NCBI RefSeq assembly: GCF_900112335.1
Contig: NZ_FOLG01000025.1
Span: forward strand, 1-35,718
Direction of reading: 5' to 3'
Origin: Tropicimonas isoalkanivorans
GTDB taxonomy: Bacteria; Pseudomonadota; Alphaproteobacteria; Rhodobacterales; Rhodobacteraceae
Length of the DNA stretch: 35,718 bases
Shown: positions 1-35,718 of the stretch, piece by piece
Position numbering within the stretch: the first letter of the stretch is position 1
Layout: each line of letters opens with the position of its first letter
Notes under the pieces: model-generated
What the model was told of the DNA's origin: nothing
The model's database searches: none
What the model saw: the letters and a program-made list of their open reading frames with translations, nothing else
Program-made: the position numbers and the translations under genes

Positions 1-447
1 CGCCTGGAGCACATGCGGGCGATGAAGGACATGGCCATCGTCGGCAACATCGGCCACTTCGACAACGAGATCCAGGTGGCCGCGCTGAAGAACATGAAGT
101 GGACCAACATCAAGGACCAGGTGGACATGATCGAGATGCCGAACGGCAACCGCCTGATCCTGCTCAGCGAGGGCCGTCTGCTGAACCTCGGCAACGCCAC
201 CGGCCACCCCAGCTTCGTGATGTCGGCGTCCTTTACCAACCAGGTGCTGGCGCAGATGGAGCTGTGGCGGAACGGCGGCGACTACCGCAACGAGGTCTAC
301 ATCCTGCCCAAGCACCTCGACGAAAAAGTCGCCCGCCTCCACCTCGCCCGCATCGGCGTCCGACTCTCCGAACTCTCCCCCGAACAGGCCGACTACATCG
401 GCGTCACCGTCGACGGTCCCTTCAAGCCGGACCACTACAGGTACTGA
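1..447 (+). CDS. ahcY: Adenosylhomocysteinase, C-terminal part (5' end outside window)
   Basis: The reading frame is open from the first base ([10 protein letters not shown]...) and ends with the sequence KPDHYRY, the characteristic C-terminus of S-adenosyl-L-homocysteine hydrolase. The enzyme is cytosolic, binds NAD, and splits S-adenosylhomocysteine to homocysteine and adenosine, which relieves product inhibition of methyltransferases. The visible 148 residues include the stretch [10 protein letters not shown] and the segment around [20 protein letters not shown] that lies near the NAD-binding and C-terminal dimer regions in this family. The terminal Lys and Tyr that reach into the NAD site of the partner subunit are present. 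Roughly two thirds of the gene is missing to the left. A SAM-dependent methyltransferase gene follows 60 nt downstream, which may be coincidental. Confidence 0.97.
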
Positions 448-507
448 CATCAATCCATGGAGATGCGTCGACTATGGCGCCTCGACAGCATATCCGGAGT
501 AATTGAG

Positions 508-1437
508 ATGAACGTAGCCATAAAACCACTCGCGAAGGGCATCGGCTCCATGGTGCTTCCGAGCTGGAGATCGACCCATCAGCAAGCCGGCAGCATTACT
601 GCGCGGCACTGCTACAATCTCTATTTTCGCCATTTGGGCTATCTGCAGCCGTTCCTGACGTCCGGCCCCCCGCCCGTCATGTTCGAATTGGGCCCGGGGA
701 GTTCGCTCGGTGTGGGGATTGCCGCGATCCTGACGGGGGTGGAGGAATACTTCGCACTCGATCTCCAGGTGCACCGGGACGTGACCCGCGATCAGACGAT
801 CCTTCAGCAGCTTGCGGAAATGCTGAAGACGAAGGCACCGTTCTCCACGCACGACGAGTGGGGCAATCACCTGTTCCCCCCGATCCCGCCCCTGCCCGTC
901 TGGCCGAACATCGAGGGACATCTGACCCGAACCCTCGATCCCGACTTCATCGAGCGTATCCACGAGGACTTGGAGGATGAAACCCAAGGCAAGTTACGCT
1001 TCCTGGCGCCCTACGATCAGAAGATGGATACCATCAGAGAGGCGGCCGACTGGGTGATGTCGCAATCGGTGCTGGAACACGTCGATCGGTTGAACGAGAC
1101 CTACAAGGCAATGGCGGCCTGGCTGAAGCCGGGAGGCCACATGACCCACCTGATCGACTTCTCATCCCACACCCTGACGAAGGCATGGAACGGCCATTGG
1201 GCCGTCGGGGACGCCACGTGGTCTCTGGTCCGCGGAAAACGCCCCTACCTGATCAACCGTGTTTCGCGGAGCGGGCACCTGGATCTGATGCGGAAATACG
1301 GCATGGAGATCGTGAAGGAGGTCAAATTCACCCGGAATGACGGCCTCGACCGTGAGCAGTTCCGCCCGGCGTTCCGGAACATGCCGGAAGAAGATGCAAG
1401 AACGGCGATGAGCTTCGTCATCGCTCGGAAAATGTGA
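508..1437 (+). CDS. SAM-dependent class I methyltransferase-like protein
   Basis: The protein has 309 residues from ATG 508. I chose this start because GGAG at 496-499 sits 8 nt upstream; an in-frame ATG at 457 lacks such a site. A glycine-rich motif I (FELGPGSSLGVG, about residues 58-69) followed by an acidic residue after the next strand (FALDLQVH) fits a Rossmann-type SAM-binding fold. The later block VMSQSVLEHVD...WLKPGGHMTHLID matches the motif II/III region of the Methyltransf_11 and Methyltransf_23 families. The substrate is unknown. The gene lies 63 nt upstream of an acyltransferase and next to a glycosyltransferase operon, so a sugar or glycolipid methyl transfer during surface-polysaccharide synthesis is plausible, but this is inferred from context only. 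Confidence 0.8.
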   Translation: MNVAIKPLAKGIGSMVLPSWRSTHQQAGSITARHCYNLYFRHLGYLQPFLTSGPPPVMFELGPGSSLGVGIAAILTGVEEYFALDLQVHRDVTRDQTILQQLAEMLKTKAPFSTHDEWGNHLFPPIPPLPVWPNIEGHLTRTLDPDFIERIHEDLEDETQGKLRFLAPYDQKMDTIREAADWVMSQSVLEHVDRLNETYKAMAAWLKPGGHMTHLIDFSSHTLTKAWNGHWAVGDATWSLVRGKRPYLINRVSRSGHLDLMRKYGMEIVKEVKFTRNDGLDREQFRPAFRNMPEEDARTAMSFVIARKM

Positions 1438-1500
1438 GCGGAGCCGGAAGCGAACGATGTTGCAGAACGCGCGAATGAACAGTGAACCGCGGGGCCACGC

Positions 1501-3366
1501 ATGAAATACAGGCCAGAGGTTGACGGCCTGCGCGCAGTCGCGGTGCTTCCCGTCATCTTGTTTCATGCCGGTTTTCAGGTTTTCAGCGGCGGCTTCGTCG
1601 GCGTTGACGTCTTTTTCGTCATCAGCGGCTATCTGATCACGAGCATCCTGATCGGTGAGCTCGAGGCGGGCAACTTCTCGATTGTGCGTTTCTATGAACG
1701 GAGGGCGCGGCGGATCCTGCCCGCGCTCTACACGGTGCTGCTGGTCTGTGTGCCGTTCGCGATCCTGCTGATGAATCCGTATCAGGTTCAGAAGTTCTTC
1801 GAGAGCGTCACATCCGTGATCTTCTTTGTCTCGAACGTCTTCTTCTGGAGACAGCACGGATATTTCGCCGAAGCGTCCGAACTGCAACCGCTTCTCCACA
1901 CCTGGAGCCTGGCCGTCGAAGAGCAGTACTACCTGCTATTCCCCATCTTTCTCTGGATCGTCTGGCGCTTCGGACGAAGCCGCGTGTTCTGGTCACTCGC
2001 AGTGGTCTCGTTTCTCAGCTTCCTGATCTGCGAATGGGGATGGCGCAACAAGCCGGACGCGAATTTCTTCCTCGCCCCGTCACGTGCGTGGGAGCTTTTG
2101 GCCGGCTCGATCGCCGCGCTCATTCTGGCGGGGCGGCCGCAAAGATCGAGCAACCTCGCCAGTGGCCTCGGCTTGGCGCTCATTCTCTTTTCGATCTTCA
2201 ACTTCAGCTACACGACGCCGTTCCCCAGCTTCTACACGCTCGCCCCGGTTGTCGGGACGGCGCTCATTATCCTCTTCGCGGATCGCCAGACCTGGGTATT
2301 CAGTATCCTCGCATCCCGACCGCTCGTCGGTGTTGGGATGATTTCCTACAGCGCCTACCTCTGGCATCAGCCCTTGTTCGCCTTCGCGCGGATTCACACG
2401 TCCATGGAGCCGAGCCGTATCCTCATGGCCACGTTGGCTCTGCTTTCACTCGTGCTTGCCTACCTCACCTGGCGGTGGGTCGAGCAACCGTTCCGCAAGA
2501 AGGGCCATGGCGCTCTGTTCCCCACCCGGCGCAGGGTGTTCCTTGCATCAGCCGCCGGTAGCGTCGTGTTCGTGGCGATCAGCATGGGCGCAATCCAATC
2601 GAAAGGGAACATCTTCAACAGGTTCGACCCGCGCGTTGTCGAGATGATGGACGTTACCGAGTTTCAGGATCTCACGTGGAAAGCCAAGCGGGACCTGAAT
2701 ATGGCGAATTTTCAAAGCCAGGATCGCACGAAGATCCTGGTGATCGGGGATAGCACCTCCGGCGATCTGTTGAACGGGCTCATCGCGACGCTGGGAGACA
2801 CCTCCGAATTCTCCTCCGTCACCATTCAGGTAGGGTGCGGGAACCTCTACATCGAACGGGGCATCATCGACCTGCATCCGGACGCCTTCCGAGCGTGGCA
2901 ATGCGGGTCCTCTGCGTCGTATTTCGACCAATCCGTCCAGTCTCTCATCAGCGAGGCAGATGTGGTCTTCGTCGCGTCGCTCTGGTTCGATTTTGAAGCC
3001 GAACTGATGGAGAAAAGCTGGGCGCGCCTGGTCGAAGAGTTCGGGGACAAGTTCGTTGCCGTCGGTGCCAAGAGTATCGACTTCGACGCCTCCGAAATCA
3101 TGCGGGCAGAGTATGCCGAGCTGGATGGCATAGAGTTCGCCCCACAAGAACGGACAACCGAGGTGAACCTCCGGATATCCGAAGTCGTGGGCGACCGCTT
3201 CGTCGATCCGTTAGGGCCGCTGTGCGGCGAAACCGGCTGCCGCATCTACAAGGCGGGCGAGGGTTTGATTTTCTACGATGACGCCCACACGACCGCGTAT
3301 GGCTCAAGGCTGCTGGGTGCCGAGGTCGCGAAAAACGAGCTTGCCCGGGCGCTGCTGACGAATTGA
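1501..3366 (+). CDS. OafA/YrhL-type membrane acyltransferase with C-terminal SGNH domain
   Basis: This 621-residue protein has the N-terminal acyltransferase-3 signature YRPEVDGLRAVAVLPVILFH, with the conserved RxxDGLRAxAVxxVxxFH pattern, then GGFVGVDVFFVISGYL and about ten hydrophobic segments up to residue 365. The C-terminal third is a periplasmic SGNH/GDSL-type domain: block I is GDSTSGD with the nucleophile candidate Ser418, and the terminal D-x-x-H motif is Asp593 to His596. AT3-SGNH proteins of this length O-acetylate or O-acylate surface sugars: the membrane part moves an acyl group across the inner membrane and the SGNH part transfers it. Its place between a methyltransferase and a convergent glycosyltransferase operon supports a role in decorating lipopolysaccharide or exopolysaccharide. 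The Shine-Dalgarno match before ATG 1501 is weak. Confidence 0.93.
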   Translation: MKYRPEVDGLRAVAVLPVILFHAGFQVFSGGFVGVDVFFVISGYLITSILIGELEAGNFSIVRFYERRARRILPALYTVLLVCVPFAILLMNPYQVQKFFESVTSVIFFVSNVFFWRQHGYFAEASELQPLLHTWSLAVEEQYYLLFPIFLWIVWRFGRSRVFWSLAVVSFLSFLICEWGWRNKPDANFFLAPSRAWELLAGSIAALILAGRPQRSSNLASGLGLALILFSIFNFSYTTPFPSFYTLAPVVGTALIILFADRQTWVFSILASRPLVGVGMISYSAYLWHQPLFAFARIHTSMEPSRILMATLALLSLVLAYLTWRWVEQPFRKKGHGALFPTRRRVFLASAAGSVVFVAISMGAIQSKGNIFNRFDPRVVEMMDVTEFQDLTWKAKRDLNMANFQSQDRTKILVIGDSTSGDLLNGLIATLGDTSEFSSVTIQVGCGNLYIERGIIDLHPDAFRAWQCGSSASYFDQSVQSLISEADVVFVASLWFDFEAELMEKSWARLVEEFGDKFVAVGAKSIDFDASEIMRAEYAELDGIEFAPQERTTEVNLRISEVVGDRFVDPLGPLCGETGCRIYKAGEGLIFYDDAHTTAYGSRLLGAEVAKNELARALLTN

Positions 3367-3424
3367 CCTGACGGGGCCAGCCCATTGTAGCGGTTAGTCC
3401 GTCATAATGTTGTATCCGAGGGTG

Positions 3425-4378
3425 TCACGCGGTCCCTTCGCCGGTCTCAGCTCGGTCATTCCGCCTTCCCCCGCGACGGTAGCGCGCGGTGCGGAGCCAG
3501 TCATGGAATGAACCGGGAAGAACCGTCCGGGCGACGTTTCGAACCAGTTTCGACGCGCCGACGGCCCCGAGGCGGTAGGCCCGGACCTGCAGCGCCAGCG
3601 CGGCAGCGGGGCTTTCGCGCCATAGTTCCGGTGCAATCTCGGTGGCGTCGAATGCCACCGCTGCGCGCTCTGTCAAAAGATCCGCGGCAATTTCGCGGAA
3701 CCTGCGTGCGGCTGCGAGGCTCTTCCGACGGCTCAGCCGGTCGGCGCGCCCGTCGTCCCGTAGGGTGACCAGCGGGCGCTCGATCTGTACCAACCGCTCG
3801 CCACGCTCGACAGCCGCGATAAAAAACAAGTGGTCCTCGTACTGTGTCAACTCCTCGTTGAAGCCAATCTCGCGGGCGAATGCACGTTGGAGAAACATCG
3901 AACTGGACTGCGCAAAGCCGTCACTCGCGTACAGGAACTCCCCCGGGCGTTCGCCCGGTTCCAGCGCCCGTTCGGGCCGGATGCGCCGGTAGTCATCCGA
4001 GAAAATCTCGGTTTGAGTCATGACCAGAACTCGGTCCTGAGCGCCTTCGGCAGTTGCCGCCGCGACCTGCACGTCGAGCTTTTCAGGATGCCAGCCGTCA
4101 TCGGAGTCCAGAAACGCAACGAACCGTCCCCGCGCCTCCTCGATCCCTCGGTTCCGGGCAGAAGCCGCCCCGCCGTTCTCCTTCCGCACCAGTCGAACGC
4201 GGCCGTCGCTCTCGAAGGGGGCAAGGGCGGTCTCGACATCGTCGGTAGATCCGTCGTCGACGACAATGACCTCAATCGCTCGAAACGTCTGCGCAAGAGC
4301 GGTTTCGATCGCGCTCCCCACGAGGTGCGCCCGGTTGTAAAGCGGAATTATGACGCTGACGACCGGCGGCGGGGTCAT
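3425..4378 (-). CDS. Family 2 glycosyltransferase
   Basis: A 317-residue GT-A fold enzyme. It opens with PVVSVIIPLYNRAHLVGSAI, the standard GT2 start, followed by EVIVVDDGSTDDVE (nucleotide-sugar-binding Asp) and the DxD-type metal motif FLDSDDGW near residue 95. The acidic catalytic region falls around QYEDHLF (about residue 185). It transfers a sugar from an NDP-sugar to a growing glycan on the cytosolic face of the membrane; donor and acceptor cannot be read from the sequence. It is the last gene of a four-gene minus-strand operon and overlaps the previous gene by 4 nt (ATGA), which suggests translational coupling. It is convergent with the acyltransferase gene, with 58 nt between the stop codons and no clear terminator there. 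Confidence 0.92.
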   Translation of the reverse strand: MTPPPVVSVIIPLYNRAHLVGSAIETALAQTFRAIEVIVVDDGSTDDVETALAPFESDGRVRLVRKENGGAASARNRGIEEARGRFVAFLDSDDGWHPEKLDVQVAAATAEGAQDRVLVMTQTEIFSDDYRRIRPERALEPGERPGEFLYASDGFAQSSSMFLQRAFAREIGFNEELTQYEDHLFFIAAVERGERLVQIERPLVTLRDDGRADRLSRRKSLAAARRFREIAADLLTERAAVAFDATEIAPELWRESPAAALALQVRAYRLGAVGASKLVRNVARTVLPGSFHDWLRTARYRRGGRRNDRAETGEGTA

Positions 4379-5403
4379 CTCGAAGGCTCCGAGGCACTGC
4401 GCTCAATGCCCGTCGAGGGAAGCGTCAGGGCCGCGCGAAAGGCGTTCCTGGTCCGCCGCAGAAGGTTTGGCTCCCCCTGGAAGAGCATTCCCTTCCACGC
4501 AAGCGTTACGCGGTCTGTTAACCCGCACCCATTGAGCGTGGCCTCAAACACCCGGTAGGGGAAATGGTCCTTCAGTTGCAGGGAAGCGCCGATCCCGCGC
4601 GCCTCTAGAAACTGGTCCGTCGTCTCGACGGTCTTGCGCCAATGCGCCATGCACTTTCGCACGTGCGCGGCATCCTGATCGAGCCGGGTCCAGTTGTTGT
4701 TCCCGTGCACCCGGTAGAAGCCCAACGCCGACGGCAACGCGGACACGCGGCCGATGAATGGATAGATCCCGACGAGCCAGGCATCCGCGCTGATCCGAAA
4801 CGTCTCGGGAATGTCGCCCACCGCGTCCCATGCGGACCGACGCAGGGCGATAGCCGACGTTAACGGGAACGGCCAGAACCCGGCCGACCGCCTGAGCATT
4901 GGCGACAGGTCCCCCGAGCAGAGCGTCGTCGGCAGCGGCTTCATGATGTAGGTGCCATCGGATTGCACAGGTTGTTGGCGATGGTAGACGAGCGCGGCAC
5001 CGGGATCTGCGGCGAAGGCCTCGACCACGGCCGCCACCTTGTCTTCCGCCCACCAGTCGTCCGCATCGAGAAAGCACAGTATCTCGCCCCGGCTCGCCCG
5101 AACACCTGCATTGATCGCAGCCGCTTGACCGCCGTTCGGCTGGTATATTCTCCGGATCTTGCTGCCGTACCCGTCGATAACCTCGATCGAGCCATCGGTG
5201 GAGCCGTCGTCAACCACGATCACCTCCACATCCGGTGCGCTTTGCCGAAGCGCGCTGTCGATCGCCTCGCCGATCAGGGTGCCGTAGTTGAAGTTATTGA
5301 TGATGACGCTCACGCGCGGCGCCGAGGCCCGCGCCGTTTTGAAAGGAGCTACCGACATCGTTGGCGGTGCCTTTTTTGCAGTCAGGTGATCAAGAACGGT
5401 CAT
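4375..5403 (-). CDS. Family 2 glycosyltransferase
   Basis: The GT2 core begins with PRVSVIINNFNYGTLIGEAI and continues with EVIVVDDGSTDGSIEVID and the metal-binding motif FLDADDWW. It is therefore an inverting NDP-sugar transferase of the same broad class as its downstream neighbour. The frame is open further upstream to 5556, but that would run into the preceding gene. ATG 5403 is the first Met after the preceding gene's stop and gives 342 residues; ATG 5358 (MSVAPFK) is a second possibility and neither has a strong ribosome-binding site. The C-terminal half (histidine- and tryptophan-rich, about residues 180-300) does not show a further family that I recognise. The gene overlaps the next by 4 nt. 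Confidence 0.9.
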   Translation of the reverse strand: MTVLDHLTAKKAPPTMSVAPFKTARASAPRVSVIINNFNYGTLIGEAIDSALRQSAPDVEVIVVDDGSTDGSIEVIDGYGSKIRRIYQPNGGQAAAINAGVRASRGEILCFLDADDWWAEDKVAAVVEAFAADPGAALVYHRQQPVQSDGTYIMKPLPTTLCSGDLSPMLRRSAGFWPFPLTSAIALRRSAWDAVGDIPETFRISADAWLVGIYPFIGRVSALPSALGFYRVHGNNNWTRLDQDAAHVRKCMAHWRKTVETTDQFLEARGIGASLQLKDHFPYRVFEATLNGCGLTDRVTLAWKGMLFQGEPNLLRRTRNAFRAALTLPSTGIERSASEPSR

Positions 5404-5449
5404 GTTCAACGTCGCCCATCCCAGACGGCCCACACACTGTACATCAGTC

Positions 5450-6769
5450 CTACGCCTCCACCCCGGCAAGAAGCCCAAGGTCTCGGACGGGCTCTGGCCG
5501 GTAGAAGCATCGTACCATTTCGTCAATGCGTGCCGCATAGGAAAACTGCGCCGCACGGGCGAGCGCGCCGGCCCGCAGATCGGCCAGTCTCTGCGGATCG
5601 CTCACGATACGAGCCACCGCGTCGGCCAGATCGGCATGAATCTCGGCAACACTGCGGCCCCCTGTAGAGACAACCGCACCACAACTCGCGTCGACCGCGA
5701 TCCCCGGCCCGCCCAGATCGAGGCAAACGACCGGCAAGCTGGCGGCCAAAGCCTCGCCGATCGCATGCGGCCCGGAATCGTGGAGGCTCGGGAAAAGAAA
5801 GACATCGTGCGAGGTGTAGAGCTTGAGCATTTCCTCATGCGGAACGCGCCCCAGGAAATGGGCCGCATCCTCCACGCCAAGCTGCCGCGCCTGATCGTGC
5901 AGGAACGCCTCGTCCGGCCCAGAACCGGCCAGTGTCAGCCGTGCGCCCGGCATACGCGTGCGAAGCTCCGCCAATGCGCCGAGCGCGAGTTGCGCGCCCT
6001 TCCAGTATTCGAGCCGCCCGGCGAACAGCAGCGCCGGCCCATCCGTCGACATTCCCTCGCGCGCCCCTGCCGGCTGGAGTTCGGGCGCGAAGATGTCAGC
6101 CACGACGAAGGTCTTGTCGCTCCATTTCCCGGGAACATGGTTGGCCGTGGCGGTGTCCGTGCACAGGATCACGTCCGCCTTCCGCAGACAGCTTCGCACC
6201 ATGGGGTCCAACCGGCTGACGCGGTTGATGATGTCCCGCAGGCGTTCCTTCTTGCGACCGGCTTCGGGAAAACTCTCCCGAAGCAGCGGTGGCGTGACCT
6301 CACCGCCGCCGACCGGCCCGAATACGAACCGCGGGCCCAGCCCGCCAAGAAACGACGGCCATCGCAGCACGGTCCACGTCAGGTGGTGGATGACATCGAA
6401 GGACCGTTTCGCGAGCAGCTTCTTGACGGTGCGCCGTGCGGTAAACTGCCAGGCCAGGTAGTGCTGGCGGATGTGACGTGCGCCCTCGTACCCCGGTCCG
6501 GGCCATCCGGGCACGTCGTGCCAGACGAAGTCGAGGTTCGGCGGAACGTCGTGTGTTGCGCAATGGCGTTCGATCTTTTCGCGATGGTGTGACCCGCAGG
6601 TCAGGACCGTCACCTCGCAGCCACGCCGAGCCAGTGTTTCGGCGAACTCCCAGCCTTTGCCCGTTTCCGAACCGCCCCCCGGCTCGCAGGCGTAGGCCGA
6701 AAGCAGGACTTTCAAGCCTCCGCCCCCCGCTGCGGCGTAGCGCTCGAAACCTCCCGTGCCGGAGTTCAA
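5450..6769 (-). CDS. Family 4 (GT-B) glycosyltransferase
   Basis: A retaining GT-B enzyme. The N-terminal domain starts KVLLSAYACEPGGGSETGKG, a glycine-rich acceptor-side loop common in GT4 enzymes, and the C-terminal domain carries LLFAGRLEYWKGAQLAL and ARLTLAGSGPDEAFL before the sugar-nucleotide motif FPSLHDSGPHAIGEALA. In that E-x7-E motif the first acid is Asp instead of the usual Glu. The start is uncertain. TTG 6769 overlaps the upstream stop codon as TTGA and has GAGG 7 nt before it, giving about 439 residues; TTG 6715, directly before KVLLSAY, and ATG 6931 inside the upstream gene are alternatives. It is the second gene of the polysaccharide operon. Confidence 0.88.
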   Translation of the reverse strand: MNSGTGGFERYAAAGGGGLKVLLSAYACEPGGGSETGKGWEFAETLARRGCEVTVLTCGSHHREKIERHCATHDVPPNLDFVWHDVPGWPGPGYEGARHIRQHYLAWQFTARRTVKKLLAKRSFDVIHHLTWTVLRWPSFLGGLGPRFVFGPVGGGEVTPPLLRESFPEAGRKKERLRDIINRVSRLDPMVRSCLRKADVILCTDTATANHVPGKWSDKTFVVADIFAPELQPAGAREGMSTDGPALLFAGRLEYWKGAQLALGALAELRTRMPGARLTLAGSGPDEAFLHDQARQLGVEDAAHFLGRVPHEEMLKLYTSHDVFLFPSLHDSGPHAIGEALAASLPVVCLDLGGPGIAVDASCGAVVSTGGRSVAEIHADLADAVARIVSDPQRLADLRAGALARAAQFSYAARIDEMVRCFYRPEPVRDLGLLAGVEA

Positions 6770-7617
6770 GAGCCGACCTCGTAGCCGGGCTGTGGCCTCC
6801 GCCGCAATCCCATGCGCTCGGCCGCCAGCAGGAACAGGTAGGTCGGCACGATACGCAGGTACCGCTTCCAAAGACGGCGGGGCTCCGTCTTGAGCCGGAA
6901 CGCCCACTCCAGCCCAGCCTGCTGGACCCAATCAGGGGCCTGCACGGTATTGCCCGCGTGAAAGTCGAAGGCCGCCCCGACGCCGACCAGGACCGGCGCC
7001 TCCAGCCGATCGCGCATCTGTGCCATCCAGCGTTCCTGCTTGGGGCAACTGATGCCGACCCAGACGATATCCGCCCGCGCTTCGTTCAGGCGGGCGGCCA
7101 CGTCGGCCTCCTCCTCATTCGTGAGTGGCCGGAACGGCGGCGCGTAGCTGCCAACAATCTGTGCCTCTGGCGCGTGCTCCAGCAATCCGGCGCGCAGCTT
7201 CTCCAGAGTCTCGTCGGTCGCACCGTAGAGGTAATGGCGCAGCCCCCTGCTCTGACCCCGCACGACCATCTCCAGCATCAGATCGGGCCCATAGACACGG
7301 CCCGCCGTCTCATGACCGGATCGGCGCAGTTCCCAGACCAGCGGCATTCCATCCGGTGTCACGAGGAAAGCCCCGTTGAAAACCGCCCTAAGGTCAGCAT
7401 CGCTCTGGCTTTCCACGATCCCGTGGGCGCCCGCGACGCAGACATATCCTCGACGACCTTCGTCCACTGCGGCCTGGATGCAAGTTGCCGCTGTGTCGAG
7501 ATTGAGCGCAGAGACTTTCACGCCGAGGACGTTGATCGTATCGACATGCGGAACGCGCCCCTGACGGTCAGGACCCACCGCGCCATGATCCTCGGCTGAA
7601 ATCATTGGCATATTCAT
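6766..7617 (-). CDS. WecG/TagA/CpsF family glycosyltransferase (GT26)
   Basis: At 283 residues it has the size and layout of the GT26 family. The N-terminal segment INVLGVKVSALNLDTA matches the family's opening strand, VCVAGAHGIVESQSD and FLVTPDGMPLVWELR carry the conserved Asp (PDGxP) region, and DIVWVGISCPKQERWMAQ is the hallmark (V/L)GxGxPKQExW motif. Members transfer N-acetylmannosamine or a related sugar to lipid-linked N-acetylglucosamine, or a comparable early step of exopolysaccharide assembly. It is the first gene of the minus-strand operon, which fits an early role. The ATG at 7617 is used here; Mets at 7611 and 7605 are close alternatives. Its promoter must lie in the 469-nt region shared with the divergent protease gene. 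Confidence 0.93.
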   Translation of the reverse strand: MNMPMISAEDHGAVGPDRQGRVPHVDTINVLGVKVSALNLDTAATCIQAAVDEGRRGYVCVAGAHGIVESQSDADLRAVFNGAFLVTPDGMPLVWELRRSGHETAGRVYGPDLMLEMVVRGQSRGLRHYLYGATDETLEKLRAGLLEHAPEAQIVGSYAPPFRPLTNEEEADVAARLNEARADIVWVGISCPKQERWMAQMRDRLEAPVLVGVGAAFDFHAGNTVQAPDWVQQAGLEWAFRLKTEPRRLWKRYLRIVPTYLFLLAAERMGLRRRPQPGYEVGS

Positions 7618-8086
7618 CGCCGCACCCGGAAATTACCTCATCAATCAATGGAAGCAGACTAGAGACGCTGGATGCGACTTTCACCTTGTCAAAAGGTTTC
7701 CGTATGCGTCGGGCAATGGCGCGAAAGGGGAAGACAGACCATGCGAACCTACGCCGTTCGGTGAATGTGTCCGCGCAACATTTCCATCTGCGGCCCCGCC
7801 AGCCCCGGCCGTTATGAAGCGGAACCGCCGCGGCCGGCACCCGGACCGACGGATCCAATCCGAAATGAAAGCCCAACAATCGCCCGAATCCGGCTGTAAT
7901 CGTTAACGGCGGGGGCAGAGAGGCGATTGATGTCACGACCTGTTCCGGCCCCGTTGAAGGCTGCTGCTCCTGCATGCCGCATAGCATCCCTCGCCCGTAA
8001 ATTTCCGCAGTCGCGCAAGTCCTGCCCTGTCCATTCCGACCCGGCCGCACGGCTGCCCTGATTTCTTCTGAACACGAGGACCCGAT
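7618..8086. other. Intergenic region between divergent glycosyltransferase operon and RTX protease
   Basis: This 469-nt stretch separates two divergent transcription units and should hold at least two promoters. I see no convincing gene, no clean -35/-10 pair and no strong hairpin. A Shine-Dalgarno-like GAGGA lies 6 nt before the protease ATG at its right edge. The left 100 nt are less GC-rich than the neighbourhood (AATTACCTCATCAATCAATGG and nearby), which is the most likely place for the operon promoter on the minus strand. Confidence 0.5.
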
Positions 8087-10522
8087 ATGGCCCTGCCGAA
8101 CGATCCGCTCCGCTCCTTGCAATGGCACCTCGACCTGATTGGCGACATCGAAACCGTGTGGGCGGACTACACCGGTGCGTCTGTCACGGTCGGCGTCTAC
8201 GACGACGGGTTCGAATACACCCACGATGATCTGAAGACGAACTACGACGCCACCCTCCACTTCAGGGATTCCACATCCAACACCTACGATCCGATGACCA
8301 CGGAAAACGTTCACGGAACGGCGGTTGCCGGGCTCCTCGGCGCGGAGGCGGACAACGGCCTTGGCGGCGTGGGCGTTGCGTACGACGTCACCATGACCGG
8401 CATCAATTTCGTGGGCGACATCCAGTTCGAGGAGAGCGCCGACGCCCTCACATTGGAGGCCCTCGCCTGGGCTGCCAACTTCGACATCATGAACAACAGC
8501 TGGGGCGAAGGGGCGGGCTATGGCTACCTGCTGAAATTTCCCTTCGGACCCTCCTTCTATGGTGGCGAGGTCGATCCAGACGCCCCGGGGAGCCTTGCAG
8601 ACCCCGCGAGCCGCGCCTCGCTGTGGGAAGGCGAATATGCCAAGATCTCCGCCGCGGGCCGAGACGGTCTCGGCACGGTCATCGTCCAGGCGGCAGGCAA
8701 CGACGCCAGCAATGCCAATGGCTACGCATTGAACGCCTCCCGTTTCACGATCACAGTCGCCTCCACCGACTCCGAGGGCAACGCCGACCCGTTTTCGAAT
8801 TGGGGCACGTCGATCCTGGTTGCTGCTCCCGCCGCCTCGGTCACCACGGATCTCATGGGCGCGAATGGGGCGAACACGAACCGGGACGACGGGAATTACT
8901 TCGACAGCTTTTCGGGCACTTCGGCCGCCACGCCAATCGTTTCGGGTGTGGTCGCGCTGATGCTGGAGGCCAACGAAACCCTCGGTTGGCGCGACGTTCA
9001 GAACATCCTCGCCCTCTCGGCCTCCCTGACCGGCTCGGCCTATGGCGGCGCGGCACAGGGCAGCGAGGTTTCGACCTGGGATTCCAATGGCGCGAGCATG
9101 TGGAACGGCGGCGGCGTCAGTTTCCACTTCAACTACGGCTTCGGCATGGTCGACGCGCTGGCGGCCGTTCGCATGGCGGAGGCGTGGTCCAAGTTTTATG
9201 CCTCGCCGCAGACGTCCGCGAACGAGCAGCATGTTTCGGTCGCCTATGCTGGCTCCGCAGTGGCCGTTCCGGACGACGCGCCGGCCGGCGAGACCGCGGG
9301 CACGGCGGCCGAGATCAGCCTCGAAGTGACCGACGACATCGCCATCGAGAGCATCGCCGTCACGATCAGCGCCACCCATGCCCGCGCCCTCGACACGGTC
9401 TTCACCCTGGTCGCGCCCGATGGCACGGAGATCCCGATCCTTGCCCGGGAGGGAGAGGAATACTACACGCTCGGCACCTTCGACAGCGGGGACGCGCTTA
9501 TGAAGGATGGCTTCGAATGGACATTCGAGGTGACGGCTTTCCTGGGAATGTCGAGCGCTGGAGACTGGACACTCCGGGTAGAGGATTTCAATTCCGACGG
9601 CCTGACGGGGCAGGTCGAGGGTTTTGCGCTGGATATCTTCGGTGCCACGGCGGGTGTCGACGACGTCCACCATTTTACCGACGATTTCCTGGAACTCCGG
9701 ACAGCCGAAAGCGGCCGGGGAACGATCAGCGACACCAATGGCGGCGTCGACTGGATGAACCTCGTGGCCGTTTCCGATGACGTCGTGCTCGACCTTGCGT
9801 CCCGCAGCCTATCGGTCGGTGGCGCCCTCTGGGCAACCATAGCCACGGGCAGTGAGATCGAGAATGCCGCTGCCGGTGACGGTAACGATGCCCTCGCCGG
9901 CAACGGCCTCGACAACGCGTTCGACGGCGGCCGCGGCAATGACACTCTGCTGGGCCGAGATGGAAACGACCGCTTGTGGGGTCAGGGGGGCGACGACCGG
10001 CTGGACGGCGGCAGGGGGCTCGATCGGTCCTGGGGTGGCGGCGGCAACGACAAGCTCTTCGGCCGTGGCGGCAAGGACCTGTTGGTAGGCGGCGATGGAA
10101 GCGACCTGCTCAAGGGGGCCAACGCTGCCGATACGCTCAAGGGCGGAGGCGGCGCGGACACGCTCGTCGGGGGAAAAGGATCCGATGGCATGACCGGCGG
10201 AAAAGGGGCGGACCGCTTCGTATTCACGTCTGTCAAGGACTCGCCAGCCACCGCCCAACGGGACATAATCACGGACTTCCGGAGCGGCGCGGACACCATC
10301 GTGCTCTCCGCCATCGACGCCAATGCGAACCGCCCGGGCGATCAGGCATTCCGTTTTATCGGGGATGACCCTTTCTCCGGTGCGCCGCGAGAGCTGCGCG
10401 TCGTGCAAAAGTCCGATGGCGTCCGGGTGATGGCAGACACGGACGGCGACGGGTCCGCGGACTTTTCACTCCAGCTTGCCGGGATGACGGCGCTGCCGCC
10501 TGCGGAGGACTTTGTTTTATAA
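8087..10522 (+). CDS. Secreted subtilisin-like protease with P domain and RTX repeats
   Basis: An 811-residue protein with three parts. Residues 1-375 form an S8 (kexin/subtilisin) protease with catalytic Asp39 (VYDDGFEYTH), His76 (NVHGTAVAGLL), oxyanion Asn205 (AAGND) and Ser279 (GTSAATPIVSG). Residues about 390-515 resemble the proprotein-convertase P domain (LEVTDDIAIESIAVTI, DWTLRVEDF). Residues about 592-705 are tandem GGxGxDxLx calcium-binding RTX nonapeptides, followed by a serralysin-type C-terminal module ending EDFVL, an acidic residue followed by hydrophobic ones as in type I secretion signals. There is no N-terminal signal peptide and no visible propeptide, consistent with export by an ABC-type type I system and folding on Ca2+ outside the cell. 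No type I transporter gene is in the window. GAGGA lies 6 nt before the ATG. Confidence 0.95.
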   Translation: MALPNDPLRSLQWHLDLIGDIETVWADYTGASVTVGVYDDGFEYTHDDLKTNYDATLHFRDSTSNTYDPMTTENVHGTAVAGLLGAEADNGLGGVGVAYDVTMTGINFVGDIQFEESADALTLEALAWAANFDIMNNSWGEGAGYGYLLKFPFGPSFYGGEVDPDAPGSLADPASRASLWEGEYAKISAAGRDGLGTVIVQAAGNDASNANGYALNASRFTITVASTDSEGNADPFSNWGTSILVAAPAASVTTDLMGANGANTNRDDGNYFDSFSGTSAATPIVSGVVALMLEANETLGWRDVQNILALSASLTGSAYGGAAQGSEVSTWDSNGASMWNGGGVSFHFNYGFGMVDALAAVRMAEAWSKFYASPQTSANEQHVSVAYAGSAVAVPDDAPAGETAGTAAEISLEVTDDIAIESIAVTISATHARALDTVFTLVAPDGTEIPILAREGEEYYTLGTFDSGDALMKDGFEWTFEVTAFLGMSSAGDWTLRVEDFNSDGLTGQVEGFALDIFGATAGVDDVHHFTDDFLELRTAESGRGTISDTNGGVDWMNLVAVSDDVVLDLASRSLSVGGALWATIATGSEIENAAAGDGNDALAGNGLDNAFDGGRGNDTLLGRDGNDRLWGQGGDDRLDGGRGLDRSWGGGGNDKLFGRGGKDLLVGGDGSDLLKGANAADTLKGGGGADTLVGGKGSDGMTGGKGADRFVFTSVKDSPATAQRDIITDFRSGADTIVLSAIDANANRPGDQAFRFIGDDPFSGAPRELRVVQKSDGVRVMADTDGDGSADFSLQLAGMTALPPAEDFVL

Positions 10523-10548
10523 GTCTCCGACCGCCCTGTTCGACCCGC

Positions 10549-11739
10549 TCACCGGAACAGGCCCAGCGCCTCCATGTCCACGTCCAATGGGCCGGCCAGA
10601 TCCTCAATCGAGTCGTAGATCAATTCCAGCGCGTACGGCGGGTTGTGGGCGTAAGCGCCGGGATCGGCCGTTACCGCCTTCCAGTTGAACGCGGCCTTCA
10701 GGAGCCGCGGGGTCCAGGCGCCGTAGTTGACCCGGCGCCCTTCGGCCTCATCCGCCACCCCGTCGCCATTCGCGTCGGCAAAGAAGTAGGGATAACGGTC
10801 CCCATCGTACACCATCGGCGTGGCCGCGACCTGGGCCGCATAGGCGAGGATCATCGTCATCAACTGGTCGCTGTTGGCGGCAAGGTCGTCATGGATGCCC
10901 TTGTTCGTGTCGCCGCTGCCATCGTAGCTGACGCGGGCGATGCGGATATCCTCGGGCGTTCCGTCGAAATGGCAGGTCAGGCAGGTCGCCTCGGACAGAT
11001 CAAGGCTGTGCGGATCGTGGCAGGAGTTGCAGGTTGCCACTGGCTTCGCATGCAAGAACCGGCCGGAATAGGTCTTGCCCGGATACTGGAACCCCACACC
11101 GCCGTAACCGCCAAGGGTCATGGATCCGGCCAGGTAGTAGTGCGGGTTCATAAACCGCAGCTCCGTGTTGACCTCGTCGTCGGCCATCTCGGCGGTCTTG
11201 GTGGCGACGTCACTGCCGGCGAGGCGGCCTTGATGACAGGTCATGCAGGCGACCTCGACCCCCGTGACCGGGTGGACGATGCCTGACGGCAGCGTGACCT
11301 CGGTGATGCTGCCAAGATCCGCGCTGTGGCAGGTCTCGCAATCGACGACGCCCCCGATGGGCACCGGCTCCTTGGGGATGCCCTTTTCACCACCGTCGAG
11401 GCCATGAAATGCGCGGAAGCCAATGCCCGAATGGCAAACGGAGCATTCCGGGTCGATTGCGCCGTCCTCATCCCAATGGCGAAAGGCCTCCGCCGTGTAA
11501 TCCGAATGCCCGCTGCGCGCCCAGGCCGCGATGACGCGCGCATTCGGGACGGCGATGGTCTGCGGCGCGAAGGGCCCGCTGCGCGGCATGATAAATATGG
11601 GCTGCCCGTTTTCCGGATCGCCGATGGCCGGCCCGGATCCAGCGGACTGGGCGAGGCCTGCCCCTGTACTCGCACTCGTCGCAAGAATTGCGGCCATGGC
11701 GAGCGTGATGAGAGACGGGAGTGCGGGGCGCCGGATCAT
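10549..11739 (-). CDS. Periplasmic pentaheme c-type cytochrome
   Basis: This 396-residue protein has a hydrophobic signal peptide (LAMAAILATSASTGAGLA, about residues 13-30) and five CxxCH haem-attachment motifs, at residues 99-103, 134-138, 165-169, 237-241 and 253-257. It is therefore exported and matured by the Ccm system as a five-haem cytochrome. A conserved-looking stretch NPHYYLAGSM (about 198-207) may supply distal ligands. Near residue 325 an EF-hand-like loop (DANGDGVADEAE) suggests a bound Ca2+. No membrane anchor is seen apart from the signal sequence. I do not recognise the exact family; it is not NapB, NrfA or a tetraheme NapC type. The gene is divergent from nqrABCDEF with 92 nt between the start codons, which suggests joint control and electron transfer linked to the Nqr complex or quinone pool. 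Confidence 0.88.
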   Translation of the reverse strand: MIRRPALPSLITLAMAAILATSASTGAGLAQSAGSGPAIGDPENGQPIFIMPRSGPFAPQTIAVPNARVIAAWARSGHSDYTAEAFRHWDEDGAIDPECSVCHSGIGFRAFHGLDGGEKGIPKEPVPIGGVVDCETCHSADLGSITEVTLPSGIVHPVTGVEVACMTCHQGRLAGSDVATKTAEMADDEVNTELRFMNPHYYLAGSMTLGGYGGVGFQYPGKTYSGRFLHAKPVATCNSCHDPHSLDLSEATCLTCHFDGTPEDIRIARVSYDGSGDTNKGIHDDLAANSDQLMTMILAYAAQVAATPMVYDGDRYPYFFADANGDGVADEAEGRRVNYGAWTPRLLKAAFNWKAVTADPGAYAHNPPYALELIYDSIEDLAGPLDVDMEALGLFR

Positions 11740-11762
11740 TGTGACGATCCTTGAAGTCTAGG

Positions 11763-11788
11763 GATAACCGGATCAGGTTTATGTTATC
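11763..11788. promoter_or_regulatory. Inverted repeat in the divergent cytochrome/nqr promoter region
   Basis: GATAAC (11763-11768) and its exact reverse complement GTTATC (11783-11788) are 20 nt apart centre to centre, about two helical turns. They lie in the AT-rich middle of the 92-nt gap between the cytochrome and nqrA start codons. A TATAGA hexamer at 11811-11816 could be a -10 for nqrA, but no well-spaced -35 accompanies it. An operator for a dimeric regulator is possible; the half-sites are short, so chance cannot be excluded. Confidence 0.35.
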
Positions 11789-11831
11789 ATTTTGGGCGAT
11801 TTTCAGCAATTATAGATGTCCATGAAGGACC

Positions 11832-13124
11832 ATGGGAGAAACCTTCTTGCTGACTCAGGTATTCTCCGGCGGCCTGACCGTCCCGGTTCCCACCGCGGCG
11901 CCCGAACGGAACGGCGTGGATGTGATGATTACGGAAGAGGCCGCGATCACGGCCCTGCCCGAGGACGACTTTCGCGTCGAACCCCTCGTCGACCAAGGCG
12001 ACAGTGTGGAACAGGGGGCGCCCGTTCTGCGATCACGCAGGCACCACGTGTTGTTGGTCACCGCACCGATGCCCGGACGCGTGGCCTCCATCGAGTTGGG
12101 GCCGGGCCACCGTCTATCCTCCATCCGCTTTTTCCTGGAGCCCGAGGCGGGGCGACGCGAGGTCGACACGCACCTGGCAAACCGGGGCGACGATCCCGGC
12201 GCACTGCGCGACCTGCTGCTCGGCACGGGCCTCTGGCGGTTCTTCCGCGCCCGCCCTTTCGGGCAGGTCCCATTGCCAACGGAACATCCCTCGGCGATCT
12301 TCGTCATGGCGGTGGATACCCGCCCGCGCGCGCCCTCGCCCCGCGAGGCGATCTCCGGACGGGCGGAGGCATTCGAGCGTGGATTGCACGCGCTGCTCCG
12401 AATGACCGAAGGGCCAGTGTTCCTATGCCAGGACGGCGGGAGGCCGGTGCTGGAAGGCGTTGTGCCCGACAGGCTGCGGCCCGTCTCGGTCGCAGCCACG
12501 CATCCCTGGGGGCTGGCCGGATTACAGATCCACCGCCTCTGTCCGGCGGAGGTCGGCACGCCGGTCTGGGACATCCATGCGGAGGATGTCGCGGCAATCG
12601 GCTCGCTGCTTGAAACCGGCCGGGTCCCGGAAACTCGTCTGGTTTCGATAGCGGGGCCGGCGCTGCGGCAGGCACGCGAGGTGCGGTGCCAGCCGGGGGC
12701 GGACCTGCGAGAGCTCTGCCACGGAATCGTCGCGCCCGGCCCGCACACGATCGTTTCGGGCTCCGCCCTTGATGGGCGGGAGGCGCACTGGTTGCGGCAC
12801 CGTGACCGACAGGTGACCGTTCTGGGCGGCAAGCCAAAGCGCCGGGCGCCCCACTGGTTCCTATCGGCTCTCGAGACCGCGTCGCGGCCCAAGCCCCTCA
12901 TCCCCACCGCGGCCCTAGATCAAGCGCTCGGCGGCGATCTTCCCGCCGCGCCGTTTCTGCGGGCGCTCACGTCTGGCGATACCGAAACGTTCCGGCGTCT
13001 CGGCGGGCTGTCCTTCGTCGAGGAGGATCTCGCACTGGCCGACTACATCACCGGCGCCGCCCCCAGCCTTCGCGCCTGCCTGTCCGCCCTGCTGCATCGG
13101 ATCGCGGTGGAGGAGGCGGCATGA
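11832..13124 (+). CDS. nqrA: Na+-translocating NADH:quinone reductase subunit A
   Basis: NqrA is the large peripheral cytosolic subunit of the Nqr complex, has no classical redox motif and takes part in quinone binding. This protein has 430 residues, close to the usual size of about 445. The N-terminal GGLTVPVP matches the family's KGLDLPIAG opening, the barrel-sandwich-like segment KxxV...DxGDxVxxGxPV is seen as VEPLVDQGDSVEQGAPVLR, and PMPGRVASIELGPGHRL follows. HPWGLAGLQIHRLCP resembles the conserved NqrA HPAGLxGTHIHFLxP signature. The gene order nqrABCDEF confirms the call. ATG 11832 has AAGGA only 2 nt upstream; TTG 11847 (LTQVFSGG) with GGGAG 8 nt upstream would align better with the N-terminus of typical NqrA and is a real alternative. 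The stop overlaps nqrB by 4 nt. Confidence 0.93.
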   Translation: MGETFLLTQVFSGGLTVPVPTAAPERNGVDVMITEEAAITALPEDDFRVEPLVDQGDSVEQGAPVLRSRRHHVLLVTAPMPGRVASIELGPGHRLSSIRFFLEPEAGRREVDTHLANRGDDPGALRDLLLGTGLWRFFRARPFGQVPLPTEHPSAIFVMAVDTRPRAPSPREAISGRAEAFERGLHALLRMTEGPVFLCQDGGRPVLEGVVPDRLRPVSVAATHPWGLAGLQIHRLCPAEVGTPVWDIHAEDVAAIGSLLETGRVPETRLVSIAGPALRQAREVRCQPGADLRELCHGIVAPGPHTIVSGSALDGREAHWLRHRDRQVTVLGGKPKRRAPHWFLSALETASRPKPLIPTAALDQALGGDLPAAPFLRALTSGDTETFRRLGGLSFVEEDLALADYITGAAPSLRACLSALLHRIAVEEAA

Positions 13125-13897
13125 TCCGCGGGCTGTGGGACAGGGAGACCGTGGCGATTCTGTTCCTCGTGGCGCTCCTACCGTTGGCTGCGACATGGCT
13201 GTCCCACGCGGGCTGGGCGGGCGCGATACGGCTGCTGTTTTTCCTGTTGGTTGCCGGGATCTGGCACCTCGTCTTCATGTTGGCCCGCGCGCAGCCCCCG
13301 TCCTTCGCCGGGGCCATAACCGCGCTCGCTCTGGCCATGCTGGTGCCTGGAGACCTCGGGGTGGTTCCGACCCTGCTTGGCACCAGCTTCGGCGTGGTCA
13401 TCGCGGAACTCGCCTTCGGTGGCTGGGGGCGCAACGTGCTCAACCCTGCGACCGTCACGCTCGCCTTTCTCGGCTTCGGCTTTCCGGCCGCGCCATGGCC
13501 GGACATGATCGTGCCGGTGGGATGGGCCGCTGTTCCGGTCGCAGTGATCGGCGTGTTTATCGGGATCCTGTCGCTCCGGATCCTCACCGGGGCCGGTCTA
13601 ACGTTTGGCATAGGCATGGCGCTTGGACTGGATCTGGCGGACGTGTGGACCGCCGTTGCCGTGGGTCTGGTTCTGCTCGTCTGTGACCCGGTCGCCAGCG
13701 CATCGACCCAATTGGGGCGATGGCTGAACGGCGCACTCTTCGGCGCGCTGGTCGCCCTGTTCGTTGCTCACTGGACTGAGGCGGCGCCGGTTCAGATCGT
13801 GGTGTCGGCGGCGCTGATCGCCTCTCTGGCGGCGCCACTTCTGGACGAGGCCGCCATCGCCCTCTGGCTCGCACGGAGGAGACGGCGCCTTGGCTGA
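13121..13897 (+). CDS. nqrB: Compact NqrB-like membrane subunit lacking the covalent FMN site
   Basis: NqrB is normally about 410 residues, membrane-embedded, carries an FMN bound by phosphoester to Thr in an S-G-A-T motif, and forms part of the Na+ path. This protein has only 258 residues. It keeps GTSFGVVIAELAFGGWGRNVLNPA (residues 87-110, written here as two overlapping family blocks: GVVIA and FGG-GRN-LNPA) and CDPVASAS with Asp189, equivalent to the conserved acid in the family's TDPVSAS motif. After FGFPAAP (residues 118-124), where the family has a loop with SGATPL, it jumps directly to the next helix, so no SGAT motif exists. It also lacks the first 50 or so family residues. The frame is intact, and ATGA overlap with nqrA and a TTG-start overlap with nqrC show a maintained operon, so this looks like a true variant. 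Confidence 0.88.
   Translation: MIRGLWDRETVAILFLVALLPLAATWLSHAGWAGAIRLLFFLLVAGIWHLVFMLARAQPPSFAGAITALALAMLVPGDLGVVPTLLGTSFGVVIAELAFGGWGRNVLNPATVTLAFLGFGFPAAPWPDMIVPVGWAAVPVAVIGVFIGILSLRILTGAGLTFGIGMALGLDLADVWTAVAVGLVLLVCDPVASASTQLGRWLNGALFGALVALFVAHWTEAAPVQIVVSAALIASLAAPLLDEAAIALWLARRRRRLG
13875..13881 (+). promoter_or_regulatory. Ribosome-binding site fixing the TTG start of nqrC
   Basis: GGAGGAG ends 8 nt before the TTG at 13890, inside the end of nqrB. No ATG or GTG in the nqrC frame is suitably placed here, so this site supports the uncommon TTG start. Confidence 0.6.
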
Positions 13898-14690
13898 CCT
13901 GTCCCCGATCTCTCTCTGGAAGCGGTTTTTGGCGCAACCGATTGACAGCCGGGGCAAGACCATTGCCGCCGCCCTGATCGTCTCTGCGACCTGCGCGCTG
14001 CTGGTGACGAGTGCGACAGTGATCCTTCGCCCCATCCAGCAGGCCAACCGGGCCGCAGAGCAGCAAGTGCGCCTGGAAGCGCTGATCTCAGCCATTCCCG
14101 GGATGCGGGAGGTGATGGGACGCGCGGGCGGCGGGGCGCTTTCCACTGTCGTGGTCGATCTGGAGGCCGCGCGCGCCGCCCCGGACGTCACGCCGGAGAC
14201 CCTTCCCGCGGCTTTGGATGCGCCGGAAAATTGGACACCGCTATCCCCCGAGCAGGACATGGCGATGATCGGCAGCCGGCCGAACCTGATGCAGGTGTTC
14301 TTCCTGCGAGACGGGGAGGATATCTCCCTCGCGATTCTTCCGATTTACGGAAGCGGGTACAACGGCCCGATCGAAGCCATGATCGCGCTTCAGGGCGACA
14401 TGAACACCATCGCCGGCCTGACGGTCACGGCGCAGGAGGAGACGCCGGGGCTTGGGGCGCGGATCGAGGAACCTGCGTGGCAAGCGAGTTTTGCCGGCAA
14501 GCGCATTGCGGACGACGCCGGGGCGGTCCGTTTTACCGTCGCGCGGGGCCGCGCCAGTGGCGCCTTTGAGGTGGACGGAATCACGGGCGCCACCCGCACG
14601 AGCAACGCCATGACCCGCATCGTGCGGTTCTGGGTGGGGCCGGATGGCTACGGCCCGCTTCTCGCCGCCATCCGTAAGGGGGAGTTCTGA
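13890..14690 (+). CDS. nqrC: Na+-translocating NADH:quinone reductase subunit C (FMN-bearing)
   Basis: A 266-residue subunit with one N-terminal membrane helix (TIAAALIVSATCALLVTSAT, residues 24-43) and a periplasmic FMN-binding domain. The flavinylation motif DGITGATRTS is at residues 229-238, with Thr235 the expected attachment point for FMN. Upstream are GSGYNGPI (154-161) and TPGLGARI (185-192), both conserved around the flavin in NqrC and RnfG. It passes electrons between the membrane FeS centre in NqrD/E and NqrB. Attachment of FMN needs an ApbE flavin transferase, which is not encoded in the window. Translation starts at TTG, overlapping the nqrB stop by 8 nt. Confidence 0.95.
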   Translation: MADLSPISLWKRFLAQPIDSRGKTIAAALIVSATCALLVTSATVILRPIQQANRAAEQQVRLEALISAIPGMREVMGRAGGGALSTVVVDLEAARAAPDVTPETLPAALDAPENWTPLSPEQDMAMIGSRPNLMQVFFLRDGEDISLAILPIYGSGYNGPIEAMIALQGDMNTIAGLTVTAQEETPGLGARIEEPAWQASFAGKRIADDAGAVRFTVARGRASGAFEVDGITGATRTSNAMTRIVRFWVGPDGYGPLLAAIRKGEF

Positions 14691-14693
14691 GCC

Positions 14694-15359
14694 ATGGCCG
14701 CCGGCGGAAAATACTGGGTGACCCTGACCGAACCGCTCATCCGGAAAAATCCCGTCACGCTCCAGATCCTCGGTCTGTGCTCTGCGCTTGCCGTCACCAC
14801 CGCCGTCGATACCGCATTGACCATGTCTGTCTCGCTCACGGTCGTTCTGGTGCTCTCTGCCGGGATCGTCAGCGCAATTCGCCGGATGATCCCGGACACT
14901 ATTCGTCTGATCGTGCAGATCATGATCGTGGCCTCTCTCGTCATTGTCATCGACCAGGTTTTGCAGGCCTATTTCTACGATATCAGCCGCCGCCTTTCCG
15001 TTTTCGTGAGCCTGATCACCACCAATTGCCTCGTGCTGGGGCGGACCGAGTCCTTTGCCCGTAACAACCGGCCCCTACCCTCGATGATCGACGCTCTGGG
15101 CAACGGGCTGGGCTACTCGTTGATCCTGATCGTCATCGGGGCGGTCCGCGAACTCTTCGGGACCGGCAAGCTTATGGGGGCGCAGGTCCTGCAAACCGTC
15201 GACCATGGTGGATGGTTCACGCCGTTCAGCCTGATGCTGCTCGCTCCGAGCGCATTCTTCCTGCTCGGCGGACTGGTTTGGGCAATCCGCTCAATCCGTC
15301 CGGACCAGGCCGAGGCACAGGAGTTCGTGCCCCCCCATGCGGAGGAGGTGCGCCGGTGA
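14694..15359 (+). CDS. nqrD: Na+-translocating NADH:quinone reductase subunit D
   Basis: This 221-residue hydrophobic protein has about six membrane helices and starts YWVTLTEPLIRKNPV, a typical NqrD opening (the family has PL...NNPI). The two cysteines that with NqrE form the intramembrane [2Fe-2S] centre are visible in LGLCSALAV (about residue 29) and ITTNCLVLGRTE (about residue 112). RELFGTG is another family block. It forms an inverted-topology pair with NqrE. The start codon is 3 nt after the nqrC stop, and the last codons overlap nqrE. The C-terminal tail (about 20 polar residues ending EEVRR) is slightly longer than usual. Confidence 0.95.
   Translation: MAAGGKYWVTLTEPLIRKNPVTLQILGLCSALAVTTAVDTALTMSVSLTVVLVLSAGIVSAIRRMIPDTIRLIVQIMIVASLVIVIDQVLQAYFYDISRRLSVFVSLITTNCLVLGRTESFARNNRPLPSMIDALGNGLGYSLILIVIGAVRELFGTGKLMGAQVLQTVDHGGWFTPFSLMLLAPSAFFLLGGLVWAIRSIRPDQAEAQEFVPPHAEEVRR
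15341..15350 (+). promoter_or_regulatory. Strong ribosome-binding site for the GTG start of nqrE
   Basis: GGAGGAGGTG is nearly a full complement of the 3' end of 16S rRNA and lies 5 nt before GTG 15356. It decides the nqrE start: the frame is open much further upstream but only this GTG is well placed. Confidence 0.65.
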
Positions 15360-15967
15360 GCGACGTCTTCAACCTCTTTTTGCGCGCGATGTTTGTCGAG
15401 AACATGCCGGTGACGCTCTTTTTGGGCCTCTGCACCTTCCTCGCGCTCTCCAGACGCCCGGAAACCGCTGTCGGCCTTGGCATCGCGGTGATTGGCGCGA
15501 TGGGTTTCACGGTACCGCTCAACCAGCTCATCTACAGCGCCGTCCTCGCCCCCGGCGCGCTGGCCTGGGCTGGATTTCCGGAGATCGACCTCTCCTACCT
15601 CTCGCTCATCGCCTTCATCGGTGTCATCGCGGCGGCTGTTCAATTGACGGAAATGGTCATCGACCGCTACTTCCCCCGCACATACGCAGCCTTCGGGGTC
15701 TTTTTGCCGTTGCTCACCGTCAATTGCGCGATCCTTGCCGGAAGCCTCTTCGTGGTGGAACGGAAGTATGGCTTCGTGGAATCCGTCGCCTTCGGTTTCG
15801 GCAGCGGCGCGGGGTTCGCGCTGGCGGTGGTGACGCTCTCGGCGATCCGGAGCCGTCTTGCCTATGCCGATCTGCCGGACGGACTGCGCGGGCTTGGCAT
15901 TGCCTTCTTCCTCGCCGGGATGATGTCCCTCGGGTTTTCCTCCTTCGCGCAGATGGCGGCTCAATGA
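15356..15967 (+). CDS. nqrE: Na+-translocating NADH:quinone reductase subunit E
   Basis: A 203-residue integral membrane protein, the normal NqrE length of about 200. It starts DVFNLFLRAMFVENMPVTLF and has the two FeS-ligating cysteines in FLGLCTFLAL (about residue 26) and LTVNCAILAG (about residue 119). MGFTVPLNQLIY and FLPLLTVNCAIL are characteristic family blocks, with about six helices in the opposite orientation to NqrD. The GTG start overlaps the nqrD stop, and the stop overlaps the nqrF ATG by 4 nt, so all three are probably translationally coupled. Confidence 0.96.
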   Translation: MSDVFNLFLRAMFVENMPVTLFLGLCTFLALSRRPETAVGLGIAVIGAMGFTVPLNQLIYSAVLAPGALAWAGFPEIDLSYLSLIAFIGVIAAAVQLTEMVIDRYFPRTYAAFGVFLPLLTVNCAILAGSLFVVERKYGFVESVAFGFGSGAGFALAVVTLSAIRSRLAYADLPDGLRGLGIAFFLAGMMSLGFSSFAQMAAQ

Positions 15968-17190
15968 CGGAGATCGCGGTCGGCAGTGTCGTTTTGATCC
16001 TCCTTGTTCTGTTGTTGACGGTGGGGCTTCTGGCGGCGCACCGGCGCCTCGTGCCGCAAGGAGGCGTGGCGGTGACGGTCAACGAAACCAGCGTCCTGGG
16101 CGCACGGCCCGGCGACCGGCTGCTGAGCGTGCTGCACGGGGCGGGCATCGGTATTCCGGCGGGCTGCGGCGGCAACGGCACCTGCGGGCTCTGCCGCGTC
16201 ACGGTGACCGGAGAGGGGGCCGGAGAGCCGCAGGCAACCGAACGTGGGGTCCTGTCGGCTGCGGAACGGCGTCAGCAGGTTCGGCTCGCCTGCCAGGTCA
16301 CGGTGCGGGGCCCTGTCTCGGTGACTGTCCCCAGCGACGCGCTCGACGCAGAGCGGCTCGTCTGTCCCGTCGTCTCAAACAGGATGCTGGCGCCGCTTAT
16401 ACGTGAATTGGTGGTGGCCCTGCCGAAGGATCACGACTTCCGGTTCCGCGCCGGAGCGTTCATGCAACTCACCGCGCCGCCCTACGAACTCGACTTCACG
16501 GACATCGAGGTGCCGGATAGCTTTTCCGAAGCCTGGAAAATCGCGGGATGGGATACGTTGAGCGCGAGGTCAACGCGGCCGGTGACGCGGGCCTATTCGA
16601 TCGCCTGCCGCCCGGAGGACGTCGCCGCCGGACGGCTCATATTCAACATTCGCCTCGCGGTGCCACCGGCGGGTCGTGAGGGGGAGGTTCCACCGGGGGC
16701 GGTGTCGTCCTATCTGTTCTCGCTGCAACCCGGCGACAGCATCGGCGTCGCGGGACCCTATGGCGACTTCCACGTTCAACCAACCCACCGCGAGATGATC
16801 TTCATCGGAGGCGGCGTCGGCATGGCGCCTTTGCGCGCCATGATCCACGAGCAGATCGGGCAAGGGACGCAGAGGAAGATGTCCTACTTCTACGGCGCAC
16901 GCACACGTGCCGACCTGTTCTACACCGAGGAATTCGAAGCTCTCGCCCGCCGAGACGGGACCTTCCACTGGACGCCCGCCCTTTCCGATCCCGCGCCGGG
17001 GGACCGCTGGACCGGAAAGACGGGCTTCATTCACCAGATCGTCGCCGACAGGATGCGGGACCATCCGGCACCCGAGGACTGCGAATACTATCTCTGTGGC
17101 CCGCCCGTCATGATCTCTGCCGTGCTGACGATGCTGGAACGGCTCGGCGTCGAGCGCGAAACGATCTTCAACGACGATTTCGGTGCGTGA
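15964..17190 (+). CDS. nqrF: Na+-translocating NADH:quinone reductase subunit F
   Basis: NqrF is the NADH-oxidising entry subunit. This 408-residue protein equals the classical length. It has one N-terminal membrane helix (residues 5-25), a plant-type [2Fe-2S] ferredoxin domain with ligands Cys68, Cys74, Cys77 and Cys110 (CGGNGTCGLC ... LACQ), then a ferredoxin-NADP reductase-like part with the FAD motif RAYSIA, the nucleotide motif IGGGVGMAPLRAM and the C-terminal YYLCGPPVM. All electron-entry residues look intact, in contrast to the shortened NqrB. It overlaps nqrE by 4 nt and ends the core nqr operon; a CBS-domain gene follows after 23 nt. Confidence 0.97.
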   Translation: MTEIAVGSVVLILLVLLLTVGLLAAHRRLVPQGGVAVTVNETSVLGARPGDRLLSVLHGAGIGIPAGCGGNGTCGLCRVTVTGEGAGEPQATERGVLSAAERRQQVRLACQVTVRGPVSVTVPSDALDAERLVCPVVSNRMLAPLIRELVVALPKDHDFRFRAGAFMQLTAPPYELDFTDIEVPDSFSEAWKIAGWDTLSARSTRPVTRAYSIACRPEDVAAGRLIFNIRLAVPPAGREGEVPPGAVSSYLFSLQPGDSIGVAGPYGDFHVQPTHREMIFIGGGVGMAPLRAMIHEQIGQGTQRKMSYFYGARTRADLFYTEEFEALARRDGTFHWTPALSDPAPGDRWTGKTGFIHQIVADRMRDHPAPEDCEYYLCGPPVMISAVLTMLERLGVERETIFNDDFGA

Positions 17191-17213
17191 AACGAGGAAC
17201 AAGGGAGACAGCC

Positions 17214-17606
17214 ATGGCTGACGATCGTATCGATACTGTCATGCTAACCGAGTTCCCGGTTCTTCGGCTCGACACGCCAACGCGGGAGGCTGTCGGGATC
17301 TTCACCGAAAGCGGCTGGTCGGCGATCCCGGTCGTGGACGCGGCCGGTAGCCTGATCGGCATCATGTCCCAAAAGGACTGCTTCCGGTCCGCCCTGAACG
17401 CGAGCTACTACCAGCAATGGAGCGGTACCGTCGCCGAGCACTACACTGCCGACGTGAAAAGCCTTGATGCTGAGATGGACGTCGTCTCCGCCGCTGAAGC
17501 CTTCATGGCACTTCCCTACCGCGCCTTCCCGGTCCTGCGTCATGGCCAGTTGGTCGGCATGATAAACCGGCAAGACCTGCTCCGGGTTTTTCTGCGCTTC
17601 GGGTAG
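17214..17606 (+). CDS. CBS-domain pair protein
   Basis: A 130-residue protein made almost entirely of one Bateman module. The first CBS motif runs from MLTEFPVLRLDTPTREAVGI to GIMSQKDCFR, the second from SLDAEMDVVSAAEAFMALP to GMINRQDLLR. Such stand-alone pairs bind adenine nucleotides (AMP, ATP, NAD or SAM) and act as energy sensors or regulators of other proteins. The start is ATG 17214, with AAGGGAG about 7 nt before it. It lies 23 nt behind nqrF in the same direction, so it is probably the last gene of the nqr operon and could tune the complex according to nucleotide state; that role is an inference. Confidence 0.9.
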   Translation: MADDRIDTVMLTEFPVLRLDTPTREAVGIFTESGWSAIPVVDAAGSLIGIMSQKDCFRSALNASYYQQWSGTVAEHYTADVKSLDAEMDVVSAAEAFMALPYRAFPVLRHGQLVGMINRQDLLRVFLRFG

Positions 17607-17743
17607 CGTCCGCCCCCACGCGACTGGCAGCTTCCCACGATCTGGAAAGTCGTATAACGGCCAAGCGACCAACCGCCCGCCTGCAGAATGCCGCCGCGTT
17701 GGTCTATCAATCACCGAAGGTATAGCCACGGGTCGCATATACG

Positions 17744-18571
17744 ATGGTCGAATTCACAATTGCCCAACTCCTGATGCTGGTGACTGGCGTTGCGGCAGCG
17801 GCAGTCCTCGCCGGGATCATGGCCGGCCTGCTTGGCGTCGGCGGCGGGATCGTGATCGTGCCAACGCTGTTCTGGATTTTGTCGCTTACGGATTTCCCTC
17901 GCGAACTGGCGATGCACATGTCCGTGGCGACATCGTTGCTGACCATCGTCTTCACCTCCATATCCTCGGCCCGCGCTCACCACAAACGCGGCTCGGTCGA
18001 CGTGGGACTGCTCCGGCTCTGGGGTCCCGGCCTCGTCCTGGGAGCGTTGACCGGCGGCCTCGCGGCGAAATACATCGACGCCGATGGCCTGAAGCTGATA
18101 TTCGGCGGCGTCGCGCTCCTTGTTGCTCTCAACATGGCGAGCCCGAAGACGCTCGTCGTGAGCAATTCACTTCCGAAGGGCAAGCTACTGAACGCCATGG
18201 TTTCCTACGTCGTCGGCACCTTCAGTTCCCTCATGGGGATTGGCGGCGGAACGTTGGGCGTGCCGATCCTCAGCGCCTGTTCAGTGGAGATCAAGCGGGC
18301 GGTCGGCACGGCAGCGGCCTTCGGGTTTCTCATCGCCGTTCCGGCCGTGGTCGGATTTGTGATTTCCGGAATGGCAGCGCCGAACCGCCCGCCCCTGTCC
18401 CTGGGATATGTCAGCCTTCCCGCGGCGCTCCTGATCCTGCCCTTCACCGTCAGCTTCGCCCCCGTCGGCGCCGCGCTCGCCCACCGGCTGGACGGCAAAT
18501 GGATCAAGCGCGCCTTCGCGGTCTTTCTGGGGATCACTGCCGTCCGCATGCTTATGGCGGGCCTCTCCTAA
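17744..18571 (+). CDS. TauE/SafE-family membrane transporter
   Basis: A 275-residue protein with about eight membrane helices and an internal duplication: MAGLLGVGGGIVIVPTLFW in the first half and LMGIGGGTLGVPILSACS in the second, the paired signature of the TauE/SafE (DUF81) family. Known members export sulfite, sulfoacetate or related organosulfur anions, though many have no assigned substrate. Between the halves is a short charged loop (HHKRGSVDVGLLRLWGPG). It is separated from the CBS gene by 137 nt with no obvious terminator, and from the downstream enzyme gene by 226 nt. No sulfur-pathway gene is nearby, so the substrate cannot be assigned. The Shine-Dalgarno match before the ATG is weak. 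Confidence 0.92.
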   Translation: MVEFTIAQLLMLVTGVAAAAVLAGIMAGLLGVGGGIVIVPTLFWILSLTDFPRELAMHMSVATSLLTIVFTSISSARAHHKRGSVDVGLLRLWGPGLVLGALTGGLAAKYIDADGLKLIFGGVALLVALNMASPKTLVVSNSLPKGKLLNAMVSYVVGTFSSLMGIGGGTLGVPILSACSVEIKRAVGTAAAFGFLIAVPAVVGFVISGMAAPNRPPLSLGYVSLPAALLILPFTVSFAPVGAALAHRLDGKWIKRAFAVFLGITAVRMLMAGLS

Positions 18572-18797
18572 GGGTTGGCCACATCAATGTGATTGCCCGG
18601 AGCGCCAAGGCTTCATGTCCGGCGGGAACCTGAGCGGACCGCAATCGTTGGACCTTCATCGAACGTACCGAAGTCGGTCCCGGCACAGACCGGAACCCGT
18701 ATCGGTCGGCGATCGGAGCGACCTCCCCAATCCGACAGGGGAACGATTGGCCCGTTCGGACCCGCTCCCCCGCCGACCCGCATTGAAGGACATCACC
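18572..18797. other. Intergenic region upstream of the PoxB-like gene
   Basis: These 226 nt contain no gene that I can support. CACATCAATGTG at 18580-18591 is a small inverted repeat (CACAT/ATGTG) just after the transporter stop. A good ribosome-binding site, GAAGGA, precedes the next ATG by 7 nt at the right edge. A promoter for the downstream gene is likely here but I cannot place it. Confidence 0.4.
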
Positions 18798-20564
18798 ATG
18801 ACCGAAACCGTCGCCGACAACTTGCTCCGCCGCCTGTCCGAATGGGGTGTGACCCGGATCTATGGATACCCGGGGGACGGGATCAACGGCATCCTCGGTG
18901 CGCTCGACAAGGTGATGGACAATTTCGAATTCGTGCAGGCCCGCCACGAGGAGGAGGCCGCCTTCATGGCGTGCGCCCATGCAAAGTTCACCGGAGAGGT
19001 GGGCGTATGCCTCGCGACATCGGGCCCCGGTGCGATCCATCTGCTCAACGGGCTCTACGATGCACGGGCGGACCATCAGCCCGTCCTCGCCATCGTTGGC
19101 CAGCAACCCAGCACGGCACTCGGCGGGCACTTCCTGCAGGAGGTCGACCTGCCGGCGCTCTTCAAGGACGTGGCGCGCGATTACGTGCACATGTGCACGC
19201 ACCCCCAACAACTCCGCCACCTCGTGGACCGCGCCTTGCGGATATCGAAGGGCAAGCGGGCGGTGACCTGCCTGGTCCTGCCCGCGGATGTGCAGGAGAT
19301 GGATGCGGAGGAGCCCGCCCGCGCCCACGGCACGATGCACTCCGGTCTCGGCTATGCCGCCCTGCCCGGCGTGGCGCCCGAACCCGCGTTGCAGCAGGCC
19401 GCAGAGGTGCTGAACGCAGGAGAGAAGGTCGCGATTCTCGCTGGTGCCGGCGCGCTTGGTGCAACAGCGGAGGTGGCGCAGGTCGCCGAAACCCTGGGGG
19501 CGGGCGTCGCCAAGGCTCTGCTCGGGCGTGCCGTCCTGCCAGACCACCTGCCCTACGTCACCGGGTCCATCGGGCTTCTCGGCACCCGGCCCTCCTGGGA
19601 GATGATGCGCGACTGTGACACGCTCCTGATGATCGGCTCCGGCTTTCCCTACGCGGAGTTCCTGCCGAAGGAAGGCGCGGCGCGCGGCGTGCAGATCGAC
19701 ATTGACCCGGGGATGCTCTCCCTGCGCTACCCCATGGAGGTCAACCTCGCCGGCGACGCCGCCGCGACCCTCCGCGCCCTCCTGCCGTTATTGAAGCCGA
19801 AGACGCGGGGTGCCTGGCGAGAGACCATAGAGGCGAACGTCGCCGAATGGTGGGACGAGGTCGACAAACGTGCGCACCAGTCTGCCGAGCCGATCAACCC
19901 GGAGCGGCTGTTCTGGGACCTCTCGCCGCAACTCCCCGACAACGCCATCATCACCGCGGATTCCGGCACCTCGGCCAACTGGTTCGCCCGCGCTCTGAAG
20001 CTGCGCGAAGGCATGATGGCCTCGCTGTCCGGCGGGCTCGCCACGATGTGCCCGGCGGTTCCCTACGCAACGGCTGCCAAGTTCTGTTACCCCGACCGCG
20101 TCGCCATCGCCTTCGCTGGCGACGGGGCGATGCAGATGATGGGCAACAGCGCTCTCCTCACGGCGGCGAAGTACTGGCAGCGCTGGGAGGACCCACGCAT
20201 GGTCGTCGCGGTTCTGAACAATGGCGATTTGAACCAGGTGACATGGGAACTGCGAGCCATGGGCGGATACCCCAAGGTCGAGGAAACCCAGAACGTCCCG
20301 GCGTTCAATTATGCCCAATACGCCGAATTGATAGGCCTGAAGGGCATTCGCGTTGAGGACCCGGAGGCACTCTCCGATGCCTGGGCGCAAGCGCTCTCTG
20401 CCGACCGCCCGGTGGTGATCGACGCCGTGGTCGATCCCAATGTGCCTACCCTGCCGCCGCACATCACCTATGATCAGGCGAAGAACTACATGACCGCGCT
20501 GATCAAGGGCGACCCGAACGCCGGCAAGATCGTCAAGCAGGCCCTCAAACGGGCACTGGCATAG
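18798..20564 (+). CDS. Thiamine-diphosphate enzyme of the pyruvate oxidase/PoxB group
   Basis: This 588-residue protein has the three-domain layout of the acetolactate synthase/pyruvate oxidase superfamily. The N-terminal pyrimidine domain contains RIYGYPGDGINGI and the activating Glu in RHEEEAAFMA (residues 49-58). The middle FAD/nucleotide domain includes KVAILAGAGALGA and GSIGLLGTRPSWEMM. The C-terminal diphosphate domain has FAGDGAMQMMGN and, after the usual interval, LNNGDLNQV, the Mg2+-TPP motif. Sequence style is closest to pyruvate:quinone oxidoreductase-like proteins rather than acetolactate synthase. If so, it would decarboxylate pyruvate to acetate and feed quinone. However, the C-terminal lipid-binding helix of E. 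coli PoxB is not obvious. Many close homologues are only described as TPP-requiring proteins, so the substrate remains open. Confidence 0.82.
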   Translation: MTETVADNLLRRLSEWGVTRIYGYPGDGINGILGALDKVMDNFEFVQARHEEEAAFMACAHAKFTGEVGVCLATSGPGAIHLLNGLYDARADHQPVLAIVGQQPSTALGGHFLQEVDLPALFKDVARDYVHMCTHPQQLRHLVDRALRISKGKRAVTCLVLPADVQEMDAEEPARAHGTMHSGLGYAALPGVAPEPALQQAAEVLNAGEKVAILAGAGALGATAEVAQVAETLGAGVAKALLGRAVLPDHLPYVTGSIGLLGTRPSWEMMRDCDTLLMIGSGFPYAEFLPKEGAARGVQIDIDPGMLSLRYPMEVNLAGDAAATLRALLPLLKPKTRGAWRETIEANVAEWWDEVDKRAHQSAEPINPERLFWDLSPQLPDNAIITADSGTSANWFARALKLREGMMASLSGGLATMCPAVPYATAAKFCYPDRVAIAFAGDGAMQMMGNSALLTAAKYWQRWEDPRMVVAVLNNGDLNQVTWELRAMGGYPKVEETQNVPAFNYAQYAELIGLKGIRVEDPEALSDAWAQALSADRPVVIDAVVDPNVPTLPPHITYDQAKNYMTALIKGDPNAGKIVKQALKRALA

Positions 20565-20607
20565 ACGCCAGGTCTTCTTGTGTCGGGAAATACCCTCGGG
20601 GGGAGCC

Positions 20608-20649
20608 GTCCGGACCCCGTCCGGACGGTGCGGGGGCAGACAGCCCCCG
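20608..20649. terminator. Probable bidirectional terminator between convergent genes
   Basis: Two GC-rich stems lie between the PoxB-like and tctA stop codons. GTCCGGAC occurs at 20608-20615 and 20619-20626; being self-complementary, the copies can pair with each other. CGGGGGC (20631-20637) and GCCCCCG (20643-20649) form a perfect 7-bp stem with a 5-nt loop. No T-tract follows, so termination efficiency is uncertain. Confidence 0.5.
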
Positions 20650-20683
20650 TCCGCCCCCAAAGCCGTCGCAGCAGCAGGCAGCC

Positions 20684-22222
20684 TCAGTCCGAGATCGCCC
20701 CTTCCTCGTCCCGCCGCTCGTGCATCTGCGCCTTCACCTTGCCGCCGATCACCAACGGCAGGATGAACCCGACGATGGCGATCAGCCACAGTATGATCGA
20801 CAGGGGACTGTCGATCAGCGTCCACCAGTTGCCGTTGTCGATGGTGATGGCCCGGCGCAGGTTGTTCTCCATCGCGTTGCCCAGGAGCGTGCCGAGGATG
20901 ATCGGCACCAAAGGCACGTCCAGCTTGCGCAGGATCCACCCCATGATGCCGAACCCGATCATCACAAGCAGATCGAAGGAGGAGCCGGAGATCCCGTAGA
21001 TACCGACGAAGGAGACCATGGCAACGATGGGCATCAGGATGCGCGGCGGCACCAGGAGGAGTCGGGTGAAGAGGCCCACCATCGGAATGTTCATCGCCAG
21101 AAGCATGAAGTTGGCAATGAAGAGTGCCGCGATCAGGCCCCACACGACATCCGGGTTTTGGGTGAAGAGAAGCGGCCCCGGCGTGATATTGAGCGACAGC
21201 AGAACCGCCAGCAGCACCGCCGTGGTGCCGGAGCCCGGCACGCCGAGCGCCAGCATGGGCACCAGCGCCCCGCCGGCGGCGGCGTTGTTTCCGGCCTCGG
21301 GGGCGGCGACGCCGCGCGGGTCCCCGGTGCCGAAAGTCCCGTCCTTGTCCACCAGGCGCTTTTCCATCGAGTAGGAGATGAAGGATCCGAGCGAGGCCCC
21401 TGCCCCCGGCAGCACACCGGCGAGAAAACCGAGAAGGGAAGTGCGCAACATCGTCGGCGTGCAGGCTTTCAGCATCGACAACGGCGGCGTCAGCCGACCG
21501 ATTTTGAGTTGCCGGCTTTCCGCGGTCGCCTCGCCGTGGCGTTCCTCAAGGAAAATGAACACCTCAGACAGCGCGAAGAGCCCGACGATGGCAACAAGGA
21601 AGTCAAGGCCGTCGTACAGGTGCACCTCGCCAAAGGTGAAGCGCGGAACGCCGGTCTGCGTATCTACGCCGATCATGGCGAGCCCGAGGCCGAGGGCCGC
21701 GGCGAAAGCGGACTTGGCCTGGTTGGTCGACGACACGCCGCCGAGCGTCATGAAGGCCAGCGCGAACAGGGCGAAATACTCCGCCGGCCCGAACAACAGC
21801 GCGATCTTGACGAGCTGCGGCGCGAGCAGGATCAGCCCCCACGTGGCGAGGAACGCGCCGACGAAGGAGGCGACGCCCGACAGCGACAGCGCCTCCCCCG
21901 CCTGACCCTTCAATGCCATCGGGTGCCCGTCGAGACAGGTCATCATCGCCGGCTCGTCGCCGGGAATGTTGAGCAGGATGGACGAGATGCGCCCGCCGTA
22001 CATGGCGCCGTAATAAACCGACGTCAGCAGAATCAGCGAGGGCGTTGCCCCCAGACCCATGGTGAAGGCCAGAGGGATCAGGATGGCAACACCGTTCGAC
22101 GGCCCAAGGCCGGGCAGTGCGCCCATGATCGTGCCGAGAAAACAGCCCAGGAGCGCGAGCAGGATGTTCTGCCAGGTCAATGCGACGGCGAAGCCGTCTC
22201 CGAGGTTCGAGAGAATTTCCAT
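20684..22222 (-). CDS. tctA: Tripartite tricarboxylate transporter, large membrane subunit TctA
   Basis: A 512-residue protein with about 12 membrane helices. LLGCFLGTIMGALPGLGPSNGVAILIPL is spread over residues 24-51 and contains the conserved GxxxGxxPGLG motif; VYYGAMYGGRISSILLNIPG and a second repeat LPGAGASLGSFISYSMEK with MLALGVPGSGTTAVLL are also typical of TctA. It forms the secondary-transport channel and works with a periplasmic binding protein (TctC) and a small membrane protein (TctB). Substrates of the family are citrate and other di- and tricarboxylates or aromatic acids. The ATG is preceded by GAGGAGAG; the gap to tctB is 10 nt. The last gene of the tctCBA operon. Confidence 0.96.
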   Translation of the reverse strand: MEILSNLGDGFAVALTWQNILLALLGCFLGTIMGALPGLGPSNGVAILIPLAFTMGLGATPSLILLTSVYYGAMYGGRISSILLNIPGDEPAMMTCLDGHPMALKGQAGEALSLSGVASFVGAFLATWGLILLAPQLVKIALLFGPAEYFALFALAFMTLGGVSSTNQAKSAFAAALGLGLAMIGVDTQTGVPRFTFGEVHLYDGLDFLVAIVGLFALSEVFIFLEERHGEATAESRQLKIGRLTPPLSMLKACTPTMLRTSLLGFLAGVLPGAGASLGSFISYSMEKRLVDKDGTFGTGDPRGVAAPEAGNNAAAGGALVPMLALGVPGSGTTAVLLAVLLSLNITPGPLLFTQNPDVVWGLIAALFIANFMLLAMNIPMVGLFTRLLLVPPRILMPIVAMVSFVGIYGISGSSFDLLVMIGFGIMGWILRKLDVPLVPIILGTLLGNAMENNLRRAITIDNGNWWTLIDSPLSIILWLIAIVGFILPLVIGGKVKAQMHERRDEEGAISD

Positions 22223-22232
22223 GGTGCTCTCC

Positions 22233-22664
22233 TCAGAAGCCGAGCGGACCGCGCGCGAGCGACAGACCCAGTACCAGGTGGAAGATCACGTAGATGCCGA
22301 GCGACGTGCCGACGCCGATCAGCATGGCTCCGAGCGCCGGAGAGCCGAGGCGCCAGGACAGGTAGGTCGCGGCGAAAGCGGTGGCGATGACGAAGCCGAC
22401 TTCCGGCAGGGCTTCGGCATAGATGATCAGCACCACGATGGCGGCCAGCACCTCGGCCAATCGGCCGAACGCGGGCCAGTGCGGCTCCGGATCGGGCCGC
22501 AAGAGGATGGCGAGGCTGGACAGGCTGAGGACGGCGGCGATGATGATGGGGAAGGCCTTTGGCCCAACGGCGTCCGACAGGAAGCTCTCCTCGATCGCAA
22601 GCGCCGAAAACGCAAAGCCGATGGCCAGGAGGATGCCGAAGACGCCGAAAATCCGATCGCTCAT
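22233..22664 (-). CDS. tctB: Tripartite tricarboxylate transporter, small membrane subunit TctB
   Basis: A 143-residue protein with four predicted membrane helices (for example IFGVFGILLAIGFAFSALAI and LAEVLAAIVVLIIYAEAL), the expected size and topology for TctB. FLSDAVGPKAFPIIIAAVL matches the family's conserved DxxGPxxFP segment after the first helix. The start is ATG 22664, preceded by AAAGGAG at a good distance; an ATG at 22700 further upstream lacks such a site. It sits between tctC and tctA, as in most TTT operons. Confidence 0.92.
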   Translation of the reverse strand: MSDRIFGVFGILLAIGFAFSALAIEESFLSDAVGPKAFPIIIAAVLSLSSLAILLRPDPEPHWPAFGRLAEVLAAIVVLIIYAEALPEVGFVIATAFAATYLSWRLGSPALGAMLIGVGTSLGIYVIFHLVLGLSLARGPLGF

Positions 22665-22701
22665 GGGGATCTCCTTTGGCGGCAGGGGGATGGATGGCAA
22701 C

Positions 22702-22733
22702 GGGGCGCCGCACGCAAGCCGGCGCGGCGCCCC
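22702..22733 (-). other. Intercistronic hairpin between tctC and tctB
   Basis: GGGGCGCCGC (22702-22711) and GCGGCGCCCC (22724-22733) form a perfect 10-bp GC stem around a 12-nt loop in the 97-nt gap between tctC and tctB. No T-run follows on the minus strand. In operons that begin with a binding-protein gene such hairpins often protect the upstream message or partly stop transcription, so that the binding protein is made in excess over the membrane subunits. That role is inferred here. Confidence 0.6.
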
Positions 22734-22761
22734 TCCGATCTAAAATGCGTCCCGGGGGCGC

Positions 22762-23751
22762 TTACTTGATGATGCCGATGTCTTTCGAGATCTGCTGAAT
22801 CCGCGCGACGGACTCGGAGACGAATTGCTGGAACTCCTCGCCCTGCAGGTCGAGCGGCGCCAGGCCGTTCGCTTCCATGATTTGCGTCCACTCATCGCTG
22901 GCATACAGCTCGCCGATCTTCTCGACCCAGCCGTTATACGCCTCGTCGGACATGCCGCCCGGCGCGTAGAAGCCGCGCCAGTTGGCGCCGATGGCGTCCA
23001 CGCCCTGCTCCTTGGCGGTCGGGAAATCGGCGAACTCGCCGTCCAGCCGCTCCGGTGCCAGGACGGCGATCACGCGAATGTCGCCACTGTCGACGAAGCC
23101 TTTCGCTTCGGAGATGTCGCCGGTGAATGCCTGGACGGAGCCTGCCAGGAGCTGCGTCACCGCTTCCCCGCCGCCGTCGAAAGCGATGTATTTCACCGTG
23201 CGCACGTCTTCGACGCCATAGGCGTCGGCCGCGATCAGGACCTTCAGGTGGTCCCAGCCGCCCACGGCGGAGCCGCCAGCCACGGAGACCGAGCCGGGAT
23301 CGGTCTTGATCATTTCAAGCAGTTGCGGAAGGTCCTTGATGTCGCTGTCCGCGGCAACCGCCAGCACGCCGTAGTCTGCACCCACCGACGCCAGCCAGCG
23401 AACCTGGTCCATCGTATTGCCCGGGAACGCACCTTGGGCAAGCCGGGTGGCGGTCGCCGAGGACGCAGCCACGATCAGGTCGTTGTCGTCGCCCCGCTTG
23501 TTGACCACCTCGGCATAGGCCACGCCACCACCGCCACCGGCGAGGTTCACGACCTGCATGGTCTTGTCGATAAGGCCGAGGTCCTGCAGCGTTTTGCCGA
23601 CCTGTCGGCAGGTGAAGTCCCAGCCGCCTCCGGGGTTGGCGGGCGCGATGCATTCGGGATTCTCTGGCGAAAATCCTTGCGCGGCCGCCGCAAAGGCCGA
23701 CGCCCCGACGAACGCGGCCGCAAGGGTGGCGCGAGTGGCTTTGAAAATCAT
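22762..23751 (-). CDS. tctC: Tripartite tricarboxylate transporter substrate-binding protein TctC
   Basis: A 329-residue exported protein. Its signal peptide is ATRATLAAAFVGASAFAAAAQ, slightly over-long here but ending in an AAA-Q type cleavage region near residue 24. The mature part starts with ECIAPANPGGGWD, the PxxPGGxxD motif typical of TctC (Bug) proteins, and continues with VVNLAGGGGGVAYAEV and GGSAVGGWDHLK, which line the ligand cleft in the family. It captures the carboxylate in the periplasm and delivers it to TctAB. AGGAGGAG precedes the ATG. It is the first gene of the operon and is divergent from the response-regulator gene. Confidence 0.95.
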   Translation of the reverse strand: MIFKATRATLAAAFVGASAFAAAAQGFSPENPECIAPANPGGGWDFTCRQVGKTLQDLGLIDKTMQVVNLAGGGGGVAYAEVVNKRGDDNDLIVAASSATATRLAQGAFPGNTMDQVRWLASVGADYGVLAVAADSDIKDLPQLLEMIKTDPGSVSVAGGSAVGGWDHLKVLIAADAYGVEDVRTVKYIAFDGGGEAVTQLLAGSVQAFTGDISEAKGFVDSGDIRVIAVLAPERLDGEFADFPTAKEQGVDAIGANWRGFYAPGGMSDEAYNGWVEKIGELYASDEWTQIMEANGLAPLDLQGEEFQQFVSESVARIQQISKDIGIIK

Positions 23752-23871
23752 GTTTTTCTCCTCCTGTTGGACGGGGTCAGGACCTTGCCCTCCACCGTCG
23801 TGACCCGCTTCTCCATGCCGCGCTTTGCAGCAGTCCGATCACGGGTTAAGCACAATGGGTATCGCAATTAG

Positions 23872-23888
23872 CTGTCATCAACCTGTCA
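23872..23888. promoter_or_regulatory. Direct repeat CTGTCA-N5-CTGTCA, candidate response-regulator site
   Basis: CTGTCA occurs at 23872-23877 and again at 23883-23888, a period of 11 bp, about one DNA turn. Tandem half-sites with this period are typical targets of OmpR/PhoB-type dimers. The site is in the 185-nt region between the divergent tctC and response-regulator genes. Read on the minus strand it is TGACAG-N5-TGACAG, followed after 10 nt by TACCCA, a possible weak -10 for tctC, the arrangement expected for an activated promoter. No third copy is seen. Confidence 0.5.
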
Positions 23889-23936
23889 GGGCACCGTGCA
23901 GCCGCGGAGACAGCCGAACCGAGGAGTAGACGGGCG

Positions 23937-24608
23937 ATGCGCGTCCTGCTGGTGGAAGATGCGGAGGATCTGGCGCAGGCCGTCTCGACGCGGCTCGCCC
24001 GCTCCGGCATGGCCTGCGATACGGCCCCGAGCCTCGGCGCGGCACGGGATTACCTCGCCGTGCAAAGCTACGACGCGCTCGTGCTGGACATCAACCTGCC
24101 GGACGGCTCGGGCAAGGACCTGCTGCGCGACCTGCGCCGCCGGGGGGACCGCACTCCGGTGATGATGCTGACCGCGCTCCTGGCGGTGGACGACCGGGTG
24201 AGCGCGCTTGACATGGGCGCGGACGATTATCTCGTGAAGCCCTTCGACCAGCGGGAACTGGAAGCCCGATTGCGGGCATTGGTGCGGCGGGAGGCCGAGC
24301 ACAAAACCGACAGCCTCATCCTTGGGCCGCTGGAGTTCATGCCCGCCGAGATGAGCGCACGACTGGACGGGGAGCGGCTGCACCTGACCCGGCGGGAAGC
24401 GGCGCTGCTGGCGCTCTTCATGCGCAATCCGAGGCAGGTTCTGAGCAAGGAGCGCCTTTACGACGGCTTGTTCGCCTTCAATGACGCGAATGTCGGGCTG
24501 AACGCGATCGAGCTCTATATCGCCCGCCTGCGAAAGAAGTTCGCCGGCAGTCGGATCTCCATCGGAACGCAACGGGGCGTCGGATACTGGATCGACAGCA
24601 ATGGATAG
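23937..24608 (+). CDS. OmpR-family response regulator (TctD-like)
   Basis: A 223-residue two-domain regulator. The receiver (residues 1-120) has the acidic pair Glu7/Asp8, phospho-acceptor Asp51 (VLDINLPDGSG), Thr79 and Lys101 (YLVKPF). The C-terminal winged-helix DNA-binding domain contains LHLTRREAALLALFM and the transactivation/recognition region NAIELYIARLRKKF, ending RGVGYWI. The gene lies directly next to, and divergent from, tctCBA and is followed by a kinase of the TctE type, so it most probably activates the transporter operon in response to its substrate. The stop overlaps the kinase start by 8 nt. GAGGAG lies upstream of the ATG at 23937. Confidence 0.95.
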   Translation: MRVLLVEDAEDLAQAVSTRLARSGMACDTAPSLGAARDYLAVQSYDALVLDINLPDGSGKDLLRDLRRRGDRTPVMMLTALLAVDDRVSALDMGADDYLVKPFDQRELEARLRALVRREAEHKTDSLILGPLEFMPAEMSARLDGERLHLTRREAALLALFMRNPRQVLSKERLYDGLFAFNDANVGLNAIELYIARLRKKFAGSRISIGTQRGVGYWIDSNG

Positions 24609-26001
24609 CGCCGCGCGGGCGGACTTTCGCCAGCGCAGCCTTACCGCACGCGTCCTTCGAGCGGTGCTGGCGCTGTTCCTGATCGGCGGCGTGCTTCTGA
24701 CCCTGACCGCCTGGATGAACGGTGCCCAGGCCGCGCGGCAGGCATATGACCGCCTGCTGCTCGGCGCGGCCGCCGACATTGCGGAGGCGATCCGGATACA
24801 GGCCGGACGCCCCGTGGTCGATCTGCCGTCCTCGGCCTTCGAACTCCTGGCCCAGGCACCGGATGACCGCATCGCCTATGCCGTGCGCGGTCCGGGCAAC
24901 GCCCTGTTGACCGGCCACCCGGACGCCCCCCCGCCCCGGCAGGACCGAGAGGGCGCGCCGCGCCTGTTCGACGGCGAGATGCAGGGTGAGGACGCGCGCT
25001 TCGCCCAGTTCGCCCGCCGGTTCGCGGAGCGTGATTTCTCCGGCGTGGTGACCATCACCATCGGTCAGACGACCCGCGCCCGGCAGGCGATGGCGCTCGA
25101 TCTCGCCGTGGACGCCCTTATCCCCGCCGTCCTCGCCGGGATCGCGCTCCTGCTGAGCGCGTTCTTCGTCGTCCGTTCCGCTCTGCGGCCACTGCAGACT
25201 ATCGCGGACGACCTCCGCCAGCGCGACCCCTACGACCTGACGCCCATGGACACGACCGAAGTCCCTGCCGAGGTCGGCGTGATCGTCAACGCCATGAACG
25301 GATTCATGCGCCGGCTCGAGCGTCAGGTGGCGACGATGCAGAACCTGATCTCCGACACCGCGCACCAGTTGCGCACACCGGTTGCCGCCATTCGAGCGCA
25401 GGCTGAGATGGCCGCCGAGACCGAGCCAGACGTTGCCGCCCGCGAGACCTTTGAGCAGCTCGCGCAGAGGGCGAACACGCTGGGCGTATTGCTGGACCGG
25501 CTGCTGTCGCGCGCGCTCGTCATACACCGCACCGACTCCGCGCCACGCGCGCCGGTCGATCTTCGACATGTGGCGCTGGAGGTGATCGAAGCCCGCGATC
25601 ACGAGGTCTTGGCACCCGACGTGGAGGTCGAGTTGGTCGTCGACGAGGTCCCCGCAGTGGTGCGGGCCGACGAATTCTCGCTTGTCCAGGCCGCCAGTAA
25701 CCTGTTGGCAAACGCCCTGACGCACGGCCGGCCGCCCGTTCGGATGGGCGTTGTCACATCGGAGACGGTTGCGTGCCTTTGGGTCGAAGACGCTGGGGAA
25801 GGTCCGGACCCTGACACGCTGGACCGGCTCGGCCACCGCTTCGAGCGCAGTGCAAGCTCCCGGGAAAACGGCGCCGGACTGGGCCTGTCCATCGTGACCG
25901 CCGTTGCGGAGGCCTTCGATGGCCGTGTCGAGATGGAGCATCGGGAGGGCAGCTTCCGCGTTTCCCTGTGCTTGCCCCTCGCTCCGGAGGGCGAGCCATG
26001 A
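24601..26001 (+). CDS. Sensor histidine kinase (TctE-like)
   Basis: A 466-residue kinase with two membrane helices, about residues 18-38 and 172-192, enclosing a periplasmic sensor of about 130 residues of the TctE N-terminal type. A HAMP segment follows (RPLQTIADDLRQRDP). The DHp helix has phospho-acceptor His255 in SDTAHQLRTPVAAIRAQ, and the ATPase domain shows the N box (ASNLLANALTHG), G1 (VEDAGEGPD) and G2 (NGAGLGLSIV). It would phosphorylate the response regulator encoded just before it. Its stop overlaps the next gene by 4 nt, tying a periplasmic binding protein to the same unit. Confidence 0.95.
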   Translation: MDSAARADFRQRSLTARVLRAVLALFLIGGVLLTLTAWMNGAQAARQAYDRLLLGAAADIAEAIRIQAGRPVVDLPSSAFELLAQAPDDRIAYAVRGPGNALLTGHPDAPPPRQDREGAPRLFDGEMQGEDARFAQFARRFAERDFSGVVTITIGQTTRARQAMALDLAVDALIPAVLAGIALLLSAFFVVRSALRPLQTIADDLRQRDPYDLTPMDTTEVPAEVGVIVNAMNGFMRRLERQVATMQNLISDTAHQLRTPVAAIRAQAEMAAETEPDVAARETFEQLAQRANTLGVLLDRLLSRALVIHRTDSAPRAPVDLRHVALEVIEARDHEVLAPDVEVELVVDEVPAVVRADEFSLVQAASNLLANALTHGRPPVRMGVVTSETVACLWVEDAGEGPDPDTLDRLGHRFERSASSRENGAGLGLSIVTAVAEAFDGRVEMEHREGSFRVSLCLPLAPEGEP

Positions 26002-27032
26002 TCCGGTTGCTCGCGACCTGTCTACTCCTGCTTGTCTCGCCGGGTATCCAAGCTCAGGAAGCAACGGCCACCTTGGGGACGGGCGCGCGCACGCTCGTCA
26101 TGCGCTCCACCACCGACATCGCAATCATCCAACCTGCGCTAGAGGCATTTCTTGTCAGTCATCCGGACATGCGGATCGACTACGAACAGTGGGGCTCCAA
26201 CGCGCTCTATGCGAACGCCTTGAGCGCCTGCACCGGCGAAACCCCTGCCGCCGACGCGGTGTTCTCCTCGGCCGTTCACCAGATGGTCGATCTGGTCAAC
26301 AGCGCCTGTGCCAGCAGCTATCGCTCCGGTCTCACGCAGGCCCTTCCATCGGCACGACGGTGGCGTGACGAGCTTTGGGGGCTGACGGAGGAACCCACGG
26401 TTCTGATTTACAACCGTGCGCTGGTGCCGGCGGACGACGTGCCCGGCAACCGGTTCGAACTGCTCGACCTGATGCGGCAGAAGCCGGATGCCTATCGCGG
26501 GAAGATCGCGACCTACGACATAGCCGCCTCCGGGCTGGGCTACCTCTACGCCTTCAGCGACAGCTCGGAGGCCACAACCTTCGGCGCACTGCTGGAGGGT
26601 TTTGCCCGGACTCAGGCCGTGGCCACCTGCTGTTCGGCCGAGATCATCGAAGCCGTTTCGCAAGGCCGCTATCTTCTGGGCTACAACGTGCTCGGCTCCT
26701 ACGTGCAGAACGCCGCCCCGACCAACGTCGGCGTTATCCTGCCGGAGGACTACACGATGTTCCTGTCGCGGGCGTACATGATCCCCAGGCAGGCGCGCGA
26801 TCCCGACGCGGCGGCGGCGCTTCTGGATTTTCTGCTGTCGGTCGAAGGACAGGGGCTGCTGTCCCGGGCCGGGCTGATCTATCCCGACGACCCGTCGGAA
26901 ACGGGGCTTTTGCCCAGCGCGAAACGCTTCATCGCCCTCGCACCCCCACTGCTCGTCGCGGTGGACCGGAGCAATGCGGAGACCTTCCTGTCGGTCTGGA
27001 ACACGGCCTTTCCGCCGGTCGCCGTCCCTTAG
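25998..27032 (+). CDS. Periplasmic ABC-type solute-binding protein, probable co-sensor
   Basis: The 344-residue protein begins with a signal peptide (IRLLATCLLLLVSPGIQAQ, cleavage near residue 20) and shows the class II/iron(III)-type binding-protein fold: TLVMRSTTDIAIIQPALEAF, YEQWGSNALYAN, DAVFSSAVHQMVDLV, EEPTVLIYNR. It resembles PgtC-like and AfuA-like proteins. No ABC permease or ATPase gene is nearby, and the gene overlaps the histidine kinase by 4 nt. This makes a sensory role likely: binding a ligand and presenting it to the kinase, as PgtC does for the PgtAB system. Four clustered cysteine codons at about residues 75 and 210-214 (ATCCSAE) could form disulfides. The ligand is unknown. 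Confidence 0.85.
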   Translation: MIRLLATCLLLLVSPGIQAQEATATLGTGARTLVMRSTTDIAIIQPALEAFLVSHPDMRIDYEQWGSNALYANALSACTGETPAADAVFSSAVHQMVDLVNSACASSYRSGLTQALPSARRWRDELWGLTEEPTVLIYNRALVPADDVPGNRFELLDLMRQKPDAYRGKIATYDIAASGLGYLYAFSDSSEATTFGALLEGFARTQAVATCCSAEIIEAVSQGRYLLGYNVLGSYVQNAAPTNVGVILPEDYTMFLSRAYMIPRQARDPDAAAALLDFLLSVEGQGLLSRAGLIYPDDPSETGLLPSAKRFIALAPPLLVAVDRSNAETFLSVWNTAFPPVAVP

Positions 27033-27215
27033 CAGGGCCGCCGGGCGCCGGTCACTCGCCCCGTCCCCAGACACGTGCTCCGCAAGTAACAAGAATTCGG
27101 CATGATTTCGGCACAATCGCCACTTACGGCTCGCATTGTTACGAGGTGTTCAAGACGCGAGTCGACGTAAGGCGTAGTCCATTTCAACGGTCCCAGGCCC
27201 ACACGGGAGACGTAC

Positions 27216-27449
27216 ATGACCGACCCCAAACGCATCGCCGACGAGCTCATGGTGCTGGCATCGGCAACCAATAACATGGGTCTGAGCAATGCCTCGCTCC
27301 AGATTACCCTCGCCGCGGGCGTTGTGCTGGCCGAGGCCGGCGGGCCGCAGGTGCCGGTTCCCGAGTGGGACATGGACGACAGCGAGGACGACCTTGCGGA
27401 ATGGGAGCACTGCGGCAACGTCGTCGCATTCCGCCGTCCCGCAAGCTAA
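27216..27449 (+). CDS. Small acidic hypothetical protein
   Basis: A 77-residue ORF with a ribosome-binding site (GGGAG about 7 nt before the ATG). The protein is soluble and acidic, with an alanine- and leucine-rich first half (ADELMVLASATNN ... LQITLAAGVVLAEAG), likely helical, and an acidic second half (DMDDSEDDLAEWEH) ending in a basic tail. I recognise no family. Codon use is like that of neighbouring genes. It lies alone, 183 nt after the binding-protein gene and 193 nt before the nfnA gene, so it may have its own promoter. Confidence 0.6.
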   Translation: MTDPKRIADELMVLASATNNMGLSNASLQITLAAGVVLAEAGGPQVPVPEWDMDDSEDDLAEWEHCGNVVAFRRPAS

Positions 27450-27522
27450 GGCACACCCCTCTCCCCACATCGCCTCCCCACCCTCCCCCCAACGGCACGG
27501 TTCGGTACAAGCGCCACGCGTA

Positions 27523-27536
27523 TTGACCCGGATCAA
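27523..27536 (+). promoter_or_regulatory. FNR/FnrL-type binding site upstream of nfnA-kor operon
   Basis: TTGACCCGGATCAA matches the FNR/Anr consensus TTGAT-N4-ATCAA at all positions but one (C for T). Its centre is 27529.5. A TAGGGT hexamer at 27558-27563 could be the -10, which would put the transcription start near 27570 and the site at about -41, the standard class II activating position. The first gene starts at 27643. This indicates control by an oxygen-sensing Crp/Fnr regulator. Confidence 0.75.
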
Positions 27537-27557
27537 GGCGGGCAGGCGGCGACCTGC

Positions 27558-27563
27558 TAGGGT
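27558..27563 (+). promoter_or_regulatory. Candidate -10 element for the nfn-kor operon
   Basis: TAGGGT in the context CTGCTAGGGTCCG, 21 nt downstream of the FNR-type site, conforms to TATAAT at three positions. It is named mainly because its spacing from the FNR-type site fits a class II FNR-dependent promoter. Confidence 0.35.
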
Positions 27564-27642
27564 CCGCGGAGACTCGGGCTGCGCGGCGGTTCTCTGAAAC
27601 GAACCAGGCGTGGACCGGAGTTCGGCAGCAGGAGGAGAGCCG

Positions 27643-28605
27643 ATGTCGACACGCGGAAACGGCGGGGGAGTCGCCGGAACGATCACGCAACCGCGCGAGG
27701 CTGGCCCACCCGATATCGTATCGTCCGATTTCCCCATCGTGACCCGGACAGACTTCTCCGACACCACGTTCCTGCTCGAAATTCTGCACCCGGCGATGGC
27801 AAAGGCGGCCAAGCCGGGCCAGTTCGTGATCGTGATGGTGAATGAACACGGCGAGCGCATCCCGCTGACCATCGCCGATTTCGACCGGCAGCGCGGCACG
27901 ATCACCCTCGTCATCCAGGCCGTCGGCAAATCCAGCCGCGAAATGCAGGCGGAGTGCCGCGTCGGCGGCACGCTCTTCGGCATGGTCGGACCCATGGGCA
28001 TCCCAAGCCACGTCTCGGACGCGAAGAAAGTGATTTGCGTAGGCGGCGGGCTCGGTGTCGCGCCGATCTTTCCGCAAGCGCGCGCCTTCAAGGAAAACGG
28101 CGCCTACGTGATCGGCGTGGTCGGGTTCCGCAGCGCGAACCTCATTTTCTGGGAGCACAAGTTCCGCTCTGTCTGCGACGAGTTCATCATCTGCACCGAC
28201 GATGGTTCTGCGGGCCTCAAGGGTTTGGTGACGCAGGGCATCGAGGGCGCCATTGCCGAGCATGGGGACATCGACGAGGTGGTGGCCATCGGCCCGCCGA
28301 TCATGATGCGCGCCTGCGCCGAGGCGACCCGCCCCCACAAGATCAAGACCATGGTCAGCCTGAATCCGATCATGGTGGACGGCACCGGCATGTGCGGTGG
28401 CTGCCGCGTGAGGGTCGGCGGGCGCATCAAGTTCGCCTGCGTCGACGGGCCGGACTTCGACGGCCACGCCGTCGATTTCGACGACCTGATGCAACGGTTG
28501 AAACGCTACCGCCCGCAGGAGCAGCAATCGCTCGAGCAATGGGACGAGAATTGCCGCCGCCTGCAGATGGCCCCCGCCGACGCCGCCGGCCACGGGAGTA
28601 AGTGA
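27643..28605 (+). CDS. nfnA: NfnA-type ferredoxin/NAD(P) reductase subunit (FAD, [2Fe-2S])
   Basis: This 320-residue protein is homologous to the alpha subunit of NADH-dependent reduced ferredoxin:NADP+ oxidoreductase and to sulfide dehydrogenase SudB. It has a FAD-binding barrel (KPGQFVIVMVNEHGERIPLTIAD), an NAD-binding motif (VGGGLGVAPIFPQ) and a C-terminal [2Fe-2S] site with the hallmark GTGMCGGCRV and KFACVDGPDFDGH. The start is ATG 27643 with GGAGGAGAG just upstream. In the Nfn complex this subunit holds the NAD(H) site, and NfnB the NADP(H) and bifurcating FAD. The first 35 residues are a glycine/proline-rich extension without similarity. nfnB starts 2 nt after its stop. Confidence 0.92.
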   Translation: MSTRGNGGGVAGTITQPREAGPPDIVSSDFPIVTRTDFSDTTFLLEILHPAMAKAAKPGQFVIVMVNEHGERIPLTIADFDRQRGTITLVIQAVGKSSREMQAECRVGGTLFGMVGPMGIPSHVSDAKKVICVGGGLGVAPIFPQARAFKENGAYVIGVVGFRSANLIFWEHKFRSVCDEFIICTDDGSAGLKGLVTQGIEGAIAEHGDIDEVVAIGPPIMMRACAEATRPHKIKTMVSLNPIMVDGTGMCGGCRVRVGGRIKFACVDGPDFDGHAVDFDDLMQRLKRYRPQEQQSLEQWDENCRRLQMAPADAAGHGSK

Positions 28606-28607
28606 AC

Positions 28608-30116
28608 ATGGTGCGCAAGACGATCCGCAATATCCCGCAGGAGCGGGCGTTCATGCCTGTGCAGGACCCGGAGGCGCGGGCCGCGAACTTCGACGAGGTC
28701 GCGCTCGGCTTCGACGAGGCGGCAGCGCTGCTGGAAAGCGAACGCTGCCTGATGTGCCCGGAACCCGCCTGCATCGCCGGGTGCCCGGTCAGCATCGACA
28801 TCCCCGGTTTCATCGAGAAACTGCTCAAGAACGACTACCGCGGCGCCTATGACCGCCTTACGGACTCCACCCTGCTACCGGCGGTCTGCGGCCGGGTCTG
28901 CCCGCAGGAGGAGCAGTGCGAGGGCGTCTGCGCGGTGGCGGTCAGCGGCGGGCTGGAGCCGGTCGCGATCGGGCGGCTGGAACGGTGGCTGGGCGACAAG
29001 GCCATTGCCGAGGGCTGGCACAAGTCGCGTCACATCGAACCCGCTCGCTTCCGCGTCGGCGTCGTCGGCTCTGGACCCGCCAGCATGGCCTGCGCGGCGG
29101 ACCTGGCCAAGGCAGGCTGCGAAGTCACGGTCTTCGAGGCGCTGCACGCCCCCGGCGGGGTGCTGCGCTATGGCATCCCGGAATTCCGCCTGCCCAACAG
29201 CGTCGTGGACGCCGAGATCGGCCAGCTCGAAACGCTCGGCGTGGAGATCAAGTGCAACACACTCGTGGGGCGCCTCTTCACCGTGGAGCAGATGCTCTCC
29301 GAAATGGGCTATGACGCCGTCTTTATCGGCGCCGGCGCAGGCACGCCGAAATTCATGGACATCCCCGGCGAGAACCTGAACGGCGTGCTGTCGGCCAACG
29401 AGCTTCTGACCCGCTGCAACCTGATGCACGCGGGCGACTTCCCAAATTACGACACGCCGCTCGGCCTCGGAAAGCGCATCGCGGTGATCGGCGCGGGCAA
29501 CACGGCGATGGATGCGATGCGCGTCTCGCTCCGGCTTGGCGCGGAGGAGGTCCACTGCGTCTACCGACGAACGGAGCTCGAGTGCCCGGCCCGGGCCGAG
29601 GAACTGCACCACGCGCAGGAGGAAGGGATCGCGTTCCACTGGCTGACCTCGCCGGTGGAGCTTCTGGGCGACGCGGAGGGCAACGTGCGCGCGCTCCGCT
29701 GCCAACGGATGGAGTTGGGCGAGCCCGACGAGTCCGGCCGCCGCCGCCCCGTCCCGGTGGAGGGGAGCGAGTTCGACTTCGAGGCCGACACCGTCGTTTA
29801 CGCCATAGGCACCTCGCCCAATCCGATCCTCGGGCAAACGTCGAAGATCCGGCTCAACAAGTGGGGTTACATCGAGACCGACGAGACCCTGGCAACCTCG
29901 CTGGCGGGCGTCTACGCCGGCGGCGACATCGTGACCGGCGCGGCCACCGTCATCCTCGCGATGGGCGCAGGGCGCAAGGCGGCCGAAAGCATCCGGCAAT
30001 ACCTCGGCATCCGCGATAGCGCGTCCGTTTACGAACCGGAGCGGACCGGCTTCGAGGGCACGCTCTTCGGAATCGACCTCGCCGAGCGGAACTTCACCCA
30101 TATCAGATTGATGTAG
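28608..30116 (+). CDS. nfnB: NfnB-type NADPH/ferredoxin subunit (GltD-like, two [4Fe-4S])
   Basis: A 502-residue protein of the glutamate-synthase small-subunit family. The N-terminal domain has the two clusters of cysteines CLMCPEPACIAGCPV and CGRVCPQEEQCEGVC that bind two [4Fe-4S] clusters. Then come a FAD dinucleotide motif (VVGSGPASMACA), GVLRYGIPEFRLP, an NADP-binding motif (VIGAGNTAMDAMR) and the terminal YAGGDIVTGAATVILAMGAGR. With NfnA it can couple NADPH, NADH and ferredoxin by flavin-based bifurcation. I use ATG 28608 (GGGAG 9 nt upstream) rather than GTG 28602, which is too near that site. No large GltB partner is encoded nearby, and pairing with NfnA rules out ordinary glutamate synthase. 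Confidence 0.92.
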   Translation: MVRKTIRNIPQERAFMPVQDPEARAANFDEVALGFDEAAALLESERCLMCPEPACIAGCPVSIDIPGFIEKLLKNDYRGAYDRLTDSTLLPAVCGRVCPQEEQCEGVCAVAVSGGLEPVAIGRLERWLGDKAIAEGWHKSRHIEPARFRVGVVGSGPASMACAADLAKAGCEVTVFEALHAPGGVLRYGIPEFRLPNSVVDAEIGQLETLGVEIKCNTLVGRLFTVEQMLSEMGYDAVFIGAGAGTPKFMDIPGENLNGVLSANELLTRCNLMHAGDFPNYDTPLGLGKRIAVIGAGNTAMDAMRVSLRLGAEEVHCVYRRTELECPARAEELHHAQEEGIAFHWLTSPVELLGDAEGNVRALRCQRMELGEPDESGRRRPVPVEGSEFDFEADTVVYAIGTSPNPILGQTSKIRLNKWGYIETDETLATSLAGVYAGGDIVTGAATVILAMGAGRKAAESIRQYLGIRDSASVYEPERTGFEGTLFGIDLAERNFTHIRLM

Positions 30117-30133
30117 GCAGCGGGACACAGGCA

Positions 30134-32068
30134 ATGACACCGACTGGCAAACAGCACCACGCCGAAACCGCCACGCTTTCCCGCGAGGAAACACCCGGCA
30201 CGGGGCAAAGCTCCGCCGAAGTTCTCCAGGAACACATCGTCGAGATCGTGAGCGACTCCGGCGAGGGCGCGCAGCGCTGCGGGCAATCGCTCGCCGCCAT
30301 CGCGGCACGATCCGGCAACGGGATCTGGACGGTTGAAATCATCCCCGCCGAGATCCAGCCGCCCCACCGCTCCGTTGCAGGGGCGAGCGGCAACCGCGTG
30401 CGCATCGCTTCGCACCGCGTCACGAACGTGGGTGACGAGGCCGACCTGGTGGTCGCCTTCAACGAGCAGGTCCTGCTCAGTCGCCTCCGCGCAGGCGAAG
30501 TGAAGCCAGGCGCCACGATCCTTTTGGAAAACATGTGGGCCGCCTACCCCGATCCGGACATCCGCGCCGCCTACGCCAAGGTCCGCGACGAGGTGAAGGC
30601 CGCCGGCTATCGCCTCTACGAGGTGCCGCTCGAGGTTGAGTGCCAGAAGTACGTCCCCGATCCGCGACGCGGAAAGAACATGTTCGTCCTCGGGATGCTC
30701 TGCGCGATCTACAGTCTGGATCCCGAACTGGCCCGCGCGCAGGTGCGGTTCACATTCGCCAAGAAGGAGCAGAAGATCGTCGATGCCAACGTGGAGCTTC
30801 TGGACGCAGGACGCGCCTGGGCGGAGCAGAACCTCGACCTGCGCTACGCCATCCCTGCCCCGCCCGTGACCGAGCCGCAGGTGGTGATGAACGGCAACGC
30901 CGCACTTGCGCTCGGCGTGGTGGCCTCCGGCATGGAGGTGTGCGCGATGTATCCGATCACGCCCGCGACCTCGGCCTCGCATTACCTGTCCAACATCTTC
31001 GAAAAAGTCGGTTGCGTCGTCCACCAGGCGGAAGACGAGATCGCCGCCTGCACCTTCGCCATCGGCGCCAGTTACGCGGGCAAGTGCGCCGTCACGATAA
31101 CCTCCGGCCCCGGCCTGTCGTTGAAACAGGAGGGGATAGGTCTTGCCGTCATGGCCGAGATCCCACTCGTCGTGATCGACGTGCAGCGCGGCGGCCCGAG
31201 CACCGGCCTGCCGACAAAGGTGGAACAAGGCGACCTGATGGCCGCGATGTTCGGCGGCCACGGGGACGCGCCAAAGGTGGTCATGGCCGCTTCCTCCATC
31301 GAGGATTGCTTCTATTCCGTCATCACGGCACGCAAGATCGCGGAGACCTTCAACATGGTCGTGGTAATCCTGACCGACGCCGCACTTGCCACCGCGCAAC
31401 AGCCCTACCCGCGGCCGAAGTTCAATGCGGACTGGCTCGCCCCGCCGGTGAACCAGAGCGCAGTGCCGGAAGACGCCCACCCCTATGACTGGGACGAGCG
31501 CACCGGCATTGCCACCCGCTTCATTCCCGGCCAGCCGAACGGGATGCACTGCCTGACCGGCCTAGCCCACGACCGCGACAGCCACGTCGCCTATGACCCG
31601 GAGATCAACGAGGAAGGCCTGCTGAACCGCTCCCGCAAGCTCGCGGCCCTGCAGACGACCCTGCGCCTCGCTCCTGTCTTCGGCGACGAGGAGGGTGACC
31701 TGCTTCTGATCGGCTGGGGCAGCACCCGCGGTGCCATCGAGGAAGCGGTGAGCATGCTTCGCGCGGAGGGCCACAAGGTCTCCTCGCTGCATCTGAAGTT
31801 CCTGCAACCCATGGCCTCTGGCATCGACGCGGTGATGAAGCGCTTCGGCAAGGTCATGACGATCGAGAACAACTGGAACGACCCGCCGAGCGACCCGCTC
31901 ATCACACCCGACAACCGCCGCTACTCCCACCTCGCGCAGCTCCTGCGCTCGCGCTGGCTGATCGACGTCGACTGCTGGGGCAAGGCTCGCGGACAGCCGC
32001 TCAAACCCGCCGCCATCGTCCAGGCCGCACGGGCCAAGCTCGCTCAGGCGCAAGGGGAAGACCAATGA
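30134..32068 (+). CDS. korA: 2-oxoacid:ferredoxin oxidoreductase, fused gamma-alpha subunit
   Basis: A 644-residue protein in which the gamma domain (about residues 30-225, VEIVSDSGEGAQRCGQS) precedes the alpha, TPP-pyrimidine domain (from about 250). Diagnostic motifs are MYPITPATS (272-280), QAEDEIAACTFAIGASY with Glu300, TSGPGLSLKQEGIGLA and DVQRGGPSTGLPTK. The fused order is that of KorA/OorA-type and some indolepyruvate-type enzymes. With KorB it oxidatively decarboxylates a 2-oxoacid with CoA and reduces ferredoxin. The substrate is most likely 2-oxoglutarate, but cannot be fixed by eye. The first 30 residues are a polar extension. The ribosome-binding site is weak and the stop overlaps korB by 4 nt. 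Confidence 0.9.
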   Translation: MTPTGKQHHAETATLSREETPGTGQSSAEVLQEHIVEIVSDSGEGAQRCGQSLAAIAARSGNGIWTVEIIPAEIQPPHRSVAGASGNRVRIASHRVTNVGDEADLVVAFNEQVLLSRLRAGEVKPGATILLENMWAAYPDPDIRAAYAKVRDEVKAAGYRLYEVPLEVECQKYVPDPRRGKNMFVLGMLCAIYSLDPELARAQVRFTFAKKEQKIVDANVELLDAGRAWAEQNLDLRYAIPAPPVTEPQVVMNGNAALALGVVASGMEVCAMYPITPATSASHYLSNIFEKVGCVVHQAEDEIAACTFAIGASYAGKCAVTITSGPGLSLKQEGIGLAVMAEIPLVVIDVQRGGPSTGLPTKVEQGDLMAAMFGGHGDAPKVVMAASSIEDCFYSVITARKIAETFNMVVVILTDAALATAQQPYPRPKFNADWLAPPVNQSAVPEDAHPYDWDERTGIATRFIPGQPNGMHCLTGLAHDRDSHVAYDPEINEEGLLNRSRKLAALQTTLRLAPVFGDEEGDLLLIGWGSTRGAIEEAVSMLRAEGHKVSSLHLKFLQPMASGIDAVMKRFGKVMTIENNWNDPPSDPLITPDNRRYSHLAQLLRSRWLIDVDCWGKARGQPLKPAAIVQAARAKLAQAQGEDQ

Positions 32069-33057
32069 ACGCATCCATGAGCCAATGCCTGATGCAGATG
32101 GTCCACACGGACTATGTCATCGCCGACTACCAGAGCGAAATTGCTCCGCGCTGGTGCACCGGCTGCGGCGACACCGCGATCCTGACCGCCATGCAGCGTC
32201 TGTGCCGCGACGAGCAGCTTCCGCCCGAAAAGACGGTCTGCGTCTCCGGGATCGGCTGCGCCTCCCGCCTGCCGCACTACATGAACGCCTACGGCTTCCA
32301 CGGCATCCACGGGCGCGCCCTGCCCGTGGCGGAAGGGATCAAGATCCGCCGGCCGGACCTCAACGTCTTCGTCACCACCGGGGACGGCGACTGTTGCTCC
32401 ATCGGCGCCGCGCACTGGCTCCACGCCATCCGCTACAACATGAACATGACGCTGCTGCTGCACGACAACAACGTCTACGGCCTGACCAAGAAACAGGCGT
32501 CCCCCACGTCCCCGCAGGGCATGAAGAGCAACACCACGCCATTCGGCGCGACGCTCAACCCATTGAACCCGTTGACGGTGACGCTCGGAGTGTCGAACGT
32601 CTCCTTCGTCGCGCAGGCGGTCGACTGGATCCCCGACCTGCTCTACGACATTCTGCGGCAGGCCTACCATCACAAGGGGTTTTCCTTCGTTCGCATCCTG
32701 CAGCGCTGCCCGAACTTCATGGAGCATCGGTTCGACGACTGGGTCCGCGACCCGTCCAAGATGCGCATCCTGACCCATGCCAACGGCCTTAGGCTGAAGC
32801 CCGAGGTCTCCCGCGTCTACAAGAACCAGGAAACGCACGACCCGCTGGACATGCCACGGGCGTTGGCTCTTGCCGCGCTGAAGGAGGAAATTCCGGTCGG
32901 CATCCTGTACCGCGACCCGACCGTGCCCTGCTACGACGAGTTGCGCGCGGGCGAACGGCCGAGCACGCCGGGCCTGGTGGAACTCGTGCTCAACGAGGAA
33001 TTCGACAAGGTGGGCATCTGGCCCGCCGAGACGGCACCGGCTGCGGCCGGGGAGTGA
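32065..33057 (+). CDS. korB: 2-oxoacid:ferredoxin oxidoreductase, beta subunit
   Basis: This 330-residue TPP- and [4Fe-4S]-binding subunit has the four candidate cluster ligands Cys31 and Cys34 (PRWCTGCGD), Cys65 (SGIGCASR) and Cys215 (LQRCPNF). The TPP-Mg motif is TTGDGDCCSIG (105-114) followed by LLHDNNVYGLTKKQASPTS. HGRALPVAEGIK (82-93) is a strong family block, and the GLTKxQxSPTS form is common in 2-oxoglutarate-type KorB. It receives electrons from the TPP intermediate and hands them to ferredoxin. There are no further ferredoxin domains, so an external carrier is required; the next gene encodes a candidate. Confidence 0.95.
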   Translation: MNASMSQCLMQMVHTDYVIADYQSEIAPRWCTGCGDTAILTAMQRLCRDEQLPPEKTVCVSGIGCASRLPHYMNAYGFHGIHGRALPVAEGIKIRRPDLNVFVTTGDGDCCSIGAAHWLHAIRYNMNMTLLLHDNNVYGLTKKQASPTSPQGMKSNTTPFGATLNPLNPLTVTLGVSNVSFVAQAVDWIPDLLYDILRQAYHHKGFSFVRILQRCPNFMEHRFDDWVRDPSKMRILTHANGLRLKPEVSRVYKNQETHDPLDMPRALALAALKEEIPVGILYRDPTVPCYDELRAGERPSTPGLVELVLNEEFDKVGIWPAETAPAAAGE

Positions 33058-33062
33058 AGATC

Positions 33063-35273
33063 ATGCAACAACAGGCTGAAATCACGAAAACTCCCGCGTC
33101 CACCACCGCACCGACAGAAGACGAGGCACCGGCGCTGCCGCCGCTGCGCCCGGCACTCTTCGCCCGCTACACCGATCTGGAGAGCCTGCGTTACGACTAC
33201 CCTCTCGTGCTGCTCGAGACGGGCGACGGGGGGCCGCTTTTCCGGCCGTTGAGCCGCATCGTCGACGACGTCCTGAGCGTCGCTGCACCGCCTGACGCGT
33301 CCGGCGAGGCCATGCGCCAGCAAGTGCTGCGGCTGGAGGCCCGCATTCGCCGCAACGTGGCGCTCGGGCGCGAGGGAATGCTGTCGGACCTTTGGCAGGA
33401 CAATGCCACTCGCATGGTCAAGGAAAGCGGCCAGTCGCCATTCGGTTCGCTCGGGACCAACCTCGACATCGCCCGCAAGCGGCTGACGCTGGACGGGGTG
33501 GTGATCGGGTGCGACCACACCACGCCCGGAAAGGTCGTGACCCATACCTGGAGGGCGAAGCAGAACGCCAAGGCGCGGCGTTTCCGCCGCAAGGTCGAGG
33601 GGCTGATCCTGCGCCTGACGGACATCCTGAAGTCCGACCACATGAAATCCGACGAGGCCCACAGTGCGGGCGCGCTGGCCTCCGCCATGGGTCAGGATCA
33701 AGATTCTTCCATTGATTTCGGCTCCTTGTCGCGCATTCTTGATAGGGCAAGACCGGAAGACCGCCTCCCGGAAGATCGCGTCAGGCGCATCAAGACAGCG
33801 TTGGAAGCCCTTCAATGCCAGCCGTTTTTCGGCCCCGGACGCGCGACCGAGATCTGCCGCCGCCGCCCCGCGCCGTACAGCTACACCTTCGACAGTTGCG
33901 CCGCTGCTTTGGACGCCCTGCGCGAGCGGTTGCCCGCCATACTAGAGTTTACCAAGGCGGTGACGATTGCGGAACTGGAGGTCGAGAACAAATATCGGCC
34001 CGACTTACACGACCCGATCTTCGAGACGTTCGACGTGAGCGACCTGACGGCGGACCAGATGGAACTGCTGCCCGGGTCGTTGATCCTGCTTCACGACGGG
34101 GTCACCGAGTCCGCCGAGATCGCCCGCGCCTTCGAGGCGCTGGCTGGTGGCCTTCAGATCACCGTGCTGATCCAGGTCGATGACATTCTCGGCCCCACGT
34201 CGCCGGAGCCGCCGCGCAATTCCTTCGGCGCGGGGACCGCGCGGTTGGCATCCATGGCGATGGGGTTGAACAATGCCTTCGTCCTGCAGGCGTCCAGCGC
34301 GCATCTCTATCGGATGCAGGAGGCGTTTCAACGCGGAATTCAGCACCAGGGACCGGCGCTTTTCAGCATCTATTCCGGCGCAACCCGCACCGTGCCCGGC
34401 GTGCCGCCCTACGTGCTCTCGGCGGCGGCGACGGAATCGCGTGCCTTTCCCAACTTCACCTATGATCCGTCGGCAGGCTCGGACCTGGCGGCACGGTTTA
34501 ATCTGGCCCACAACCCGCAGGTCGGCGTGGACTGGCCGGAGCATCGATTGGACTACGAAACGGCAGACGGAGAACGTCAGAGCGAAGCGCTGCCTTTCAC
34601 GTTTGCCGATTTCGCGATCGGAGATGTCCGCTATCAGCGGTTCTGCCATCCCGCCGCGCAGGACGACTGGACGCCCGACATGGTCCCGTTCGGCCAGGCT
34701 GGATCCGGTCCGGGTGCCAAGGATCGCATACCGGAACCCTACGTGCTTGGCCTTACGCCTGAAAACGGCCTCCTGCGCGTCGGCGTGGACGACAAGATCG
34801 TTCAGGCGGCCGCGCGCTGCAACGACGCCTGGCGGCGGTTGCAGGAACTTGCAGGCATCAACAATTCCCACGCTCTGCGCCTGCTCTCCGAGGAGCGGAA
34901 AAACCGCGAGGCGTCGGCGATTGAAATCGCGGCCGCCTTGCCCACTGCAGACGCGACGCCTGCCCTCCCAGAGGCGCCGCCCAGCCCCGTTCAACTTGCG
35001 CAGGAGCCAGCCCCCGAACCGACCGGTGACGATCCGTGGATCGAGACCGCGCGCTGCACCACCTGCAAGGAGTGCACGCAGATCAACAGCGCCCTCTTCA
35101 AGTTCGATGAAAACATGCAGGCCTATATCGCCGACCCGGATGCCGGGACCTATCGGCAGATCGTGGAGGCGGCCGAAAGCTGTCAGGTGAGCATCATCCA
35201 CCCCGGCCAGCCGCGGAATCTCGAGGAGGCAGACCTCGACGAACTGCGTGAGCGCGCGAAGCCCTTTTTGTGA
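33063..35273 (+). CDS. Degenerate PFOR-like protein with C-terminal [4Fe-4S] ferredoxin domain
   Basis: A 736-residue protein from ATG 33063 (GGGGAG 8 nt upstream; GTG 33054 is too near). Residues 1-330 match nothing I know: a polar N-terminus, then helix-rich sequence with basic stretches (KARRFRRKVEG). Residues about 335-490 resemble the TPP domain VI of pyruvate:ferredoxin oxidoreductase: ASMAMGLNNAFVLQASSAHL, EAFQRGIQHQGPALFSIYSG and ESRAFPNFTYDPS align in order with that domain, but GDG...N is replaced by HDG (343-346) and a changed Asn segment, so TPP binding is doubtful. An Ala/Pro linker (about 628-657) leads to a mono-cluster ferredoxin with Cys665, Cys668, Cys671 and Cys707. It is the last gene of the nfnAB-korAB operon and probably carries or docks electrons for KorAB and NfnAB. 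Confidence 0.75.
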   Translation: MQQQAEITKTPASTTAPTEDEAPALPPLRPALFARYTDLESLRYDYPLVLLETGDGGPLFRPLSRIVDDVLSVAAPPDASGEAMRQQVLRLEARIRRNVALGREGMLSDLWQDNATRMVKESGQSPFGSLGTNLDIARKRLTLDGVVIGCDHTTPGKVVTHTWRAKQNAKARRFRRKVEGLILRLTDILKSDHMKSDEAHSAGALASAMGQDQDSSIDFGSLSRILDRARPEDRLPEDRVRRIKTALEALQCQPFFGPGRATEICRRRPAPYSYTFDSCAAALDALRERLPAILEFTKAVTIAELEVENKYRPDLHDPIFETFDVSDLTADQMELLPGSLILLHDGVTESAEIARAFEALAGGLQITVLIQVDDILGPTSPEPPRNSFGAGTARLASMAMGLNNAFVLQASSAHLYRMQEAFQRGIQHQGPALFSIYSGATRTVPGVPPYVLSAAATESRAFPNFTYDPSAGSDLAARFNLAHNPQVGVDWPEHRLDYETADGERQSEALPFTFADFAIGDVRYQRFCHPAAQDDWTPDMVPFGQAGSGPGAKDRIPEPYVLGLTPENGLLRVGVDDKIVQAAARCNDAWRRLQELAGINNSHALRLLSEERKNREASAIEIAAALPTADATPALPEAPPSPVQLAQEPAPEPTGDDPWIETARCTTCKECTQINSALFKFDENMQAYIADPDAGTYRQIVEAAESCQVSIIHPGQPRNLEEADLDELRERAKPFL

Positions 35274-35452
35274 TCGACCGGTCCATCTCATGCCGGGAAA
35301 GCGTGTGGGCGGCGGCGTGCCGTGACGTCCGCCACCGCACGTTTGGCGCTTTTGGGATTGGGTATTTTTGCCAACAAGAGGGGCGGGGTGGCTTGGGGGT
35401 GTTGAGGGGTGCGGCGGCCGCCTTGGGGGGGCGGGCGCCGCGGTGGGTTGGG
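35274..35452. other. Convergent intergenic region after the kor operon
   Basis: These 179 nt separate the ferredoxin-fusion gene from the convergent dhaL. TTGGC (near 35343) and GCCAA (near 35369) flank the AT-rich GGGATTGGGTATTTTT and could act as a weak terminator; from memory, similar GGGTATTTTTGxCxAAxA stretches are frequent between genes in Rhodobacterales. I see no gene here. Confidence 0.35.
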
Positions 35453-35718
35453 TCAGGCGGTGCCGGTGGCGAGCGCCTCGGTCATGGCGGCGAGCACCAC
35501 GTGGGTGGAAGCGGCGCCGGGGTCGACGTGGCCGATGGAGCGGGTGCCGAGCTTTTTGGAGCGGCCGCGGCGGCTTTCCATGTCGCGGGTGGCCTCCGCG
35601 CCGGCCTTTGCGCCCTCGGCGGCCGCCTGAAGCACGCCCAGGGCGTCCGCCCCGTCTTTGGCCGCCTTGCGGGCGGCTTCGGCGGCGGGTTTCCAGGCGT
35701 CGATCATGGTCTTGTCGC
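35453..35718 (-). CDS. dhaL: Dihydroxyacetone kinase subunit DhaL, C-terminal part (5' end outside window)
   Basis: The minus-strand frame is open to the right edge of the window and ends at 35453. The visible 88 residues contain GRSKKLGTRSIGHVDPGAAS, the conserved block of the DhaL/DAK2 nucleotide-binding barrel in which GRxxYLGxRSxGxxDPGA residues line the ATP or ADP pocket. DhaL phosphorylates dihydroxyacetone or a related triose together with DhaK. The last residues before the stop (VLAAMTEALATG) form the terminal helix of the barrel. The N-terminal part with the metal-binding aspartates is outside the window, so activity cannot be judged. Confidence 0.93.
   Translation of the reverse strand, partial: DKTMIDAWKPAAEAARKAAKDGADALGVLQAAAEGAKAGAEATRDMESRRGRSKKLGTRSIGHVDPGAASTHVVLAAMTEALATGTA

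Follow-up and report, generated by a model that had tools for sequence, protein, structure and literature searches.

An nqrA-F operon of Tropicimonas isoalkanivorans encodes a shortened NqrB that, judged from alignment, has neither the loop for covalent FMN nor the quinone-binding helices of the N-terminus, and the same compact-type gene set recurs in 35 genomes of 24 genera. The explanation we favor, at a probability of roughly 0.6, is a remodeled six-subunit NQR that has dispensed with the second half of the electron path and whose electrons would pass to a pentaheme cytochrome rather than to quinone. The initial annotation of this locus had left a choice between a flavin-free route (through NqrC alone or a cytochrome) and a distinct NqrB-like family. 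Our comparisons suggest that a distinct, conserved NqrB lineage and a pentaheme cytochrome c acting as electron acceptor probably occur together, while the idea of a flavin-free NqrB fits less well with the riboflavin pocket kept in the window.

Gene organization

The window, by which we mean the whole stretch of 35,718 nucleotides that was analyzed (contig NZ_FOLG01000025.1), carries nqrA-B-C-D-E-F on the plus strand from 11832 to 17190, in the order typical of Na+-NQR operons (Table 1). Under the curated NCBIfam cut-offs, NqrD, NqrE, and NqrF of the window pass while NqrA, NqrB, and NqrC fail, NqrB scoring 73.2 bits against TIGR01937, far under the cut-off of 349.9. The initial annotation had described a 258-residue NqrB relative with an intact reading frame and intact overlaps, and the open reading frame call agrees: the gene begins with ATG and shares 4 bases with nqrA and 8 bases with nqrC. 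The window is missing apbE, and four apbE genes are found elsewhere in the same genome. A promoter and terminator scan, whose output was near chance level, listed no sigma-70-like consensus in the intergenic region between the cytochrome gene and nqrA.

Table 1. Features of the nqr locus in the window
Feature	Position	Strand	Remarks
Pentaheme c-type cytochrome, 396 aa, PF14522	10549..11739	-	divergent from nqrA
Intergenic region of the cytochrome/nqrA divergent pair	11740..11831	.	from gene coordinates
nqrA, 430 aa	11832..13124	+	diverged; TIGR01936 204 bits vs cut-off 321
Compact nqrB, 258 aa	13121..13897	+	lacks covalent-FMN loop and space for N-terminal amphiphilic helices
GRNVLNP of NqrB, residues 103-109	13427..13447	+	equivalents of G198, N200, and N203 near riboflavin; kept in window
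Site of SGAT loop and next segment in canonical NqrB; here residues 122-132	13484..13516	+	
NqrB D189, equivalent of riboflavin-binding D346	13685..13687	+	alignment with V. cholerae NqrB
NqrB D242, equivalent of D397	13844..13846	+	41/41 compact, 31/31 canonical
nqrC, 266 aa, TTG start	13890..14690	+	FMN attachment motif TGAT from residue 232
nqrD, 221 aa	14694..15359	+	2/2 cluster cysteines present
nqrE, 203 aa	15356..15967	+	2/2 cluster cysteines present
nqrF, 408 aa	15964..17190	+	2Fe-2S cysteines and FAD motif present; TIGR01941 420 bits, cut-off 295
Position of apbE in 41 other nqr loci (pieces in some)	17191..17213	.	apbE absent in window
Two-CBS-domain protein	17214..17606	+	present in 41/42 nqr loci

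Lost and retained sites in compact NqrB

PF03116 was the sole family matched by the window NqrB (E 3.3e-19), and among sequences of solved structures V. cholerae NqrB comes closest (E 1.1e-15), an RnfD reaching 5.8e-4. Its predicted model (pLDDT 79, pTM 0.77) matches the NqrB chain 8a1x_B at a TM score of 0.77 (query length) and the RnfD chain 9eri_D at 0.80, structural matches that mark the predicted protein as a shortened NqrB/RnfD fold.

Site counts come from 41 compact NqrB sequences aligned with 31 canonical ones, the latter made up of this genome's own copy and 30 others, each from a different high-scoring genome, out of 44 places detected across a phylum sample. The roles of D346, N200, G198, T162, G141, and the helices AH-I and AH-II are those given in the available part of PMC10643135, where replacement of G141 is said to block quinone. 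The missing covalent-FMN motif reported initially proved general: a motif scan found no [ST]GA[ST] anywhere in the window protein, and the column of the FMN-bearing Thr236 is a gap in 41/41 compact sequences and T in 31/31 canonical ones. In compact NqrB 15-16 residues separate the 'YP' position from the helix that follows, versus 57-75 in canonical NqrB, and 0-22 versus 51-83 precede the first helix, the upper canonical values possibly including a few pre-start residues because these frames were taken stop-to-stop. The absence of the first N-terminal segment, also remarked upon initially, is thereby borne out, and a stretch of 0-22 residues against at least 51 would leave no room for the quinone-site helices. 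G140 is found in none of the 41 compact sequences (29/31 canonical) and G141 in 14 (28/31 canonical), with another residue in 27/41, although the window keeps a glycine at the G141 place in the V. cholerae alignment. E144 (7/41 compact versus 31/31 canonical), F338 (14/41 versus 27/31), and F342 (15/41 versus 29/31) are likewise less frequent in the compact set.

Other sites are better preserved. G198 is present in every compact and canonical sequence (41/41 and 31/31), N200 in 27/41 compact and N203 in 25/41 (both 31/31 canonical), and D346 in 39/41 compact and 30/31 canonical sequences, the exception being a glutamate in this genome's own canonical copy. Both asparagines are kept in 21/41 compact sequences, one or the other is changed in 20/41, and all three of N200, N203, and D346 are kept in 19/41. 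D397 is invariant in both sets. The window NqrB has the equivalents of G198, N200, N203, and D346, consistent with the initial observation that the GG-GRN-LNPA block (residues 100-110) and Asp189 are kept. Since the riboflavin pocket has not disappeared from the window's lineage (in full in 19 sequences, with D346 in nearly all), compact NqrB may still bind a flavin, and this partial retention is what speaks most strongly against an NqrB entirely free of flavin.

Distribution and lineage

Within the order, the cytochrome was detected in 43/292 genomes (29/113 genera; E 1e-10) and compact NqrB in 29/292 (E 1e-30). We compared the regions around all 43 cytochrome matches (the window, for its own genome) together with G251, which has compact NqrB without a cytochrome match. 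A genome-collection scan supplied seven further loci (Paracoccus, Pseudorhodobacter, Allosediminivita, Primorskyibacter, Defluviimonas, Boseongicola, and Rhodophyticola), with Rhodobacterales taxonomy confirmed for the three names that were looked up. The 42 nqr loci discussed here are those in 34 of the 43 cytochrome regions, G251, and these seven; L061 and L005 are one assembly (identical contig and coordinates), and both are counted. All 42 loci contain nqrA, nqrC, nqrD, nqrE, and nqrF, and nqrB was called in 41 of them at 248-278 residues, being broken in L038. Homologs of similar length, which the initial annotation had proposed to seek, thus occur at 40 further compact loci, with the L005/L061 assembly entering twice.

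A second full-length nqrB had been named as an observation that would count against the original interpretation. Such a gene does exist in this genome, a canonical nqrB with FSGAT in a canonical nqr operon (C15, L002), as does an rnf operon including rnfD (C48, L001), but the compact gene, by the NqrD tree, belongs to a separate lineage and is not a damaged or recently broken copy of canonical nqr. In that tree, a single branch divides the 42 compact from the 31 canonical sequences with support of 100/100 in a bootstrap that is not fully settled, and this genome's canonical NqrD groups with the canonical sequences; the RnfE outgroup branch is too long for rooting, and the tree therefore gives no age order.

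Most carriers have no canonical copy. In 34 of the 35 compact-bearing genomes no protein passes the canonical nqrB cut-off, and a further PF03116 protein was found neither in 30 of 31 compact-bearing genomes nor in 6 of the 7 genome-collection genomes, Rhodophyticola porphyridii and Allosediminivita pacifica being among the species with compact NqrB only. A full-length NqrB/RnfD in addition to compact NqrB is present in this genome and, as one member, in the Primorskyibacter genome of L007, the two exceptions. Complementation by canonical NqrB was accordingly rejected as a general answer and, because nearly all of these genomes are without a canonical NqrB, their gene content implies that the compact complex must work alone there. 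The cytochrome appears similarly restricted: at a threshold of 1e-15 with at most five candidates scored per genome, a search in which distant relatives may be missed, 2/385 genomes of the class and 7/398 of the phylum matched, all in the window's own family, and no relatives were found further out.

Electron path up to NqrC

Motif alignment places the FMN-bearing threonine of NqrC in 42/42 loci; in place of the NqrC lysine K207, 38/42 have an arginine. The four cluster cysteines of NqrD and NqrE are kept in 42/42 loci (canonical controls: 31 NqrD and only 2 NqrE), as are the NqrF cluster cysteines in 41-42/42 and the FAD motif in 42/42, with only 1 canonical NqrF as control. With these residues kept and the NqrB sites lost, the predicted path runs uninterrupted from NADH as far as the flavin of NqrC and is broken beyond it.

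The pentaheme cytochrome and its two partners

A cytochrome gene or piece of one accompanies nqr in 41/42 loci, with five CXXCH motifs in 39/42 and an orientation divergent from nqrA in 40/42. Matches to apbE and to the CBS protein were each obtained in 41/42 loci by HMM, pieces included, for example those of apbE in L007 and L067. L072 has no cytochrome nearby, nor anywhere in the genome at E 1e-10, L052 retains a fragment, and L038 is broken in both the cytochrome and nqrB. From this synteny, the predicted functional unit is the divergent pentaheme cytochrome c, nqrA-F, usually apbE, and the CBS protein.

The window cytochrome has CXXCH at residues 99, 134, 165, 237, and 253, and by eye its N-terminus looks secreted. 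Of 25 aligned cytochromes, all match Cytochrome_C7 and 13 match Cytochrom_C552 (PF02335) at E <=0.01 (best 6.6e-8). Among solved structures, 'Cytochrome c-552' 3ubr, an NrfA, comes closest (E 1.9e-5, spread over several weak stretches), ahead of a nonaheme cytochrome (0.0013). Ten histidines are invariant in the alignment, five within CXXCH and five outside it (H78, H200, H230, H244, and H365), a pattern that would fit either five bis-His hemes or four plus a catalytic histidine. Ten cysteines are present in most of the 48 called cytochromes, and none of the 48 (three of them shortened by the gene caller) contains CXXCK, CX3CH, or CX4CH. NrfA usually has a CXXCK active-site heme. The cytochrome could be either an electron carrier or a terminal reductase, and we also considered an NrfA-like catalytic role. 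A structure prediction from an 8-row alignment (mean pLDDT 36.5) was set aside.

In the 43 cytochrome-bearing genomes, nqr lies beside the cytochrome in 34 and is absent beside it in 9. All nine cytochrome loci without nqr have instead a divergent ferric-reductase-like transmembrane protein with FAD- and NAD-binding domains (PF01794+PF08022+PF00175), with conserved histidines in an alignment of 8, and PF03116 has no match in any of these nine genomes. One periplasmic cytochrome is thus accompanied by either of two unrelated machines, both of which have the domains to take electrons out of NAD(P)H and through the membrane. This replacement is the strongest argument, resting on synteny, for delivery of electrons to the cytochrome by compact NQR.

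The nqr loci also differ from the swapped loci in an Na+/H+ exchanger gene, present in 19/42 versus 0/8 (Fisher P 0.018, uncorrected for relatedness; 8 of the 9 swapped loci were pooled, with L150 left out). The exchanger was defined as one BLAST cluster, with PF00999 confirmed in the four members tested. It abuts the module end in 18 of the 19 cases, within 160 bases of the cytochrome in 16 and within 8 bases of the CBS gene in 2; in L037 it lies 5.6 kb from the module. That the exchanger adjoins 18/42 nqr modules and that D397 is invariant hints that the nqr version still moves cations.

Proposed mechanism and alternatives

In the favored explanation, NADH would reduce the FAD and 2Fe-2S cluster of NqrF, and the cluster of NqrD and NqrE would carry the electron across the membrane to NqrC, whose covalent FMN lies on the periplasmic side. 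It would then leave NqrC for the periplasmic pentaheme cytochrome c, with no return via the NqrB FMN and riboflavin to quinone, and the cytochrome would hand it on to a further acceptor. NqrB may be retained as a scaffold, possibly as an ion path given the invariant D397, and ApbE, to judge from the motifs, would be needed for NqrC alone. We favor this path because the FMN threonine is absent throughout compact NqrB (0/41), the quinone helices have no room, the sites of NqrC-F are kept, nearly all carriers have no canonical subunit that might substitute, and the cytochrome shows both its synteny and the swap; a further reason is that the multiheme MmcA takes electrons from archaeal Rnf, according to the available part of PMC11024163. 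It is weakened by the partly kept riboflavin pocket, by the window's glycine at the G141 place, by the indirect nature of gene-neighborhood evidence, by the loci in which the cytochrome gene is missing (L072), fragmentary (L052), or broken (L038), and by the full-length NqrB/RnfD that this genome and the L007 genome have besides the compact one. A more tentative extension, possible but below even odds, is a redox-driven ion pump in which NADH is oxidized by periplasmic cytochrome c, with NqrDE and NqrC performing the export, NqrB a non-redox channel or scaffold, and the cytochrome a dedicated acceptor.

Alternatively, the shortened NQR may still reduce quinone, the NqrC FMN docking in the vacated FMN place and passing electrons to the NqrB riboflavin and on to quinone, with the cytochrome separate and co-regulated. 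Retention of D346 (39/41), N200 (27/41), and N203 (25/41), the presence of nqrA in all 42 loci, and the proposal, in the accessible text of PMC11334425, that a covalent flavin samples a non-covalent site in two-subunit Nqr/Rnf-like complexes are consistent with this. We nevertheless regard it as unlikely: the amphiphilic helices closing the quinone site have no space, 27/41 carry another residue in place of G141, a glycine whose substitution blocks quinone according to PMC10643135 (as far as available), N200 or N203 is changed in 20/41, and the ferric-reductase swap beside the same cytochrome is left unexplained. Less probable again is a reverse module, in which a periplasmic donor supplies the cytochrome with electrons and the complex draws on the ion gradient to drive these onto NAD+; the available part of PMC12174285 calls Rnf reversible, and the exchanger genes adjoin 18/42 nqr modules. 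No donor dehydrogenase recurring beside the module was seen in 50 pooled loci. Furthermore, the swap partner has ferric reductase/NADPH oxidase domains, and enzymes of that class send electrons outward.

The broken L038, the loci L052 and L072 without an intact cytochrome, and the missing apbE of the window could also indicate a decaying, functionless duplicate. This seems highly improbable, given catalytic residues of NqrC, NqrD, NqrE, and NqrF kept in 41-42 of 42 loci and a gene set that recurs in 35 genomes and 24 genera, 34 of those genomes lacking canonical nqrB. Finally, nothing was found in favor of an assembly or gene-calling artifact in the window, which we consider practically negligible: the assembly error once raised as a possible cause of the gap is excluded by 40 other loci, from other assemblies, with the same length class and the same gap.

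Relation to known systems

The complex resembles Na+-NQR in its six subunits and their order, the NADH/FAD/2Fe-2S domains of NqrF, the NqrD/NqrE cysteines, the NqrC FMN threonine, and the NqrB fold, and differs from it in the compact NqrB without FMN loop and quinone-site helices, the separate branch in the NqrD tree, and the adjoining pentaheme cytochrome. Unlike in Rnf, the places of RnfB and RnfC are taken in the window by NqrA and NqrF. Two-subunit Nqr/Rnf-like complexes, as described in the accessible portions of PMC8238504, PMC11334425, and the preprint PMC10979944, similarly combine an NqrB/RnfD-like part without flavinylation site with an NqrC/RnfG-like flavoprotein, and one-way electron export has been proposed for them. 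Compared by description, they have an NAD-binding domain fused to the NqrB-like part, whereas the window complex would consist of six separate subunits and a cytochrome; the PF00175 fusion of the two-subunit type is absent from compact NqrB, which matches PF03116 only.

In Methanosarcina, too, a multiheme cytochrome c of the same locus, MmcA, takes electrons from an Rnf-type complex (PMC11024163; also PMC12174285; both in part). MmcA has seven hemes and serves a ferredoxin-driven archaeal Rnf, whereas the window cytochrome has five CXXCH motifs and the complex NADH-type input, in a bacterium; the available part of PMC11024163 also describes MmcA as related to octaheme tetrathionate reductase and as absent in bacteria using Rnf. 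Its seven heme motifs include CX3CH and CX4CH, unmatched by the 48 cytochromes. Likeness to cytochrome c552/NrfA lies in the PF02335 matches and in 3ubr as nearest chain, but those matches cover parts only and CXXCK is lacking. The compact NQR form is not shown in the accessible part of the evolutionary study PMC4014512, and no six-subunit NQR that both lacks the NqrB flavin and has its own cytochrome turned up among the openly licensed PMC literature matches listed, as far as their text was available.

Implications

The cofactors of the NQR/Rnf membrane subunits are treated as strictly conserved, and the mechanism by which electron flow moves the ion remains under debate, one model being centered on NqrB/RnfD (2025 review; PMC12174285, PMC10643135, as far as available). 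A conserved complex predicted to be without the NqrB FMN and quinone-site helices, often as the sole NQR, would be a ready-made experiment, since whether it pumps tells if NqrB redox chemistry is needed. If it does pump with cytochrome c as acceptor, the second membrane crossing of electrons in NQR would be unnecessary for coupling, which would decide between pumping models centered on NqrDE and on the NqrB FMN. The data also point to Rhodobacterales having a route dedicated to electron transfer from NADH to the periplasm, and to two unrelated membrane machines that serve one orphan family of pentaheme cytochromes.

Neighboring genes

Besides the module and the exchanger, the neighbors that recur by eye in the 50 pooled loci are an ABC ATPase (9), a response regulator (8), and a P-type ATPase (8), all members of large families; three small clusters recur as well (in 5, 4, and 4 loci). 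The attempt to derive a substrate from the neighbors gave no lead. The divergent cytochrome gene, the loss of the quinone helices, the canonical nqr and rnf operons of this genome, and the ferric-reductase swap all go beyond the initial annotation. The window also contains a sulfite-linked TauE gene, and sulfite-linked genes appear to be single cases among the loci.

Canonical nqr and rnf operons and the surroundings of the compact module

Besides the compact nqr genes, the T. isoalkanivorans genome carries a canonical nqr operon (C15; loci L002 and L088), with an NqrB containing FSGAT, and an rnf operon (C48; loci L001 and L089), with an RnfD containing VSGAT. An apbE gene lies no more than 7 kb from each of these two operons. 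In the NqrC of many window-like members (e.g., L006, L009, and L053), a second SGAT occurs at about residue 39, by the N-terminal membrane helix; this string is probably not a flavin site.

The pentaheme cytochrome also occurs apart from nqr: in nine loci (L034, L035, L041, L042, L044, L046, L051, L074, and L150), the gene divergent to the same cytochrome encodes a ferric-reductase-like transmembrane NAD-binding protein, and the genomes of these loci lack a PF03116 (NqrB/RnfD family) protein. Sixteen related loci have a Na+/H+ exchanger beside the cytochrome, in the place of the window's subtilase. At L038 (genome G023) the module is broken, its cytochrome and nqr genes each being divided among different reading frames.

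Features flanking or distal to the compact nqr module in the window
Feature	Position	Location
Subtilase with P-domain and RTX repeats	8087-10522	Adjoins cytochrome gene
TauE/SafE-type sulfite exporter gene	17744-18571	Directly downstream of compact nqr module
2-oxoacid:ferredoxin oxidoreductase-like cluster	28608-35273	

The oxidoreductase-like cluster encodes subunits with POR_N/POR and with TPP_enzyme_C/PFO_beta_C domains. Its other products are a Pyr_redox/Fer4_20 protein and one of 736 aa, whose similarity to Fer4_13 falls below the threshold.
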